From the NCBI GenBank assembly GCA_913056175.1, contig CAJXLM010000006.1, positions 1 through 64,000 on the forward strand: DNA of 64,000 bases. Reading direction: 5' to 3'. The stretch comes from an uncultured Opitutia bacterium. Lineage in GTDB: Bacteria; Verrucomicrobiota; Verrucomicrobiia; Opitutales; Puniceicoccaceae. This document shows, piece by piece, positions 1-64,000 of the stretch (its first letter is position 1; each line of letters opens with the position of its first letter). A program made the position numbers and the translations under genes. Under the pieces are notes generated by a model. That model did not search any database, was not told the origin of the DNA, and saw only the letters and a list, made by a program, of their open reading frames with translations.

Positions 1-365
1 GTGCCAGGGGGAGGACCGCGCGAATCGGCAGGAGAGCGGCGCCATGGAGAACCGCGCGGATTGGCGCGGGGCGGGGGTGGCTGGGGAAAAGTCCCCCGTC
101 CCCTCCCGGCCCCGGTGCTGGAGGCAGCTCGCCGGCGACGGTTTCCACGCAGCCACCCTGCCGGGGGTGCAGATGGGCCGTAAGCTCCCACCCGGTCGTC
201 CGGGCCCAGCCCCGCGCAACACTCCTGCGCTCTCCCCGGAGCGGGGACAGACATCGCATCCTCGTCGGACGAAACCCTCCGAACTTCGGTCGACTTCGGT
301 GGGCGGGAATTTGGTGTGGTTGCCGGTGAGGGGTGGATCGTTGTCCGCCCGTCCCGTCCGTCCGC
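1..365. other. Left-edge stretch without a supported gene
   Basis: Open frames are present on the plus strand, but they are Pro/Arg/Gly-rich and show no recognisable domain. The only structure I see is a REP-like copy with its core at 243-260, preceded by a small hairpin (TCCCCG-gag-CGGGGA, 233-247). Confidence 0.5.
233..260 (+). repeat. REP-like element, hairpin plus GGGGACAGACATCGCATC
   Basis: A short hairpin runs directly into the core GGGGACAGACATCGCATC (243-260). The same core, with minor changes, recurs at about 56222, 56311, 56401, 61156, 62527 and, inverted, 63716. Two of those copies flank a RAYT transposase gene, which suggests one mobilised repeat family. Confidence 0.7.
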
Positions 366-761
366 TCACCTGTCGGGCCCAGACGGGCGGAGCTGGGCCA
401 CCGTGGCTCCCCAGCCGCCACCGGCCGCATCGGCGAGCGCGTAGGAGAGCACCCGGGGATCCCTTTGGAGGAGGGAATGGACGGTGGTGCGGAGGGTGCC
501 CGTGCCCTTGCCGTGAATGATCCGCACCTGGGAGAGTCCCCGGCGCTGGCACTCTCCAATGTATTCCGGCAGGAGTGCTCCCAGCTCCGAGGGCCGGAAC
601 GTGTGCAGGTCGAGCACTCCATCGATCGGTTGCCGGACCGGCTCGACCCCGGCACCAGCTTCGCCGCCCTCCCCGACCTCAGGCGGAGGCCTCTGCCCTT
701 GGTCGGCGGCTGTCCGGGTGCGGTCGGTCCCGGGAGAACCCTTATTTCGGCGGGATTGCAT
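366..761 (-). CDS. Smr (small MutS-related) domain protein
   Basis: 131 residues. The N-terminal 45 or so residues are charged, Pro/Gly-rich and probably disordered. The rest is a single Smr domain. It opens with LDLHTF (the conserved D-H pair) at about residues 51-56 and carries the HGKGTGTLR signature in the second half, followed by a helix and the LADAAGGGWGATVAQL end. Stand-alone Smr proteins are DNA or RNA endonuclease or nicking modules; what this one acts on cannot be read from the sequence. It is divergent from arsC with about 58 bases between starts, so the two promoters share the AT-richer gap. Confidence 0.85.
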   Translation of the reverse strand: MQSRRNKGSPGTDRTRTAADQGQRPPPEVGEGGEAGAGVEPVRQPIDGVLDLHTFRPSELGALLPEYIGECQRRGLSQVRIIHGKGTGTLRTTVHSLLQRDPRVLSYALADAAGGGWGATVAQLRPSGPDR

Positions 762-784
762 ATCCTAGCGAAAGCATATACAGA
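756..784 (+). promoter_or_regulatory. Candidate promoter/operator of arsC-arsR
   Basis: TTGCAT (756-761) and TACAGA (779-784) are spaced 17 bases apart, and a direct repeat GCATAT occurs at 758-763 and 774-779, roughly 1.5 helical turns apart. This is the AT-rich gap between divergent smr and arsC. The spacing would suit a dimeric ArsR repressor, but that is inference. Confidence 0.3.
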
Positions 785-819
785 GACACAAAACCACGCA
801 GCCCCGTTCGCTCCTTTTT

Positions 820-1314
820 ATGAAATCACGCAAGATCCTCTTTCTTTGCACCGGGAACAGCGCCCGTAGCATTCTCGCCGAATTTCTTCTCCGCAAGAAG
901 GATCCGTACCGGTTCACTTCCTACAGCGCGGGGGCCGCACCAAAGCCGAGCCCCCACCCCATGGCGCTCCGCGTTCTGCGGGAGACCTTCCGGATCGAAC
1001 CGGAGGGCGCGCGGAGCAAGTCGTGGGACGAGTACGCCGATCTCCGCTTCGACTTCGTCATCACCGTATGCGACAACGCCCGGGAATCCTGCCCTGTCTG
1101 GCCCGGCCAGCCGATCGTAGCCCACTGGGGCTCGCCGGATCCGGCGATTTTCGAGGGGCCGGAGGCTGAGCAGCAGCGGCTATTTGAGGACGTCGGCTGG
1201 CAAATCTCGCGTCGGCTCGATCTTTTGCTCAACCTCCCCGTGGACAAGTTAGAAGAGCTGAGGGTAAATTTGGAAACGGCCACCCGGTCCATCGGCGAGC
1301 AAGAGAAACTCTGA
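820..1314 (+). CDS. arsC: Arsenate reductase, low-molecular-weight phosphatase type
   Basis: 164 residues. It begins with the P-loop LFLCTGNSARS (about residues 7-17), the CX5R nucleophile loop of the thioredoxin-coupled ArsC/LMW-PTP fold. A second cysteine region follows (VCDNARESCPVWPGQP, about 87-102), where the resolving cysteines of this arsenate reductase group lie. It reduces As(V) to As(III) in the cytoplasm. Its TGA at 1312-1314 is followed directly by the ATG of the ArsR gene, so the two are translationally coupled. No arsenite exporter (ACR3 or ArsB) is adjacent. The start follows a T-rich stretch with little Shine-Dalgarno character. Confidence 0.92.
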   Translation: MKSRKILFLCTGNSARSILAEFLLRKKDPYRFTSYSAGAAPKPSPHPMALRVLRETFRIEPEGARSKSWDEYADLRFDFVITVCDNARESCPVWPGQPIVAHWGSPDPAIFEGPEAEQQRLFEDVGWQISRRLDLLLNLPVDKLEELRVNLETATRSIGEQEKL

Positions 1315-1746
1315 ATGGCCCCCGCATCCCCCCGGACCGACACCGCACAGGCGCCGACCGCTCCCCCCGAGGGTGCCTGGCGGCGCGTCTACAAAGGCCT
1401 CTGCGACGCGCAGCGCCTGCGGATTCTCCACCTTCTCCGGGCCGGTCCCCTCTGTGTCTGCCACCTCACCGAGATCCTCGGGACCCATCAGGTCCAGGTC
1501 TCCAAGCAGCTTCGCTACATGAGGGACCTCGGCCTCCTCTCGGTGCGCCGCCACGCCCAGTGGCGGATCTACCGGATCCGCGAGGACTCCTCCCCTCTTC
1601 TCGAGGCCAACCTGCGCTGCCTCGAGGACTGCTACGGCGAGGATCTGCGCTTTGCCGAGGACTTGCGGCGGCGGGACGAGGTCCTGTTTCGGGCGAACGA
1701 CGAGGAGGGCGATTGTTCCGTGGTTCCTCGCGACGCCCCACCATAG
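1315..1746 (+). CDS. arsR: ArsR-family metalloregulator
   Basis: 143 residues with a winged helix-turn-helix from about residue 20 to 105. The motif LCVCHL (about residues 45-50) corresponds to the ELCVCDL As(III)/Sb(III) site in the alpha-3 helix of the ArsR family, with both cysteines kept and the Asp replaced by His. The recognition helix lies around THQVQVSKQLRYMRD. A cysteine pair further on (about residues 104 and 108) and an acidic tail could extend the thiol site. It starts immediately after the arsC stop codon. The regulator sits second in the pair, the reverse of the common arsRC order. Confidence 0.88.
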   Translation: MAPASPRTDTAQAPTAPPEGAWRRVYKGLCDAQRLRILHLLRAGPLCVCHLTEILGTHQVQVSKQLRYMRDLGLLSVRRHAQWRIYRIREDSSPLLEANLRCLEDCYGEDLRFAEDLRRRDEVLFRANDEEGDCSVVPRDAPP

Positions 1747-2023
1747 CCGGACGCGGTCCCCGATGCCCGCTCCTGAGGGAGTCCTCGCTCTCCGCCCTCC
1801 GTTTCGCCCTCCCCGAACGCTGCGGAGTCCATGGCTTGGGGACCGTCGGCCCAGCCGCCGGCGGGCGGAAGGTTCCCGGGGCTTTCCGAGCCGGTCCCGG
1901 TTCTCCGCGGGAGTCGAAGCTTACCCCTCTCCGCCGGTTCCCCGGCCGCGTCACCCGGCCAAGTCCGTGGGGCCTTCCCCGAACCCGATCCCGCTTGTCC
2001 CGCCCGCCCGTCTCCGGGAGGGC

Positions 2024-3133
2024 TCAGTGGTGGTGGGCGAGGGAGTAGTGGGTGCCGATGGTACGGGTCAGCCGCAGCCATTCCTTCCATTGCCGATGGA
2101 GGGAAGCATGCAGCTGGCGCACTTCGCGCCGGAGGTGCCTGCGCCGGGAGGCGGAGGCCTGACGGAGTTCGGCGAGCTTCTCACGCACGGAGGCGGCATC
2201 GGTGTCGAACCGGTGGGCGAGGTGCTCAAGGCGTTCGGCGAGCTCGCGGGCGAGGGGTGCGGTGTGCTCCCCAAGGGAGTGGAGGAGCATCTTGCGGTCG
2301 CGCCGGACGAGGGACTTGCGGATGGTCAGGGAGTTGTTCTGGCGAAGGTTGCGGGCCAGTCCCAGGCGGGAGGCCAGCCAGATCATCCACTTGGAGGGGT
2401 CGAAGTGGTACCAGCGCACCCCGTTGCGGTAGTCGGAGGCGAAGGCGTGATGGTAGTTGTGGTAGCCCTCGCCAAAAGTCACCAGGGCGAGGAGGGCGTT
2501 GTCGACCGCGCTGAGCTCGCGGGCGTACGTCTTGGAGCCGAAGGTATGGCAGAGGGAGTTGATGAACCACGTGCAGTGGTGGATCATGGCCATGCGGAGG
2601 AGGAAGCCGAAGAAGAAGGACGCGAGCGGTCCAGTGAGCCACCAGCCGACGAGGAAGACGCCGACATTGACGGCAACGGTCAGCGGGATGAACCAGCGGT
2701 GCTGGCGGGCGACGCGTGGGTTGGCGAGCAGGTCCGGCACGAGGGAAGCGTCGAACTTACGCTCGTACTGGAAAAGCCAACCGACATGCGCGTACCAGAA
2801 TCCCTTTTCGATGGAGTAGGGATCCTCGTCGGTGTCGACCTTCCGGTGGTGGAGGCGGTGGTCATGGGACCAGTTCAGGGCGGACATCTCGAAGCCGAGG
2901 GTGGATCCGAGGAGGACCATCCATTCGAGGACCGGGTTGGCCTGGTAGGCCCGGTGGGCGTAGAGGCGGTGGTAGCCGACCGTGATGGAGAGACCACCGA
3001 TGGCGTAAGTGGCGAGGAAGAGTCCCCAAGCGGCCCAGGAGGACACCCCGAGGGCGAAGGGGAGAAGCCCCAGCAAGAGGACGTGGTATCCTACCACGAA
3101 CCCGAAAAGGAAACGATTGCGGATCTTCGGCAT
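2024..3133 (-). CDS. Acyl-CoA/acyl-lipid delta-9-type fatty acid desaturase
   Basis: 369 residues. It has the three histidine boxes of membrane di-iron desaturases: HRLYAH (about residues 55-60), HDHRLHH (about 90-96) and HNYHH (about 224-228), with hydrophobic helix pairs before the first and between the second and third. The tail from about residue 280 is a long charged, Arg/Glu-rich helical region that ordinary stearoyl-CoA desaturases lack. It introduces a double bond into membrane acyl chains. The gene stands alone, flanked by gaps of 122-277 bases. The exact position of the double bond cannot be read from the sequence. Confidence 0.9.
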   Translation of the reverse strand: MPKIRNRFLFGFVVGYHVLLLGLLPFALGVSSWAAWGLFLATYAIGGLSITVGYHRLYAHRAYQANPVLEWMVLLGSTLGFEMSALNWSHDHRLHHRKVDTDEDPYSIEKGFWYAHVGWLFQYERKFDASLVPDLLANPRVARQHRWFIPLTVAVNVGVFLVGWWLTGPLASFFFGFLLRMAMIHHCTWFINSLCHTFGSKTYARELSAVDNALLALVTFGEGYHNYHHAFASDYRNGVRWYHFDPSKWMIWLASRLGLARNLRQNNSLTIRKSLVRRDRKMLLHSLGEHTAPLARELAERLEHLAHRFDTDAASVREKLAELRQASASRRRHLRREVRQLHASLHRQWKEWLRLTRTIGTHYSLAHHH

Positions 3134-3255
3134 CTTGATGGTAGGAGGTTCAGGCCGTTTTGAGGAAAGGGCAACAGGAAGCGTAGCTTTGTGGATACAA
3201 TCCCGGGAAGAATCGGACGCACCGCCCCGGCCGATCCGGACCCCTTCCGGCAGCC

Positions 3256-4176
3256 TCAGGTACCGTCCGCGGGAGGCGGTGCGGGCGCCGGCATCGTGCG
3301 ATCGAGGACCATCCGTCGGCGGGCCTCGCGGATGGCGAGCAGGTTGGCCACCAGAAGGACCGTAAGCACCAGGGCTCCGCCACCGAGGGCGCGTGGGCCC
3401 GGATTTTCGCCGAGGAACATCCAGACCAGCAACGGTGCGAGGACCGCCTCAAGCAGGAGGAGGGTGGAGACCTCGGCCGGGGTGATGTAGCGCGGACCCG
3501 TGCTGATCAGGCTCGTCGCAATGGGCACGCAGACCCCGCTGAGGGCGGCGATGAAGATCCAATCGGAGGGCCCGAGGGTGGCGGGCCGGGCAAAGGGGAG
3601 GAGGACCAGGGTGGTCAACGCGTAGGAGAGGACGACCGCCGGGACCATCGAGGTTTTCCGGGCGTGGCGGGCGATCGTGAACGCGATGGCCAAACAGAGG
3701 GCGGTCCCTACCGCGCAGAGGTCCCCGAGCGGGTTGCCGACCCCGCTGTGGACCGAACCCGAGACGATGATTCCCACGCCGACCATGCAGAGGACCACCG
3801 TGACCACCGTGCGGAGGCGGATCGGCTCGCGGAGGAAGATCCGGCTGATGACCGCAGCGTAGACCGGCGCCGTACTGAGGATGAAGACCGCGTTGGCGAC
3901 CGCGGTGAGACTGACCGCGGTGACGAAGAGCAGGGAGGCGAAACTGAAGATGACCGCGTAGGCAATTCCCGGCCGACCCAGGGCGCGGAAGGCCGGCAAC
4001 GGGTTCCCCCGGGAGGTCACCGTGAGGAAGAGGAAGATCATCACCCCGGCGGGCAGCGCCCGCCAGAAGGTGGTGGTCAGCGGGGGCGCGTCGATCAGGC
4101 GGATGAAGAGACTGTCCGGGCTGATAAAGACCACCCCGAGGGTGGTGAGGAGGAGGCCTTTGGCCTGGTCGGTCAT
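3256..4176 (-). CDS. EamA/DMT-family transporter (10-TM exporter)
   Basis: 306 residues beginning MTDQAKGLLLTTLGVVF. I chose the ATG at 4176 over one 30 bases upstream because the next residues run straight into the first membrane helix. About ten hydrophobic segments form two EamA repeats, and the C-terminal half contains the usual Pro/Glu region (ITPAEVSTLLLLEAVLAPLLVW). This drug/metabolite superfamily exports amino acids, nucleotides or other metabolites; the substrate is unknown. It lies downstream of the MetF-like gene on the same strand (88-base gap) and could be the last gene of the methyl-catabolism cluster. Confidence 0.85.
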   Translation of the reverse strand: MTDQAKGLLLTTLGVVFISPDSLFIRLIDAPPLTTTFWRALPAGVMIFLFLTVTSRGNPLPAFRALGRPGIAYAVIFSFASLLFVTAVSLTAVANAVFILSTAPVYAAVISRIFLREPIRLRTVVTVVLCMVGVGIIVSGSVHSGVGNPLGDLCAVGTALCLAIAFTIARHARKTSMVPAVVLSYALTTLVLLPFARPATLGPSDWIFIAALSGVCVPIATSLISTGPRYITPAEVSTLLLLEAVLAPLLVWMFLGENPGPRALGGGALVLTVLLVANLLAIREARRRMVLDRTMPAPAPPPADGT

Positions 4177-4264
4177 GGTTCCCGAGCAAACCCTTGCCTC
4201 CCCCACCCTGCCGAGGGGAAAAGCGGCCCGGGCGTGGGTTCTCCCCGGCCGGCCCCGCCCGCGC

Positions 4265-5248
4265 TCACTCGAGGGTCACCTTGTGCTGCTCCCGGAGTGG
4301 CAGCTTCTGCAGGTAATCGATGCTGCGGGCGTGGTTGTTGAAAGGGAAGACGTGGAAGTGCTGGAGCATCGCGTAGCGGTCCGGATCCGGCTCGGAGAGC
4401 ACTTTCTCGGCGAGCGGGAGGAGGAAAGTCTCCGTGCGGTAGCCACGGGAGAGGTTGGAGATGTTCGCAGCTTCCTTGCGGAGGACCTTGAGGGAGTTGC
4501 CGATCCCGCAGATGACCGCGTACTTGATGAGCACCTGGAAGCCGACCACCCCGACCAGACCGGCCCGGATGGGGAAGTGGAGCCCGTGGGCGCGGAGCGT
4601 GTCGATCAGCCCCAGCAGCGAAGCCGTCGCGAAGGTGAACTGCGTCATCATGCAGTACTCGTGCCCGTGCGAGGTGAAGTACTCGTACTTCTCCGTGTAG
4701 GCCTCGAGGATTTCCTCATCGGAGGCGTAGGGATGGGGCTCCGGGTGGCCGGCGACCGCGAAGGAGCGGATCCCGTACTCCTCGAAGAGCCCCGTGTGGA
4801 GGAGGTCCATGACCGTCCGGTAGGGTCCGCGCTGCTCCTTGAGCCCACCCCCGAGGAGGAGGATCTCGTCGAGCCCCAGCGACTGGAGGTTGGCGAGGAA
4901 GGCACGGAGGGTGGCCTCGTCCGGGACGAACCGCGCCGCCAGGTGGGGCACGGGCAGGTAGCCCGCGCGAAGGGCATTCTCGTAGGACTTGGTGGTCTTG
5001 GTGAGGTCCGTGTTCGGGAGGTGGACCACGTAGATGCGGGAGCCGGCGGGGAGGAGCCCATTGAGTTTCTCCGCGTTCTTGGTCTCCGCCGGCGTCATCT
5101 CATAGGAGACATCGGCGAGCATCCGCCCGAGCCAGGCGTACTTGTCCTCGTCGGAAATGATACCGACCGGCCGCCTCCGGCCGATCCCCATCTTCTGGAG
5201 GAGGCCAAGGATGCCGGGGTGGGGAGCGGAAGAAGCGTTCTTTTTCAT
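4265..5248 (-). CDS. Methylenetetrahydrofolate reductase-like protein
   Basis: 327 residues with the TIM-barrel character of the MetF family (LGLDEILLLGGG at about residue 125, the VAGHPEPHP stretch typical of MTHFR near 162-170, then MTQFTFATASL). It is clearly divergent from housekeeping MetF, with its own N-terminus and a long C-terminal third. In this setting it most likely runs in the oxidative direction, turning 5-methyl-THF from a demethylase into 5,10-methylene-THF. It follows fhs on the same strand after a gap of about 130 bases. Which redox partner it uses cannot be seen. Confidence 0.75.
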   Translation of the reverse strand: MKKNASSAPHPGILGLLQKMGIGRRRPVGIISDEDKYAWLGRMLADVSYEMTPAETKNAEKLNGLLPAGSRIYVVHLPNTDLTKTTKSYENALRAGYLPVPHLAARFVPDEATLRAFLANLQSLGLDEILLLGGGLKEQRGPYRTVMDLLHTGLFEEYGIRSFAVAGHPEPHPYASDEEILEAYTEKYEYFTSHGHEYCMMTQFTFATASLLGLIDTLRAHGLHFPIRAGLVGVVGFQVLIKYAVICGIGNSLKVLRKEAANISNLSRGYRTETFLLPLAEKVLSEPDPDRYAMLQHFHVFPFNNHARSIDYLQKLPLREQHKVTLE

Positions 5249-5380
5249 GGGAAGGGTGCGTTCCGGGGATCGAGCGCGGCGCGCGGGGAGACGCCAGCGC
5301 GGACGATCGACCGGGGTCAGTGAGGGGCGTTCATGACAGGTGAAGGGAAGGCAAGGGGCACGGCCGGGGCAACCAGCGCA

Positions 5381-7048
5381 TCAGGAGAGCCCGGAGATGA
5401 CCCCGTCGGCATCGACGGACATCCCGGCAGCCGAGGGGATGCGCGGGAGGCCCGGCATGCGCATGATTTCCCCGCTGAGGGCGACGAGGAAGCCCGCACC
5501 CGTGTTGGCGACGACATCGCGGACCTCGAGGAGATGATCTTCGGGGGCACCGATCAGCTCCGGATCGTTGGAGAAGCTGTACTGGGTCTTGGCCATGCAG
5601 ATCGGCAGGTCGCCGAAGCCATCTTCCTCGCACTGCTCGATCTTCCGCATGGCCACGCGGGTGAGCTGCACGTCGCGGGCGCGGTAGATCCCCTTGGCGA
5701 TCGCGTCGATCTTCTCGATGAGGGAGAGGGAGGAGTCGTAGAGCGGGCGGAAGTCGGCGGTGCCCTCCTCGACCACCTCGACGACCGAACGGGCGAGGTC
5801 GACCGTGCCCGCGCTGCCCTCGGCCCAGTGCTTGCAGAGATGGGCCCGTACCCCCAGCTGGCGGCAGGCCTCCAGGACCACCTCGATTTCCGCCTCGGTG
5901 TCCGTGTGGAAGTGGTTCAGGCACACCACGACCGGCACGCCGAACTTGGCAAGGTTCTCGAGGTGGCGGCGCAGGTTGGCGAGTCCCCGCTCGACCGCGC
6001 CCGGATCCTCCTGGCCGAGGTCCTTCTTGCCGACTCCCCCGTGCATCTTGAGAGCGCGCACCGTTGCCACGATGACGGCGGCATCCGGCTGGAGCCCCGC
6101 CTTGCGGCACTTGATGTCGAAGAACTTCTCCGCGCCGAGGTCAGCGCCGAAGCCGGCCTCCGTGACCGTGTAGTCGGCCAGCTGCAGACCCATCTTCGTG
6201 GCCATGGCGGAGGAACAGCCGTGGGCGATGTTCGCGAAGGGTCCCCCGTGGATGAAGACCGGATTCTGCTCGAGGGTCTGCACGAGGTTCGGGAGGATCG
6301 CCTCCTTGAGGAGGACGCCCATGGCACCCTGCGCATCGAGGGCCCGGGCGAAGACCCGCTCCTTGTCGCGGTTTCGCCCGAGGGTGATCCGCCCCAGCTT
6401 GTCCATGAGGTCCTCGAGGCCCGTGGCCAGGCAGAGAATCGCCATGATCTCGGAGGCCACCGTGATGTCGAAACCCGTCTCGCGGGGGTTCCCGTTCTTC
6501 TTGCCGAGGGAGATGACGATGTCGCGGAGGGCGCGGTCGTTCATGTCGATGACCCGCTTCCACTCGACGGTCCCCGGTTTCAGGTCGAGCGGGTTGTCCC
6601 AGTAGAGGCTGTTGTCGAGCAGGGCGGCGAGCAGGTTATGGGCGGAGGTGACCGCGTGGAAATCCCCCGTGAAGTGGAGGTTGATGTCCTCCATCGGGAT
6701 CACCTGGGAGTAGCCTCCGCCGGCGGCCCCGCCCTTCATGCCGAAGCACGGCCCGAGGGAGGGCTCGCGCAGGCAGGCCACCGTCTTCTTGCCGATCGCG
6801 TTGAGCCCGTCCGTCAGCCCGATCGTCGTGGTCGTCTTGCCCTCCCCAGCCGGGGTCGGGTTGATCGCGGTGACCAGGACCAGCTTGCCGTCCGGCTGGG
6901 GAGGCAGGCTGTTGTAGTACTGAAGGTCGACCTTTGCCTTGTCCCGGCCGAAGGGGACAAGACCCTCGCGGGCGATCCCGAGCTTGTCGGCGATCTCCTC
7001 GATCGGGCGCGGCGTGAACTGGTGGGCGATTTCGGCGTCGGTGGGCAT
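5381..7048 (-). CDS. fhs: Formate-tetrahydrofolate ligase
   Basis: 555 residues, the usual length of the family. The start [16 protein letters not shown] (7048) fits family N-termini; an upstream ATG would add a low-complexity Pro/Ser leader. The nucleotide-binding stretch [16 protein letters not shown] (about residues 62-77) and the [20 protein letters not shown] signature (about 93-112) are intact. The enzyme interconverts formate + ATP + THF and 10-formyl-THF. Between a MetF-like gene and two THF-dependent dehydrogenases it can release formate and gain ATP from demethylation carbon, the reverse of its textbook direction; that is inference from context. Confidence 0.97.
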
Positions 7049-7156
7049 GGGGCTGGGGGATTCGGGAGGGAGAAGGGAGACGGAGGGGAAAATGGGGGGC
7101 GGCGGAAGCGGAGACCGGCTTCCGGAAAGGGGCACCGAGGGGACTGGGCGGATTTC

Positions 7157-9640
7157 CTAGGCCTTGATTCTCTCCATTTTCGGATCGTACATCGGCTCGA
7201 GGGAGGGCACCGCGGCGACTTTCTCGTTCATCACGCTGATCTCGTACTTCGCGTCGAGCAGGTAGTCGGCATCGGCGACCCCGTGGTGGTTGTGGACATA
7301 ACCGAGCCCGATGGAGGTCCCGAAGTAGGGGGAGAACTGGCCGGAGGTCAGGTGCCCCACCTTCTCACCATTCCGGTAGATCGGCTCGTAGTGGTAGAGG
7401 AGCGGTTCCGGATCCTCCAGGCGGAAGGCGACCAGCTTCCGGGAGGTTCCGTTGCGCTTCTGCTCGGCGATGTGCTCCTTGCCGAGGAAGTCGTGGGGCT
7501 TCTTGATCCGGGCGGCGAAGCCGACGTTCGCCTCCACCGGGGTCTCCGCGGCGGAGACATCGTGCCCCCAGTGGATGAAGGACTTCTCGAGGCGGAGGGA
7601 ATTGATCGCGTGGTAGCCGGCCATACGGACCCCGAGCGTCTCTCCCTCCTGCATGAGCAGGTCGTAGGCGGCGGGGGCGTACTCGCTGCCGAGGGAGATC
7701 TCCCAGCCCAGTTCCCCGACGAAGGTGATCCGGGTGGCCCGGGCGCGGGCATAGCCGAAATCGATCATCCGGGAGGTGGCGAAGGGGAAGGCCTCGTTGG
7801 AGAAGTCGGCGTTGGAAACCCGCTGGAGCAGCTCGCGGGAGCGCGGCCCCATCACCCCGAGGACCGCGTAGCCGGAGGTGATGTCGGTGACCGTCGCGGC
7901 GAAGTCGCGCTCCTCGATCCGCTTCTGCAGGTACCAGAAGTCGTGGGCCTGGCTGGAGGCCGTTGTGTAGACGAGGAACTGGCACTCGCCGACCCGGGTG
8001 ACGGTGACATCCCCCTCGATCCCGCCGCGCTCGTTGAGCAGCTGGGTGTAGACGACCTTGCCGACCGGCACGTCGATGCGGTTGCCGCAGGTCCACTCCA
8101 GCAGGTCGAGGGCCTCCTTGCCCTGGACGAGAAACTTGCCGAAGGAGGTCTGGTCGAAGACGGCGACATTCTCGCGGGCGGCCATGTGTTCCTCCGCCGA
8201 GTAGGGGAACCAGTTCTGGCGGCCGAAGGTGTACTCGTACTTTGGCTCGACCCCGGCGGGAGCGTACCAGTTCGCACGCTCCCAGCCGGACATCTCCCCG
8301 AAGCAGGCCCCCCGGGCGGCCAGTCGGTCGTGCAGCGGGGACGTCCGCACCGGGCGGGCCGACTCGATCTGCAGGTAGGGGAAGTTGATGTCGTAGAGCA
8401 GCCCGAGGATCTCCGTGCCCCGTTCCTCGAGGAAGCGCCGGTTGGCGGTGTGCTGGGGCGGCCGGATCGCCTCGATGTCGTGGGTGTCGTAGCGGGTGGG
8501 AGGCGTGCCCGAGAGAATGTACTCGGCGATGTAGCGGCCGGCCCCGCCGCAGGACTGGATCCCGCGGGAGTTGAAGCCGGCGGCGATGAGCAGGTTCTGC
8601 AGGTTCTGGGCCTCGCCGAGGAAGTAGTTGTTGTCGTAGGTGAAGGACTCCGGCCCGTTCATGTAGGTCTCGATGCCGACCTCACGCACGGCGGGGACGC
8701 GGTGGCGGACGTACTCGTAGACCTCGGCGGCGTGCTCCCAGTCCTCGTCGAGCCGGCCAAACTCGAAGTCCTCGGGAATTCCGTGGCGCGCCCACGGCTT
8801 GGCCGTGCGCTCGAAGAAACCCAGCATGAGGTGTCCCGTGTGGTCGTGCCAGCGGGTGCCGAGGGTCGGGCGCACGTAGCAGCGGGCGTCGAAGTCGCGG
8901 AGCAGGGGCAGGTCCGGGTCGATCCCCTCGAGGTGCTCGGTGAGCAGGTAGTAGTGCTCCATCGGCTGGAGGGGCACGTTCACCCCGTACTGGGCCGCGA
9001 AGTCGCGCGTCCAGATCCCGCCGGCGAGCACCACGTAGTCGGCGCGGATTTCTCCCTCCTCGGTGGTGACACCGGTCACCCGGTCGCCGTCGGTGAGCAG
9101 GCCGGTCACCTTCGTGTACTCGTGGACCTGGGCCCCGTGTTTCTCGGCGCCCTTGGCGAGGGCCTTGGTGCCCTCCTCCGGGTTGATGAGGGCGTCGTTG
9201 GGCACGTAGATCGCCCCGACGACATCGTCGATGTTCACGAGAGGCCACTTGTCCCGGGCCTCCCGCGGGGAGATCTCGTAGGCCTCCACATCGAAGGAGT
9301 CGGCGAGGGAGAGGGCCATGCGGAACTGCTGGTGGCGCTCCGGATGGGCGGTCACGAAAACCGAGCCCGTCCGCTTCCAGTCGATGTCGTGCCCGACCTC
9401 TTCGGCGACCTCCCGGAACATGTTGGTGGTCTCCTTGGCCATCATGATCATGGACTCGGAGGCCCGCATCTCTGAACAGATCCCGGCCGCGTGCCAGGAG
9501 GTTCCGGAGGAGAGGCTCTTGCGCTCGAGGAGGACGACGTCCTGGACGCCCTGGCGGGCCAGCTGGTAGGCGGTGCTCGTACCGATGACGCCGCCACCGA
9601 CGATGACGACGCGGGCGCGGGAGGGGAGGTTCTGGCTCAT
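7157..9640 (-). CDS. FAD-dependent dehydrogenase with GcvT domain, dimethylglycine/sarcosine type (second copy)
   Basis: 827 residues. Residues 1-390 or so form a DAO-type FAD domain with the dinucleotide motif VVIVGGGVIGTSTAYQLA. The stretch SGTSWHAAG carries the histidine that binds FAD covalently in DMGDH and SarDH. The rest is a GcvT-like folate domain with its barrel end. Such enzymes remove a methyl from dimethylglycine or sarcosine and pass it to THF as 5,10-methylene-THF. Its ATG overlaps the stop of the preceding FAD-GcvT gene by four bases (9637-9640). An open frame extends far upstream but only repeats that neighbour in another frame. Which of the pair takes dimethylglycine is not decidable from motifs. 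Confidence 0.9.
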   Translation of the reverse strand: MSQNLPSRARVVIVGGGVIGTSTAYQLARQGVQDVVLLERKSLSSGTSWHAAGICSEMRASESMIMMAKETTNMFREVAEEVGHDIDWKRTGSVFVTAHPERHQQFRMALSLADSFDVEAYEISPREARDKWPLVNIDDVVGAIYVPNDALINPEEGTKALAKGAEKHGAQVHEYTKVTGLLTDGDRVTGVTTEEGEIRADYVVLAGGIWTRDFAAQYGVNVPLQPMEHYYLLTEHLEGIDPDLPLLRDFDARCYVRPTLGTRWHDHTGHLMLGFFERTAKPWARHGIPEDFEFGRLDEDWEHAAEVYEYVRHRVPAVREVGIETYMNGPESFTYDNNYFLGEAQNLQNLLIAAGFNSRGIQSCGGAGRYIAEYILSGTPPTRYDTHDIEAIRPPQHTANRRFLEERGTEILGLLYDINFPYLQIESARPVRTSPLHDRLAARGACFGEMSGWERANWYAPAGVEPKYEYTFGRQNWFPYSAEEHMAARENVAVFDQTSFGKFLVQGKEALDLLEWTCGNRIDVPVGKVVYTQLLNERGGIEGDVTVTRVGECQFLVYTTASSQAHDFWYLQKRIEERDFAATVTDITSGYAVLGVMGPRSRELLQRVSNADFSNEAFPFATSRMIDFGYARARATRITFVGELGWEISLGSEYAPAAYDLLMQEGETLGVRMAGYHAINSLRLEKSFIHWGHDVSAAETPVEANVGFAARIKKPHDFLGKEHIAEQKRNGTSRKLVAFRLEDPEPLLYHYEPIYRNGEKVGHLTSGQFSPYFGTSIGLGYVHNHHGVADADYLLDAKYEISVMNEKVAAVPSLEPMYDPKMERIKA

Positions 9641-12162
9641 GATGCGGTCTGCGGGGAGGAGGTCTCGGTGGGGGCGGGGGAACCGGCCGGCTGGCGGGCC
9701 GGGCGAATCTTCTCGTAGTGAGGGTCGTAGAGGGTGTCGGGAGCGACAAAGGCGCGGTAGCGCCGGCCGAAGTACTCCATGAACAGCTCGGTCCCCTCGG
9801 CGAAGTGGCCGGCGGCGAGGTAGGCGAAGCCGATGGAGGCGTCGACCGCGTAGCCGTAGTCGGCGCTCGTCACGTAGCCGATGCGGCGGCCCTCGCGGTC
9901 GTAGACCGTCTCGCTGCCCTGGAGGATGATGGTGGGGTTCTCCATCCGGAAGGTGCAGAGACGGACCTGCGGCCCGTCCTCGCGAACCCGGGCGAGGGTA
10001 TCGCGCCCGAGGAAGTCGCCCTTCTTCCAGCTGATGACGAAGTCCGTGCCGACCTCGAAGGGGTTCTCGTTCTGGGCCATATCCCCGCCCCACGAGCGGT
10101 AGGACTTCTCGATGCGGAGGGAGTTGAACGCCCCTCCCCCGGCGGGAATGATCCCGTAGGGACGGCCGGCCTGCTCGAGCCGCTCCCAGAGCGTGCCGAG
10201 GTACTGCGGGTGGGTGTAGATTTCCCAGCCGGCCTCGCCCACGTAGGAGATGCGGAGCATGTAGCAGGGAACCTCCGCGATGTAGGCGAAGCGCCAGGTG
10301 AAGAACTTGAAGTCGCGGATGTCGCAGTTCGTCGAGCAGAGCGGCTGGACCACGCGGGGCGCATCCGGGCCCCAGATCCCGAGGGTGGCAAACTCGGAGG
10401 AGCGGTTGTGCAGGCGGACATCGCTGCGGTCCCCGACCTGCCGGCGGAGATGGGCCCAATCGTGGCCAGCGGAGCCCACCCCGGAGATCATCCAGAAAGT
10501 ATCCTCGTCCATCCGGGAGATGGTGATGTCGCTCTTCACCCCGCCGTGGTCGGTCATCAGGTGCGAGTAGGTGATCCGGCCAACCGCGCGGTCCACCTGG
10601 CTGGGCGTGTGGTACTGGAGGAAGCCGAGGGCGCCCGGACCGGAGATCTCGAAGAGCTGGAAGGCGCTCAACTCGTAGAGAGCCACCTTCTCACGGGTGT
10701 GGAGAGCCTCCACCTGCTGGATTGGCGACCAGTTCTGGTCGATCCACGGCCGCCGCTTGGGGAAGTCCGGCTGCACGAGAGACTCGTTGCACTGGTACCA
10801 GTGGGCGCGGTCGTAGCCCATGGTGTCGAAGAAGACCGCCCCGAGCTCGCGCTGCTTGTCGAAGATGGGGCTGCGGGCAATATGGCGGGAAGTCTCCGGC
10901 TGCCGCTGCGGATGGTTGATCGCGTAGACCGTGCGGTAGGCTTCGCCGCCGCGGTTGTGGATGTAGCGCGGGGAACCCCAGTGGTCGTAGATGCGGTTGA
11001 GGTCGGCCTCGTGGAGATCCTGCTGGGGCTCGCCGGCGTCCATCCACTCGGCGATGGCCTTGGCGAAACCGGCGGCGTGGGTGAACCAGATGGCTTCGGC
11101 AACCCAGAAACCGCGGGTCTTCAACGATTCGCCGAGGAAGGAGCCGCCGTCCGGGCTAAAGGAGAAGATCCCGTTCATCGTCTTGACGAAGCCCGGCTGT
11201 TCCTCGGCGAGCATCGGGAAGAGCTCACTGGAACGCTCCCAGCACTCGGTGAAGTCCCCGGGGGTGAACTCCCGCATGGAAGGCATGATCGGGGCCTCCC
11301 TCGGGTGGAGGACATCGCGGGCGTCGATGGGGATGGGCCGGTGGGAGTAATTGCCAATCCCGAACCCGCCCCAGTGCTGCCGGAAGTAGAGGGCGTGGTC
11401 CTGGTCGCGGAGGATGGGGATGCCGTGCTCGTGTCCGGCGAGGGCGCTCAACCCGCGGAGGTCCTCGGTAACCACGTACTGGTGCTCCATGGGAAGGAGC
11501 GGAATCGGCTGGCCGACCATCTCCCCGAGGAGCGGGCCCCAGAAGCCCGCGCAACAGAGGACGTACTCGCACTCGATACGGCCACGCGAGGTGACCACGG
11601 CGTCCACATGGTGGTGGGAGGTCTCGATGTCGAGGACGTCGGTCTCGTCGTAGAACTTCACCCCGCCCTCCTCCTCGGCGGTCTTCACGAGCACCTCCGT
11701 GCAGACCCCGATCCGGCCGACCCCGTCATCGCCGACGTAGTACCCGCCGAGCACCTCGCGCTCGTCGAGGAAGGGCACCCTCTCCTTGCATTCCTGCGGG
11801 GAGAGGACCACCCCGTCGAGCCCCCAGCTGTGGCCGATGGTGCAGCGGCGGTGCAGCTCGGCGAGGCGCTCCGGGGTCCGGGCGAACTCGATGCCCCCGT
11901 TCAGCATGGCCCCGTTCAGGCCCTCCCCGTTCACCAGTTCGTCGTAGAAGTGCACCCCGTAGTGGGCCATCTCGGTCATCAGCTTCGACCCATTCGTCTG
12001 GAACATCCCGCCGGGGGCGTGGGAGGAAGACCCCCCGAAGTTGGGTCGCTTGCCCTGGTCAATGACCACGATGTCGCGCCAGCCGAGGCGGGTGAGGTGG
12101 TAGGCGGCGGAGCAGCCGACGATGCCGGCCCCGATGATGACGAGTTTCGCTTGGCTTTCCAT
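9637..12162 (-). CDS. FAD-dependent dehydrogenase with GcvT domain, dimethylglycine/sarcosine type (first copy)
   Basis: 841 residues with the same two-part build as the next gene: an FAD-binding DAO domain (LVIIGAGIVGCSAAYHL at the N-terminus) to about residue 400, then a GcvT/folate domain. The region that covalently binds FAD reads FGGSSSHAPGG. The histidine is kept, but its surroundings differ strongly from the SGTSWHAAG of the downstream paralogue, so the two probably have different substrates. The tail is low-complexity Pro/Ala/Ser/Thr. It follows the serine dehydratase alpha gene by 77 bases and overlaps the next gene through ATGA. Confidence 0.9.
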   Translation of the reverse strand: MESQAKLVIIGAGIVGCSAAYHLTRLGWRDIVVIDQGKRPNFGGSSSHAPGGMFQTNGSKLMTEMAHYGVHFYDELVNGEGLNGAMLNGGIEFARTPERLAELHRRCTIGHSWGLDGVVLSPQECKERVPFLDEREVLGGYYVGDDGVGRIGVCTEVLVKTAEEEGGVKFYDETDVLDIETSHHHVDAVVTSRGRIECEYVLCCAGFWGPLLGEMVGQPIPLLPMEHQYVVTEDLRGLSALAGHEHGIPILRDQDHALYFRQHWGGFGIGNYSHRPIPIDARDVLHPREAPIMPSMREFTPGDFTECWERSSELFPMLAEEQPGFVKTMNGIFSFSPDGGSFLGESLKTRGFWVAEAIWFTHAAGFAKAIAEWMDAGEPQQDLHEADLNRIYDHWGSPRYIHNRGGEAYRTVYAINHPQRQPETSRHIARSPIFDKQRELGAVFFDTMGYDRAHWYQCNESLVQPDFPKRRPWIDQNWSPIQQVEALHTREKVALYELSAFQLFEISGPGALGFLQYHTPSQVDRAVGRITYSHLMTDHGGVKSDITISRMDEDTFWMISGVGSAGHDWAHLRRQVGDRSDVRLHNRSSEFATLGIWGPDAPRVVQPLCSTNCDIRDFKFFTWRFAYIAEVPCYMLRISYVGEAGWEIYTHPQYLGTLWERLEQAGRPYGIIPAGGGAFNSLRIEKSYRSWGGDMAQNENPFEVGTDFVISWKKGDFLGRDTLARVREDGPQVRLCTFRMENPTIILQGSETVYDREGRRIGYVTSADYGYAVDASIGFAYLAAGHFAEGTELFMEYFGRRYRAFVAPDTLYDPHYEKIRPARQPAGSPAPTETSSPQTAS

Positions 12163-12239
12163 GGGGTTCCTTGGCGGGGTGGGGAGAGGGTTGGGGGAGG
12201 AAGCGGGAAAAACGGGGAGCTGCGGACGGTGGGGCGGGT

Positions 12240-13154
12240 TCAGCCCTCCGGCTCGTTGGGCGGGGAGAACTTGCCGGTCTTGTACTTGCGACCGGTCGGG
12301 GTGGTGGCGAGCCCGCCCTCGGAGGTCTCCTTGAGCTGGCGGGGCATCCGGCGGCCGATGTCGTGGAGGGCGAGGATCACATGGTCCAAGGGAACCACGC
12401 AGCGCGCGTCCGCAAGCGCCATGACCGCAGCCTCGAAGCTGTGCACGGCGAACATCCCGTTGCGGCTCACGCAGGGCACCTCAACATAGCCGCCGATCGG
12501 GTCGCAGACCAGGCCGAGGGTGTTCATGAGGGCGAAGGAGCCCGCGTTCGCCGCCTGCTGGGGGCTACCGCCCTGGGCCTCGACGATGGCGGCGGCCGCC
12601 ATGCAGGAGGCGCTGCCCACCTCGGCCTGGCAGCCCCCGCGGGCGCCGGAGAAGCAGGCGTTCTTGCCGATGATCACCCCGATGCCCACGGCCGTGAAGA
12701 GGGCGCGGGCGGCCTGGCGGGTGGTGAGCCCCTCCTCCTCCTCGAGGGTGAGCAGGCAGGCCGGCACGATTCCAGCGGAGCCCGCGGTGGGAGTGGCCAC
12801 GATGCGGCCGAACTGGGCATTGCACTCGAGGACGGCAAAACCGTAGGCGATGGTGCGGGCGAAGCGGCTGCCCATGAGGGGGCGTTCGCCCTCCGAGTAG
12901 CGGTAGAGCTTGGCAGCGTCGCCACCGGAGAGCCCGCTCGGGGAGGTCCCGTGGATCTTGAGGCCCTCGGCCACGCTCTCGCGCATCTTCCCGTAGAACT
13001 CCTCCATCTTCGCGAGGAGCTCCTCGAGGGTGAGGCCCTGCTCGGTCGCCTCCCGCCGGAGGGCGACGTCCGCGATGGAGAGGTCGTGCTGCGCGCAGAG
13101 GGCGAGCAGCTCTTCAGCAGTGTCGTAGTCGAAGGAGGAGAGAACTTCGTGCAT
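12240..13154 (-). CDS. sdaAA: L-serine dehydratase, iron-sulfur type, alpha subunit
   Basis: 304 residues from MHEVLSSFDYDTAEEL, close to the usual alpha-subunit length. GGGAG lies a few bases upstream. An ATG at 13247 also has a good ribosome site but would add 31 Pro/Ser/Asp-rich residues. Cysteines of the 4Fe-4S region and the family stretches GSAGIVPACLL, KNACFSGARGGCQAEVGSASCMAA and CDPIGGYVEVPC are present. The enzyme deaminates L-serine to pyruvate and ammonia. Placed inside a THF-methyl catabolic cluster, it would drain serine formed from glycine plus methylene-THF. Confidence 0.94.
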   Translation of the reverse strand: MHEVLSSFDYDTAEELLALCAQHDLSIADVALRREATEQGLTLEELLAKMEEFYGKMRESVAEGLKIHGTSPSGLSGGDAAKLYRYSEGERPLMGSRFARTIAYGFAVLECNAQFGRIVATPTAGSAGIVPACLLTLEEEEGLTTRQAARALFTAVGIGVIIGKNACFSGARGGCQAEVGSASCMAAAAIVEAQGGSPQQAANAGSFALMNTLGLVCDPIGGYVEVPCVSRNGMFAVHSFEAAVMALADARCVVPLDHVILALHDIGRRMPRQLKETSEGGLATTPTGRKYKTGKFSPPNEPEG

Positions 13155-13259
13155 GGCTTTCTCCCGGGGCGGGGGTTGCGACGGATCCGGGGCAACCCCC
13201 CGGGACGAATCGCCGGGAGGAGGCGTGGCGGAGGGGTCGCGCTGCATGGTCTCCCTCCC

Positions 13260-13931
13260 CTAGCGGGCCGGGGCGATCACCCGAAGGGCGGTGGTGGATT
13301 CGATTCTCTCGAGGAGCGAGCAAACCTCCGGCAGGGGCGGCGCGTCGCACTCGATGACGGTGAGGGCCTCCGTCCCGCGCGAGCGACGGCTCGTGCGGAT
13401 CGTGGCGATGTTCATGTCCGCGCAGGCGAAGAGGCCAGTGATCTTCGCGAGGTAGCCCGGATGATCCCCGTGCCAGAGCACGAGAGTGTCGAGGTTGCCC
13501 CCGAACCGGGTCTTGAAGCCATCCACGCTGGTGATCTCGACAACCCCGCCCCCCACCGAGCTGCCCGTGACCACGTGGTGCTCGTGGTCCGGTCCATCGA
13601 GGTGGAGTCGGGCGGTGTTCGGGTGGGCCTCCTCGCCGAGGTCGGCGGACTCGAAGCTCACCTCGATCCCGGCGGCGGCGGCCAGCTCGAGGCTGTCCTT
13701 GAGCCGCTCATCCTCGGGCGTGTGCCCGAGGAGACCGGAGGCGAGCGCACGATCGGTGGCGTGCCCACGGCCCGTTGCCGCGAAGGAGCCGTGCAGCTCG
13801 ATGCGGACCCGGCGGGGGGCTTCCCGGCACAACGACCTCGCCACCCAGCCGATACGGACTGCCCCCGCCGTGTGGCTGCTGGACGGTCCGACCATGGCGG
13901 GCCCGATGATGTCGAAGGCCGAGAAGCCCAT
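13260..13931 (-). CDS. sdaAB: L-serine dehydratase, iron-sulfur type, beta subunit
   Basis: 223 residues from MGFSAFDIIGPAMVGPSSSHTAGAVRIG, a direct match to the family's N-terminal IGPSSSHT signature; the frame upstream of this ATG belongs to the preceding gene in another phase. The last 75 or so residues (LVLWHGDHPGYLAKITGLFACADMNI onward) form an ACT domain, the likely serine-sensing part. It precedes the alpha gene by 12-105 bases depending on the alpha start, giving the two-subunit arrangement of Gram-positive bacteria rather than the fused E. coli form. The gap from the demethylase gene upstream is 19 bases. Confidence 0.94.
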   Translation of the reverse strand: MGFSAFDIIGPAMVGPSSSHTAGAVRIGWVARSLCREAPRRVRIELHGSFAATGRGHATDRALASGLLGHTPEDERLKDSLELAAAAGIEVSFESADLGEEAHPNTARLHLDGPDHEHHVVTGSSVGGGVVEITSVDGFKTRFGGNLDTLVLWHGDHPGYLAKITGLFACADMNIATIRTSRRSRGTEALTVIECDAPPLPEVCSLLERIESTTALRVIAPAR

Positions 13932-13950
13932 TGCCGGAGTGCCCCGCGGC

Positions 13951-15348
13951 TCAGTCCGCCCAGTCGCGGCCCTTGTACTTGGCCACCTCGCGGGCGTTGG
14001 GGTTGACGGAGGGACGGAAGGGCACTTCCACCACCTCACCGGAGACGGTGTTGCCGGGATGGCCCACGGCGTACTCATCCGGCAGCCAGACGTGCAAGCC
14101 GGTGCCGATCTCGGTCATGTCCAGCGGGACGTAGGCGAGCGCGATGTTGATCTGCAGCTCGGGGGAGTACCAGGGGGAGGTTACGTAGCCGACGGGATCC
14201 CCGGTTTCCTCGCGGGAGATCAGCCAGAAGTCGGAGGCGTAGTCGGTGACGGGGAGACCGCCAAAGGTGATCCCGACCATCTTCAGGGCGAAGGGAGGCT
14301 TCCCCGCCTCGATCTGGGCGCGGACCTCCTCCAGCCGGGCCTTGCCAATGTAGTCGGCCTCCTTCTTGCGGGGCACTTGGTAGGCAAGGTTCGTCTGGAA
14401 GGGGAGGGACTCCGCGTCGATGTCCTGGCCCCAGGAGAGGATGCCGGCGGCGATCCGCCGGTGGTGGGCCGGGGCAATCACCATGAGGTTGTGCTTCTCA
14501 CCGACCTCGAGCACCGTGTTCCAGAGCCGCTCCGCGTTGATCGTGGCGTCGTAGAGGTAGATCTCGTACCCCTTCTCCCCGGTGAAGCCCGTCTGCGAGA
14601 TGATGACGTCGCAACCGTCCACCTTTCCGGCCATGAGCCCGTAGTAGGGGATCTCGCGCACCTCTTCGCCGAAGAGGTCGGCCATGAGGGCTTCCGACTT
14701 CGGGCCCTGGATCTGGACCGGGGCCACGTCGATCTCGGCGATGCTCACATCGTAGCCCTTGCCGAGGTTCACTCCCCGCATCCACAGCTCGAGGTCACTG
14801 TCGGACAGGGAGAACCAGAACTCGTCCTCGGCGATGCGCAGGAGGACGGGGTCGTTGAGGATGCCGCCGTCCTCATTGCAAAGGATCACGTACTTGCCCC
14901 GCATCGGCTTGATCTTGGTGGCATCGCGGGTGATCACGTAGTTGACGAAGGCTTCCGCATCCGGGCCCTTCACCTGGATCTGCCGCTCCACGGCGACGTT
15001 CCACATGGTCACGTGGTTGACGAGGGCGTCGTACTCGACCATGGCGCCGCCCTCCTCGGGCCGCACGTATCCCCGCGGGTGGTACATGCGGTTGTAGACC
15101 GTCGCCCGCCAGCAACCCGCCTCGTGGGAAAGATGCCAGTAGGGGGACTTGCGCACACGCGTGGAGATGAGCATCTCCACCGGGGTCCGGCCACTCTGCC
15201 GGAGGTTGATCGGGACCTTCCGGTCGGACTGGTCGACCGTGCTCACCTGACCGGTGATCTGGCGGCCGAGAGCCGGGGTGGAGGCGGGAGCGGTGCTTTC
15301 GGCACCCGCTTCCGGGTTCGCATGTGGGGAGGAGTCAGACGTGCTCAT
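13951..15348 (-). CDS. GcvT-fold THF-dependent demethylase (DmdA/LigM-like)
   Basis: 465 residues. The first 45 are Ser/Ala/Pro-rich. Then comes a GcvT-type folate fold: RVRKSPYWHL, NRMYHPRGYV, the wDVaveRQi-like stretch MWNVAVERQIQVKGPDAEAF, the TRDATKI and NEDGGILNDPV segments, and a C-terminal barrel. The pattern resembles DMSP demethylase DmdA and the O-demethylases LigM/DesA more than glycine-cleavage T protein, and its length is near LigM. It should move a methyl from an N-, S- or O-methyl substrate onto THF. As first gene of the cluster, before serine dehydratase, the DMGDH-like enzymes, Fhs and MetF, it is a candidate glycine betaine (or DMSP) demethylase. No betaine-homocysteine methyltransferase is seen in the window. 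Confidence 0.75.
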   Translation of the reverse strand: MSTSDSSPHANPEAGAESTAPASTPALGRQITGQVSTVDQSDRKVPINLRQSGRTPVEMLISTRVRKSPYWHLSHEAGCWRATVYNRMYHPRGYVRPEEGGAMVEYDALVNHVTMWNVAVERQIQVKGPDAEAFVNYVITRDATKIKPMRGKYVILCNEDGGILNDPVLLRIAEDEFWFSLSDSDLELWMRGVNLGKGYDVSIAEIDVAPVQIQGPKSEALMADLFGEEVREIPYYGLMAGKVDGCDVIISQTGFTGEKGYEIYLYDATINAERLWNTVLEVGEKHNLMVIAPAHHRRIAAGILSWGQDIDAESLPFQTNLAYQVPRKKEADYIGKARLEEVRAQIEAGKPPFALKMVGITFGGLPVTDYASDFWLISREETGDPVGYVTSPWYSPELQINIALAYVPLDMTEIGTGLHVWLPDEYAVGHPGNTVSGEVVEVPFRPSVNPNAREVAKYKGRDWAD

Positions 15349-15877
15349 TGAGTTCGGAGGAGACTACGATGTTGGGGGTTCCCAGACCGTGGGCCTGGAG
15401 GGTGGTTTCCTCTCGCAAACCTTGGAATCCACAACTACACCCATGGTCCGGCCGGCACGCGCTTGGTAGATCGCTCTCCAAAGCACCAGCAATAAGGCGG
15501 ATAGGGCTGATGGGGTTCATAAGATGTGCGAGAAGCAGCGGGACAAAGGACCTTTGCATTTTGGAAGTCAAGGGTTTTTTGGAATATTTTTAGGGGATTG
15601 ATGGTCAATGCTTTATAGATCATTTTACCCCTCCTGGAGGGGCCTCAAAACCAGATTTGGGATTTCCCAAGATTTTCCTCTTCCGACACCCCCTTGTGGC
15701 GGGACCGGGACGCCCGTCGACGCCCCCGTTTCCGGCCCGGAAACACTCCCCCGAAGGCAGCCCGCACCCCCGCTTTTCCGCTCGGCGCGGCAGTCCGCGG
15801 CAGCGAGCCCAGCCGTACCGGGGCGAGGGATCGACGGGTGGGCCGACGCCGGACCTCTCCCGGGCTGGGGGCGGCGC
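15349..15877. other. Upstream region of the demethylation cluster
   Basis: 529 bases without a supported gene, between the cluster's first start codon and the convergent end of the MscS-type gene's transcription unit. It is much AT-richer around 15545-15625. I looked for a glycine or SAH riboswitch before the 15348 start and saw none of the conserved core segments. A minus-strand frame at 15335-15571 has no recognisable content. Confidence 0.5.
15581..15608 (-). promoter_or_regulatory. Candidate sigma-70-type promoter of the demethylation cluster
   Basis: On the minus strand TTGACC (15608-15603) is followed after 16 bases by TATTCC (15586-15581), inside the most AT-rich stretch of the gap. 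It would leave a 5' leader of about 230 bases before the first start codon. A second TTGACT occurs at 15571-15566 but has only a poor -10. Confidence 0.35.
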
Positions 15878-17209
15878 TCAGGAACCGGCCCCGGCGGCCT
15901 CGGGATCGTTCTGCGGCTGCCCTCGCCCCGGTTCCGGCGCCCGATCGGCCAGGGCCTCGGCGAGATCCCGCCCTCCCGGTTCCTGGAAGAGGGCGAGCCC
16001 GAAGGCGGGGAGGACGGCAAAGAAGTGGTCGAAGAGGTCGGACTGGATGGACTCGTACTCCGTCCACACCGTGGTATTCGTGAACACGTAGACCTCCAGC
16101 GGAACTCCCTGGCCGTCCGGGGCGAGCTGGCGGACCATGTAGGTCATGTCCTTGCGGACGCGGTCATCGGAGCGCAGGTAGGCCAGCACGTAGGCGCGGA
16201 AGCAGCCCAGGTTGGTCAGCTGGCGTCCGTTCGGCCCCTCGCCCTCCGGGGGGAGGCCGTGCTTCTCGTTCCAGTTGCGGACCTCCTTTTCCTTGGCTTC
16301 CAGATGCGGGCGGAGCAGTTGGATCCCGCAAAGGGCCTCGTACTCCTCCGGCCGGAGGAAATGGACTGTGCGCAGGTCGATCCGGAGGGCGCGCTTGATC
16401 CGGCGCCCGCCCGAATCGGACATTCCGCGCCAATTGACGAAGGCCGTGGAGATCAGGTCGTAGGCGGGAACGTTACTGATCGTCTTATCGAAATTGCGGA
16501 CCTTGACCGTGGTGAGGGTGATGTCGATGACGGGGCCGTTGGCCTTGCCCTCGATCTGGATCCAGTCCCCCTGGCGCACCATGTTGTTGAGGGAGAGCTG
16601 GATCCCGGCGACCAGCCCGAGGATGACGTCGCGGAAGATGAGCAGGAGGACCGCGGTCAGGGCGCCCAGCCCGGAAAGGATGACCAGCGGGCTCTTGTCG
16701 AAGAGCAGCGAGGCGGCGACGATCATGCCGAAGATGTTGATCGTCAGCTTGATCGCCTGGGAGAACCCGCGGATGGGGAGGTCGGCGAGCCGCCGGTGGG
16801 AACCGAGGAGGGAGCGCAGGAAGTTGACGACCCCATCGAGGACGAAGAGGACGACGAAGATCAGGTAGAGGCCGACGGTCGTATCGAGAATCTCCAGGCG
16901 CAGCTGGTTCGCGGAGATCCACGGGGTGGCCCAGTAGAGGAGGAGCGCCGGAACGAACTGGGAGACCCGGGCAAAGGCGTCCGACTCGACGAGCGGATCA
17001 TCCCAGCGGAAGCGGGTCCGCTTGGCGATGGCCCGGATCACCCGCAGGAGCACCCGGCGCGTCAGCCAATTGGCGAGAACCGCGAGGAGCAGCGCTGCCA
17101 ACAACCGGAGGCCATCCGCACCCGGCACGCCGACCCAGTCATTGAGGGCCGGAAAGAGCACGGAGCCGCCCTGCTGGGCGAGAGGGAGGGTGAGCAGGCC
17201 CAGGCTCAT
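15878..17209 (-). CDS. MscS-family mechanosensitive channel (YbdG-like)
   Basis: 443 residues from MSLGLLTLPLAQQG; the ATG overlaps the stop of the DUF2237 gene (17206-17209). Four to five membrane helices occupy about residues 20-190. They are followed by the MscS pore/beta module with LTAVLLLIFRDVILGLVAGIQLSLNNMVRQGDWI and the VIDITLTTVKVRNFDKTISNVPAY beta domain. A long soluble C-terminal part and an Ala/Gly/Pro tail follow. Length and layout match the miniconductance YbdG/MscM branch, which releases solutes on hypo-osmotic shock. This suits an organism that imports and degrades osmolytes. Confidence 0.88.
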   Translation of the reverse strand: MSLGLLTLPLAQQGGSVLFPALNDWVGVPGADGLRLLAALLLAVLANWLTRRVLLRVIRAIAKRTRFRWDDPLVESDAFARVSQFVPALLLYWATPWISANQLRLEILDTTVGLYLIFVVLFVLDGVVNFLRSLLGSHRRLADLPIRGFSQAIKLTINIFGMIVAASLLFDKSPLVILSGLGALTAVLLLIFRDVILGLVAGIQLSLNNMVRQGDWIQIEGKANGPVIDITLTTVKVRNFDKTISNVPAYDLISTAFVNWRGMSDSGGRRIKRALRIDLRTVHFLRPEEYEALCGIQLLRPHLEAKEKEVRNWNEKHGLPPEGEGPNGRQLTNLGCFRAYVLAYLRSDDRVRKDMTYMVRQLAPDGQGVPLEVYVFTNTTVWTEYESIQSDLFDHFFAVLPAFGLALFQEPGGRDLAEALADRAPEPGRGQPQNDPEAAGAGS

Positions 17210-17583
17210 GCCTCGGGAAGGGCGTGCGCGCGGAGATCCTCGAGTCGGCAGATCCGCAGGGCGGTCTCGTGGGTGGACTCGAGGCGGACCGGCGGCGCGC
17301 AGCCGGCCTCGAGTGCCTCCTGCCAGCGGGCGGCGCACAGGCACCAGTGATCGCCCGGCCGGAGCCCGGGGAACCCGTATTCCGGGCGCGGGCTCCGCAG
17401 GTCATTGCCGCGCGCGGAGGTAAAGGCGAGAAACTCCTCGGTGAGGCGGGCGCAGACCGCGTGGATCCCGAGGTCGCCGGCGGGAACCTCGCAGGAGCCG
17501 TTGCGGAGGTAGCCCGTCAGCGGGTCGAGGCAGCAGGCCTGCAGCGGCTCCCCGAGCACATTGCGTTGCGGCGCGTGAATCAT
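17206..17583 (-). CDS. DUF2237 family protein
   Basis: 125 residues that follow the DUF2237 pattern over the whole length: NVLGEPLQACCLDPLTGY, HAVCARLTEEFLAFTSARGNDL, RPEYGFPGLRPGDHWCLCAARW and APPVRLESTHETAL. Conserved cysteines (CC, C, CLC) suggest a metal or redox site, but the family has no established function that I know of. It overlaps both neighbours by four bases (17580-17583 and 17206-17209), so it is co-translated between the EpsI-like protein and the MscS channel. Confidence 0.85.
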   Translation of the reverse strand: MIHAPQRNVLGEPLQACCLDPLTGYLRNGSCEVPAGDLGIHAVCARLTEEFLAFTSARGNDLRSPRPEYGFPGLRPGDHWCLCAARWQEALEAGCAPPVRLESTHETALRICRLEDLRAHALPEA

Positions 17584-18326
17584 CCCCGTTCCCCTTTCCC
17601 CGGCGTCGGTTCCTGTGCCCGGCGGTCCCCCTCGCCTGCGGCTACCAGCCCGAGTGCGGCGGTCTGTTCCATGGCCGCCCGGAAGCCCGGGTCCCCCCAG
17701 AGGTTGGCAAATTCCGTGTTCGTGTTCACGCGGATGAAGTATTGCTCGCCCGTGCCCAACAAATGGGAACGGAGCAGGTCCCGCACGTAGGAAACCGGGG
17801 TGGGGAAGGCGTTCAAGCGCTCCCCGTACTCGTAGGATCGTCCGCCGACGAGGTGCCAGTAGTGGACATTCTGCGCATTGCCCTCGATCTCGAAGGACCG
17901 CCACTCGGAGGGGAGCAGGGCGAGGGAGCCGACCCGCCGGCGCACCCCGTGCTCCCGACCCGTGGCCGTCCACCCATTCTCCGTCCAGCAGCGGTCGGGC
18001 GTGTGGGAGGAGACCTCCATGACCGAGGCCTTGCCGGGAGCCCAGTAGGCCGCGTAGATCTCGAAGAACTCGTCGCCGCCCGCCCGCTCGTAGCGCCGGT
18101 AGACATAGTCGTCGAAATCGAGGATGGCGGTCGCCCGGTCGGCCATGGACTCGGTCGCCCCGATCTCCTTGTCGCGCACCTCCCAGCCGGGCACCGCAGC
18201 GGGCACGTACTTGTCGAGGTGGGGGCCGCGTCCCTCCTGCGCCTCCATGCCGAAGGGGTGCCAGAACTGCAAGAGCACCAACAGGCCGAAGAGGCTCCAT
18301 CCAAACCAGGGAAAAATCTTTCTCAT
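17580..18326 (-). CDS. EpsI-like exosortase-associated protein
   Basis: 248 residues starting MRKIFPWFGWSLFGLLVLLQF, a single N-terminal membrane anchor or signal. The body has the DUF3485/EpsI pattern: PGWEVRDKEIG, then YVYRRYER...FEIYAAYWAPGK, then SSHTPDRCWTENGW, with the conserved His/Cys of the family's HxPxxC motif. EpsI proteins accompany exosortases that process PEP-CTERM proteins and help exopolysaccharide export. No exosortase is next to it, which makes it an orphan in this window. It overlaps the DUF2237 gene by ATGA and is divergent from the lipoprotein gene with 64 bases between. Confidence 0.75.
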   Translation of the reverse strand: MRKIFPWFGWSLFGLLVLLQFWHPFGMEAQEGRGPHLDKYVPAAVPGWEVRDKEIGATESMADRATAILDFDDYVYRRYERAGGDEFFEIYAAYWAPGKASVMEVSSHTPDRCWTENGWTATGREHGVRRRVGSLALLPSEWRSFEIEGNAQNVHYWHLVGGRSYEYGERLNAFPTPVSYVRDLLRSHLLGTGEQYFIRVNTNTEFANLWGDPGFRAAMEQTAALGLVAAGEGDRRAQEPTPGKGERG

Positions 18327-18390
18327 GCCGGAAATTTGCTTAGGGTAGCAGACTGTCGATAGCGCAGGACCCGCTCTTCCCGACGCCAGT

Positions 18391-18849
18391 ATGAAATTCG
18401 CGGCCCTCATTTCCATCCCCCTTTTCTTCTTTCTCGCCGGATGCGCCAGCCTGCCCTCCCCGGACGCCGGGATGCCCGCCCAGGTCCGGGAGGCACCCCT
18501 CGCGGTTCCGTCGGGGGAGGCCCTTTTCCGGATCAACCTGCCCCCGGAAATCAGCCGCCTGCAGGCGCGGCTCGCGGTGAGCAACGCCGCCTTCGACGAG
18601 GGCTACCAGCTCGCCGCCTCGGCGGAAGGGGTCGACGCGCCCTCGCTCCTGCGCTTCTACAAGCGGGGTCTCTCCGGGGAGACCGTTTTCCTCGTGGCCT
18701 TCACTGCGGACCGGATCCGGGCATTCCCCCAGCTCTCCCTCCTCGGGGAGGGCCGCAGCGACCGGCTGGCGTATCTCGCCCGGATCCGGGCGGCCACGCT
18801 GCGGGACGGTATCGTCGCCCAAGTCGAGCGCCAGCTCCTCGGATACTGA
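18391..18849 (+). CDS. Predicted lipoprotein of unknown function
   Basis: 152 residues with a clear lipoprotein signal: MKFAALISIPLFFFLAGC, cleaved before Cys18. The mature part is small, with alternating charged and hydrophobic residues and no domain that I recognise. The stretch SLLRFYKRGLSGETVFLVAFTADRI looks like a beta-alpha unit. It is divergent from the EpsI-like gene, and the 64-base gap is likely to hold both promoters. Confidence 0.7.
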   Translation: MKFAALISIPLFFFLAGCASLPSPDAGMPAQVREAPLAVPSGEALFRINLPPEISRLQARLAVSNAAFDEGYQLAASAEGVDAPSLLRFYKRGLSGETVFLVAFTADRIRAFPQLSLLGEGRSDRLAYLARIRAATLRDGIVAQVERQLLGY

Positions 18850-18896
18850 GGAGAAGGCGGGAGGCGGCGGAGCGGCGCCACGGCCGGAGCGAGCTC

Positions 18897-20624
18897 TCAC
18901 CTCCCGAGGAGCTTCCGCACCTCCGCGAGCGTGCGGGAGTTCACCAGGTCTTCGGCGCTGAGCCCGCCCTTCCGGGCGACATCGATGCCGTAGCGGACAT
19001 AGGCGAGGTGTTCCGGCCGGTGGGCGTCGGGGTTGATGATCGCGAGGACCCCCTTCTCGCGTGCGCGCGCCCACTCCCGCCAGTCCATGTCGAGCCGGTG
19101 CGGGTTGGCGTTGATCTCGATCCACTTGCCGTTGGCCGCGGCAGCGTCGACCACCTTGGTCATGTCGACCGGGTAGGGCTCGCGCTGGAGGAGGAGACGG
19201 CCGGTGGGATGGGCGAGGAGGGTGACCGCGGGATGCTCGAGCGCCCGCACGATCCGGCGGGTGACCGTGTCCCGGTCCTGCCCGAATCCCCCCTGGTGAA
19301 TCGAGACGACCACGTAGTCCAGCTCCGCGAGGACCTCGTCCGCGAAATCGAGGGAGCCGTCCTTGAGGATGTCGCACTCCGTACCGGCCAAGAGGTGGAC
19401 CGGCAGTTCGCCCCCTTCATTGAGCCGCCGGATCTCCCCGACCTGCGCGAGCAGGCGTTCCGCGGAGAGCCCGTTCGCCTGGAAGCTGGAGGGGCTGTGG
19501 TCGGCGATTCCGAGGTAGTCCCAGCCGAGGTCACCGGCGGCCCGGGCCATTTCCTCCAGGGAGGCGTGCCCGTCCGAGGCAGTCGTGTGGTTGTGGAGGG
19601 CGCCCCGCAGGTCGGAGAGCTGGACGAGGTCGGGCAGCTCCCCCCTCTCGGCCCGCTCGATCTCGTCGCGCCCCTCGCGCAGCTCCGGAGGGATCCAGGC
19701 GAGTCCCAGCCGCGCGAAGAGTTCCTCCTCCTCGTGCACCGTCTCCCGCTCCCCGTTCTCCCCGTCGACCGCCTGCAGGCCCCATTCACTCAGGCTCCAG
19801 CCCCGTTCGAGGGCCCGCTGGCGCAGGAGGATGTTGTGCTGCTTGGATCCGGTGAAGTGGTGCAGCGCGGAGGGGAAGGTCACCTTGTCGACTACCCGCA
19901 GGTCGGCCTGGAGCCCGTTGCCGAAGCGGACACTCGACTTCGTGGTGCCCCGGGCGAGGACTTCGCTGACCTCCTCCCGGCCGACAAACCATTCCATGAC
20001 CGGCTCCGGATCGGCGGCCTCGGCGAGGAAGTCGAGGTCGCCCACCGTCTCGCGGCGGCGGCGGAGACTCCCGGCGATGGCCGCCCGCTCGACCCCGGGA
20101 AGCGCGCGCAGGCCCTCGAGGATGGGGAAGGCGCGCTCCTCCGCGTCGGGGAGGAGGTGGCGCTCGGCGTAGCGCTCGAGGTTCTCGATCCCGTCGAGGA
20201 TCTTCGCCGCGCTCTTCCGGCCAAAACCGCTCAGCCCGGCCACCCGGCCGTCCTGGCAGGCCGCCTTCAGCTCGGGGAGCGTCTCGATGCCCAGCTCCTT
20301 GTAAAACTTGTGGATGGACTTCCCGCCGAGGCCGGAGACCTCCAGCATCCCGAGCAGGCCGTCCGGGGTCTTCGCGCGGAGATCGTCGTAGTAGGGGAGC
20401 CGGCCCGTGCGAACGAGGGTGGCCACCTTCTCCGTCAGGGCATCGCCGAAGCCCTCCAGCTCCCCCAGGCGTTCCTCCGCCACGAGGGTCTCCACGGAAT
20501 CCTCGGCCTGCTCGAGGGCGCGGGCCCCGTTCGTGTAGGCGCGCACCTTGAAGGGGTTGGCCCCCTGGATCTCGAGGAGGTGGGCGATCTCCTCGAGGAC
20601 CTCGACGACTTCCTCGGTTTCCAT
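18897..20624 (-). CDS. polX: DNA polymerase/3'-5' exonuclease PolX
   Basis: 575 residues from METEEVVEVLEEIAHLLEIQG, the usual PolX length. The N-terminal helix-hairpin-helix 8-kDa domain is followed by the polymerase palm with GSLRRRRETVGDLDFL (the metal-binding GD-D pair) and LQADLRVV (third acid). A C-terminal PHP domain begins at about residue 335 with GALHNHTTASDGHASLEEM, GIADHS, and later ANPHRLDMDW and NPDAH. It fills short gaps in base-excision repair, and the PHP part supplies exonuclease activity. The open frame continues far upstream as an artefact of high GC. Confidence 0.93.
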   Translation of the reverse strand: METEEVVEVLEEIAHLLEIQGANPFKVRAYTNGARALEQAEDSVETLVAEERLGELEGFGDALTEKVATLVRTGRLPYYDDLRAKTPDGLLGMLEVSGLGGKSIHKFYKELGIETLPELKAACQDGRVAGLSGFGRKSAAKILDGIENLERYAERHLLPDAEERAFPILEGLRALPGVERAAIAGSLRRRRETVGDLDFLAEAADPEPVMEWFVGREEVSEVLARGTTKSSVRFGNGLQADLRVVDKVTFPSALHHFTGSKQHNILLRQRALERGWSLSEWGLQAVDGENGERETVHEEEELFARLGLAWIPPELREGRDEIERAERGELPDLVQLSDLRGALHNHTTASDGHASLEEMARAAGDLGWDYLGIADHSPSSFQANGLSAERLLAQVGEIRRLNEGGELPVHLLAGTECDILKDGSLDFADEVLAELDYVVVSIHQGGFGQDRDTVTRRIVRALEHPAVTLLAHPTGRLLLQREPYPVDMTKVVDAAAANGKWIEINANPHRLDMDWREWARAREKGVLAIINPDAHRPEHLAYVRYGIDVARKGGLSAEDLVNSRTLAEVRKLLGR

Positions 20625-20686
20625 GGACGGCGGTGTTCCCGTGGCGGGAAATGGGTCGGTGGGCTCCGCTCGCGGGCTGGCGCGCC

Positions 20687-21244
20687 TCAGGCCCGGCCGA
20701 GGTAGGAGTTGTCGTCCGTGCTCACCCGGATGATCTCGCCCTTCTTGATGAAGAGGGGGGCCTGCACGGTGAGCCCGGTCGAGGTGACCACCGGCTTTTG
20801 AGCGGAGCTGGCGGTGTCCCCCTTGAGGCCCTCGGGCGCTTCCACCACCTCCATCTCCACCGCGTTGGGGAGCTGGAGCTGGATGGGGCGGCCGTCCACG
20901 TAGAGGACATCGTAGAGTTGGGTCTCGGTGAGAAAGGCCTTCTGGTCGCCCACGAACTCCGCCGGGAGCACGGTGTCCTCGAAGGTTTCCGGGTCGAGGA
21001 AGTGGTAGCCCTCGCTGTCCTCGTAGCTGTACTCCAGCTTGTGGTTCTCCGTGTGGAGGAACTCCACGGAATCGGTGGAGCGGAACTTCGTGGTCGTCGT
21101 GCTGCCGGTGTTCAGGTTGCGCAGGGTGGTCTGGACAAAGCCCGCCTGGCGGCCCTGCGTGCGGTGGAGCATTTCCAGGACGAGGTGGGGTGCCCCCTGC
21201 AGTTCGATGACGCGGCCCTTGCGGATATCCGTTGGTGATGCCAT
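20687..21244 (-). CDS. efp: Elongation factor P
   Basis: 185 residues from MASPTDIRKGRVIEL, with the three OB-like domains of EF-P and the C-terminal signature DNSYLGRA (family GxYxxR region). It relieves ribosomes stalled at proline runs. The tip of the domain I loop, which holds the modified lysine in E. coli, reads RTQGRQAGF, so Arg32 sits where Lys is usual. Arginine at this site occurs in EF-P that is rhamnosylated by EarP; no earP is visible here. It is divergent from the Fpg gene with 91 bases between starts. Confidence 0.93.
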   Translation of the reverse strand: MASPTDIRKGRVIELQGAPHLVLEMLHRTQGRQAGFVQTTLRNLNTGSTTTTKFRSTDSVEFLHTENHKLEYSYEDSEGYHFLDPETFEDTVLPAEFVGDQKAFLTETQLYDVLYVDGRPIQLQLPNAVEMEVVEAPEGLKGDTASSAQKPVVTSTGLTVQAPLFIKKGEIIRVSTDDNSYLGRA

Positions 21245-21335
21245 CCCGGCACTCCAACGCCGCCGGGCGGCGCTGACAAGCGCGGGAAGTGGCCGCCGGC
21301 TCGACTTCCCCGGTCCGCCCCCCTTTCCTGCGGCC

Positions 21336-22154
21336 ATGCCGGAACTGGGCGAAGTCGAGCACAACCGCAGGATCTGGGCGGCCTCCCGCGGGGAGCGGGT
21401 GGCGGAGGCCCGCGTCGACGAGGACAGCCGCCTCTACCGGGACACCGACCCGGCGGCCCTCGCCCGGGAGATTCCCGGCCGCGTCCTCGCGGAGGCCCTC
21501 GCCCACGGCAAGCAGATGCTCTTCCGCTTCGGGGACGATGGCTGGCTGGGCGTGCACCTCGGCATGACCGGGCATCTCCTCCGCCTGCCCCGGGCGGACT
21601 ACGAGGAGGACCGGCACGACCACCTCGCCCTCTTCACCGACGGGCACGCCCTCGTCTTCCGGGACACCCGGCACTTCGGGAAGCTCACCTGGGAAACCTC
21701 GGCGGCCCCGCCCTCCTGGTGGCAGCAACTGCCGCCGCAAGTGCTCGACGCGGCCTTCGACCGGAAGCGGCTGCGCGCCATCCTCGAGCGCCGGGCGGGC
21801 ACCCCGCTCAAGCCCCTCCTCCTCCAGCAGGAGTTCTTCCCCGGGGTGGGCAACTGGATGGCGGACGAGATTCTCTGGCGGGCGGCCCTCCACCCGGAAC
21901 GACGGGCCGGAGACCTCGACGAGGAGGAGCGCAAGCATCTCTACCGGGAACTCCGCGAAGTCTGCCGGGGGGCGCTGCGCGTCTTCGGGGAGGATCCCGG
22001 CCAGCGCCCGCCCCGCGGCTGGCTCTTTCCCCACCGCTGGAAGGACGGCGGCACCTGCCCGCGGACGGGCGCACCCCTCGCCCGGATCCAGGTGGGCGGG
22101 CGGACGACCTGCTACTGCCCGGCCCGCCAGGGCGAAGCTCCCGGCGAGGCCTGA
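21336..22154 (+). CDS. mutM: Formamidopyrimidine-DNA glycosylase
   Basis: 272 residues starting MPELGEVE: the catalytic N-terminal Pro and Glu are present, though the usual fifth residue Pro is Gly. AHGKQMLFRF supplies the conserved lysine of the N-terminal domain, and LLLQQEFFPGVGNWMADEILW is the helix-two-turn-helix. It excises oxidised purines such as 8-oxoG and cleaves the strand. The C-terminal zinc finger is degenerate. CPRTGAPLARIQVGGRTTCYCPARQ keeps the first cysteine of each pair but has Thr and Ala where the second should be, so zinc binding in the normal way looks unlikely. Confidence 0.88.
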   Translation: MPELGEVEHNRRIWAASRGERVAEARVDEDSRLYRDTDPAALAREIPGRVLAEALAHGKQMLFRFGDDGWLGVHLGMTGHLLRLPRADYEEDRHDHLALFTDGHALVFRDTRHFGKLTWETSAAPPSWWQQLPPQVLDAAFDRKRLRAILERRAGTPLKPLLLQQEFFPGVGNWMADEILWRAALHPERRAGDLDEEERKHLYRELREVCRGALRVFGEDPGQRPPRGWLFPHRWKDGGTCPRTGAPLARIQVGGRTTCYCPARQGEAPGEA

Positions 22155-22179
22155 GAGAGGGCCCGGGCCCTCCCCTCCC

Positions 22180-22818
22180 CTACTCCGCCGGCAGCTGGAA
22201 CCGCCAGAGGGATTCCTTGCCGCGGCGCTGCTCGAAGGTGTCCTCCAGCGGCTCGACCGAGAGCAGGCGGAACTCCGGATAGAACAGTTCCCGCACCTCT
22301 TCCGCGGTGATCGGCCAGGGAGGAGGGTCGTCGTTCTCCAGTCCCGTAAAGAGGATGGCAAAGATCCGGCCCCCCGGCTTGAGCAGGCGGGCAAAGGAGC
22401 GCAGGGCGTTCGGCCAGCCCTCCGGACCGATCGCGCAGAGGAAAGTGTGCTCGAAGATCCCGTCGAACCCGCCCGTCTCCCGGGGAGGCGCGAGCACGTC
22501 GCGCTGGTGGAAGGAGAGGCTCGGCAGTCGGTAGCGGTGCCGGGCGGTCTGCAGGGCCGAGGGCGCCACATCCCAGCCCTCCACGGTGAGCCCGCCCTCG
22601 GCGAGGGCGTGGGCGTCGTGCCCGTAGCCGCAGCCCGGCACGAGCACACGGCCGCCCTCCGGGAAGAACTCAAGGGCCTTGCGGAGGGCCGGCGTCGGCT
22701 CGCCCTGGTCCCAGCCGGTATCGCCCTGCTGGTAGCGTTCCTCCCAGGCGGCCATGGCGCGGGCCACCTCGGGATCGGTGTGCGGGATTTCGGCGGAGGA
22801 GCTGGACATGCCCTCCAT
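22180..22818 (-). CDS. SAM-dependent methyltransferase (thiopurine methyltransferase-like)
   Basis: 212 residues from MEGMSSSSAEIPHTD; the start could also be the ATG nine bases later. The TPMT-like pattern is visible: WEERYQQGDTGWDQGEPTPAL, VLVPGCGYGHDAHALAEGG (SAM motif I), the acid of VEGWDVAPSAL, and FDGIFEHTFLCAI. The family methylates thiols, halides or sulfide and similar small nucleophiles. The substrate cannot be told. The gene is convergent with the Fpg gene (25-base gap). Confidence 0.85.
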   Translation of the reverse strand: MEGMSSSSAEIPHTDPEVARAMAAWEERYQQGDTGWDQGEPTPALRKALEFFPEGGRVLVPGCGYGHDAHALAEGGLTVEGWDVAPSALQTARHRYRLPSLSFHQRDVLAPPRETGGFDGIFEHTFLCAIGPEGWPNALRSFARLLKPGGRIFAILFTGLENDDPPPWPITAEEVRELFYPEFRLLSVEPLEDTFEQRRGKESLWRFQLPAE

Positions 22819-22949
22819 CCTGCCCTGCTTCCCCGGTCGGGCGCAAGCGGCCCCGGCGGGAACCGACGGCGCACCGGGTGGCCGGGGTTCCCGCCACCGC
22901 CGGCCACGGCGATCCACCGCCCTCCCGGGGGCTCTTTCCCGGGCGCTCC

Positions 22950-24425
22950 TCAATCGCCGATCGGCTCGAGGTCGTACCCGTCCGGGCGGTCGAGCACCTG
23001 CCAGCCCGCCTCGCGGATCCGGTCGCGGAGGGCGTCGGCACTCGCGAAATCGCGCCGTCCCTTGGCCTCCCAGCGCTCGGCGGCAAGGGCGGCGACCTCG
23101 GCGGGGGCTTCCGCCGGTCGGGCCTGCGCACGGTCCTCCCGCCAGGCCCGGAGGTCGATCCCGAAGACCCCGAGAAAGGAACCGGCAAAGGAGAACCACG
23201 CCGCCGCCTCCCCCGGCTCCCAACCCCGGCCCTCCCTCTCGGCCCGGCCCACCTCGCGGAGAAAGTGCCCGAGCGCTTCCGGCGCGTTCAGGTCGTCCTC
23301 AAGGGCCGCCCAGGCGGCCCGTTGGTCTCCGCCGCCCGCGAAGGCCTCGGTGCCCCGGGCGACGACCTCCGGCCACGATGGGGAGAGCGGAGCCTCCCCG
23401 GCCGTGCCGACCCCCCGCCCCAGCGAGTGCTCAAGATCGGCGAGCCGCTGGAGGGCCTTGCGGGCGGCCCGGGCGTTCTCCCGGGTGAAGTTGAGGGTCT
23501 TCCGGTAGTGCCCGGAGAGGAGGGCCCAGCGGATTTCCATGGGGTGGAAGCCCTCCGCGCGGAGGTCGGCGAGGGTGAGGAAGTTGCCGAGGCTCTTGCT
23601 CATCTTGCGGCCCTCCACCTGGAGATGCTCGCAGTGGAACCAGTGGCGGACGAAGGGGCGCTCCCCGGAGACGCCCTCGCTCTGGGCGATCTCGTTCTCG
23701 TGGTGGGGGAAGCACAGGTCGACCCCGCCCCCGTGGACATCGAAGGAGGCCCCGAGGTAGTGCACGCTCATCGCGCTGCACTCCGTGTGCCAGCCCGGTC
23801 GTCCCCGGCCCCACGGGCTCTCCCAGCCGACCTCCCCGTCTTCCGGTTTCCAGGCCTTCCAGAGCACGAAATCGGAGACGCTCTCCTTGTCGTACTCGTC
23901 GGCATCCTCGAGGCGCCCGGAGGCATTCTCGCGGAGGGCCTCCCGGTCGATGCCGGAGAGCTGGCCGTAGCGCGGGAAGGAGGCGATCCGGTAGTAGACG
24001 GAGCCATCCGCGGTGGCGTAGGCATGCCCGGAGGCGAGCAGGCGCTCGATCAGCCCGATCTGCTCGGGAATGTGCTCGACCGCGGAGGGTTCCTCCCGCG
24101 GGGGGAGCAGGTTCAGGGCGGCGGCATCCTCGTGGAAACGGTCCCGCCAGCGCGCGGTGAAGGTGGGCAGGTCCTCGCCGGCGGCCGCCGCCTCCCGGAT
24201 CGTCTTGTCGTCGACATCCGTGAGGTTGCGCACGTGGTGCACGGGGAGACCGCCCACCTCGACCACCCGGCGGAAGAGGTCCTGCACGAGAAAGGTGCGG
24301 AAGTTCCCGATGTGGGCGGGTCCGTACACGGTGGGCCCGCAGCAGTAGAAGCGAAGGGCTTCCCCGTCGGCCGCATACACCCGCTCCCGCTCGCCGGAGG
24401 CGGTGTTGTGGAGATACAGCGCCAT
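22950..24425 (-). CDS. cysS: Cysteinyl-tRNA synthetase
   Basis: 491 residues from MALYLHNTASGERERVYA. The class I signatures are intact: FYCCGPTVYGPAHIGNFRTF (HIGH-type, with the zinc/substrate cysteine), the zinc ligands in the TECSAM and CFPHHENEIAQSE stretches, and KMSKSLGNF (KMSKS). A DALR-type helical domain and a small C-terminal domain follow. It charges tRNA-Cys. It starts 14 bases after the end of cimA on the same strand, so the two are probably co-transcribed. A six-residue-longer start exists at 24443. Confidence 0.97.
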   Translation of the reverse strand: MALYLHNTASGERERVYAADGEALRFYCCGPTVYGPAHIGNFRTFLVQDLFRRVVEVGGLPVHHVRNLTDVDDKTIREAAAAGEDLPTFTARWRDRFHEDAAALNLLPPREEPSAVEHIPEQIGLIERLLASGHAYATADGSVYYRIASFPRYGQLSGIDREALRENASGRLEDADEYDKESVSDFVLWKAWKPEDGEVGWESPWGRGRPGWHTECSAMSVHYLGASFDVHGGGVDLCFPHHENEIAQSEGVSGERPFVRHWFHCEHLQVEGRKMSKSLGNFLTLADLRAEGFHPMEIRWALLSGHYRKTLNFTRENARAARKALQRLADLEHSLGRGVGTAGEAPLSPSWPEVVARGTEAFAGGGDQRAAWAALEDDLNAPEALGHFLREVGRAEREGRGWEPGEAAAWFSFAGSFLGVFGIDLRAWREDRAQARPAEAPAEVAALAAERWEAKGRRDFASADALRDRIREAGWQVLDRPDGYDLEPIGD

Positions 24426-24439
24426 GCGGGCGGAGCCGC

Positions 24440-26071
24440 TCAAGCTGTGGCGGTGATCCGGCGGGCCGCCTTCTCCGCGCCCTCGGCCCCCTCCTCGAGG
24501 AGGAGCCGGAACTCGTAGGCATCGCGGAGGGCCTCCCAGCTGGCCTCGATGATATTGTCCGAGACCCCCACCGTGCCCCAGCTGCGCTGGCCGTCGCTGG
24601 TTTCCACCTGTACGCGGATGCGGGCGTCGGTGCCCTCGTTCGAGTCGATGATGCGCACCTTGAAGTCGACCAGGCGCACCTGCTCAAGGTTGGGGAAGAT
24701 CGGGAGGAGGGCCTTGCGGAGGGCGTGGTCGAGAGCCCCGACCGGACCACGGGCATCCGCTACCGTGTACATCGGGTGCCCGTCCGCAGCGATCTTCACG
24801 GTCGCCTCGGTGTAGAGTTCCCGCCCGTCGAGGCTCTCCTCGACAATGGTGGTGCGGTAGGAGTGCAGCACGATCCGGCTCTCCCGGCCGTGCAGGACCC
24901 GCTCGAGGAGCAGCTTGAAGGAGGCGTCGGCAGACTCGTACTCGTAGCCGCGGTACTCCAGCTCCTTGAGGGTCTCGAGGAGCCCGCGCATGCCCTCGGA
25001 GCGCGCCTCCACCTCCAGGCCCATCTCGCGGGCCTTCATCATGATGCTGGTGCGCCCGGACATGTCGGAGACGAGCACGCGGGTGCGGTTGCCGACCTCG
25101 GCGGGATCGATGTGCTCGTAGCTCCGGGCGACCTTGTTGGCGGCGTCCGCATGCACCCCGCCCTTGTGGGCGAAGGAGCTGGCCCCCACGAAGGGGGCCC
25201 GCAGGTCCGGCCGCTGGTTCGCCATGTCGTCGATGTAGAGGGAAAGGTCGCGGAGCTTCGCGAGGTGTTCCCCGCAGGCGAGGGCATAGCCCTGCTTGAG
25301 GACGAGGTTCGGCAGGATGGAAGTGAGGTTGGCGTTGCCGTTGCGCTCGCCGTAGCCGTTCATGGTCCCCTGCACCTGGACGGCCCCCGCCCGCACCGCG
25401 GCGAGACTCACGGCCACGCCGAGGCCACAGTCATTGTGGGCGTGCACGCCGAGACGAAGGCGCGGGAAACGCTCCCGGACCACCCCGACGATTTCCTCCA
25501 TCTCGTGGACCTGGGTGCCCCCGTTCGTATCGCAGAGGACGAGGTGGGAGGCCCCGTTCTCGGCGGCCGCCCGCAGGGTGGCGAGGGCGTACTCCGGGTT
25601 GTCGCGGTACCCGTCGAAGAAGTGCTCGGCGTCGTAGAGGACCTCGCGGTCGGCGGCGGCGAGGAAGCGGACGGAGTCGCCGATCATGGCGAGGTTCTCC
25701 TCGCGGGTGGTCCGGATGACTTGCTCGACGTGGAGAAGCCAGGTCTTGCCGAAGATGGTGACCACCGGGGTGCCCGCCTCGAGGAGAGTGGCCAGCTGGG
25801 CGTCCTCGGCCGCGGGGATCCCGCTCCGCCGGGTGGACCCGAAGGCGGTCAGCCGGGCGTGCCCGAGCCGCAGGCCGGCCGCCTCCCGGAAGAAGGCGAG
25901 GTCGCGCGGGCTCGAGCCGGGCCAGCCGGCCTCGATGTAGTCGATCCCGAAGTGGTCGAGCTTCTCCACGATCCGGAGTTTCGAGTTCACCGAGAAGGAG
26001 ATGCCCTCCCCCTGGGTCCCGTCCCGCAGGGTCGTGTCGTAGATGGTCAGGTCGTCCGGGGTGGCTTTCAC
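24440..26071 (-). CDS. cimA: (R)-citramalate synthase
   Basis: 543 residues from a GTG at 26071 (VKATPDDLTIYDTTLRDGTQGEGISFS). Another GTG twelve bases upstream is possible, and no ATG fits. The DRE-TIM barrel shows DTTLRDGTQGEG, the HAHNDCGLGVA metal-ligand region, and QGTMNGYGERNGNANL. The C-terminal third carries the LeuA-type dimer/regulatory domain (VDFKVRIIDSNEGTDARIRVQVETSDG). It condenses pyruvate and acetyl-CoA to citramalate, giving 2-oxobutyrate for isoleucine without threonine. Because thrB is also in the window, both routes to isoleucine may exist. Confidence 0.92.
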   Translation of the reverse strand: MKATPDDLTIYDTTLRDGTQGEGISFSVNSKLRIVEKLDHFGIDYIEAGWPGSSPRDLAFFREAAGLRLGHARLTAFGSTRRSGIPAAEDAQLATLLEAGTPVVTIFGKTWLLHVEQVIRTTREENLAMIGDSVRFLAAADREVLYDAEHFFDGYRDNPEYALATLRAAAENGASHLVLCDTNGGTQVHEMEEIVGVVRERFPRLRLGVHAHNDCGLGVAVSLAAVRAGAVQVQGTMNGYGERNGNANLTSILPNLVLKQGYALACGEHLAKLRDLSLYIDDMANQRPDLRAPFVGASSFAHKGGVHADAANKVARSYEHIDPAEVGNRTRVLVSDMSGRTSIMMKAREMGLEVEARSEGMRGLLETLKELEYRGYEYESADASFKLLLERVLHGRESRIVLHSYRTTIVEESLDGRELYTEATVKIAADGHPMYTVADARGPVGALDHALRKALLPIFPNLEQVRLVDFKVRIIDSNEGTDARIRVQVETSDGQRSWGTVGVSDNIIEASWEALRDAYEFRLLLEEGAEGAEKAARRITATA

Positions 26072-26216
26072 GAGGACCGCCACCCTGCGCCGCACCGGTA
26101 GCGGTGGCAAGGCTGGAGCGTTCCGTGGTCCGGCCCGTCCGCGGCACCCGTACCGGGGTCCGTTCCCCAAATTTCGTTGCCTTCGCCGCGGCCGCTCCGA
26201 ATCCTCCCCAGCCAGC

Positions 26217-26555
26217 ATGAGACGATCTTCCGCACGCGCCTTCAGTCTCGTCGAGGTCCTCGTCGTCCTGGTCATCCTCGCCCTCCTCGCCACCATGGCG
26301 ATCCCCGCTTGCCAGCGGATCCGGGAGAATTCGGAGCGCCAGACCGTCGAGCAGAACCTCGAACGCATCGCCGAGGCCGGACAGCGCTACCTTCTCGACT
26401 CCGGCACGGATTCGGTGACCTATCCGACCCTCGTGGACAACGGCTTCGATCCGGTTCCGTCCGTCGCCGGGGAAACCTACCAACACCTCGTGGTGAGGAA
26501 CAGCGGAATGCTGGAGGTGGAGACCAACGACGGGGAGGTCCAATACGACTACTGA
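26217..26555 (+). CDS. Type IV pilin-like protein with prepilin cleavage signal
   Basis: 112 residues from MRRSSARAFSLVEVLVVLVILALLATMAIPACQRI. This is a class III prepilin leader: the cleavage site precedes Phe9 (AFSLVEV, where the usual Gly is Ala), and glutamate is at mature position 5. After the hydrophobic helix the globular part is short (LDSGTDSVTYPTLVDNGFDPV, then a strand-rich end), as in minor pilins or type II secretion pseudopilins. No pilus assembly genes are adjacent. The start is the ATG directly before the leader. Confidence 0.8.
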   Translation: MRRSSARAFSLVEVLVVLVILALLATMAIPACQRIRENSERQTVEQNLERIAEAGQRYLLDSGTDSVTYPTLVDNGFDPVPSVAGETYQHLVVRNSGMLEVETNDGEVQYDY

Positions 26556-26556
26556 A

Positions 26557-27432
26557 GTGCAGGAGCCGGCGAGGCGGCTCCACCACCTGGACCGCGACGG
26601 ACACCGTCTCGCCTACCGGGAGTTCGGGGATCCGGACGGACGCCCCGTCCTCTACTGCCACGGATGGCCGGGCTCCTCGGGACAGGCCGCCCTCGCCGAC
26701 GAGGCCGCCCGGGCCCGGGGCATCCGGGTGATCGCCCCGGACCGTCCGGGCATCGGGGGCTCCTCGCCCCGGCCCAACCGCACCTTCCGGGACTGGCCGG
26801 GGGATTGCGTGGCCCTCGCCGACCACCTCGGCCTCGAACGCTTGGACCTGCTGGCCGTCTCCGGGGGCTCCCCCTACGCGCTCGCCTGCGCCACCCTCCG
26901 GCCGGACCGCGTGGACCGCGTGAGCATCCTCTGCGGAGCCTGCCTCCCCCGCTTCCTGCGGAAACGGGAGACCTCCCATTTCCTCTACCGCAACCTCCAC
27001 CACCTCGAGAGGGAGGCACCCCACCTCGTGGGGACCGGCTTGGAGTGGTGCCACCAGATCCTCGACTTCACGCCGCCCGAGGTGGTCCTCCTCTGGGTCC
27101 GTCCGTTCCTCGGGGGTCCCGACCGGGAGGCTCTCCGTCCCCGGGCGATCCGCGCGATCATGGGGGCCAGCGTGCGGGCGGGTTTCCGCCAGCCGGAGGG
27201 CCTCCGCGCCGATGCCCTCCTTTTCGTGCAGCCCTGGAACCTTCCGCTGGACCGGAACGAACGGCCCGTGCACTTCTGGCACGGGACCGAGGACCAGAAC
27301 ATCCCCATCGCCGCGGGCCGGGCCACCGCGGCGGAAGTGCGGGGGGCGGAGTGGACGGAGGTCCCCGACGAGGGCCACTACAGCCTGCCGATCCGGCGGA
27401 TGGATCTCGCCCTCGCCCGGCACGCCTCCTGA
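26557..27432 (+). CDS. Alpha/beta hydrolase
   Basis: 291 residues from a GTG two bases after the stop of the pilin-like gene, which suggests coupling. The alpha/beta-hydrolase core is visible: the HGWPGSSGQ oxyanion loop (about residues 35-43), DRPGIGGSS, the nucleophile elbow VSGGSPYA (Ser at about residue 105), the acid in HGTEDQNIP, and the catalytic His in DEGHYSLPI. The substrate is unknown. The rather weak ribosome site leaves the exact start open. Confidence 0.82.
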   Translation: MQEPARRLHHLDRDGHRLAYREFGDPDGRPVLYCHGWPGSSGQAALADEAARARGIRVIAPDRPGIGGSSPRPNRTFRDWPGDCVALADHLGLERLDLLAVSGGSPYALACATLRPDRVDRVSILCGACLPRFLRKRETSHFLYRNLHHLEREAPHLVGTGLEWCHQILDFTPPEVVLLWVRPFLGGPDREALRPRAIRAIMGASVRAGFRQPEGLRADALLFVQPWNLPLDRNERPVHFWHGTEDQNIPIAAGRATAAEVRGAEWTEVPDEGHYSLPIRRMDLALARHAS

Positions 27433-27483
27433 GGACCCTCCCCCGGTGGATCGAGGAGCCAACGCGAGCGCAACGCCCACCCC

Positions 27484-28092
27484 ATGCGCGTGACCGGGGG
27501 CAAGGCCCGGGGGCTGCCCCTGCAGGCCCCGGCAAAGGGAAGGGACGTGCGGCCGGCCACCGACCGGCTCCGCGAGAGCCTGTTTTCCAGCCTCGGGGAG
27601 CGGGTGCCGGACGCCCGCGTGCTCGACCTCTTCGCGGGCACCGGATCCTATGGCCTCGAGGCCCTCTCCCGCGGTGCCGGGCGAGTCGTCTTCGTCGAGA
27701 ATCACCGGGCGGCCCTGCGCTGCCTGCGGCTCAACCTCCGCCGGGTTGCCCCGGCGTGCGGGGACGGGCCCTCCGCTTCCGTGCGCGCCCGGGCCGTCCT
27801 GCCCCTTCCCCTCCTTCCGGGGGAGCGTTTCGACCTCGCGATCGCCGATCCCCCCTACGCCCAGTGGGAATCCCTCCGGGCGCCCCTCCTCCAGGCCCTG
27901 GGTCCCGTGCTCGCGGAGGACGCCCGGCTCGTCCTGGAAATCCCGGCGGAGTGGCGGCCCGAGACCCCGGGCTTCGAGGAGGTTCGCCGGCTCGGAGGCC
28001 GGCAACGGGGCGATCCTTCCCTCCTTCTGCTCGCACCGTCAGCCCGAGCCGAAGCCGATTCGGGATTGCCGGAGTCGATTTCGCTGCGCTAA
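27484..28092 (+). CDS. rsmD: RsmD-family 16S rRNA (guanine-N2)-methyltransferase
   Basis: 202 residues starting MRVTGGKARGLPLQAP, the typical RsmD opening. It is followed by VRPATDRLRESLFSSLG, the SAM motif VLDLFAGTGSYGLEALSRGA and the N-methyltransferase catalytic motif DPPY (about residues 119-122). It methylates G966 of 16S rRNA in the 30S subunit. It follows the hydrolase gene by 51 bases. The last 15 or so residues are not conserved in the family. Confidence 0.92.
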   Translation: MRVTGGKARGLPLQAPAKGRDVRPATDRLRESLFSSLGERVPDARVLDLFAGTGSYGLEALSRGAGRVVFVENHRAALRCLRLNLRRVAPACGDGPSASVRARAVLPLPLLPGERFDLAIADPPYAQWESLRAPLLQALGPVLAEDARLVLEIPAEWRPETPGFEEVRRLGGRQRGDPSLLLLAPSARAEADSGLPESISLR

Positions 28093-28138
28093 CCCCTTGG
28101 CACCGGACCTGCCGCCCGGCCCGATCCCCACCCCGCCC

Positions 28139-28405
28139 GTGCCCTCCGCCCAACCGCTGCTTTCCCTCGCCCTGTCGGTCCTCTCCATCGCCCCCTTCAC
28201 CGTGGGCGTGGCCCTCAGCCTGCACGGGCTGCTCCTGCCGGAAAGGCGTCCCAACTTCAACGACTGGTACCGCCGGAGGTATCCGCGACAACAGTGGAGC
28301 GAGGCCAATTATGTCCGCTTTACCCGCCGTGTCAGTGCCCTGCTGTTCGTACTTTCCCTGCTCTACGGCGGTGCAGTGGTCCTTCTGCTCCAGTTCCTCC
28401 GCTAA
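28139..28405 (+). CDS. Small membrane protein, unknown
   Basis: 88 residues if started at the GTG 28139 (VPSAQPLLSLALSVL). Two hydrophobic helices (about residues 5-28 and 67-88) flank a conserved-looking polar stretch PERRPNFNDWYRRRYPRQQWSEANYVRFTRR. I recognise no family. It lies between rsmD and cydA on the same strand. The start is uncertain because the frame is open well upstream. Confidence 0.5.
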   Translation: MPSAQPLLSLALSVLSIAPFTVGVALSLHGLLLPERRPNFNDWYRRRYPRQQWSEANYVRFTRRVSALLFVLSLLYGGAVVLLLQFLR

Positions 28406-28531
28406 ATTAGAGGGTGCTCCGATTTTTCTCCTTGCACCTCCGCGCGCCCTTCGGCAGTCAACGGATGAAGGTGTCGATTAGTCGGCACTGTTTCCTCCTC
28501 CCTCACCACCCACTGCTTCCCGCGCCTTCCG

Positions 28532-30178
28532 ATGGACGTAGAAATCCTCTCGCGCATCCAGTTCGCCTTCACCGTAGGCTTCCACTTCCTCTTCCCGCCC
28601 CTGACCATCGGGCTCGGTCTGAACCTGGTGATCATGTCGGCCCTCTGGCTGAAGACGCGGAACCCGCTGTACCACAATATGGCGCGGTTCTGGACACGGA
28701 TCTTCGGCGTCATCTTCGCGGTGGGGGTGGCCACCGGGATCGTCATGGAGTTCCAGTTTGGGACGAACTGGGCGACCTACTCCCGCTTCGTGGGCGACGT
28801 CTTCGGCTCCCCCCTCGCCATCGAGGGGATCTACGCGTTCTTCCTCGAGTCCGGCTTCCTCGCCATCCTCCTTTTTGGGTGGAACAAGGTCGGGCCGAAG
28901 CTCCACTTCTTCTCCACCTGCATGGTGGCGCTCGGGTCCCACTTCAGCGCGATCTGGATCCTCGTGGCGAATTCCTTCATGCAGACCCCGGCCGGCTACT
29001 TTCTCGCGAAGAAGGTGAAGGTCACCGAGGACGGCACCCAGCATCCCCTCTCGGCGAACCTCGCCGAGGGCACCTACACCGTGAAGGAGGTGCCCCTGCC
29101 CGACGACTACGTCCTCCAACAGGCCGACCTGACGAGCGTCCGGGCGGTCATCGACAACTTCTGGGAGCTCGTCTTCAGCCCGTCCTCGATGGACCGGCTC
29201 ATCCACACCACCCTCGCCTGCTGGTTGGCCGGCACCTTCCTCGTCATCAGCGTGAGCGCCTACTACCTCCTCCGGCGCAAGCACGTGGCCTTTGCCAAGG
29301 CGAGCATGAAGATCGCCCTGATCGTGGCGAGCATCACCGCCCTGCTCCAGCTGTGGAGCGCCGACTCGACCGCCCGGGGCGTGGCCGAGAACCAGCCCAC
29401 GAAATTCGCGGCCATGGAAGGGCTTGCCGACAGCACCACGGACGCGCCCCTCGGCCTCGGTGGCATTGTCACCTGGGAGCGCGATGCCGAGGGCAACCGG
29501 GTGGGCATCAACGAAAGCGCCCTGAAAATTCCCGGGCTCCTCAGCATCCTCGTTTCCGGCGACTTCCTGAACCCCGGCAAAGGGGCCCAGACAGAGGTAA
29601 AGGGGCTGAACGACTTGCCCAGCGACGCCTTCCTGCAGCGGCGCTACCCCGACAAGACGCCCGCCCAGATCGCGGACGTGCGGCCGGAGTACTGGCCGAA
29701 CGTGCCCGTGGTCTTCCAGACCTACCACATCATGATCGCCTGCTGGGGCGGGATCGCGCTGGTCGCCTTCCTCGGCCTGTTCCTCTGGTGGCGGGGCAAG
29801 CTCTGGCAGCCCGAGCACAGCCGCTTCATCCGCTTCTTCCTCTGGCTGTGCATCCTCTCGATCTTCCTGCCCCAGATCGCCAGCCAGTCCGGCTGGTTCA
29901 CCGCGGAGATGGGCCGGCAGCCCTGGGTGGTCTACGAGATCCTCAAGACCAGTGAGGCGCTCTCCGAGGTTGTCCGGGCCAACCAGGTCCTCACCTCCCT
30001 GATCCTCTTCGGGCTCATCTACTTCCTCCTCTTCCTCATCTTCCTCTACTCGCTGAACAGCAAGATCCAGCACGGGCCCAGCGAGGATCTCACCGGTGCC
30101 GAGCTCCCCGAGAAGTGGCGGCCCCTCTCCATGAAGGGCGGCCGCATGGAGGATGTCGGCAAGTCGCCCCCGCAGTAA
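28532..30178 (+). CDS. cydA: Cytochrome bd quinol oxidase subunit I
   Basis: 548 residues. It begins MDVEILSRIQFAFTVGFHFLFPPLTIGLGLN, with the His of the N-terminal heme b595 site, and contains the EMGRQPWVVYE signature (GRQPW) near residue 470 and FQTYHIMIACW (the heme b558 Met region). The long Q-loop form is present between about residues 285 and 390. There is also an extra segment of about 45 residues after MQTPAGYFLAKK, in the periplasmic loop before the heme-ligand helix. With CydB it reduces oxygen with quinol at high affinity. cydB follows after 38 bases. Confidence 0.95.
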   Translation: MDVEILSRIQFAFTVGFHFLFPPLTIGLGLNLVIMSALWLKTRNPLYHNMARFWTRIFGVIFAVGVATGIVMEFQFGTNWATYSRFVGDVFGSPLAIEGIYAFFLESGFLAILLFGWNKVGPKLHFFSTCMVALGSHFSAIWILVANSFMQTPAGYFLAKKVKVTEDGTQHPLSANLAEGTYTVKEVPLPDDYVLQQADLTSVRAVIDNFWELVFSPSSMDRLIHTTLACWLAGTFLVISVSAYYLLRRKHVAFAKASMKIALIVASITALLQLWSADSTARGVAENQPTKFAAMEGLADSTTDAPLGLGGIVTWERDAEGNRVGINESALKIPGLLSILVSGDFLNPGKGAQTEVKGLNDLPSDAFLQRRYPDKTPAQIADVRPEYWPNVPVVFQTYHIMIACWGGIALVAFLGLFLWWRGKLWQPEHSRFIRFFLWLCILSIFLPQIASQSGWFTAEMGRQPWVVYEILKTSEALSEVVRANQVLTSLILFGLIYFLLFLIFLYSLNSKIQHGPSEDLTGAELPEKWRPLSMKGGRMEDVGKSPPQ

Positions 30179-30216
30179 GTCCACCACCGCCCTTTCCCTT
30201 CCCACTCACCACCGCC

Positions 30217-31236
30217 ATGGACCTTCCCACCATCTGGTTCATCCTCGTCGGCGTCCTCTTCACCGGCTACGTCATGCTCGACGGCTTCGACCTCGGCGTG
30301 GGCGGCCTGCACCTCTTCGTGCGCAAGGACGAGGACCGCCGCATCTTCCTCAACGCGATCGGCCCGGTCTGGGACGGCAACGAAGTCTGGCTGGTCACCG
30401 GCGGGGGCGCCCTCTTCGCTGCCTTCCCGGAGGTCTACGCCACCGTCTTCTCCGGTTTCTACGACGCCTTCATGCTGCTGCTCTTCGGCCTCATCTTCCG
30501 GGCCGTGGCCATCGAGTTCCGCAGCAAGCAACCCGGGCGGCTCTGGCGCGGCGGCTGGGACACCGCCTTCGCCATCGGCAGCTTGCTCTCCTCCCTTCTC
30601 ATCGGGGTGGCCATGGGCAACGTGATCCACGGCGTGCCCCTCAACGAGAACCACGAGTTCATGGGCACGATCCTCACCCTCCTCAATCCCTACTCCCTGA
30701 TGGTTGGCGTTTTCACGGTGTCCCTCTTTCTCATGCACGGGAACATCTACCTCATCCTGAAGACCGAGGGGGAACTGCAGCAGCGCCTGCTCCGCTGGGT
30801 GAAGGTGACGATCCCGATCTTCCTCGTCCTCTTCGCGATCGTCGGCTTCTCCACCCCCGCACTCCTCCCGCACATCGGGGAGGCCCTCGCCCGCAAGCCG
30901 ATCCCGCTCATCCTCTTTTTCGTGCTCGCCATCCTTCTCGCCCTGAACATCCCGCGGGAGGTCTACCGCGGGAAGGAGTTCCGGGCCTTCCTCTGCTCCT
31001 GCGGGACCATGGCCTCGCTCATGATCCTCTTCGGGGCGACCGTCTACCCGAACATGGTCTTCTCCGTGCCGGACCCGGCGAACTCGCTGACCATCGCGAA
31101 CGGTTCCTCCACCGACAAGACCCTCGGCTTCATGTTCGTGGTGGCCCTCATCGGCGTGCCCATCGTCATCGCCTACATGGCGTCCATCTACTACATCTTC
31201 CGCGGGAAGGTGAAGCTGGACGCGGAGAGCTACTGA
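30217..31236 (+). CDS. cydB: Cytochrome bd quinol oxidase subunit II
   Basis: 339 residues from MDLPTIWFILVGVLFTGYVMLDGFDLGVGGL, the conserved CydB start with its buried acid. GPVWDGNEVWLVTGGGALFAAFPEVY matches the family signature, and eight or nine membrane helices follow. It forms the heterodimer with CydA. No cydX or cydCD genes are seen next to it. The longer open frame upstream overlaps the end of cydA and is not needed. Confidence 0.95.
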   Translation: MDLPTIWFILVGVLFTGYVMLDGFDLGVGGLHLFVRKDEDRRIFLNAIGPVWDGNEVWLVTGGGALFAAFPEVYATVFSGFYDAFMLLLFGLIFRAVAIEFRSKQPGRLWRGGWDTAFAIGSLLSSLLIGVAMGNVIHGVPLNENHEFMGTILTLLNPYSLMVGVFTVSLFLMHGNIYLILKTEGELQQRLLRWVKVTIPIFLVLFAIVGFSTPALLPHIGEALARKPIPLILFFVLAILLALNIPREVYRGKEFRAFLCSCGTMASLMILFGATVYPNMVFSVPDPANSLTIANGSSTDKTLGFMFVVALIGVPIVIAYMASIYYIFRGKVKLDAESY

Positions 31237-31306
31237 GCGGGGGACCCGCTGGGCGGAGCCCCGCACCGCCCGCCCCGAGGGCCGCGGTTCCCCGGAGCGG
31301 CCACGA

Positions 31307-31786
31307 TCAGCCCCCGAAGCGCACCCACTCGGCCCAGCCCGGAGGCCAGTGGGCGAGGAGAACCAGAGCCCAGGTGGTGCCGGCGAGGAGCAGGCTCAGG
31401 AAGACCGCCGCGCTCGCGATGTCCTTGGAACGCTTCGCGTAGGGGTGGGGCAGCTCGGAGATCTCGTTGACCGCCCACTCCACGGCTGTGTTGAGCAGCT
31501 CCACGATGAGTACGCCGACCACCGCCGCCATCAGGACGACCTTCTCCGCGACGGGCAGGTCGAGCGCGAGAGCGAGGGGCAAGAGCACGAGGGCGAGGAC
31601 ACACTCCTGCCGGAAGGCAGCCTCGTGCTTGAGGGCGGCGCCGAGGCCCTCCAGGGAGACCCTCCACGCGCGGACCAGCCGGCGCACGCCGCGCCCGTTC
31701 GGGGGGCCCCGGCGGTCGGCCGGACCGCCGGCCGACCCGTCCGCTTTGCGGCGGGCGACCGACGGGTCCGGCAGCCCCGCCGTCAC
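31307..31786 (-). CDS. dgkA: Diacylglycerol/undecaprenol kinase
   Basis: 159 residues from a GTG whose bases overlap the stop of the aminotransferase gene (GTGA, 31783-31786). About 45 polar residues precede the DagK core: [12 protein letters not shown], three membrane helices, and the active-site motif [16 protein letters not shown] with [12 protein letters not shown]. The lack of a strong first helix and the N-terminal extension are typical of the undecaprenol kinase branch of Gram-positive and other bacteria. The lipid substrate is therefore uncertain. Confidence 0.88.
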
Positions 31787-32985
31787 GAGTCGGCCCGGTA
31801 GCCGCCGGAGCGCACGAAATTCGCCAGCCGCTCCAAGCCCTTCTCGATGGTCTCGTCCGCCGTGGCGTAACTGAGCCGGATGCCGCGGTCACTGCCGAAG
31901 CCCTCCCCGGCGACCACCGCCACGAGCTGCTGGTCGAGCAGCCGGCGGGCGAAGTCGGCGGGGGCAACCCCGAGGGCGCCAATGTCCGGAAAGAGGTAGA
32001 AGGCACCCTCCGAGGGAAAGCACTCGATCCCGTCGATCGCCCGCAGACCCTCCAGCAACCGAAGGCGGCGCCGGTCAAAGACCTCCCGCATGCCCGCGAC
32101 CGCCTCCTTCGCGCGGTCGCGCTGCTCGAGGGCGGCGAGGGCCCCGTACTGGGCGAAGGTTGTCGCGTTCGAGGTGGTCTGGCTCTGGTAGCTGGCGATG
32201 GCCTTGGCGATGGCCGGCGGTGCCACGAGGGTCCCCAGCCGCCACCCGGTCATCGCGTAGGTCTTGCTGAACCCGGCCACGGTGAGAACGATCTCGGCCG
32301 CGCGGTCCGAGAGGGAGGCGGGGGAGAGATGCTCCGCCTCGCCGTAGAGGAGGTCCTCGTAGATTTCGTCCGAGAGGAGGAGCACGTCCTTCTCCGCGCA
32401 CACCTCCACGATTTCCCGAATCCACTCGGGCGGGTAGACCGCTCCGGTCGGGTTGTTCGGACTGTTCAGGATGAGCAGGCGGGTGCGGTCGGTGATCGCC
32501 TCGCGCACCTGTTCGGCCGTCACCCGGTAGCCGCTCTCCGGTCCCGCCGGCAGGAGGACTGGAGTGCCCTCCGAGAGTCGGATCATCTCCGGATAACTCA
32601 CCCAATAGGGAACCGGCAGGAGGACCTCGTCGCCGGGATTGCAGACCGCTTGGATCGCGAGGAAACAGCTGTACTTGCCGCCGGGGCTGACGATCACCTG
32701 GGCGGGCTCGCACCCGGCCAGCCCGTTCTCCTCGCGGTACTTGCGGGCCAACGCCGCCCGCAGCTCGGGCAGGCCGGGAGCCGGGGCATAGCGGGTCTTG
32801 CCCCCGCGGAGGGCCTCCACACCCGCCTCCACGATGAAATCGGGAGTGCCGAAATCCGGCTCACCCGCGCCAAAACCGCAGACATCCTCGCCCGCGGCCT
32901 TCAATTCCTTCGCCCGGGCATCGACCGCGAGGGTCGGCGAGGGCTGGATCCTTTGGATTCGTTCTGAAAGGTAGGGGTTGCTCAT
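31783..32985 (-). CDS. Class I pyridoxal-phosphate aminotransferase (aspartate aminotransferase-like)
   Basis: 400 residues from [32 protein letters not shown], the usual I-gamma aspartate aminotransferase start. [32 protein letters not shown] (cofactor/substrate Asn), [11 protein letters not shown] (cofactor Asp/Tyr) and [16 protein letters not shown] (Schiff-base Lys) are in place, and the substrate-carboxylate Arg region near the end (GIRLSYA) is present. It likely swaps amino groups between aspartate or similar amino acids and 2-oxoglutarate. It is coupled to dgkA by GTGA. Confidence 0.9.
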
Positions 32986-33077
32986 GACAGTTGCGGAATC
33001 GGACAGCAGAAACCCGCAGAGGCAACCGAAAAGCAGGGAGCGCTCCACGGGCCATCGCCGGGCAAGAGGGAATCAAT

Positions 33078-33099
33078 CGCCCCGCATCGGCGCGGGGCG
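33078..33099 (-). terminator. GC hairpin downstream of the histone-like gene
   Basis: Perfect 8-bp stem CGCCCCGC / GCGGGGCG with a 6-base loop, 49 bases past the histone-like gene's stop on the minus strand. The following ATTGATT is only moderately U-rich, so it may be a weak terminator or an mRNA-stabilising hairpin before the aminotransferase gene. Confidence 0.45.
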
Positions 33100-33147
33100 C
33101 TTCTCTCACAGCAACCAGACGCCCGGGAAGGACGCCGGACCCTCGCC

Positions 33148-33552
33148 CTAGCCGCGGCGCGGGGCCTTCTTGGCCGGCGTCTTCTTGGCAGGGGTCTTCT
33201 TGGCAGGGGTCTTCTTAGCGGGGGCCTTCTTGGCGGCCGCCTTTTTCGCGGGGGCCTTTTTCGCGGGGGCCTTCTTCGCCACTGCCTTCTTCGCCGGGAC
33301 CTTTTTCGCAGCGGCCTTCTTCGCTACCGCCTTCTTGGCAACACCCTTCTTAGCCGCCACTTTCTTCGCAGGGGTCTTCTTGGCGACCGCCTTCTTGACC
33401 ACCGTCTTTTTTGCCGGGGCCTTCTTCGCGACGGCCTTCTTCGCCGGTGCTTTCTTCACCGTCTTTTTCGGTGCGGCCTTTGGTGCGGCCTTGCGAGGAG
33501 CCGTCTTCTTGACGGTCTTCTTCGCACTGCCTGTGGTTTTCTTCGTAGCCAT
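33148..33552 (-). CDS. Histone H1-like Lys/Ala/Pro-rich DNA-binding protein
   Basis: 134 residues made almost only of Lys, Ala, Pro and Val/Thr in tandem units such as KKAPAKK, KKAVAKK and KKTPAKK, ending PRRG. It starts [16 protein letters not shown]. There is no globular domain. The composition matches the C-terminal tail of eukaryotic H1 and bacterial H1-like proteins (Hc1/AlgP type), which bind DNA by charge and compact the nucleoid. The repeat makes codon-level slippage easy, so length is likely to vary among strains. Confidence 0.85.
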
Positions 33553-33996
33553 GTCGGTTGTTGTTGTTGGGTGGGGGCATCACCGGAGGTGACGATTCGG
33601 AGAGCGTACCAAGAGCGGTACGCAACGCTTCTCCAAAGCTGGGCCCGGGTGGGGAATCATGCCGGCTCGTTGGGGTCGCGCCCTCGCCTCGTGGCGCACC
33701 GGTTGGCCGAATGCCGTCGGGGAAGGTCGGCACGGCGACCCCGTCCAGCGCCCGGCCCGGGCGCGCTGTCTTTACTGGCTGGACGCAATCCTCCCGGAAG
33801 CTCCCGCCAACCGCAGCTCGTGCGGGTCACCGCTCCTCCCCGGTAAGGGGTGACAGGGTCTCCCTGTTGCATCGGCAGCTGCATGGCGAACCATCGTTCG
33901 ATGATCGCCGGAGGAAAGGAAGCACCCTTCCGCAAGTCAACCACCTTATTGAAGCGGAAGGCGGCCAGTACCGCCCTCCCCCCGACCACCTCCGGC
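33553..33996. other. Gene-poor stretch with several small inverted repeats
   Basis: 444 bases between the histone-like start and the end of the LolA-like gene. Inverted repeats seen: CACC-gga-GGTG near 33582; GCGTACC-n6-GGTACGC at 33604-33623; ACAGGG-tct-CCCTGT at 33853-33867; CATCG-tt-CGATG at 33892-33903. A minus-strand frame crosses it but I recognise nothing in it. I could not match the region to RNase P RNA, SRP RNA or tmRNA cores. Confidence 0.4.
33604..33623. promoter_or_regulatory. 7-bp inverted repeat upstream of the histone-like gene
   Basis: GCGTACC and GGTACGC are separated by six bases, 52-71 bases before the histone-like gene's start codon. It is a perfect dyad of operator size, and could also be part of the 5' leader as a hairpin. 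Confidence 0.3.
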
Positions 33997-34908
33997 CTAG
34001 AAACGCTCGAAGGCGGAGGCAGGGGGAAGGGGGAGGGGCTCCCGCAGCGCGGATGGGTCCCACGCCCGGTTCGGGATCGTGATGCCGACCGCCGCCGCCG
34101 CGACCTGCACCTCAGTGCGGTCGCGGTCCCGCTCGTCGAAAGCCTCCAGCCGCCGCACCATCCATACCTCCCCGACCTTGCGAAAGCTGCGCACCTCCAC
34201 GGAACGCAGCACCTCCCCGTTCCCCCCGAGATACTCGACACGCAGGGGCGCGGAGAAGCGACTGTCGAGGGCCAAGCGCACCGCGGTGACCCGCTCCCGG
34301 GCGAGGCGGCCCTGCCAGTCCGGCGGGGGCGCGAAGCGCACCCATTGGACGGGGCGACCGGCCACCCGGTCCGGCCCCTCGTAGGAATAGTCGGGCCAGT
34401 CGAGATAGGGCGCCGTCCAGTCGAAGAGAGTCAGCTCGACTCCGGGCCAGAGGGGAGCCCAGCCCGCGTCGGCGGAGAGCCGCTCGACGGCGCCGGTCTC
34501 CGCCGTCCACTGCCACGCTCCCGGCCGCTCCCCGCCCCGGAGAAGCCACCGTGTGCCGGAGGGCATCTCCACACGGAGGGAGGCGGAGCCGTCCGCCTCC
34601 CAGCGGAAGAAGAGAACGGCCCGGCGACTTTCCCGCTCTCCCCGCCGGGGAAAGTGCAGGAACTCCGCTTGGAGAAGACTGGCCGGCCCCCGCCGGTTCG
34701 CGCGGACACGCGCCACCAGTTCCGCGACCTCCTCCCCCTGCAGGCGGGGGATGGTTTCCCGACCGCGCAGCCTTTCCCGGCCCTCGGCCGGAAGTCCTAC
34801 AGCCAGCCAGAGCAGGCAGAATACGGCGGCGATCCGCGGGAGCGCGGAGCAAGCCCGGGAGCGGCCCACGGGATCAGGAACCGTCCTGTCCGTTCCCGGC
34901 ACCCCCAT
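33997..34908 (-). CDS. LolA/LppC-like outer-membrane lipoprotein-sorting domain protein
   Basis: 303 residues from the ATG 34908, which has GGAGAG five bases upstream and overlaps the end of secG by 35 bases. A GTG at 34869, just after the secG stop, is an alternative. The signal peptide is SALPRIAAVFCLLWLAVGLPAEG. The mature part looks like the one-sided beta sheet of LolA-type proteins: ASLLQAEFLHFPRRGERESRRAVLFFRW, PSGTRWLLRGG, and DSRFSAPLRVEYLGGNGEVLRSVEVRSFRKVGEVWMVRRLEAFD. It probably acts in the periplasm on lipoproteins or lipids. The exact role is unknown. Confidence 0.7.
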   Translation of the reverse strand: MGVPGTDRTVPDPVGRSRACSALPRIAAVFCLLWLAVGLPAEGRERLRGRETIPRLQGEEVAELVARVRANRRGPASLLQAEFLHFPRRGERESRRAVLFFRWEADGSASLRVEMPSGTRWLLRGGERPGAWQWTAETGAVERLSADAGWAPLWPGVELTLFDWTAPYLDWPDYSYEGPDRVAGRPVQWVRFAPPPDWQGRLARERVTAVRLALDSRFSAPLRVEYLGGNGEVLRSVEVRSFRKVGEVWMVRRLEAFDERDRDRTEVQVAAAAVGITIPNRAWDPSALREPLPLPPASAFERF

Positions 34909-35428
34909 CAAGACTCTCCAACAGGAGAGGGTCCTCGCCCTGGGCCTCCGCCTCGGCGTCCTCGGCGGCGGTCCCGGCGCTACCCGCTGCCCCCTCCGCA
35001 GTGCTGGGAAGGGTTTCCGGAGAAGGTGCCGAATCCGCGCCGGGAGCCGGGAACGCGTCGGCCCCGGCGGGAGCCGCCTCTTCCCCACCGGCCGGCGTCC
35101 CCTCCCCTTCGCTGGCCGGGGCGGCGGACTCGAGCTCGGAGATCGTGGCCCCTCCCTCCGCGGCGGCGCCGCCGTCGCCCGAGCGGGTGGCGAGCTGCCC
35201 CAGGTAGAGACCGAAGGAAAGGACGAAAAAGGCGATGATCGCGTAGATCGTGCCCTTGGTGAGCACATTGCCGGCCTCCCCCCCGAAAGCCTGCTCGGCC
35301 GCCCCCCCACCGAGGGCCGCTCCCATGCCCGAGTTCGCGCTTGGCTTCTGCATGAGCACGAGAAGCGTCACGAAGAGGCAGATGAGGAGCAGGAGGACGG
35401 AAAAGATTGCGATAAGAAAGGTCGCCAT
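34874..35428 (-). CDS. secG: Preprotein translocase subunit SecG
   Basis: 184 residues. The first 80 or so are a normal SecG: helix one (LIAIFSVLLLLICLFVTLLVLMQKP), the glycine-rich linker with SGMGAALGGGAAEQAFGG, then helix two (GTIYAIIAFFVLSFGLYLGQL). About 100 residues of Ala/Glu/Gly/Pro-rich acidic tail follow, more than doubling the usual length. SecG assists SecYE export. The tail would face the periplasm with both termini of SecG, if standard topology holds. Confidence 0.9.
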   Translation of the reverse strand: MATFLIAIFSVLLLLICLFVTLLVLMQKPSANSGMGAALGGGAAEQAFGGEAGNVLTKGTIYAIIAFFVLSFGLYLGQLATRSGDGGAAAEGGATISELESAAPASEGEGTPAGGEEAAPAGADAFPAPGADSAPSPETLPSTAEGAAGSAGTAAEDAEAEAQGEDPLLLESLDGGAGNGQDGS

Positions 35429-35498
35429 GGCCGAAACCTGGAACGCTGGCCGGGAAAGCGGTTGAATTCAATCCCGGATTCCCGGAGGATTCCCACCG

Positions 35499-36137
35499 AT
35501 GCGGAGAAGGAGTACGAGTCGTCCATGGCGGACCCACCGGTGGTGGCTCTACCCGCTGTTCGCGGTGGCCCTCGCCCTGCCGGTGCAGGCCCAATCCACC
35601 GACCGCCCGCTGCGCCGCGAGATCGCCTCCCTCCGCCAGGACGTGCAGGCCCTCCGGGAAACGGTGGGGGGCTTGCAGCTGGAGATCGAGTCCCTCCGCC
35701 GCCAGAACGAGCGTCTCCGCGGCCAGCTCGACGACTTGCGCGAGGCGGGGAACCGCCGGGGCGACGACGAGGCCCTCCTCAACGCGAGGATTGCCGACCT
35801 CCGCTCCGAGCTGCGCGGGGAAGATGCCCGCACCCGCAAGGAGATCGTTGCCGAAGTGACCCGCCAGATCAACGACCTCGCCGCCCGCGTGCGCACCTCC
35901 CTGGAAAGGATGGCCGGGGCCGGCGGGAGCAGCGGCGGGAGGGCCGCCGCCGTCGAATTCTCGGACGACTATCCCGAGACCGGTATTTCCTACCTCGTAG
36001 AGCGAGGCGACACCCTCAGTAAGATCGCCGCGGAACACGACAGCCGGGTTTCCTGGATCCGGGACGCCAACCGCATCGTGAACGCCGCCCGCGACTTGCG
36101 CGCCGGGGAGACGATCTTCGTGCCGCAGGAGCCGTGA
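35499..36137 (+). CDS. Secreted LysM-domain protein with coiled coil
   Basis: 212 residues. A signal peptide (WWLYPLFAVALALPVQAQ) is followed by a coiled-coil stretch (about residues 35-135, heptad-like REIASLRQDVQALRETVGGLQLEIESLRRQ). A C-terminal LysM domain follows (about 162-210: SYLVERGDTLSKIAAEHDSRVSWIRDANRI...LRAGETIFVP). It likely binds peptidoglycan from the periplasm. GGAGG lies ten bases before the ATG. It is divergent from secG (70-base gap) and precedes parB on the same strand (64 bases). Confidence 0.88.
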   Translation: MRRRSTSRPWRTHRWWLYPLFAVALALPVQAQSTDRPLRREIASLRQDVQALRETVGGLQLEIESLRRQNERLRGQLDDLREAGNRRGDDEALLNARIADLRSELRGEDARTRKEIVAEVTRQINDLAARVRTSLERMAGAGGSSGGRAAAVEFSDDYPETGISYLVERGDTLSKIAAEHDSRVSWIRDANRIVNAARDLRAGETIFVPQEP

Positions 36138-36201
36138 GCCGGCCGGGTTCCGGCCACCCCGGAGTTGCCGGGCCCCTCCCTTCCCTGCTAGGAACGGCTC
36201 C

Positions 36202-37176
36202 GTGAGTAAGAAACGAGCGAGACTGGGCCGCGGGCTCGAAGGCATCCTGCAGGGGGGCACGGCCGCCGGAAAGACTTCCGGGGAGTCCGGCGAGCCGCCC
36301 GCGGCCACCCTGTCCGCGGAATCTCCTGCCGCCGCGCCGGAGGACATCCCCACCGCCAGCGGTTATGCCGCCATCGGGGTCGCCGAAGTCGTCCCCAATC
36401 CCTACCAGCCCCGCCGCGAGATCGAGCCGGCCGCCCTCGAGGAACTGGCCGGCAGCATCCGCGAGGAGGGACTCCTCCAGCCGATCGTCGTGCGCCCGGT
36501 CGGCGGGGGCTACCAGCTCATCGCCGGGGAACGGCGCTGGCGGGCCTTCCAGCATCTTGGGGAGGAGTCCATCCCCGCCCGCATCGTGGAGGGGGACGAC
36601 ACGCGGAGCGCCTCCCTCGCCCTCATCGAAAACCTCCAGCGCGAGGAGCTGAATCCAGTGGAAGAGGCCCTCGGGCTGGCCAGCCTCGTCAACGATTTCG
36701 ACCTGACCCAGGCCGAGGCCGCCCGGCGGGTCGGCAAGGGCCGGGCCACCATCGCCAACGCCCTCCGCCTCCTCCAGCTCAGCCCGGAAATTCTCCAGGA
36801 ACTCGCCAGTGGCCGGCTCAGCACGGGACATGCGAAGGTCCTCCTCGGGGTCGAGGACGAGCGCACCCGTCGGCGGCTCGCCCAACTGGCCACCCGCGAG
36901 CAGTGGTCGGTCCGGCGGCTGGAGGAAGCCGTCGCCGCCAGCCGTACTTCGACGGCCCGCCCTTCCCCCGCGCCCACCACGCGCACCTCCACGGCCCGCG
37001 ACAGCCAGTTCGAGGCCGTTCGGCAGCGGGTCGAGGAGCACCTGCACGCTCCCGTGCAGTTGGAGTCCCGCGGCCGCGGCGGCCAACTCCGGGTGCGCTT
37101 CGACAATCCCGACGATCTCCAGCGCATCCTCGACCGACTCGGAATCGGTGCGGTCGACAGCGGGAAATCGGCTTGA
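36202..37176 (+). CDS. parB: Chromosome-partitioning protein ParB
   Basis: 324 residues from a GTG with AGGAA upstream, opening SKKRARLGRGLEGIL as ParB/Spo0J proteins do. The ParB N-domain/CTPase (about residues 52-140) holds NPYQPRREIE and GERRWRAFQ (arginine patch), then ENLQREELNPVEEA. The helix-turn-helix for parS (DLTQAEAARRVGKGRATIANALRLL) and a C-terminal dimer region follow. It loads SMC and segregates the origin. No parA precedes it; the LysM gene stands there instead. I saw no perfect parS site nearby. Confidence 0.95.
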   Translation: MSKKRARLGRGLEGILQGGTAAGKTSGESGEPPAATLSAESPAAAPEDIPTASGYAAIGVAEVVPNPYQPRREIEPAALEELAGSIREEGLLQPIVVRPVGGGYQLIAGERRWRAFQHLGEESIPARIVEGDDTRSASLALIENLQREELNPVEEALGLASLVNDFDLTQAEAARRVGKGRATIANALRLLQLSPEILQELASGRLSTGHAKVLLGVEDERTRRRLAQLATREQWSVRRLEEAVAASRTSTARPSPAPTTRTSTARDSQFEAVRQRVEEHLHAPVQLESRGRGGQLRVRFDNPDDLQRILDRLGIGAVDSGKSA

Positions 37177-37212
37177 CGCCGCCGTTTTTCCGTCGGAATC
37201 TTTCTCTCAGTC

Positions 37213-37288
<76 letters not shown>

Positions 37289-37416
37289 CAAAGCTCGCGA
37301 CTCGCTCGATGGCTCCGAAGAGAAGACCTAATTCCTTCTTGGCGAAAATTCGGTAGCCTCTTCCCCCAACGGGATGTTTCGAAAGCCCCGTTCCCACAGG
37401 TAAGCTTCTTTTTTTA

Positions 37417-37494
37417 TGGTCGGGATGACTGGATTCGAACCAGCGACCTCTGCGTCCCGAACGCAGCGCTCTCGCCAAGCTGAGCTACATCCCG
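37417..37494 (-). tRNA. tRNA-Pro (CGG)
   Basis: On the minus strand: acceptor CGGGATG pairs with CATCCCG, the anticodon arm CTGCG-TTCGGGA-CGCAG reads CGG, the T-arm is TGGTTCGAATCCA, the discriminator is A, and CCA is encoded (37419-37417). It faces tRNA-Gly across 128 bases. Confidence 0.96.
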
Positions 37495-37551
37495 CCTAGA
37501 AAAGGATCCAACCACATTCCCCCGGCACGCGCAAGCGCGGAAGCCACCGGA

Positions 37552-38244
37552 TTAGGGCAGGTCCTTGCGGGTGGGCTCCACGCGGGTGGGTGGAACACGG
37601 GGAAGCTGTGCCGGACCGATGGTCCGGCGCAGCAGGAAGCGGTAGATCGCGGAGGAGACGAACCCGGCAAGAAGCCCGAGAAGGATTCCCCCGAGGAAGG
37701 TGCCCCCGAAGAGGCGCCCGAAAAGGTCGAGGATGAGGTTTACGCCGTCCGCCCGGGTCTCCTGCACGAGGAAGCGGAGGGTTTCGTGGAAGTTGTGGCC
37801 CTTTTCCTTGGCCTCCTCGAAGAGCTTCCCATAGCGCACCGGAGACCTCCCGAAGAAGAGATTCAGGAAAACGTTGCCGACGAGGTAGTTCATGTACCAG
37901 AGGGGCAGCACCGTGAGGGGGTTGGAAACGAGCTGGAGCCCGGCGAGGACGACGAGGTTCGCCCGGAAGACGAGCGCCGCGACAAAAGAGAGGATCAGCT
38001 GGAGCCCGTACAGCGGGACGAGGGCGATCACCCAGCCCGCGTAGAGGGCCGGGACCACCTGGGCCCGGCGGAAGGACCAGAGGTACATCCGCCGCAGGGC
38101 CGTGCCGGAGAACCACCTGAGCACGGGGTAACGCCGGATGTTCGACCGTCGCGGGAGGGGGCGCAGCAAGCGCTTCACGCGGCGAATCCGCTCGAAGCGG
38201 CGCTCCCGCAGGCGCGGATCCTCGCTGTCACCCGGCGGCTCCAT
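37552..38244 (-). CDS. DUF2062 membrane protein
   Basis: 230 residues from MEPPGDSEDPRLRERRFERIRRVKRLLRPLPRRSN, a strongly basic N-terminus. Three or four membrane helices follow with the DUF2062 pattern: VVPALYAGWVIALVPLYGLQLILSFVAALVFRANLVVLAGLQLVSNPLTVLPLWYMNYLVG, where the NPLT segment is typical. The C-terminal tail is Pro/Arg-rich. Function is unknown in general; some members sit next to lipid or glycosyl transfer genes. It starts four bases after the glycerate kinase stop, so they share an mRNA. Confidence 0.85.
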   Translation of the reverse strand: MEPPGDSEDPRLRERRFERIRRVKRLLRPLPRRSNIRRYPVLRWFSGTALRRMYLWSFRRAQVVPALYAGWVIALVPLYGLQLILSFVAALVFRANLVVLAGLQLVSNPLTVLPLWYMNYLVGNVFLNLFFGRSPVRYGKLFEEAKEKGHNFHETLRFLVQETRADGVNLILDLFGRLFGGTFLGGILLGLLAGFVSSAIYRFLLRRTIGPAQLPRVPPTRVEPTRKDLP

Positions 38245-38248
38245 CCCC

Positions 38249-39424
38249 CTACGGCGTTCGCCTCTCCAGGAGAAGGGCGGTCGCCCTGGCCACGCGTTCC
38301 CGCAGGCGTGGACCCGTCGTGGCGAGGGCTTCGGCCAGCGGGAGGTCCACCGGGGAAAGCTCCTCCGCGTGCAGGCCGGGCCCGAGCGAACGGAGATCCT
38401 CCCGGGCTTCCGGGGCAATCCGCCCGGCCAACAGGTACACCGGACAACCCGCCGCAAGGGCCCGCCGGGCCAACTCGACCGGACCCTTCCCCGTGAGTGA
38501 GCTGGCATCCACCCGGCCCTCCCCGGTCCAGACCACCGGGCCGCGCGCCCACTCCTCCTCCAGCCGGTGCACCGCCGCAAAGACCTCGAAACCGGAAACC
38601 CGCCGCACCGGGAACCACCAGCCCAGCCCGCAGGCCGTACCCCCGGCCGCGCCGCTCCCGGCGGCGGCGGGCGGCAGCGAGGATCCCCCGGTGCGCTCGA
38701 GGCCGGCCCAGAGGGTCCGGAGCGCTCGCTCCGCCCCGGCCGGATCCTCCACCCCCTTCTGCGGGCCGTAGCGGTGGCTGGCCCCCTCCGGACCGAAGAG
38801 GGGCGCGTCCACATCGGTCGCCGCCACGAGGGGCACCGGTATCAGGCCGCTCGGCCGCTCGGGCTTGGGCAGGTCCCGGAAACCGGCCGGCCGGAGCCGC
38901 TCCCCCGCGCCCGGCCACTGCGCCCCGAGGGCCTGCAGGGCCCCCGCACCGAGGTCGTTGGTGGCCGAACCGCCCAGCCCGAGGAGAATGCGGTCGGCCC
39001 CGCCCTCCAGCGCCCGGAGGAGCAGCTCCCCCACCCCGTGGGTGGAGCTCTCCCCGGGGTCCCGCTCCTCCGGCCGGAGGAGGCCGAGACCGCTGGCCGA
39101 GGCGAGGTCCGCCACCGCCACCCGCTCGGTGGTGGATTCCACCCCGAGCAAGAGGGCCGCCGCGGGGGGCAGGCGTTCTGCGGCCACCCAGCCTACGCCG
39201 GCCTCCACCGGCCGGCCGAGGGGATCGGGCACGACGGCCCGCTGCCACTCCCCCCCGACGGCCGCCACCACGCTCCGCGCGAAGCCCTCGCCCCCGTCGC
39301 TCAGGGGCAGGCGTCGGACCGTGGCGGCCGGATCCACCGACCGCACGCCCTCGGCGGCCCACTCCCCGGCCTCCTCCGCAGAAAGGGCTCCACGGTACTT
39401 GTCGAAGGCGAGGACCATGCGCAT
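38249..39424 (-). CDS. Glycerate 2-kinase (GlxK/GarK family)
   Basis: 391 residues from MRMVLAFDKYRGALSAEEAG (family start ApDkfKGslsa-like; a second ATG is six bases on). LPLSDGGEGFARSVV, ILLGLGGSATNDLGAGALQALGAQW, ATDVDAPLFGPEGASHRYGPQKG and VVWTGEGRVDASSLTGKGP are the family hallmarks in order. It phosphorylates glycerate to 2-phosphoglycerate. With serine and glycine turnover in this genome it may link one-carbon metabolism to glycolysis, but it is not in that operon. Confidence 0.93.
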   Translation of the reverse strand: MRMVLAFDKYRGALSAEEAGEWAAEGVRSVDPAATVRRLPLSDGGEGFARSVVAAVGGEWQRAVVPDPLGRPVEAGVGWVAAERLPPAAALLLGVESTTERVAVADLASASGLGLLRPEERDPGESSTHGVGELLLRALEGGADRILLGLGGSATNDLGAGALQALGAQWPGAGERLRPAGFRDLPKPERPSGLIPVPLVAATDVDAPLFGPEGASHRYGPQKGVEDPAGAERALRTLWAGLERTGGSSLPPAAAGSGAAGGTACGLGWWFPVRRVSGFEVFAAVHRLEEEWARGPVVWTGEGRVDASSLTGKGPVELARRALAAGCPVYLLAGRIAPEAREDLRSLGPGLHAEELSPVDLPLAEALATTGPRLRERVARATALLLERRTP

Positions 39425-39469
39425 GCCGGGCGGGGGAGCCGGTTCGGTGAGGTCAGAGCGGCGGGATTG

Positions 39470-41233
39470 TCAACGCAGCTCGCGCCCGGTCTTCCCGTCC
39501 AGCACCTTGAAGTTCTCCACGTGGTAGGAGGGATCGGCTCGGAAGGACAGGTTGACCCCGTAGCTCCTTTCCAGCTCGAGGAGGTGCGGCTCGTCCTCGG
39601 AGCGGAGCCGCTCGAGATTCACGGGGTGGAGGAGCACCCGCAGGAAGAGCGGCTCGCCGGTCCCGTTCCCCTGCCGGCGGGCGTGCCGGGCCACGTTCAC
39701 GAGCCGCCGCTGGATCTCCACGCTGAGCGAGCGCGGCGACTTCACGATGCCCCGCCCGTTGCAGTAGGGGCAGGAGGTGTAGATGCCGCTGGAATGGCTC
39801 TCCTTGTGCCGCTGGCGGCTCATCTGGAGGAGGCCCAGCTGGGAAATCGGCAGGACGTGGCTCTTCGCGCTGTCCTTGGCCATTTCGTCCTTCATCCGCT
39901 GGTAGACGGCGGTGCGGTCCCGCTTCTGCTTCATGTCGATGAAGTCGATCACGATGAGTCCGCCGATGTTGCGCAGGCGGATCTGGCGGGCCGCCTCCTG
40001 GGCCGCCTCGAGGTTTGCCCGCACGATGAAGTCCTTCCCGTCCTTGCTGCCGCCCTTGTGGCCGCCGGTGTTCACGTCGATCGAGACCATCGCCTCGGTC
40101 TCCTCGATGACGATCTCCCCGCCGCTGGGCAGGGGCACCTTCCGCATGAAGGTCTGCTCGATCTGCCGCTCCACGTTGAAGCGCTCGAAGATGGGGATGT
40201 TCTCCTCGAAGAGGCTGATCTTCGAGCGGGAGCGGGAGGAGATCTGCCCGACGAGGCCCACCATCCGCCGGTGGGCCTCCGGGTTGTCGATGATCACGCG
40301 GTCGATGTCCTCGGTGAGGAAGTCGCGCACGGTCCGCTCGACGAGGTCCGGCTCCTGGTAGACGCAGGCGGTCTTCCGGCCCTTGCCGATCCGTTCCTGG
40401 ATCTCCTCCCACTGCTTGAGGAGGAGGTGCAGGTCGCGCACGAAGAACCGTGCCTTCTTGCCCTCGCCGGCAGTCCGCAGGATCACCCCCATCCCCTCGG
40501 GGAGCGTCAGCTCCCGAAGGATCCGCTTCAACCGGCTCCGCTCGTTGCGGTCCTCGATCTTCCGGGAAATCCCGCACTGGCCGGAAAAGGGCATGAGCAC
40601 GAGGAAGCGGCCGGGCAGGGAAATATTCGTGGTGGTCCGCGGGCCCTTGCTCCCGATGGTCGCCTTGGTCACCTGCACGACAATCTCGGTCCCGACGGGG
40701 TACTTCTCGGGGATGTCCTTGACGGTGATCTTCGGCGCGCCCTTCCCCTCGGGGGCCTGCTTCCGGTTCTCCCGGACAATCTCCACGGTGGAGTCGTTCG
40801 CCGCGGGCAGCATGTCCCAGTAGTGCAGGAAGGCGTTCTTCGGCTCCCCGATGTCCACGAAGGCCGCCTTCAAACCGGGCTCGAGGTTCTGCACCCGGCC
40901 CTTGTAGATGGTGCCGACCATCCGGTCATCCCCCTGCCGCTCGACCTCGAACTTCTCGAGGACCCCGTTGCGCAGGAGGGCCACCCGGGTCTCGAGGGGC
41001 TCGGCGTTGATGACTAGCTCGGCGAAGTCCTTGCGCTCCCGCTTGAGGGCCCGGACCATCCGGGTCACCACGGGCTGCTGGCGGGCCCGGTTCTCCGCCT
41101 CGGCCTGCAGCTGCTCCTCGGGGAGGGCCTCGACGGCCTCCTCGGCCGGGGGCTGCTCAAGCTCCTCGCGGTGCTTCTCTTCGGGCGGGGCCACGGAGCC
41201 CCGGTTGTCGCTGGAATGGGATGATGAACTCAT
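39470..41233 (-). CDS. rng: Ribonuclease E/G family endoribonuclease
   Basis: 587 residues from [14 protein letters not shown] (AGAGGA five bases before the ATG). About 60 acidic, Glu/Ala-rich residues precede the catalytic part. This comprises the S1-like segment [34 protein letters not shown], the DNase I-like catalytic region [28 protein letters not shown], and the zinc-link CPYCNGRGI (about residues 498-506). The length is between RNase G and bacterial RNase E. It cuts AU-rich single-stranded mRNA and matures rRNA. It lies 90 bases downstream of rodA, the same neighbourhood as E. coli rng with the mre/rod genes. Confidence 0.94.
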
Positions 41234-41323
41234 AATGTCCTCTGGGCAGGGGGTTGGTGGGCGCGGAGGACTCATTCCTTGGTTTCCACCAGGGCCGGGT
41301 GGAAGATCGAGATCGATGACCGC

Positions 41324-42562
41324 TCATGAGAAATCCTTTCGAAAGCGGTAAACGGATTGGACAAGGCCCTGCAGAGCACAGCAGCTCAACAGGAAGGAGC
41401 CTCCATAGGTAAGAAAGGGAAGCGGCAGGCCGGTCACGGGCGTCAGGCCCATGGTCATGCCGATATTGATGAAGACATGGACGAGGAGGAGCACGCTCAC
41501 GCCGGTGGCCAGGAGCATCCCGAAGCGATCGCGGGCCAGCCCGGCGATGCGGAACCCGTTCAGGATGATGACCCCGAAAAGCAGCAGGACGAGGCTGCTC
41601 CCGGCGAAGCCGGTCTCCTCCGCCAGCACGGCGAAGATGAAGTCGTTGTGGGCCACGGCCGAGGGCAGGTAGCCGAGCAGGGCCTGGGTGCCGTGGCCCC
41701 ACCCTTTTCCCCACATGCCGCCGGAGCCGATCGAGATCCTCGATTGGTTGACGTTCCAGGTGTCGCCGATCCCGCGGGGGTCGACCACCTCGGGAATCAC
41801 GAAGGAGAGGATCCGGTCGCGCTGGTAATCCCGCAGCGGCAGGAGGGACTGGTCCTCGTAGGCTGCCGCCGGCTCCTCCTCCGCCGCGTAGGCATGCTGG
41901 TAGTAGAGATAGGAATCCGCCGCGAGCACCGAGAGGAGCAGGGCGAAGACCCCGAACGACGCGTAAAAGAAGCGGACGGAGAGCTTCGAGACGTAGAGCA
42001 TCCCGAAAACGAGCGGCGGGAACACGAGGGTCGAGCCGAGGTCGGGCTGCAGGAAGATCAGCAGCATGGGAATCGCGCTGAGCACCGCCACGGTCGCGAG
42101 CGTGCCGAGGGAGGAGGAGAAGTGCTCCACCCGCGAGCGCGCCAGCACCGAGGCCACCATCACGAGGACCGCGATCTTCGCCAGCTCGGTGGGCTGCACC
42201 CGCACGACCCCGAGGTCGACCCAGCGGCGCGAGCCGTAGATTTCCACGCCGAGCGGGGTCATCACGAGGAGCAGCCCGACGATGCCCGCCGCATACACCC
42301 AGTGCGCCTTCTGCAGGAGAACCTTGTAGTTGACCGCCGAGACGAATGCGTACACCGCTGCCCCAAGGACGAGCCAGATGATCTGCATTTTCCACAAGCC
42401 GCCCCCCGAATACGCCTGCGCCGAATGGATGAAGAACACTCCGGCAAGGCCGAGCAGGGCCATGCTCACGGGGGTGATCCAGTCGGCCCGGGGCTCCCGG
42501 GCGGTCGCCGAGAAATCGTCCGCGGAACGGGAAATTGATTTATGGTACGGAGAGGCGGCCAT
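41324..42562 (-). CDS. rodA: Rod-shape-determining glycosyltransferase RodA
   Basis: 412 residues with about ten membrane helices and the SEDS signatures: GSRRWVDLGVVRVQPTELAKIAVLVM, FLQPDLGSTLVF, QSRISIGSGGMWGKGWGHGTQALLGYLPSAVAHNDFIFAVLAEETGF and GLPLPFLTYGGSFLLSC. It polymerises lipid II for cell elongation. A loop of about 30 residues, YYQHAYAAEEEPAAAYEDQSLLPLR, is longer than usual. Only 32 bases separate its start from the divergent LOG gene, so one of the promoters must lie inside a coding start, or the true rodA start is further in. Confidence 0.95.
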   Translation of the reverse strand: MAASPYHKSISRSADDFSATAREPRADWITPVSMALLGLAGVFFIHSAQAYSGGGLWKMQIIWLVLGAAVYAFVSAVNYKVLLQKAHWVYAAGIVGLLLVMTPLGVEIYGSRRWVDLGVVRVQPTELAKIAVLVMVASVLARSRVEHFSSSLGTLATVAVLSAIPMLLIFLQPDLGSTLVFPPLVFGMLYVSKLSVRFFYASFGVFALLLSVLAADSYLYYQHAYAAEEEPAAAYEDQSLLPLRDYQRDRILSFVIPEVVDPRGIGDTWNVNQSRISIGSGGMWGKGWGHGTQALLGYLPSAVAHNDFIFAVLAEETGFAGSSLVLLLFGVIILNGFRIAGLARDRFGMLLATGVSVLLLVHVFINIGMTMGLTPVTGLPLPFLTYGGSFLLSCCALQGLVQSVYRFRKDFS

Positions 42563-42594
42563 CCTCGTCGGAGACGATGGGACAGGGAGGGAAC

Positions 42595-43455
42595 ATGGAC
42601 AAGTCTGAACCCGAGTGGGAGCTGAAACCTCCGAAGGCTTACGACAACCCGCGCTTCCTCCACAGCGATGCCGGCCGGCCGCTGCGGATGCTCGCCGAGC
42701 TGAGCGAGCCGGGGGTCCGGCTGGCCCGGCACGGGGTCACTCATACGGTCGTGTTCTTTGGCTCGGCCCGCAATCCCAACCCGGAGGAGGCGGAGGCCCA
42801 CTTGGAGGCCCTGCGGGAGCATCGCTCCGGCCCGGCCCTCTCCGCGGAGGCCGAGGCCCGCACGGAGCGCCGGGCGGCCCGCGTGCGGCGGGCCCTCCAC
42901 TACTACGAGCTGGCCCGCCAGCTCAGCCGCGTCCTCACGGAGTGGAGCCTTGCCCAGGAGGATCCCGACCGCCGTTTCCTGGTGTGTTCCGGAGGCGGCC
43001 CGGGGATCATGGAGGCGGCCAACCGCGGGGCCCACGACGCGGGCGGACGCTCCGTCGCCTTCGGGATTTCCCTGCCCTTTGAGGAGAGGCTCAACGCGTA
43101 CTGCGACAACGACCTCAGCTTCGACTTCCACTACTTCTTCGTGCGGAAGTACTGGTTCTTCTTCCACGCCCGCGCGCTGGTCATCTTTCCCGGCGGCTTC
43201 GGCACCCTCGACGAGCTTTTCGAGGTGCTCACGCTCGTGCAGAACCGCAAGACCTCCCGGGCCTTCCGCATTGTCCTAGTCGGCCGCGAGTTCTGGGAGG
43301 CCGCCCTCAACTTCTCCCTGCTAGTGGAGTGGGACGTGATCTCCGCCGAGGATCTCGGCCTCTTCTCCATCGTGGACCGCTGCGAGGAGGCCCGCGACCT
43401 GGTGCTGGAGGCCTTCGCCGCCACCGGCGAGGAGACCGAAGTGCCCCCGCGCTGA
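42595..43455 (+). CDS. LOG-family protein (cytokinin riboside phosphoribohydrolase-like)
   Basis: 286 residues from an ATG with GGGAGGGA upstream. A polar extension of about 50 residues precedes the Rossmann-like LOG domain: THTVVFFGSARNPN, FLVCSGGGPGIMEAANRGAHDAGG (GGGxGxM) and LVIFPGGFGTLDELFEVLTLVQN (PGGxGTxxE). These enzymes split nucleoside monophosphates to base and ribose 5-phosphate. Many are misnamed lysine decarboxylases. An insert between the two motifs makes it longer than plant LOG. Confidence 0.9.
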   Translation: MDKSEPEWELKPPKAYDNPRFLHSDAGRPLRMLAELSEPGVRLARHGVTHTVVFFGSARNPNPEEAEAHLEALREHRSGPALSAEAEARTERRAARVRRALHYYELARQLSRVLTEWSLAQEDPDRRFLVCSGGGPGIMEAANRGAHDAGGRSVAFGISLPFEERLNAYCDNDLSFDFHYFFVRKYWFFFHARALVIFPGGFGTLDELFEVLTLVQNRKTSRAFRIVLVGREFWEAALNFSLLVEWDVISAEDLGLFSIVDRCEEARDLVLEAFAATGEETEVPPR

Positions 43456-43507
43456 CCCCGCCCGGCGGCGGAAGGGGGCGGCCGGGCACCGGGCCTGCGC
43501 GAGGACC

Positions 43508-44980
43508 CTACACGCAGACCGCCTGGGGTCCGCGCTCGGCGATGATCTCGGCCACCGGCTCCGGAACGAGTTCCCGCCAGGAATCGTCCCCGCGCTCGAG
43601 GCGCTCGAGCACGTCCGCCGCCAGCACCTTCAGGTTGTCCCGGGAGACCTGGCGGACGGGCTCGATCGAACCGGTCTCGAGGAGGTACCGGTACAGGCTG
43701 CGCAGGTGCGAGGCCACCTCGAGGTTCTCCGCGGTGATGAGGACATCCCCGGAGAGGTCGCCCGCGCTGACGGCCGCCTTCGCCGGGGCCGCCAGCGATT
43801 TCCGGTTCTGGTAGGCGAGGAAGGCGGAGGCGGTCATCGGGTACACGTACACCTTCACGTCCTCCTTGAAGAGGCGGCCGAAGGACTCGAGGATCCCACC
43901 GTCGAGCCGCTCGTAGTGGGACTCGTCGAGAATCTGGGTGAGGGTGTTGATCCCGAGGACGAGGCCGATGGGCAGGTGGGTGTACCGGCGCAGGTAGGCG
44001 GCCAACCGGAAGAACTCGAAGTAGTTGGAAACGAGGACGGAGTAGCCGAGGGAGTTGATCATGTCCGCGCGGCAGAGGAAGTCGTCGTAGTCGATCCCCC
44101 CGTCCGCGCTCAGGGTGTTCATGGTGATCTCCATGATCACCTCCACCTTCTGCCCCCGCACGTTCGGCTGCTGCAGGAACTGGGCGGCGGCCCCCTCCAT
44201 CATGTCCACGTTCACCCGGGTGACCGGGCGGAAGCTGCCGCGCTCCACGAGGAGGGCCTTCTTGTAGAGGATCTCCGAGGGCTGGAGGACGGCGTTCCCC
44301 GCCGCGAAAAGGACCGCGTTCGTCAGGCCCTTTTCCACGAGCTTGAGACTGAGGACGCGGTTGTTCGCCCCGAAGAAGGCGGGCCCCTCCATCTCGATCA
44401 TGTCCACCTCGATGCGGCTGCCCCGCAGGTTGTCCACGAGTCCCTCGATGAAGCTGTCCGGGTCCGAGTGCAGGTAGAAGCCTCCGTGCAGCATGTTGAC
44501 CCCGAAAATCCCGAGCGCCTCCTGCTGCTTCATGTTCGAGTCGTCGAGCATGCGCACGTGCAGGATCACGTCGTTGGCGGGGCCCCGGGGCTCGGTCTGG
44601 AAGCGCAGGCCCATCCAGCCGTGGCACTCGTTCGTCCCCTCGTAGTTCCGGGCGGAGACGGTGTTCGCGTAGACGAAGAAACGGGTCGAGTCGCCCCGTT
44701 CCTCCTGCAACCGTTCCTCGAGGAGCTCGTACTCGTGGTCGAGCATCTGCAGGAGCCGATCCCGGGAGACGTAGCGCTTCGCCTTCCCGTAGATCTCGTC
44801 GCTGAATTTCATGTCGTAGGCCGACATGCTCTTGGCCACCGTCCCCGCCGCGCCCCCGGCCACGAAGAAGTGCCGGGCCACCTCCTGGCCGGCCCCGATC
44901 TCCGCGAAGGTGCCGTACAGGGAGTTGTCGAGGTTGACGGTGAGAGCCTTGCGGTTCGTGGTGAGGGTCTTGCTCTCCAT
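43508..44980 (-). CDS. Conserved 490-aa protein of unknown function
   Basis: 490 residues from MESKTLTTNRKALTVNLDNSLYGTFAEIGAGQEVARHFFVAGGAAGTVAKSMSAYD-like opening (quoted in part: LDNSLYGTFAEIGAGQEVAR). I recall relatives in Bacteroidota and Planctomycetes that databases call 'TonB-dependent receptor' or nicotinate-nucleotide adenylyltransferase. Nothing here supports either label: no signal peptide, no TonB plug, no barrel. The protein looks soluble, with alternating beta-alpha elements and conserved blocks ECHGWMGLRFQ, IFGVNMLHGGFYL and MEGPAFFGANNRVLSLKL. It lies 31 bases downstream of the MFS gene on the same strand. Confidence 0.8.
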   Translation of the reverse strand: MESKTLTTNRKALTVNLDNSLYGTFAEIGAGQEVARHFFVAGGAAGTVAKSMSAYDMKFSDEIYGKAKRYVSRDRLLQMLDHEYELLEERLQEERGDSTRFFVYANTVSARNYEGTNECHGWMGLRFQTEPRGPANDVILHVRMLDDSNMKQQEALGIFGVNMLHGGFYLHSDPDSFIEGLVDNLRGSRIEVDMIEMEGPAFFGANNRVLSLKLVEKGLTNAVLFAAGNAVLQPSEILYKKALLVERGSFRPVTRVNVDMMEGAAAQFLQQPNVRGQKVEVIMEITMNTLSADGGIDYDDFLCRADMINSLGYSVLVSNYFEFFRLAAYLRRYTHLPIGLVLGINTLTQILDESHYERLDGGILESFGRLFKEDVKVYVYPMTASAFLAYQNRKSLAAPAKAAVSAGDLSGDVLITAENLEVASHLRSLYRYLLETGSIEPVRQVSRDNLKVLAADVLERLERGDDSWRELVPEPVAEIIAERGPQAVCV

Positions 44981-45011
44981 ACGGGGTGCCGGGTTTGGGA
45001 AGGGGGGAGGG

Positions 45012-46424
45012 TCAGGCTGCGATGCGCCGCGGGTTGCGAGCCTTGAGTCCAAGGAGGCTGAGAAGCGGGGTCAAACCCAGACACCCGGCGATGGCCACCC
45101 GGTAGCTGCCGGTGATCGCGTCCGAATACCCGAAAGCGAGGGGCCCGAGGGCACTGCAGACCACCACCACGCCGGTGACGATCCCGTTGATCGAGCCGAG
45201 GTGCTTGCGCCCGTAGAAGCGGGGCCAGGGCACATTCAGGAGAATGCCGAACGTTCCCCACGCGCACCCGCTCCCCACCGCGTAGGCCCAGAAGCCGAGG
45301 TCCGTCCGGAAAAGGAGGAGACCGGCCAGGCTCAGGGTCTGCGCGGCCATCATGAAACTGAGCAGGTAGCGCAGCCGGATGCGCTCGGCGGTGAACCCGA
45401 GGACCAGCGAGGTCACCACGTTGAAGAGGCCGACGTACAGGAGCATCTGCAGGGCCTCGTTCCGGGGAAGACCGCCGAGATCCTCCCCCACCGAGACGAT
45501 GTGGAAGGCCGTCCCCGTCCCGATGAAGGCGTTCATCCCCAGCCCTGCCGCCATCAGCCAGAAGGCCGCGGTGGCCATGGCTTGCCGGGCGGTGAAGACG
45601 GGGCCCTCGGGCGGCCCGCCCTCTGCCTCGGAGGGTCCCCGCGGTACGGGGATCCCGCAGCTCTCCGGGGAGTCGCGGAAGAAGAGAAGGGCCACGAGCA
45701 CGAAGACGGACCCGACCGCCGTGCCGAGGAGGATCCAGGTCCCCCGCCAGCCGAAGGCGATCACGAACTGGTTGAGAAGGGCGGGAGAGCTGCTGAAGGA
45801 GAGGGAGAGGATCACCCCGTTCACCCCGGCCACGAGACTCCGCCAGCCCACGAACCAGCGGAAGATCATCGACCGGCAGGTCGTCATGGTGAAGCCGAGG
45901 CCCCAGAAGCGCAGCGCGAAGAACAGCAGAAAGAAAAGCAGGCCGCCGGACCACTCCGGGGACAGGCCTGTCCCCGCCAGCCAGCCGGCCAGGCGGTCCG
46001 CCGACCCGAAGGCGAGCATGCTGAGGCTGAGCCCCCCGAAGGCCACCGCCCCCGCCAGCCGCACCCCCATCCAGTCAACGAGGTATCCGGCGAAGGGCAT
46101 GACAAGCCCGGCGGCGACCGTGCCCCAGGTGAAGGCCAGGGTCAGGCCGGTGCGCGGGAGGGCGAGATCGGCGAGGATCGGATCGACGAAGGGGGCAAAC
46201 CCGGGCGGGGTCGCCGGCACGGTGGCAATCATCCCGAGGGTGCCCACCACCGCGATGAGCCAACCGTAGTAGATCGGGAAACGCGCCGGCGGGAAGGGGA
46301 AGCGCGCCCACCCGCCGACGCGGCGGCCCGGCGGGGCCGGTGCGGGCGACGGTGCGGGGCCTTCCTCCCCGCGGATGGCCCCGGCCGGAGCCTCCGTCCC
46401 GGGGGTGGAGGCGCTTCCCCTCAC
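45012..46424 (-). CDS. MFS transporter
   Basis: 470 residues from a GTG overlapping the reductase stop (GTGA, 46421-46424). About 45 Pro/Ala/Gly-rich residues precede twelve predicted helices, starting FPIYYGWLIAVVGTLGMIATVPATPPGFAPFVDPIL, which resembles the oxalate/formate antiporter (OFA) and monocarboxylate branch. WFVGWRSLVAGVNGVILS and a basic end (LKARNPRRIAA) follow. The substrate is unknown. It sits between the 3-beta-HSD-like reductase and the 490-aa protein in one apparent operon. Confidence 0.85.
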   Translation of the reverse strand: MRGSASTPGTEAPAGAIRGEEGPAPSPAPAPPGRRVGGWARFPFPPARFPIYYGWLIAVVGTLGMIATVPATPPGFAPFVDPILADLALPRTGLTLAFTWGTVAAGLVMPFAGYLVDWMGVRLAGAVAFGGLSLSMLAFGSADRLAGWLAGTGLSPEWSGGLLFFLLFFALRFWGLGFTMTTCRSMIFRWFVGWRSLVAGVNGVILSLSFSSSPALLNQFVIAFGWRGTWILLGTAVGSVFVLVALLFFRDSPESCGIPVPRGPSEAEGGPPEGPVFTARQAMATAAFWLMAAGLGMNAFIGTGTAFHIVSVGEDLGGLPRNEALQMLLYVGLFNVVTSLVLGFTAERIRLRYLLSFMMAAQTLSLAGLLLFRTDLGFWAYAVGSGCAWGTFGILLNVPWPRFYGRKHLGSINGIVTGVVVVCSALGPLAFGYSDAITGSYRVAIAGCLGLTPLLSLLGLKARNPRRIAA

Positions 46425-47458
46425 GAGGGGCGGCCCGCCGCGTTTTCCGCCGGTTCACCACCGGCCCCCACTCCCTCTTCCGCGAAATAGCGCTCCAGCC
46501 CCTCCGCCATGCTCACCCGCGGCCGGTACCCGAAGGCCTCCCGGGCCGCCCGCGGTGAGAACCAGTGGTCCTCGGCCAGCTCGTGGGCCACGAACCGGGT
46601 CATGGGCGGTTCCCCGGGCCGGCGGGCCACCGCCCAGACGCCCTCGGCCACCACCCCGGCCGCCCACGCCACCGGGAAGGGCACCGCCCGCCCGGGCGCC
46701 GGCAGGCCCGCCCGCCGGAGGATCTCCCGCACAAAGGGCCACAACTCCACGGGCTCATCCTGGGTGAGGAAGTAGGGGCGCCCGGCCGCCTCCCCCCGCA
46801 GGAGGGCCTCGAGGGCGTCCGCGTGGCCGCGGGCGACATCCTCGATCCAGGTGAGGTCCACCCGGTTCCCCCCACGCCCCACCTGGCGGAGTTGCCCGGC
46901 CCGCGCCTTGGCGAAGACCCGCGGGAAGAGATGAGGATCGCCCGGTCCCCAGATGAGGTGGGGTCGGAGGGCAAGCGTGCGCAGGCCGCCCTCCCCGTCC
47001 GCTGCCAGCACTTCCTTCTCCGCCTCCGCCTTTGTCGCCGGGTAGGCGCAGGGGAAACGCTCTCCGTAAGGGAGGCTCTCGTCGCCGCCCCGGATGGGCC
47101 GGCCCCGAAAGACCACGCTGGGGGTGCTGGTGAAGACCATGGCCCGGGCCCCCGCCGCCCGGGCTCCCTCGAGGAGGTGGCGGGTCGCCTCGAGGTTGTC
47201 CCGGCGGTAGTCCCTCCACGGTCCCCACACGCCGGCCCGCGCCGCCGTGTGCACGACGGCCCCGACCCCGCCGCAGAGATCCGCGGCCGCCCCGGGATCG
47301 CCGAGGTCGGCCCGCCGGTACTCCATCGCCGCGGGAAGACCCGGCGGACGGGGACGCCGACCGGTCGCCCGCACGGAGTACCCGCGGGCGAGGAGCTCGC
47401 CCACGACGGCGCCCCCCACGAATCCGGTCGCCCCGGTCACCAGAATGGGCTGGTCCAT
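46421..47458 (-). CDS. NAD(P)-dependent 3-beta-hydroxysteroid dehydrogenase/OleD-like reductase
   Basis: 345 residues from MDQPILVTGATGFVGGAVVGELLARGYSVRAT. It is an extended short-chain dehydrogenase with GATGFVG at the N-terminus, HTAARAGVWGP, and the catalytic YPATK (Tyr-x3-Lys, about residues 141-145). The pattern is that of 3-beta-HSD and OleD, which act on hydroxy-ketones or long-chain beta-keto compounds. No oleABC is near. It is the first gene of the apparent operon with MFS and the 490-aa protein, and is divergent from pfk with 127 bases between. Confidence 0.85.
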   Translation of the reverse strand: MDQPILVTGATGFVGGAVVGELLARGYSVRATGRRPRPPGLPAAMEYRRADLGDPGAAADLCGGVGAVVHTAARAGVWGPWRDYRRDNLEATRHLLEGARAAGARAMVFTSTPSVVFRGRPIRGGDESLPYGERFPCAYPATKAEAEKEVLAADGEGGLRTLALRPHLIWGPGDPHLFPRVFAKARAGQLRQVGRGGNRVDLTWIEDVARGHADALEALLRGEAAGRPYFLTQDEPVELWPFVREILRRAGLPAPGRAVPFPVAWAAGVVAEGVWAVARRPGEPPMTRFVAHELAEDHWFSPRAAREAFGYRPRVSMAEGLERYFAEEGVGAGGEPAENAAGRPS

Positions 47459-47585
47459 GCTCACGCGGCACCCTGCCAGCCCCCTCGCCCACCGGCAATG
47501 GCGAAGGGAGCTGCGGACCCGGAATTTGCCGGTGGGGGCATCCCGCTCTTGCCATGGCGGGGCCCCGGCGAAACCCTCGGTCTCC

Positions 47586-48734
47586 ATGGCCTCCCCCGCT
47601 CCACCGCGCTGCATCGGGATCCTCACCGCCGGGGGCGACTGCCCGGGGCTCAACGCCGCCATCCGCGCGGTGGCCAAATCCGCCATGCGCAAGGGCATGC
47701 GGGTGGTCGGCATCCCGGAGGGCTTCCGCGGGTTGGTCGAGAACCGCTTCGTCCCGCTGAGGGACGAGGATGTTTCCGGGATCCTCACCCTCGGCGGCAC
47801 CCTCCTCGGCACGAGCCGCGACAAGCCCCACAAGATGCCCATGGGCGACCGGATCATGAACATGACGGATGTCGCCGTGGCCAACGCCCAGCAGCGCAAG
47901 ATCGATTGCCTGGTCTGCCTGGGGGGGAATGGCACCCAGAAGAACGCCCAGCGCCTCCGCGAGGCGGGGCTGCCGGTCCTGACGCTCCCCAAGACGATCG
48001 ACAACGATGTCTACGGCACGGACATCAGTTTCGGCTTCGACACGGCCCTGAACACGGCTACCGAGGCCATCGACCGACTCCACACCACCGCCACGAGCCA
48101 CCATCGTGTCATCGTCTGTGAGCTGATGGGCAACAAGGCGGGCTGGCTGGCGCTCGGAGCGGGAATCGCCGGCGGGGCCGATGTCATCCTCATCCCCGAG
48201 ATCCCCTACGACCTCAATGCGGTCGCCCGGCACCTCATCGAGCGGCGCAACCAGAACAAGCGCTTCTCCATCGTGGCGGTGGCCGAGGGCGCCCTCTCCG
48301 TGAAGGAGGCCGAGGATAAGCAGAAGAACGGAAACGCTGCGAAAAAGAAGGAGTCCTCCACGACCCCCGCCGACCCCGGCAACGACCTCCGCGCCCAGCT
48401 CCACGAGGGACCGCATCTGGTCCAGGAGTCCCTCGACAGCCGCATCGCCCGTCAGCTGCAGGGGCTCACCGAGCTGGAGGCCCGCACGACCTCGCTGGGC
48501 CACGTCCAGCGGGGGGGCAGCCCCTCCGCCGGGGACCGCCTCCTCACCACGCTGCTTGGCACGAAGGCGGTCGAGCTCCTCGAGGAGGGGCACCTCAACT
48601 GCATGGTCGCCCTCCGCGGGACGGACACGGTGGCCGTGCCCCTGGAGGAGGTCGCCGGCAAGAACCGCCCGGTCCCCGCGGACCACCACTGGCTGCGCTC
48701 CGCCCGCGAGGTCGACACCTGCCTGGGGACCTGA
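47586..48734 (+). CDS. pfkA: 6-phosphofructokinase
   Basis: 382 residues from MASPAPPRCIGILTAGGDCPGLNAAIRAV. The PFK core shows PKTIDNDVYGTDISFGFDTA with the substrate-binding run GGADVILIPE, and SLGHVQRGGSPSAGDRLL. The nucleotide site reads CLGGNGTQKNA: Asn stands where most PFKs have the Asp of GGDGS, while Gly follows, as in ATP users. The lysine in PKTIDND is shared with PPi enzymes and some ATP enzymes. The phosphoryl donor is thus open. A Lys/Asp-rich insert (KDKQKNGNAAKKKESSTT region, about residues 243-262) is unusual. Confidence 0.9.
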   Translation: MASPAPPRCIGILTAGGDCPGLNAAIRAVAKSAMRKGMRVVGIPEGFRGLVENRFVPLRDEDVSGILTLGGTLLGTSRDKPHKMPMGDRIMNMTDVAVANAQQRKIDCLVCLGGNGTQKNAQRLREAGLPVLTLPKTIDNDVYGTDISFGFDTALNTATEAIDRLHTTATSHHRVIVCELMGNKAGWLALGAGIAGGADVILIPEIPYDLNAVARHLIERRNQNKRFSIVAVAEGALSVKEAEDKQKNGNAAKKKESSTTPADPGNDLRAQLHEGPHLVQESLDSRIARQLQGLTELEARTTSLGHVQRGGSPSAGDRLLTTLLGTKAVELLEEGHLNCMVALRGTDTVAVPLEEVAGKNRPVPADHHWLRSAREVDTCLGT

Positions 48735-48852
48735 GCCCCCCGGCCGACCCGCCGTCGGCCACTCCACCGCTCCCCGGGAACGCCCGGCCCGCGCTTCCGC
48801 GTTCTCACCTCCGCACTTGCACCGGCGCCGACGCGCGCTTCCCCTGCCGCTC

Positions 48853-50601
48853 ATGCAGTTCTTTCGACGCGTCGCCCGGTACCTGCTCCGCTACCGGGGT
48901 CTCTTTGCCGCCACCCTCCTCCTCGCCATCGGCAGCACGGCCTTCGGGATCGCCGTGCCCAAGGGGATCCAGTACATCGTCGACAACTTCATCGCGCAGA
49001 AGCAGGTCTCCCTGCTGGTCGCCGGGGTCGCCGTCATCCTGCTCGCCTACGCCCTCCAGGAGGTCTTCAACGCCTTCCGCATCCGCTGCAACAATACCCT
49101 CGAGCAGAAGGTGCTCCTCGACCTGCGGCGCGACCTCCACCACAAGCTGCTCCAGCTGCCCATCGGCTTCTTCGACAAGCGCAAGAGTGGCGATGTCGCC
49201 TCCCGGGTCTCCGACGATGTCACCGAGCTGGAGCGGGCCCTCCTCGACGGCACCGAGCAGGGCTCGGTCGCCATCCTCCGGATCCTCGGGATCACCGTCA
49301 TCCTCTTCACCCTGCAGCCGCTCCTCGCCCTGCTGGTCCTCCTGCCGATCCCGGTGCTCCTGCTCCTCGCCCGCCAGCACGCCCTGATCACCCGCAAGAA
49401 CTGGCGCCAGGTGCGCGACTCCTCGGGGCTCCTCAACTCCCTGCTGGTCGAGGACATCCAGGGGAACCGGCTGATCCAGAGCTTCGACCTCGGCGAGCGC
49501 GAGGCGGAGCGCTTCGAGGAGCGCGCCCAGGACCTCCGCGGGAAGACGCTCCGCGCCATGTTCCGCTACGCCCACTACATCGCCAGCGTCCAGTTCATCG
49601 CCAGCCTCGGGGTCGTCGCAGTAGTCGGGGTGGGCGGCTACCTCACCATGCAGGGCGCCCTCACCATGGGAGGCTTCATCGCCTTCAACATCTACTGCAC
49701 GATGTTGTACCAGCCGATCTTCCAGCTGAACAGCCTCAACCACATGATCGCCGCGGGCAAGGCCGCCGGGGAACGGGTCTTCGAGGTGCTCGACCACCCG
49801 GTGGACATCGAGAACGCCCCGGACGCCCGCCCCTTCCCCTCCGGTCCGGTCGAGGTCGACTTCGAGAAGGTGCAGTTCTCCTACGCGGAGCGCAGCAGCG
49901 TCCTCCACGACTTTTCCCTCACCCTCCCGGCCGGCCGCATGACGGCCCTGGTCGGGCCGACGGGAGCGGGCAAGAGCACGGTCGCCAACCTGGTCCTCCG
50001 CTTCTACGATGTCTCCTCCGGAGCAGTGCGCATCAACGGCGCGGATGTCCGCGACATCGAGCTGGGCAGCCTCCGCCGCCACCTCGGGCTGGTCGCCCAG
50101 GACCCCTTCCTCTTCGACGCCACGGTCCGCGAGAACCTGCTCCTCGCCTGCCCGGAGGCGCGCGAGGCCGACCTCCGCCAGGCCCTCGAGGCCGCCTGCG
50201 CCGACGGCTTCGTCGGCCGCCTGCCGGAGGGGATGGACACCCTCATCGGGGAGCGCGGGGTCCGGCTCAGCATGGGTGAAAAACAGCGGCTGACCATCGC
50301 CCGCGTCTTCCTCAAGAACCCGCCGCTGGTCGTCCTGGACGAGGCCACCTCCTCGGTCGATACGGTCACCGAGAAGCAGATCCAGACGGCCCTGGAAACG
50401 CTGGTGCGCGACCGGACGACGCTGGTCATCGCCCACCGGCTCTCCACGGTGCGCGCCGCCGACCAGATCGTCGTCCTCGACCACGGCCGCATCCAGGAAA
50501 TCGGCACCCACGACGAGCTCGCTCGGAGCGGGGGACCCTACGCGGAACTGTGGCGGCACCAGAGTGACTGGATCCCGGAAGGAGCCGACCTCGCCCTCTG
50601 A
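48853..50601 (+). CDS. ABC exporter, MsbA/multidrug type half-transporter
   Basis: 582 residues from MQFFRRVARYLLRYRGLF. Six helices form the transmembrane domain (about residues 1-310). The ATPase part has GPTGAGKSTVANLVLRFYD (Walker A), VAQDPFLFDATVRENLL (Q-loop), RLSMGEKQRLTIARVFLKNPPLVVLDEATS (signature LSMGEKQ, with the usual GGQ altered, and Walker B) and IAHRLSTV (H-loop). It acts as a homodimer, for lipid A core or other hydrophobic compounds. It follows pfk by 118 bases on the same strand. Confidence 0.92.
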   Translation: MQFFRRVARYLLRYRGLFAATLLLAIGSTAFGIAVPKGIQYIVDNFIAQKQVSLLVAGVAVILLAYALQEVFNAFRIRCNNTLEQKVLLDLRRDLHHKLLQLPIGFFDKRKSGDVASRVSDDVTELERALLDGTEQGSVAILRILGITVILFTLQPLLALLVLLPIPVLLLLARQHALITRKNWRQVRDSSGLLNSLLVEDIQGNRLIQSFDLGEREAERFEERAQDLRGKTLRAMFRYAHYIASVQFIASLGVVAVVGVGGYLTMQGALTMGGFIAFNIYCTMLYQPIFQLNSLNHMIAAGKAAGERVFEVLDHPVDIENAPDARPFPSGPVEVDFEKVQFSYAERSSVLHDFSLTLPAGRMTALVGPTGAGKSTVANLVLRFYDVSSGAVRINGADVRDIELGSLRRHLGLVAQDPFLFDATVRENLLLACPEAREADLRQALEAACADGFVGRLPEGMDTLIGERGVRLSMGEKQRLTIARVFLKNPPLVVLDEATSSVDTVTEKQIQTALETLVRDRTTLVIAHRLSTVRAADQIVVLDHGRIQEIGTHDELARSGGPYAELWRHQSDWIPEGADLAL

Positions 50602-50612
50602 CAAGGGCGGGA

Positions 50613-50639
50613 GAACTTGCGGTAAGTTCCGCTTTTCTC
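50613..50639 (+). terminator. Candidate weak terminator after the ABC exporter
   Basis: GAACTT-gcggt-AAGTTC (50613-50629), with an overlapping GCGG...CCGC pairing, leads into CTTTTCTC. It lies 12 bases after the exporter stop. The dyad could also be an operator for the porin gene downstream. Confidence 0.35.
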
Positions 50640-50641
50640 GG

Positions 50642-50670
50642 TTGACTCTCCCGGATCCTCTCCGAATGCT
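50642..50670 (+). promoter_or_regulatory. Candidate promoter of the porin gene
   Basis: TTGACT (50642-50647), 17 bases, then AATGCT (50665-50670). The -10 is poor. It would give a leader of about 220 bases before the porin ATG. Confidence 0.25.
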
Positions 50671-50896
50671 CTTCCGCCGACTCGCACTGCACCGTCCACC
50701 ACGGATTACCCGTGATGCAACAGCCCTCCGATCCAAACGACCCCTGCCCCGCTGGCACCTCCACTGGCTCGCCACTCATCGTATCCACGGATCCTCCCCT
50801 TTCACTATTTTTTCGCTCCGCGACGCCGTCCCCGGGACGCGCCTTGAGGAGCGGAGAAAACAACCAAACAAACCAGAACCAAAAATACACGAAACC

Positions 50897-52264
50897 ATGA
50901 CCAAGAACTCCCAGACATGGCTGAAGCGCTCCGCCGCCGGCCTGCTTGGTGTCGCCATGGGCTCCTCGGCCTTCGCCATGATCGGCGATACCGAGGCAGA
51001 GCGCATGGCCGCCGCCGAACAGATTGCCGACCTCGAGCGCCAGCTGGAAGCGGCCCAGAGCGCTCTCGAAGCCTCCGGCGTCAGCCCGGAAATCATCGAC
51101 CAGGAAATGGAAGCGATCCAGACGATCGAATCCATGACTGCCAGCCCCTCCATCGGGCCCCTCTCCTTCGGGGGCGGACTGCGGTACAACTACGTGTACA
51201 ACCAGGACGGCGCGAACCCAGGTAACGGTGCGCCCTACGCAGCTGGCAACGGCGGGATCATTCGCCCCGACGTGTTCATCCTGAACGCCTCCCTTCAGAC
51301 CGAGCAGAACCTTTCCGGTTTCGCCTCCTACCGTTTCTACACCGGTACGGCGGACAACGGTGTGCAGTTCCAGAACGGCTTCCTCGTGCAGGGCTACCTC
51401 ACCTACGACTTCGAGTGGGGTGACAACATGCAGTTCGGGCTGCTCTGGCGTCCGGTCGGTTACAGCCGCTTCGGGATCTCCACCTCCTACAACCTGACCC
51501 AGGACAACTACGTCACCGGGATCTACGACAACGCCGACCTCGGGATCGCCTACAATGGCAGCTTCGAGGATCTCAGCTACACCGCCGGTCTCTTCATCCA
51601 GCAGCCCGGAATCGGGGGTGGTGCCGACGGCGCCCGTTCGGCCCTCCGCTACGGGAAGGATCCGATCAAGTTCGACAGCGCCAGCGGTCGCTACGAAAAC
51701 GGTCAGGGCTACGAGATGGACTTCGCTGGTGCCGGTCGTCTGAACCAGGCCATCACCATCGACGAGCAGTGGACCGTCAACGTCGGGACCGGTGGCATGA
51801 TCGGCAACCTGAAGAACAAGGGCAATGTCGACGATGGCGACGATGGCACCATGTACAATGTCAACGGTTGGGTGGTTGCCGACAGCGGGCCTCTCTCCGT
51901 GGCCGGGCAAGTTCAGTACTACAGGTACGACATCACCCCGGACACCATCGGTGTCGGCGACTTCGGCGGTTACACCTTCATCGCCTCCGAAGCCGTGGCC
52001 CCGTCCTTCATGGGCACCTACACGTTCGACACGCCGGAAATCCTCTGGCTCGACTTCGTGCAGCCGGTCGTGGAGTACAGCATCGTCTCGCCGAACACGG
52101 GTGACTTCAAGGACAGCCAGCTCTGGGTGATCGGTGCCCGCTTCGTGCACAACGGCTTCTACGTGAACCCGCAGCTCTACTGGGCCAACACCGGGCAGAG
52201 CACCACCGCGAACACCTCCGACTGGAAGCGCGGGTTCTACACGAACATCGCCTACTACTTCTAA
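50897..52264 (+). CDS. Outer-membrane porin (OprP/OprO-like)
   Basis: 455 residues. Signal peptide KRSAAGLLGVAMGSSAFA, then a short helical/coiled-coil segment (TEAERMAAAEQIADLERQLEAAQSALEASG) as in trimeric porins with a periplasmic spacer. Alternating beta strands fill the rest to the terminal aromatic residue (FYTNIAYYF). Codon and base use differ from neighbours (lower GC, strongly biased), which suggests high expression. It lies directly upstream of the betaine importer but is separated from it by a strong terminator. It probably provides outer-membrane uptake of small solutes. Confidence 0.85.
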   Translation: MTKNSQTWLKRSAAGLLGVAMGSSAFAMIGDTEAERMAAAEQIADLERQLEAAQSALEASGVSPEIIDQEMEAIQTIESMTASPSIGPLSFGGGLRYNYVYNQDGANPGNGAPYAAGNGGIIRPDVFILNASLQTEQNLSGFASYRFYTGTADNGVQFQNGFLVQGYLTYDFEWGDNMQFGLLWRPVGYSRFGISTSYNLTQDNYVTGIYDNADLGIAYNGSFEDLSYTAGLFIQQPGIGGGADGARSALRYGKDPIKFDSASGRYENGQGYEMDFAGAGRLNQAITIDEQWTVNVGTGGMIGNLKNKGNVDDGDDGTMYNVNGWVVADSGPLSVAGQVQYYRYDITPDTIGVGDFGGYTFIASEAVAPSFMGTYTFDTPEILWLDFVQPVVEYSIVSPNTGDFKDSQLWVIGARFVHNGFYVNPQLYWANTGQSTTANTSDWKRGFYTNIAYYF

Positions 52265-52303
52265 TCGGAACTGCGCCCACTGCGGCGTAGCCGGTTCTTC
52301 TCG

Positions 52304-52338
52304 AGAGCCGGCGGGGGGAACCTCGCCGGCTCTTTTTT
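52304..52338 (+). terminator. Rho-independent terminator after the porin gene
   Basis: Ten-base stem AGAGCCGGCG / CGCCGGCTCT with a 10-base loop, followed directly by TTTTTT. It lies 39 bases after the porin stop and 22 bases before the ABC ATPase gene's first ATG. Confidence 0.9.
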
Positions 52339-52360
52339 CAACCCTAGCCAAGGTTCACGC

Positions 52361-53632
52361 ATGGAACAGACGCAAGCAGGGGCTACCATGGAAGCTACCG
52401 AACAGGAGGCTTCCCCCGGCAGCCGTAAGGAAAAGGGGCCGCCCATCGTTCAGGTGGAGGGTCTCTACAAGATTTTTGGGACGAATCCGAAGGAACGCGC
52501 CCTCCCCCTCGTCGAGCAGGGCAAGTCCAAGGCGGAAATCCTCGAGGCGACCGGCTGTACGGTCGGCATCAACAACGCCTCCTTCAACGTTCACCAGCGC
52601 GAGATCTTCGTGATCATGGGGCTGTCCGGCAGCGGCAAGTCCACCGTCATCCGCTGCGTGAACCGCCTCATCGAACCGACTGCCGGCAAGGTCATTGTCG
52701 ACGGCCAGGATGTGGTCGAGGCCAACGCGGAACAGCTCCGCGAGATCCGGCGCAAGAAGATGAGCATGGTCTTCCAGCGCTTCGGCCTCCTCCCCCACCG
52801 CACGGTCCTCGACAATGTCGCTTTCGGCCTCGAGATCCAGGGGGTCGACCGCGCCGAACGCTACGAAAAGGCCGAGAAGGCCATCACCACGGTCGGCCTC
52901 GACGGCTACTCGGACAAGATGACCCAGGCCCTCTCCGGAGGGATGCAGCAGCGCGTCGGGCTCGCCCGCGCCCTCGCCAACGACCCGGAGATCCTCCTCA
53001 TGGACGAGGCCTTCTCCGCGCTCGACCCCCTCATCCGCGTGCAACTGCAGGACGAGCTCCTCGAACTGCAGGCCCGCCAGCACCGCACCATCCTTTTCAT
53101 CACCCACGACCTCGACGAGGCCCTCAAGATCGGCGACCGCATCGCCATCATGAAGGACGGCGCGGTCGTCCAGGTGGGCACCCCGGAGGAAATCCTCAGC
53201 AACCCCGCCAACGACTATGTGCGGGACTTCGTCGAGAATGTCGACCGCTCCAAGGTGATCACCGCGGGCTCCATCCTCCGCAAGACGGATGTCGCCTACA
53301 CCAATCATGGACCCCACCAGGCCCTCCGCCAGATGCGCCAGCTCGGGGTCGGCTCCCTCTACGTCCTCGACCGCGACCGCAAGTTTGTCGGTTTGATCAA
53401 GTCCGAGGAGGTCGCCGATCTCGCCCGGAAGACGCCCGAGAAGGACGACGCCACCAGCACCATCGAGCCGATCCTCCACCGCGAGTACAGCTCGACCCGG
53501 CCGGAGGTGCCCATCGCCGACCTGCTCGAGGAATCCGCCCGCAACGTGGTCCCCATCGCCGTGGTCGACGAGGAAGGTACCTTCCTCGGGATCGTCACCC
53601 GCCCTGCCATCCTCTCGGCCATCGCCGGATAA
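52361..53632 (+). CDS. proV: Glycine betaine/proline ABC transporter ATPase
   Basis: 423 residues from the ATG 52361; the ATG at 52388, with AGGGG upstream, is an alternative. KEKGPPIVQVEGLYKIFGTNPKERALPLV is the typical ProV/OpuAA opening. Walker A GLSGSGKSTVIR, Q-loop FQRFGLLPHRTVLDNVAFGLE, signature LSGGMQQRVGLARAL, Walker B ILLMDEAFSALDPL. Two CBS domains fill the C-terminus (about residues 300-420), as in OpuA, where they sense ionic strength. It powers betaine uptake with the permease six bases downstream and the binding protein after that. Confidence 0.96.
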   Translation: MEQTQAGATMEATEQEASPGSRKEKGPPIVQVEGLYKIFGTNPKERALPLVEQGKSKAEILEATGCTVGINNASFNVHQREIFVIMGLSGSGKSTVIRCVNRLIEPTAGKVIVDGQDVVEANAEQLREIRRKKMSMVFQRFGLLPHRTVLDNVAFGLEIQGVDRAERYEKAEKAITTVGLDGYSDKMTQALSGGMQQRVGLARALANDPEILLMDEAFSALDPLIRVQLQDELLELQARQHRTILFITHDLDEALKIGDRIAIMKDGAVVQVGTPEEILSNPANDYVRDFVENVDRSKVITAGSILRKTDVAYTNHGPHQALRQMRQLGVGSLYVLDRDRKFVGLIKSEEVADLARKTPEKDDATSTIEPILHREYSSTRPEVPIADLLEESARNVVPIAVVDEEGTFLGIVTRPAILSAIAG

Positions 53633-53638
53633 TTAGCC

Positions 53639-55204
53639 ATGATTCGACTCCCCATCGGTGAATACTTCGATGTCTTCGTCAACTGGCTGAAGGCAACCTT
53701 CAGCGGGCTGTTCGACTTCATCAGCGCCCTGCTGAACTTCTCCATCGACGTCCTCGAGAACACCCTGCTCCTCAACGAGCTCACGGGCTACGCCTCCATC
53801 CTCTTCGGGCTGCTGCTCTTCCTGGTGGCCGGGCTGCTCGGCCGCCGCCTCGGCGGACGGAAACTGTTCCTCCCCTTCGCCATCGTCGCCGCACTGATCT
53901 TCGGCGGGATGGAGACCTGGCGCACCCAGAATCTCGCCGCCAAGGTCACCCCGGAAGTGGCCTCGGCCATGGAGACGGACTTCTCCGAGCTGCGCAAGAG
54001 CCTGGCGGCCGAATTCCCCGCCGACTTCTCCGCCGCCCAGACACTGGTCAACAACATCCGCGAGGCCATCCCCGAGGAGGATGAGGAGGCCCGCCGCGAT
54101 GTCGCCCGGGCCTCCCGCTCCATCCGGACGGCCCGGGAGGGAGAGGTCGACGAGATCTACGACGCCCTCTCCGATACCCGCGAGGCCATCGCGGTCGACC
54201 CCGTGGAGGAAGCGGTTCCCCAGGCACTCCAGAGCCGGCTCGACGAGGCCATCAACCGCTACCGCACTTTCACCGCGGTGGACGAGGCCGACCGGCTCAT
54301 CGACGACCTCAAGAGGGTCGAGCCGGGCGACGACTACGACCTGCGCAACCAGTTCATCAACGCGCGCTCCTACGAGCGTCTCGTCGACGTCCTCGGCGCC
54401 ACCGAGGCCTACTACGGGGGTGCGGGGAACCAGCAGATCGCCGACGAGGCCGCCGGTGCCCTCCAGGAACTGCGCCTGCTCAATCCGGATCGCCTCCAGT
54501 GGCTGGCCCCGGTCTTCACGATCATCCTCCTCGCCATCGTGGCCTACTTGATCGCCAGTGGCGGGGTCGCTGTCTTCGCCGTGATCGGGCTGCTCCTCGT
54601 GATCTCCATTAACCTCTGGGTGCCCACCATGGAGACTCTCGCCCTGGTGCTCTCCGCCACCCTCTTCGCCCTGCTGGTGGGGATTCCGCTGGGGATTCTC
54701 GCCGCCCGCTCCGACTCCGCGGACAAAGCCATCCGGCCGGTCCTCGACTTCATGCAGACGATGCCCGCCTTCGTCTACCTGATCCCGGCGGTCATCTTCT
54801 TCGGGCTCGGGAAGGTGCCGGGTGCCATGGCCACCCTCATCTTCTCCATGCCACCGGCCGTCCGCCTCACCAACCTCGGCATCCGTCAGGTCCCCGAGGA
54901 AGTGGTCGAGGCCGCCCAGGCCTTCGGGGCCACCCCGCGGCAGATGCTCCTCAAGGCACAGCTGCCCATCGCCATGATCACCATCCTCGCCGGGGTCAAC
55001 CAGACCATCATGCTGGCCCTCTCCATGGTCGTCATCGGCGGCATGATCGGGGCCGGCGGACTCGGCGAAGTCGTCCTCTCCGGGATCACCCAGCTGAAGT
55101 TGGGCCTCGGATTTGAAGGCGGGGTCGCCGTGGTTATCCTTGCCATCTATCTCGACCGGGTCACTCAGGCGCTGGGTGCACCCAAAACCAAACCCAAAAA
55201 GTAA
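53639..55204 (+). CDS. proW: Glycine betaine/proline ABC transporter permease with large inserted domain
   Basis: 521 residues, far longer than OpuAB (about 280) or ProW (about 350). The start (MIRLPIGEYFDVFVNWLKATFSGLFDFI) and the end (from WLAPVFTIILLAIVAYLIASGG on, with the EAFGATPRQML-type coupling loop and GLGEVVLSGITQL) match OpuAB. Between them lie a pair of hydrophobic helices (about residues 53-97) and about 180 residues of mainly helical, charged sequence (about 98-278). The helix pair resembles the one that follows it, so it looks duplicated. The insert probably faces outside and might bind the solute-binding protein, the wall or ions. Confidence 0.93.
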   Translation: MIRLPIGEYFDVFVNWLKATFSGLFDFISALLNFSIDVLENTLLLNELTGYASILFGLLLFLVAGLLGRRLGGRKLFLPFAIVAALIFGGMETWRTQNLAAKVTPEVASAMETDFSELRKSLAAEFPADFSAAQTLVNNIREAIPEEDEEARRDVARASRSIRTAREGEVDEIYDALSDTREAIAVDPVEEAVPQALQSRLDEAINRYRTFTAVDEADRLIDDLKRVEPGDDYDLRNQFINARSYERLVDVLGATEAYYGGAGNQQIADEAAGALQELRLLNPDRLQWLAPVFTIILLAIVAYLIASGGVAVFAVIGLLLVISINLWVPTMETLALVLSATLFALLVGIPLGILAARSDSADKAIRPVLDFMQTMPAFVYLIPAVIFFGLGKVPGAMATLIFSMPPAVRLTNLGIRQVPEEVVEAAQAFGATPRQMLLKAQLPIAMITILAGVNQTIMLALSMVVIGGMIGAGGLGEVVLSGITQLKLGLGFEGGVAVVILAIYLDRVTQALGAPKTKPKK

Positions 55205-55208
55205 CCAT

Positions 55209-56048
55209 ATGACCAAGACGAAGACACTATCCGCCATCCTCGGTGCGGGTATCCTTGCCGCGGGCGTTCACGCCCAGACCGTCAAGATCGCCTACCCGAA
55301 CTGGGCTGAAGGCATCGCCATGACCAACCTCATGGCCGCTGTCCTCGAAGAGGAAATGGGCTACGATGTCGAACTGACCGTCGCTGACCCGGGCGTGATC
55401 TACTCCGCGGTTGCTGCCGGCGACCAGGACCTGTTCCTCGACGCCTGGCTCCCCAACACCCACGAACCCTACTGGGACGAGTACGGGGATCAGCTCGAGA
55501 ACCTCGGTACCACCTTCGGCAACGCCGTCACCGGCCTCGTCGTCCCCACCTACATGGAGGTCGACAGCATTGAGGACCTCAACTCCATCGCCCCCGATCT
55601 CGACAACAAGATCATTGGCATCGGGACGGGTGCCGGCATCTACCGGAACACCAATGTCGCCATCAATGAGTACGACCTCGAGCTGGTCCAGGTATCCTCG
55701 AGCGGACCGGCCATGACCGCCGCCCTCGGCGACGCCATCGAGAACAACGAACCGATCGTCATCACCGGCTGGAAACCCCACTGGATGTTCGGTCGCTACG
55801 ACCTCAAGGTCCTCAATGACCCGCTCGGTGTCTACCCGATCGACGGCTGCCGCAAGGTCGCCCGCCCGGGCTTCCAACAGGATATGCCCGAGGTCGCCGA
55901 GCTCATGCTGAACTTCACCATGACCGAGGATCAGCTGCTCGACCTCATGATCGCCATCGACGACTCCAACGACGATCCCCGCGACGTCGCCTCCGACTGG
56001 ATGCGCCGCAACCAGCCGGCCGTCGACTCCTGGATCCCCCGCTCCTAA
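55209..56048 (+). CDS. proX: Glycine betaine/proline-binding protein
   Basis: 279 residues. Signal peptide TKTLSAILGAGILAAGVHAQ, no lipobox, so soluble in the periplasm. The OpuAC fold is shown by VKIAYPNWAEGIAMTNLMAAVLEEEMGYDVEL, FLDAWLPNTHEPYWDEYGDQLE, the IIGIGTGAGIYRNT segment and ITGWKPHWMFGRYDLKVL, whose tryptophans form the betaine cage. Codon use and GC are again more biased than average. It starts four bases after the permease stop, and a terminator follows. Proline betaine, choline derivatives or DMSP are possible ligands as well as glycine betaine. Confidence 0.95.
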   Translation: MTKTKTLSAILGAGILAAGVHAQTVKIAYPNWAEGIAMTNLMAAVLEEEMGYDVELTVADPGVIYSAVAAGDQDLFLDAWLPNTHEPYWDEYGDQLENLGTTFGNAVTGLVVPTYMEVDSIEDLNSIAPDLDNKIIGIGTGAGIYRNTNVAINEYDLELVQVSSSGPAMTAALGDAIENNEPIVITGWKPHWMFGRYDLKVLNDPLGVYPIDGCRKVARPGFQQDMPEVAELMLNFTMTEDQLLDLMIAIDDSNDDPRDVASDWMRRNQPAVDSWIPRS

Positions 56049-56080
56049 GCGAGCCTCCTCCTCCAGGAACTCCCCTCACC

Positions 56081-56113
56081 AGCCTCCCGGCCCCCGGCCG
56101 GGAGGCTTTTTTT
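56081..56113 (+). terminator. Rho-independent terminator after the betaine importer
   Basis: AGCCTCCCGGCC / GGCCGGGAGGCT forms a long stem with a two- to four-base loop, followed by a run of seven T. It starts 33 bases after the proX stop. Confidence 0.92.
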
Positions 56114-56843
56114 GACCCACCGCCCACCCGCAAACCACCACTAACCCCTCCCCCCAGAACCCACACCACACTCACAAAAGGGGCAGTCCCTCTTTGGCCC
56201 CACGTCCTGCTAGAAAGCAAGGACCGACGTCGCATCCCCGGCCCAGCCAACCCCTCTTAGCCCAACCCCTCCCCAGCCCACTCCAAAGAAAAACCGAAGC
56301 TACCGCTGACGGGGACAGACGTCGCATCTCGGCCCCACCGCCCACCCGCAAACCTCCACCACCAACCCCTCTTCCCAGACCCAACACCCCGCTCGGAAGC
56401 GGGGACAGACGTCGCATCCCCAAATTTGCCTCCCTCAACCCCGCTGGGAGTCCAGACCGAGGACCATACCTCGGGGGAATGGGAGAGCTGTGGCCGGGAC
56501 GAGCCGGACTATCGGCGCCCCGCCGGACCCATCTTCCTCCCGCGCGTCGGGAGGGGCCTTCTCCTTGGTGCCTGCTCCCCCACAAACTTGGCCCCCTTTC
56601 CCCGGGACCGCAGCCAAACGACCGCGGCTCCCGGCTCGGCGTTCTCAAAGCGGGGAAGGGGCGGTCGAAGGACTGTACGGGAATCTCCACGGATTGGGGA
56701 GGAAGCCCTCGCGGGCATGGATCCACTGGAACCCGGCATCACGATGCCCCTGGCTGCCCACGGCTTCACATCGAGAAACTCTCGGCGTTGCCCACTCTTG
56801 TCGGCGGGCTCCATGTTTCGCCGATTCGGGAGCGGAGCCGCCC
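56114..56843. other. 730-base gap with a repeat array and no gene
   Basis: The left part (about 56117-56420) is a C-rich, almost G-less repeat array ending in GGGGACAGAC cores. The right part (56421-56843) shows only frames that I cannot link to any family. Confidence 0.6.
56117..56420 (+). repeat. Tandem REP-like array, three imperfect units
   Basis: Units of about 90-110 bases. Two begin CCCACCGCCCACCCGCAAAC (56118 and 56337) and contain AACCCCTC with CAGA(C)CCCA. Each unit ends in a copy of the REP core: GGACCGACGTCGCATCC (degenerate, 56221), GGGGACAGACGTCGCATC (56311) and the same again (56401). All are in one orientation. Confidence 0.75.
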
Positions 56844-57329
56844 TCAACCTCCGGTCTTCGGCCCCACGATCTGCCGGAGGGCCTCGTACACGGCGATGCC
56901 CACGGAAGTGGCGAGGTTGAGAGACCGCAGGCCTTCCCCGAACTGGGGAATCCGCACACTACGCTCCGGCCCAATGGCCGCGTGTACCTCCGGCGGACAG
57001 CCGCTGCCCTCGTTCCCAAAGAGTAGGAGGTCGCCCGCCGCGAATGACGTCTCCCAGAGTCCCCGCTCCGCATGAGTGGTAAAGAGCCAAGTGCGCTCTG
57101 CCGCGGTCGCCGTGCGAAAGGTGGACCAGCTCTCGTGCTCGCACAGGTCGAGTTTCCGCCAGTAGTCCATCCCACTGCGGCGGAGGTGCCGATCGGTAAT
57201 CGAGAAGCCGAGGGGGTGAATGAGATGGAGACGGGAGCGGGTCAGCGCGCAGAGGCGGCCGACATTCCCGGTGTTGGGGGGAATCTCCGGGCAAAGGAGC
57301 GCGACTTGCACCCAGGGCGGCCCACTCAT
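56844..57329 (-). CDS. trmL: tRNA (cytidine/uridine-34 2'-O)-methyltransferase TrmL
   Basis: 161 residues, a minimal SPOUT/SpoU knot: VALLCPEIPPNTGNVGRLC (motif 1, N-terminal), DLLLFGNEGSGCPPEV (motif 2) and VRIPQFGEGLRSLNLATSVGIAVYEALRQ (motif 3, with the SLNLATS loop). Length and motif spacing fit TrmL, which methylates the wobble ribose of tRNA-Leu. Its ATG overlaps the thrB stop (57326-57329). Confidence 0.93.
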   Translation of the reverse strand: MSGPPWVQVALLCPEIPPNTGNVGRLCALTRSRLHLIHPLGFSITDRHLRRSGMDYWRKLDLCEHESWSTFRTATAAERTWLFTTHAERGLWETSFAAGDLLLFGNEGSGCPPEVHAAIGPERSVRIPQFGEGLRSLNLATSVGIAVYEALRQIVGPKTGG

Positions 57330-58240
57330 GCGCTCTCCACGACACGGGCCCCGTTGTTGTCAACGGCGAGGGCCATCATCCGGCAATGGATCCCGTGCTC
57401 GCGGTAGACTTCCTCCATGGCTGCGCGCACCTCGAGCGCCGATTCCCGCGGAGAGGCGCAGACGACGCTGGATCCGCTACCGCTCAGCCAGCCGGCATAC
57501 GCCCCCGCCGTAACTCCGGCATGGATGGCCTCGTCTACGAAAGGGTTCAGGGTCTTGCGGAAGGGCTGGTGGATGGCGTCGCGGGTGGTCCCGCGGAGGC
57601 GTTCGTAGTCCTGCTTGGCAAAGGCTCCCACGAGGTAGGCGAGGCCGTTCAGGCTCTTGACCACTTCCTCGAAGGGAAGCATGTCCGGAAGCACCTGTCG
57701 GGCCAGCGGCGTGCTCACCCGCGTTTCCGGGGCCGCCACCACCAGGGAAAGCTCCTCGGTCACGGGAAAGCGGAAGGAATCGAGGTACTCGCCACTCTCC
57801 GGGTCGGTGCGGGAGACGCAGAATCCCCCGCGCACGAGGGCGCAAACGTTGTCGGGGGCATTGTCCAGGCGGGTAAGCTCCCGGACGCAGTCGTGCGGGC
57901 CGAGGGGATTCCCGCAGAGGGCGTTGAGGCCAAGGAGAACACCCCCATAAACCGTGGCCGAGGAGCCCAGACCCCGCTCTCCCGGCACCTCTCCCCAGAG
58001 CTCGATTTCGAAAGCGAAAGGCTCGGCTCCGGTTCGCGCGAAGAAAAGGTCCGCGGTGCGCCGACCGCGCTCGACGAGATCAGCCGCCTGCTCGCCGAGA
58101 CCCTCCACCCGGTAGGGACCTTCCTGCCGGCGGAGGCGGCAGAAGTTGTACAGAGCCAATCCGATGCTCAGGGTGTCGAAGCCGGGACCGCAATTGCTGG
58201 TCGAGGCCGGCAGGCACAATTCCACTTCCCGCGCAACCAC
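57326..58240 (-). CDS. thrB: Homoserine kinase
   Basis: 304 residues from a GTG three bases after the smpB stop. GHMP kinase order: VELCLPASTSNCGPGFDTLSIGLALYN (N-terminal substrate part), PGERGLGSSATVYGGVLLGLNAL (ATP loop) and the C-terminal GAYAGWLSGSGSSVVC. It phosphorylates homoserine for threonine. Together with cimA it points to two possible sources of 2-oxobutyrate. It is an unusual neighbour for smpB and trmL, which looks like simple operon packing. Confidence 0.93.
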   Translation of the reverse strand: MVAREVELCLPASTSNCGPGFDTLSIGLALYNFCRLRRQEGPYRVEGLGEQAADLVERGRRTADLFFARTGAEPFAFEIELWGEVPGERGLGSSATVYGGVLLGLNALCGNPLGPHDCVRELTRLDNAPDNVCALVRGGFCVSRTDPESGEYLDSFRFPVTEELSLVVAAPETRVSTPLARQVLPDMLPFEEVVKSLNGLAYLVGAFAKQDYERLRGTTRDAIHQPFRKTLNPFVDEAIHAGVTAGAYAGWLSGSGSSVVCASPRESALEVRAAMEEVYREHGIHCRMMALAVDNNGARVVESA

Positions 58241-58243
58241 GGC

Positions 58244-58723
58244 TCACCCTCCTCGCTTGGTGTACCGGGCCACTTCCCGCTCGGCTTCCCGCAGGGCTGT
58301 CTTCCGCTTCATCGCCTCCCGCTTGTCGTGCTGCTTCTTCCCGGCCACCACAGCGATCTCCACTTTCACACGACCCCGCCGGAAATAGAGGCGCAGGGGC
58401 ACGATGGTTCGTCCCCCTGACTGGACGGCCTCGCGGAGCCTGCGAATTTCCCGGGCATGCAGGAGGAGCTTGCGCGGTCGGCGCGGCAGGTGCTGCCCGG
58501 ACGTGTCAAAGGCGTACTCGTCGATGTGCGCGTGATACAGGTACGCCTCTCCCTTCTGGATCCGCACGAAGGCATCCCGCAGCTGGGCCTTGCCCGCCCG
58601 GATGGCCTTGACCTCGTTCCCCTGGAGGGCGATTCCCGCCTCCAGCTTCTCCCCGATCTGGTAGTCATGGAAGGCCTTGCGGTTGCGGATCTCCGGAGGT
58701 CCGTTCTGTGGACGGGTGGCCAC
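58244..58723 (-). CDS. smpB: SsrA-binding protein SmpB
   Basis: 159 residues from a GTG (MATRPQNGPPEIRNRKAFHDYQIGEKLEAGIALQGNEVKA-type start, quoted in part as NRKAFHDYQIGEKLEAGI). The OB barrel and GNEVKAIRAGKAQLRDAFVRI, HIDEYAF, and the basic C-terminal tail KKQHDKREAMKRKTALREAE needed on the ribosome are intact. It carries tmRNA to stalled ribosomes. No ssrA gene is next to it. Confidence 0.96.
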   Translation of the reverse strand: MATRPQNGPPEIRNRKAFHDYQIGEKLEAGIALQGNEVKAIRAGKAQLRDAFVRIQKGEAYLYHAHIDEYAFDTSGQHLPRRPRKLLLHAREIRRLREAVQSGGRTIVPLRLYFRRGRVKVEIAVVAGKKQHDKREAMKRKTALREAEREVARYTKRGG

Positions 58724-58782
58724 GGTTCTGGGTCCTCGGGAAGGTCAGGAGCCACGCCCCGGCCCTCCTCCCCTCTGGTGCG

Positions 58783-58998
58783 TCAGGAGTGCTCTTCCTC
58801 CGGGTCGTACAGTTCGTAACGGATCTTGTCCTCCATGATCTCCCGGAGGGCAATGTCCTCGGGGTCGAGGCGCTCAAGCGACTCCACGAGGGGTTTGAAG
58901 CCGTTCTTCAACTGCTTCACCCGGCGCGACACCAAGTTTACCAGGACGTTCGGGTCCTCGATTTTTGCACGGGCGGCTTTCAAATAATCGTCTCTCAC
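58783..58998 (-). CDS. rpoZ: RNA polymerase omega subunit
   Basis: 71 residues from a GTG. The middle matches the omega fold: VNLVSRRVKQLKNG (family NLVSxRAxQLxxG-like), then LERLDPEDIALREIMEDKIRYEL. It helps assemble and stabilise the polymerase. The usual K-x-A-IALxEI string is kept as DIALREI. It precedes smpB by 59 bases on the same strand. Confidence 0.85.
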   Translation of the reverse strand: MRDDYLKAARAKIEDPNVLVNLVSRRVKQLKNGFKPLVESLERLDPEDIALREIMEDKIRYELYDPEEEHS

Positions 58999-59091
58999 AG
59001 CACTGCGTTGGGAAAAAAGGAAACCTGAAACAGTACCACGGAATCAAGCGCTGGCAAGGCGCAAAAACGGGGTTGGCTCCGCCGGGACGGC

Positions 59092-59526
59092 TCAGACCAA
59101 GGCGAGGGCGAAGCTCGCGGTGACCGCACGCTTGCCCTCCAGCTCGACCCGCCCATCCAGAAACTCGAACTGGCTCACCGTCTCCCGGTGGTCCACCACG
59201 AGTCGAAGGTGGTCACCGGGTCGAATCATCCGCTTGAACCGGGCGTCCCGGATCCGGGAAAGCGCGGGGGTCCGCTCGTGCAATCCCTGCGCGGTCGTCT
59301 CGGAGCGGTGGGCCAGCAGTACTGCCCCCGCCTGGAGGAGGGACTCGCAGGCCAGCACCCCGGGCAGAATGGGATTGCCGGGATAGTGCCCCGCAAAATG
59401 GGGCTCCTCCGCACGCACCTCGCGCTCCGCCACGATTCGCGCCTCCGCCAGCTCAACGACCCGGTCGAGAAAGAGGAACGGGGGACGGTGGGGGATCCGG
59501 CGGCAGATTTCCTCGCGCTCGAGCAT
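59092..59526 (-). CDS. fabZ: 3-hydroxyacyl-[ACP] dehydratase, FabZ type
   Basis: 144 residues from [26 protein letters not shown]. The hot-dog fold's active site is [29 protein letters not shown] (family HFPGxP...PGVLxxExxxQ), with the catalytic His and Glu. [24 protein letters not shown] matches too. It dehydrates hydroxyacyl-ACP in fatty acid synthesis. The ATG was chosen to fit family length. It is divergent from rpsR (106 bases). Confidence 0.9.
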
Positions 59527-59632
59527 CCCCGGAGTCAGCCAGAACTCGGGAGAGCTGTCCAGTCCCCTCCACACAACCGCCGATTTCCTCTTGCTTCCAC
59601 CGGCCCGGGAGCCTTTGCTCCAAGTTTCTCTC

Positions 59633-59830
59633 ATGAGTGACGCCGAAACCAACGAATCCCGAGCGAAGAGTCCTACCGAGCTGACCTTTCGCGACACGGA
59701 CCAACTTTCCCGTTTCGTCACCGACACGGGTAAAATTCTGCCCCGCAAGTACACCGGCTTGACGGCTCGCCAGCAGCGCCACGTCTCGAGGGTGATCAAG
59801 CAGGCTCGGTCCATGTTGCTACTGAAGTAG
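59633..59830 (+). CDS. rpsR: 30S ribosomal protein S18
   Basis: 65 residues from [17 protein letters not shown]. The S18 signature [38 protein letters not shown] (conserved around ILPRK-TGL-ARQQR---IKRAR) is complete. It sits alone rather than with rpsF, ssb and rplI, which is the usual order in many phyla. It also lies 23 bases before tsaC. Confidence 0.95.
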
Positions 59831-59853
59831 GCCGGGGCCGGCCGCAAGCTCCC

Positions 59854-60861
59854 ATGGAGCGCCTTTCCGGGCAGTCCGCCACCGACCTCGACCGGGCGGC
59901 TGAGTTATTGCGGAAAGGTCGGTTGGTGGCCGTACCCACCGAAACCGTTTATGGTCTGGCGGCAGATGCCCGACAGGATGCCGCCGTCCGCCACGTCTTC
60001 ACGGTCAAGGGCCGACCTCTGCTCGACCCGCTCATCGTCCACCTCCCCTCCTCCCCTCTCCCCGCCAAGGAAGTCGAGTGGCCGGAGGCGGCCCGCCTCC
60101 TCGCCGACACCCTCTGGCCCGGTCCGCTGACCCTGGTCCTCCGCCGGGGAGATTCCTGCTCGTGGTCCCCTCTGGTGTCCGCCGGGCTCCCCACGGTCGC
60201 CATCCGCGTGCCGGAACATCCGGTCCTTCAGGAGCTGCTCCACCGAGGTCCCCTCCCCCTTGCGGCCCCCAGCGCCAACCCCTTCGGCTACCTCAGCCCC
60301 ACTACCGCGGAGCACGTAGAGGAACAGCTCGGGGAGCAGATTGATGCCATCCTCGATGGCGGCCCCTGCGCCCACGGGGTCGAGTCCACCATCCTTTCCC
60401 TTGTTCATCCGGAAAGGCCCACGGTTCTAAGGCCGGGCCCAGTCTCCCGGGAAACCCTCGCGCACGTCCTCGGACTCGAGGTGGAGCAAGTCACCCGTGG
60501 ACCGGGCCGGGGTGCCGCCGACCCACAGCTCGCGCCGGGGCAACTACCGTCCCACTACAGCCCCCATACGCCTCTCCGCCTCTTTCCCGAGGGTGCCGGC
60601 GCGAGCCTCGACCCGGAGCCGGACACCGCCCGCGTCTTCCTCCAACGCCCATCCGGCGGATCACCGGGAGACCTCGACTTCTGGTGGAGTGAGGACGGCG
60701 ACCCGGTGACCGTCGCCCGTTCCCTCTTTGCCCTCCTCCGGCGGCTCGACCGCGACCCGCGCGTCTCCCTCATCCTCGCCGAGCAACCCGCCTCCCTCGA
60801 AGGGCTCGAAGGTGCCCTCCGCGACCGCCTCTCCCGCGCCGCCCACGCCCGCCACTCCTAA
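59854..60861 (+). CDS. tsaC: Threonylcarbamoyl-AMP synthase (Sua5/TsaC)
   Basis: 335 residues. The YrdC domain has GRLVAVPTETVYGLAADARQ, FTVKGRPLLDPLIVHL, and APSANPFGYLSPTTAEHVEEQLG. A further domain follows (from SHYSPHTPLRLFPEG on), as in the two-domain Sua5/YwlC type: the linker SHYSPH is its mark. It makes threonylcarbamoyl-AMP for t6A at position 37 of ANN-decoding tRNAs. It ends 13 bases before the ligase start. Confidence 0.94.
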   Translation: MERLSGQSATDLDRAAELLRKGRLVAVPTETVYGLAADARQDAAVRHVFTVKGRPLLDPLIVHLPSSPLPAKEVEWPEAARLLADTLWPGPLTLVLRRGDSCSWSPLVSAGLPTVAIRVPEHPVLQELLHRGPLPLAAPSANPFGYLSPTTAEHVEEQLGEQIDAILDGGPCAHGVESTILSLVHPERPTVLRPGPVSRETLAHVLGLEVEQVTRGPGRGAADPQLAPGQLPSHYSPHTPLRLFPEGAGASLDPEPDTARVFLQRPSGGSPGDLDFWWSEDGDPVTVARSLFALLRRLDRDPRVSLILAEQPASLEGLEGALRDRLSRAAHARHS

Positions 60862-60874
60862 GCCTCCCCTCCCC

Positions 60875-62491
60875 GTGCGGGACTTTTCCCAGCTCTTTCT
60901 CGCCCTCGAGCGATCCACGGGGACCCGCGCCAAAAAACAACTCCTCAAGGACTACTTCCGCGATCGCCCCGACGCCGATGCGGCCTGGGCCCTTTACTTC
61001 CTCTCCGGTCGACGCCCGAAACGACTCCTTCCCCCCTCCCTGCTCCGCCCCTGGGTCGCTGAGGAAGCCGACCTCCCCCTCTGGCTCCTCGAGGAAGCCT
61101 ACCACCACGTCGGCGACCTCGCGGAAACCACCGCCCTCCTCCTCCCCTCTGTATCGGGGACAGACGTAACAACCGAGCCCGGCCCACTTTCGCACTTTGT
61201 ACCCACTAGACTCCTTTCCCTTGAGGGCTTGCCTGCCGAGGAACAGCGCGAGTCGCTGCGAAGTACGTGGGCCCTCCTCCGCCCCGAGGAACGACTGGTC
61301 TTCCACAAGCTGCTGACAGGAGGGTTCCGTGTGGGGGTTCAGCAAAAGACCGTCCAGAACGCGCTCGCCGAGCTCTACCGCCTGAACCCCGCAATCGTCG
61401 CCCACCGCATGATGGGCAACTGGCAGCCAACTCCGGATTTTTTCGCAGCACTGCGGGATCCCGCCGCTCCGGACGGAGAAAGCGAACCCTCGCGTCCCTA
61501 CCCCTTTTGTCTCGCCCACCCCCTCGAGAGCGCTCCACCGGAAGTCCTCGATGATTTCTCCCTCTGGCAGGTCGAACCCAAGTGGGACGGCATCCGTGCC
61601 CAACTGATCCGGCGCTCCGGCCTCGCCTTTCTCTGGAGCCGAGGCGAGGAAAATGTCGGCCCCGCCTTTCCCGAAATCCTCGAAGCTTCCGCCCTGCTTC
61701 CGGACGGCACCGTTCTCGACGGGGAAATTCTCGTCTGGCAGGAGGGACGGACAACGCCTGAGCCCTTTGCCAGCCTCCAGACGAGGTTAGGGCGAAAGAA
61801 AGTGGGGAAACAGCTCCGCAACCAGAGGCCCGTCCGGTTTCTTGCCTACGACCTCCTGGAGACGAACGGCCAAGACTTGCGCGGGGTGGGGACGGAAACA
61901 CGACGGGTCCGCCTGGAGAGCCTCTGGCAGTCCCTCCCCGAGAATCCCACTCTCCAGCTCTCTCCCCTCCGGCCCGCGTCCACCCGGGAACAGGCTCGCC
62001 ACTGGGTGGACACTGCCCGCGAGCGCCGCGAGGAGGGCCTGCTCCTCAAGCACCGGGATGCACCCTACCACTCTGGCCGCCCACGGGGTGCCTGGTGGAA
62101 ATGGAAAGTGGATCCACTGCGCATTGACGCGGTCCTTCTCTACGCCCAAGCCGGGCACGGGAGGCGCTCCGGGCTTTTCACCGACTATACCTTCGCCGTG
62201 CGCCACGGTGACCAGCTCCTCCCCGTGGCCAAAGCGTATTCCGGACTCGACGACGCCGAGATTCGCGAGCTCGACCGATGGATCAAGGGCCACACTCTCG
62301 AAACGTTTGGGCCGGTCCGTTCCGTGCCCCCCGAAAAGGTCTTCGAAATCGCCTTCGACTCGCTCCGCCCCTCCTCCCGCCACAAGGCCGGCCTCGCCCT
62401 GCGTTTCCCCCGCATCGCCCGCTGGCGCCATGACAAAACCCCGGAGGAAATCAACACTCTCACCGATCTCCAGTCCCTCCTCCCCGAATGA
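60875..62491 (+). CDS. ATP-dependent DNA ligase (bacterial LigB/'Lhr-associated' type)
   Basis: 538 residues from the GTG 60875 (VRDFSQLFLALERST). An N-terminal helical DNA-binding domain (about residues 1-205, with LLTGGFRVGVQQKTVQNALAEL) precedes the nucleotidyltransferase with EPKWDGIRAQ (KxDG, active Lys near residue 233), DGEILVW and EGLLLKHRDAPYHSG; WWKWKVDP is motif V. The OB domain closes the protein. Length and N-domain match the group usually encoded with Lhr helicase and a phosphoesterase; neither is here. A REP-core-like copy lies in the coding sequence at 61156-61170, in a linker of the N-domain. Confidence 0.93.
   Translation: MRDFSQLFLALERSTGTRAKKQLLKDYFRDRPDADAAWALYFLSGRRPKRLLPPSLLRPWVAEEADLPLWLLEEAYHHVGDLAETTALLLPSVSGTDVTTEPGPLSHFVPTRLLSLEGLPAEEQRESLRSTWALLRPEERLVFHKLLTGGFRVGVQQKTVQNALAELYRLNPAIVAHRMMGNWQPTPDFFAALRDPAAPDGESEPSRPYPFCLAHPLESAPPEVLDDFSLWQVEPKWDGIRAQLIRRSGLAFLWSRGEENVGPAFPEILEASALLPDGTVLDGEILVWQEGRTTPEPFASLQTRLGRKKVGKQLRNQRPVRFLAYDLLETNGQDLRGVGTETRRVRLESLWQSLPENPTLQLSPLRPASTREQARHWVDTARERREEGLLLKHRDAPYHSGRPRGAWWKWKVDPLRIDAVLLYAQAGHGRRSGLFTDYTFAVRHGDQLLPVAKAYSGLDDAEIRELDRWIKGHTLETFGPVRSVPPEKVFEIAFDSLRPSSRHKAGLALRFPRIARWRHDKTPEEINTLTDLQSLLPE
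61156..61174 (+). repeat. REP-core-like copy inside the DNA ligase gene
   Basis: GGGGACAGACGTAACAACC matches the first 12 bases of the REP core (GGGGACAGACGT) and then departs. It is read in frame as Gly-Thr-Asp-Val-Thr-Thr, in a segment of the ligase N-domain that varies in length among relatives. Confidence 0.5.
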
Positions 62492-62526
62492 AACCCGAAT
62501 CTCGCCCCTAGAGGCGGGGGGCGGCA

Positions 62527-62543
62527 GGGGGACAGACATCGCA
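62527..62543 (+). repeat. REP-like core left of the RAYT gene
   Basis: GGGGGACAGACATCGCA, preceded by G-rich sequence that can pair with CCCCT at 62505. It lies 190 bases past the stop of the transposase gene, in the orientation opposite to the copy on the other side. Confidence 0.8.
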
Positions 62544-62732
62544 ATCTATCCTTTTCTTCCTCTGGCAGTCTTGAAGAGGGATCGGAATCAACAGGTCCGG
62601 GGAAAGTCAACCACCCACCATCAAGGGGCAGGAGGGTGATCCACTTCTGCAACGCTCCTCTGAGAGGTGCCGACTTTCTTATCCGGATCGATTTCCCTTT
62701 TGCAGGGCGGGAAGGCGGACACGGGCAAGAGC

Positions 62733-63632
62733 TTACCGACAAGCGATGGCGGAAAAAGTGCCGAAGCGGGTTTCCAGTTGAACACGATGAGCCCGTGGGC
62801 GACCCAGCCACCGTCTGGAATGCAAACGGACAAATGTCTCGGATCCAACCACGCCTCCCCGGGAAAAGCAGGCGTGGGGCCGCACCGGTCGATAGCGATG
62901 ACCCTTTTGCGACGAAGTGAGGTAGCCCATCACACTCCAGCTCCAGTGCATCCCCGGGTGAGAGCCACCCGAACCACAAAAGAACGCCCACAGTTTTTCA
63001 CGAAACCGTGCGTAGGCCGCCGGGATGCGCTCCCGCGGACCCCCAACCGTTGACCACGGGTACTGGCACGGGTGCCCGACAATCCCCAGTCGCAGGGGAT
63101 TCTCATCGATCTGCCGGATCGCCCGTTTCACGAGGGCGCGGGCGTTCTCCAGCAGGGTGCTCGTAAACCGGTCCCGCCAGATCGTACCGGCCCGCTCCCG
63201 GCTGCGGTTCACCCGACGAGTCGTCCGCTCCTTGAGGATCTTCATGAATGCGGAAATGTCGCCCCGGCTCCGGTCGAGCCGCCCGCGGAATTCCTCCGCC
63301 CGCTCCCCACCCTCCGCCAGGATCTCTGCCAACCTCTCCGCAGAGCAACGGAGGAACCCTCGCTCCCCACCATCCAGTGCACGGTAGCGCTCGACCCGCT
63401 CCGCATCGGTGCTTGCCGGCAACGACAGGGTCTGCACGACGACATGGAAGTGGTTCGCCAACACTACCTCCCGCACGACCACGATCCCGCAGAAGGCCGC
63501 GGCCCGGTACAACAAGTCTCGAATCCCCTCCTTGTCCTCCTCCTCGAGCAGGATTTCCGGGAGCGTCCGGCTGCTCAACTCGTACACCGCCTCGCCCTTG
63601 AGCTTGTACCGTCGTCGGCGCATGACTTCCAT
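62733..63632 (-). CDS. REP-associated tyrosine transposase (RAYT/Y1_Tnp family)
   Basis: 299 residues from MEVMRRRRYKLKGEAVYEL (a second ATG is nine bases on). The HUH motif is present: VLANHFHVVVQ (His-Phe-His). ISAFMKILKERTTRRVN and GTIWRDRFTSTLLE match the RAYT body, and RQIDENPLRLGIVGHPCQYPWST the YIxxNPVRAGLV segment. However, the position of the catalytic tyrosine (E. coli RAYT Y115, four residues before the Asn) is Gln here. The C-terminal WSVMGYLTSSQKGHRYR and GGVVGSETFV stretch is intact. Inverted REP cores lie on both sides (62527 and 63716). Confidence 0.82.
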   Translation of the reverse strand: MEVMRRRRYKLKGEAVYELSSRTLPEILLEEEDKEGIRDLLYRAAAFCGIVVVREVVLANHFHVVVQTLSLPASTDAERVERYRALDGGERGFLRCSAERLAEILAEGGERAEEFRGRLDRSRGDISAFMKILKERTTRRVNRSRERAGTIWRDRFTSTLLENARALVKRAIRQIDENPLRLGIVGHPCQYPWSTVGGPRERIPAAYARFREKLWAFFCGSGGSHPGMHWSWSVMGYLTSSQKGHRYRPVRPHACFSRGGVVGSETFVRLHSRRWLGRPRAHRVQLETRFGTFSAIACR

Positions 63633-63715
63633 AAAGGGATTCCTGCACAGATTTGTACAGCAAAAAATTGGGGTGCTCGCTTTGAAGGTGAATCCCGCCA
63701 CCGGAAAACCCATTG

Positions 63716-63730
63716 GCGATGTCTGTCCCC
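63716..63730 (-). repeat. REP-like core right of the RAYT gene, inverted
   Basis: GCGATGTCTGTCCCC, the reverse complement of GGGGACAGACATCGC. It lies 84 bases upstream of the transposase start, and with the copy at 62527 forms an inverted pair around the gene. Confidence 0.8.
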
Positions 63731-63818
63731 CCTCCAAGAACCACGGCTGCTTGCCCGAACCATCCCCGACCCGCGGGCAGGGATTGCCAATCGCCTACGG
63801 GGGGTGCGCAGGGAGGAC

Positions 63819-64000
63819 CTAGGCCGGGACGGGTTGGGGGCGGGGGGCGATGTGGTGGTCGAGGACGCCGGCCGAGCTGATGACGCCGGGAAGCCCCGCG
63901 CCAGGGTGGGTACCCGCGCCCACGAAGAAGAGGCCTTCGACATCCTCACTCTTGTTGTGCGGCCGGAACCACGCGCTCTGGGTCAGGACGGGGTCAAACT
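63819..64000 (-). CDS. crtI: Phytoene desaturase (CrtI family), C-terminal part
   Basis: Only the last 60 residues lie in the window; the gene continues past the right edge. LTQSAWFRPHNKSEDVEGLF and FVGAGTHPGAGLPGVISSAG are the near-invariant C-terminal FAD motifs of CrtI-type carotenoid desaturases. A short tail DHHIAPRPQPVPA ends at TAG (63819-63821). The organism should therefore make carotenoids. It may be the first seen part of a crt cluster. Confidence 0.9.
   Translation of the reverse strand, partial: FDPVLTQSAWFRPHNKSEDVEGLFFVGAGTHPGAGLPGVISSAGVLDHHIAPRPQPVPA

Follow-up and report, generated by a model that had tools for sequence, protein, structure and literature searches.

At positions 13951 to 15348 of the window, by which we mean the whole 64,000-nucleotide stretch analysed, lies a minus-strand frame with an ATG start that encodes a 465-residue protein, here called AMT, and whose GC content by codon position (0.63/0.43/0.91) is of the coding type. 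The product is a GcvT-fold methyltransferase, which we propose to be a tetrahydrofolate (THF)-dependent glycine betaine demethylase. Its gene is the first of a seven-gene minus-strand cluster comprising, in order of transcription, AMT, the beta and alpha subunits of a serine dehydratase, a dimethylglycine-oxidase-type enzyme, a dimethylglycine dehydrogenase (DMGDH)-type enzyme, a formate-tetrahydrofolate ligase (FTHFS) and a divergent methylene-THF reductase (MTHFR), with gaps of 19, 12, 77, -4, about 21 and 132 bp.

The serine dehydratase is an Fe-S-dependent L-serine ammonia-lyase, with its beta subunit at 13260..13931 (minus; TIGR00719, 201 bits, cut-off 161) and its alpha subunit at 12240..13247 (minus; TIGR00718, 288 bits, cut-off 243); the likely beta start is the ATG at 13931, 19 bp past the AMT stop. 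Two enzymes combining FAD and GcvT domains follow, also on the minus strand and overlapping by 4 bp, which bears out the pair of DMGDH-type enzymes claimed by the initial annotation. The product of 9637..12162 (Pfam domains DAO, FAO_M, GCV_T and GCV_T_C) is nearest to Arthrobacter dimethylglycine oxidase (626.6 bits to 1pj5), while that of 7157..9640 is nearest to mammalian dimethylglycine dehydrogenase (430.6 bits to 4pab). With these different nearest relatives the two are not duplicates, and a dimethylglycine or sarcosine step is proposed for each. FTHFS is encoded at 5381..7135 (minus; PRK13505, 856.9 bits, cut-off 652; PF01268, 854.6 bits), although its true start may lie slightly downstream of 7135. 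The last gene, at 4265..5248 (minus), encodes the divergent MTHFR, which scores 146 bits to PDB 7xg9 and below 28 bits to biosynthetic MTHFRs, and which we propose would oxidise 5-methyl-THF.

After the operon, on the same strand, come genes for an EamA-type transporter (3256-4206) and a fatty-acid-desaturase-like protein (2024-3133); an EamA gene also adjoins AMT in Halomicrococcus (L036). The betaine importer said to share the window is indeed present on the plus strand at 52361..56048 (an ATPase with CBS domain, a permease and an OpuAC protein of 222.7 bits), but it lies outside the operon, about 37 kb away. Two further long frames, 43508-45052 (minus) and 50564-52264 (plus), have coding-type composition and no Pfam match.

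AMT is a GcvT-fold protein closest to DmdA

AMT is a member of the GcvT-fold (AMT/GCV_T) superfamily, as both domains score over their Pfam cut-offs, far beyond chance (GCV_T 134.2 bits, cut-off 25.6; GCV_T_C 36.7 bits, cut-off 25.9), and the fold matches. No NCBIfam model (June 2026) was passed. The DmdA model PRK12486 ranked top at 264.5 bits, below its cut-off of 410, and was followed by the trimethylamine N-oxide demethylase model, GcvT and SoxA, all under cut-off. The two GcvT models gave 155.8 bits (cut-off 300) and 133.4 bits (cut-off 235.9), LigM 28.7 bits (cut-off 580) and DesA 43 bits (cut-off 800). The description of the protein as neither GcvT nor clearly DmdA was therefore borne out, the cut-offs for DmdA, GcvT and LigM all being missed.

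Among PDB chains, DmdA 3tfh is the closest (E 5.6e-51). A first AlphaFold model built from 42 close relatives had a mean pLDDT of 70 and was poor near the N terminus; adding the GcvT domains of DMGDH and SoxA to the input raised the pLDDT to 85.1, with a pTM of 0.84. The best fold match of this model was again DmdA 3tfh, with a TM score of 0.94 normalised to target length; normalised to the AMT query, DmdA scored 0.75 and LigM about 0.59. Of the resemblance to both DmdA and LigM noted earlier, the DmdA part thus stands, whereas the LigM part does not go beyond the general fold. We also considered a LigM-like reading of AMT and rejected it on both score and fold.

In a maximum-likelihood tree, the AMT family formed one clade with support of 100/100 (100/99 without the long rows). 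DmdA formed a separate clade (100/98) without AMT, which contained the DmdA of the source genome; a second paralogue from that genome, on contig C18, fell in a third group. The AU test did not reject a grouping of AMT with DmdA to the exclusion of the remaining AMT-like proteins (p 0.113), which leaves the precise branching order in the DmdA-like half unsettled. The initial proposal would have been refuted had AMT fallen within a DmdA or LigM clade of proven function and retained its substrate residues; this was checked and is not the case, since AMT has its own clade and carries Phe255 at the position of DmdA Trp197.

Aligned residues pointed to both shared and altered sites. AMT keeps the folate-binding Glu and Tyr (E262 and Y264), and nine of its residues are common to DmdA and not found in GcvT (R122, Q123, R141, N165, W178, S180, D183, E205 and S305). 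Trp171, in alignment numbering, has been called key for DMSP (PMC7487153); we mapped it to W197 of 3tfh by how far it lies from the folate-binding Glu and Tyr given in that paper. The corresponding position is Phe in 23 of 24 rows of the AMT family, and three of the eight DmdA rows themselves have Tyr there and not Trp. DmdA R194, K199, Q200, E238 and Tyr247 are replaced in AMT by Q252, G257, E258, R297 and W306, respectively.

Two haloarchaeal copies, L038 (9968-11332) and L046 (8001-9320), are jointly changed at nine positions (W80H, R81E, R87H, A292P, P293V, H295G, W306L, P392A and W393G). They have no pathway neighbours and lie in a sulfur-gene setting (TusA, DsrE, TauE and a sulfurtransferase). 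From these joint changes we infer that W80, R81, R87, A292, P293, H295, W306, P392 and W393 may line the substrate pocket and that the two copies would have changed substrate; perhaps they act on another compound, such as a sulfonium.

Gene neighbourhoods and distribution of the family

AMT belongs to a large, conserved and unnamed family, with more than 590 relatives turning up when 84,980 species genomes were scanned. Neighbourhoods were sampled for the best 80 of these (66-81% identity in the hit table; loci of mean length 18.6 kb), which come from Gammaproteobacteria, Alphaproteobacteria, Actinomycetes, Gemmatimonadota, Nitrospinota and acidobacterial classes. DMGDH was found in 56/80 loci, an MTHFR-like gene in 40/80, FTHFS in 23/80, sarcosine oxidase alpha in 18/80 and a GbdR-like regulator in 17/80; six loci, all from Marinobacter, had a serine dehydratase nearby. 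Where present, the MTHFR-like gene directly adjoins AMT, with the facing ends 83-460 bp apart. None of these neighbours occurred in 20 equally long comparison regions placed elsewhere in eight of these genomes (Fisher p values: DMGDH 3e-9, MTHFR 8e-6, GbdR 0.015), although the related loci are not independent. In SAR11-like loci the order SoxBDAG-DMGDH-MTHFR-AMT is found in a row, SoxD and SoxG being assigned by size and position only. In Marinobacter maroccanus, the product of a regulatory gene close to AMT scores 504.8 bits against the model for GbdR (cut-off 480), which is named for choline/betaine metabolism.

Relatives of dmdB, dmdC and dmdD occurred in 0, 0 and 1 of the 80 loci, whereas annotated DmdA loci do have them. 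The genes betA and betB were rare (2/80 and 1/80), and the annotated neighbour clusters contained no recurrent gene for carnitine or proline betaine. Seventeen of the 80 loci, mostly from SAR86, had no pathway neighbours within the DNA examined. One SAR86A locus (L153, 4255-5559 and 8152-8898) has a shortened, 248-residue AMT copy near the full-length gene.

Orthologues with 54-66% identity were found on haloarchaeal plasmids by tblastn. The megaplasmid clusters combine AMT with two DMGDH-type enzymes, MTHFR and FTHFS, together with FolD, GlyA, folP, formate dehydrogenase or an ammonia-lyase; some include creatininase- and aspartoacylase-like genes, and a Haloarcula cluster contains AMT together with a Rieske protein. 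On three megaplasmids (L042, L043 and L036), folate-synthesis genes (folP, pabB and aminodeoxychorismate synthase) adjoin the module, as if its own folate supply travels along. In the phylum of the window, outside the source genome, only GcvT-level matches were found, and AMT was not detected in three genomes of the same family as the source. Given this patchy presence, the gene has probably moved horizontally.

The AMT-linked MTHFRs of Marinobacter, a SAR11-like genome and a haloarchaeon scored 118-175 bits to 7xg9 and below 50 bits to other MTHFRs. Counting that of the window, the linked reductase belongs to a single special type across four lineages. We take 7xg9 to be S6MTHFR of Sphingobium SYK-6. 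S6MTHFR of that strain is reported to oxidise the 5-methyl-THF produced by LigM (PMC12585457). The linkage of such an oxidase implies methyl-THF production by the neighbouring AMT. The criterion for a LigM-like module, a 7xg9-type MTHFR (here at 146 bits) and FTHFS in the same operon, was met.

Other demethylases in the source genome and in AMT genomes

The source genome (2.61 Mb, 96% complete) has two paralogues of AMT, on contigs C5 and C18. NCBIfam identifies that on C5 as a DmdA, with 635.5 bits against a cut-off of 410, so DMSP demethylation is already covered in this genome. The C18 paralogue (C18:33032-34096; L002) falls just under the same cut-off, at 382.9 bits. Its neighbours (L130, 8754-13177), as read from sequence, are OsmC-, enoyl-CoA hydratase- and acyl-CoA synthetase-like genes, and plasmids of Phaeobacter and Loktanella carry the same gene set.

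The initial annotation held that the betaine-demethylating step would be unfilled without AMT, which is true within the window. Genome-wide, MTTB is absent and no BHMT scores over cut-off (two homocysteine-methyltransferase-type proteins are both far below), but there is one Rieske protein, for which GbcA is the top-scoring family (167.5 bits, cut-off 670), so that an oxygenase route stays open as a rival. It is encoded at C15:44443-45033 (L129, L132), next to an FAD gene resembling monomeric sarcosine oxidase and the gene of a LysR-type regulator.

Most of the AMT genomes tested lack GbcA-, BHMT- and MtgB-type betaine demethylases. GbcA was over cut-off in 5 of 28, reached about 380-412 bits in six actinobacteria and had no counterpart above 160 bits in 17; MTTB and BHMT over cut-off were each found in 0 of 23, and DmdA over cut-off in 2 of 23. 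Among 81 genomes of the genus Marinobacter, AMT was present in 29, GbcA over cut-off in 7 and both in 4, that is, GbcA occurred in 4 of the 29 genomes with AMT and in 3 of the 52 others. Mutual exclusion of the two, as a sign of equivalence, was thus not found: AMT is commoner than GbcA in Marinobacter, but they are no strict alternatives.

Discussion

The fold of AMT, its operon, the families of the neighbouring genes, the conserved neighbourhood and the separate DmdA are established by sequence. With serine hydroxymethyltransferase assumed to be encoded elsewhere in the genome, the genes of the operon account for the steps from dimethylglycine to pyruvate as well as the disposal of methyl-THF. 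Within the operon this leaves AMT as the sole candidate for the conversion of betaine to dimethylglycine and for the making of methyl-THF. We consider it quite likely, in the absence of activity data, that AMT is a THF-dependent glycine betaine demethylase heading this route (betaine + THF -> dimethylglycine + 5-methyl-THF). The idea of a first demethylase in the GcvT fold is in this way supported as a candidate by the family's own clade and its betaine, dimethylglycine and sarcosine neighbours, activity on betaine being inferred. The serine dehydratase, FTHFS and methyl-THF-oxidising type of MTHFR come on top of the neighbours that the initial annotation had named.

In the proposed mechanism, AMT would be a soluble, single-chain, THF-dependent N-demethylase that transfers one methyl group of betaine, a quaternary amine activated much like the sulfonium of DMSP, to N5 of tetrahydrofolate, with dimethylglycine and 5-methyl-THF as the products. 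The MTHFR-like enzyme would then oxidise 5-methyl-THF to 5,10-methylene-THF, and the two FAD/GcvT-domain enzymes would convert dimethylglycine to sarcosine and glycine with the formation of more methylene-THF. Serine hydroxymethyltransferase could combine glycine and methylene-THF into serine, which serine dehydratase would turn into pyruvate, while excess one-carbon units would exit as formate via FTHFS with a gain of ATP. Substrate, reaction direction, step order and any regulation by betaine are inferred. The weak points of the betaine reading are the distant GbcA-like Rieske protein, the co-occurrence of AMT and GbcA in Marinobacter, the Haloarcula cluster with both AMT and a Rieske protein, the 17 loci without pathway neighbours, the distance of the importer and the inferred nature of the pocket residues.

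AMT could instead be a divergent DmdA acting on DMSP, or demethylate MMPA, the product of DmdA. The closest solved structure and NCBIfam model are those of DmdA, methyl transfer to THF is what one would expect chemically, DMSP can also enter through OpuAC/BCCT importers, and the AU test allows AMT and DmdA to group together. We regard this as unlikely, as the same genome already has a DmdA over cut-off and the family neighbours are betaine, dimethylglycine and sarcosine genes and not dmdB/C/D, both of which weaken DMSP as the substrate; moreover, few AMT genomes have a DmdA over cut-off, and DmdA W197, K199, Q200, R194 and E238 are all replaced.

Demethylation of another quaternary amine, such as carnitine, choline, proline betaine or gamma-butyrobetaine, with the product feeding the same one-carbon route, seems improbable when the neighbours are dimethylglycine and sarcosine enzymes, GbdR and betaine-type transporters, betA and betB are rare and no carnitine or proline-betaine gene recurs. 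The operon logic would nonetheless fit any methyl donor ending in dimethylglycine or sarcosine, and the creatininase- and aspartoacylase-like genes of some haloarchaeal clusters are compatible with such a donor. Very doubtful, finally, is a role for AMT on dimethylglycine or sarcosine, or as a folate-loading subunit of the DMGDH-type enzymes, with the Rieske protein demethylating betaine. Each DMGDH-type protein already has its own GCV_T domain, the methylene-THF that these enzymes form would need no linked MTHFR, and a tertiary amine is chemically a more difficult donor for non-oxidative methyl transfer; the conserved close linkage with DMGDH and the one GbcA-like protein of the source genome speak for such a role, against which 17 of 28 AMT genomes lack a GbcA-like protein above 160 bits.

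On the preferred betaine reading, there is a reasonable case, if a less firm one, that the betaine step is cobalamin-free and O2-independent, with direct methyl transfer to THF by a GcvT-fold enzyme, in a complete betaine-to-pyruvate module that has passed from one domain of life to another and occurs in Marinobacter, SAR86, SAR11-like bacteria, actinobacteria, Gemmatimonadota and haloarchaea. Glycine betaine is a salt-protecting compound. If the proposal is true, a single gene could serve to follow a route without O2 or B12 across many marine and hypersaline organisms, and the flux of betaine carbon to one-carbon pools and ammonium could be re-estimated. THF-dependent demethylation would then extend from the methyl groups of sulfonium (DMSP) and aryl-ether (vanillate) compounds to those of a quaternary amine.

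Comparison with known systems

No report of a GcvT-type or folate-linked betaine demethylase was found in the open-licence literature, which is weak evidence of absence. Known first steps of betaine breakdown, in the portions of PMC12478193 examined, are catalysed by GbcAB (Rieske), BHMT, and MtgB with MtgC/MtgA or MtgC/MtgD (cobalamin); GcvT is not mentioned in those portions. These systems perform the same conversion of betaine to dimethylglycine as proposed for AMT, but with unrelated folds and cofactors, and they depend on O2, homocysteine or cobalamin. Sun et al. (2011; PMC3160333) postulated, as speculation, a role in betaine metabolism for the AMT SAR11_1303, which lies near opuABC, and guessed that SAR11_1265, which adjoins metF, is on the DMSP route, demethylating MMPA. 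Both are predicted AMTs, and any membership of the present family would be conjectural. The trimethylamine N-oxide demethylase Tdm also has a GcvT-type THF domain, but it is a two-domain enzyme and AMT scores only 161 bits against its cut-off of 1100.

In its organisation, the operon resembles the LigM, S6MTHFR and LigH system of SYK-6 for vanillate/3-O-methylgallate O-demethylation, which likewise joins a THF-dependent demethylase with a methyl-THF-oxidising MTHFR and FTHFS; the FTHFS gene ligH is presumably located beside ligM. The kinship of AMT itself to LigM is remote (28.7 bits; the fold match shows about 16-17% identity), and none of the aromatic pathway of that system surrounds it. With DmdA (Candidatus P. 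ubique, 3tfh), AMT shares the GcvT fold, THF as the presumed acceptor, the folate Glu and Tyr and the nine residues that set both apart from GcvT. It differs from DmdA proper in its identity of about 28-33%, its separate clade, an N-terminal extension of about 60 residues, Phe255 in place of Trp197, and betaine and dimethylglycine genes where DmdA has dmdBCD. We therefore file AMT with the DmdA/LigM kind of THF-dependent demethylase, but not as DmdA.
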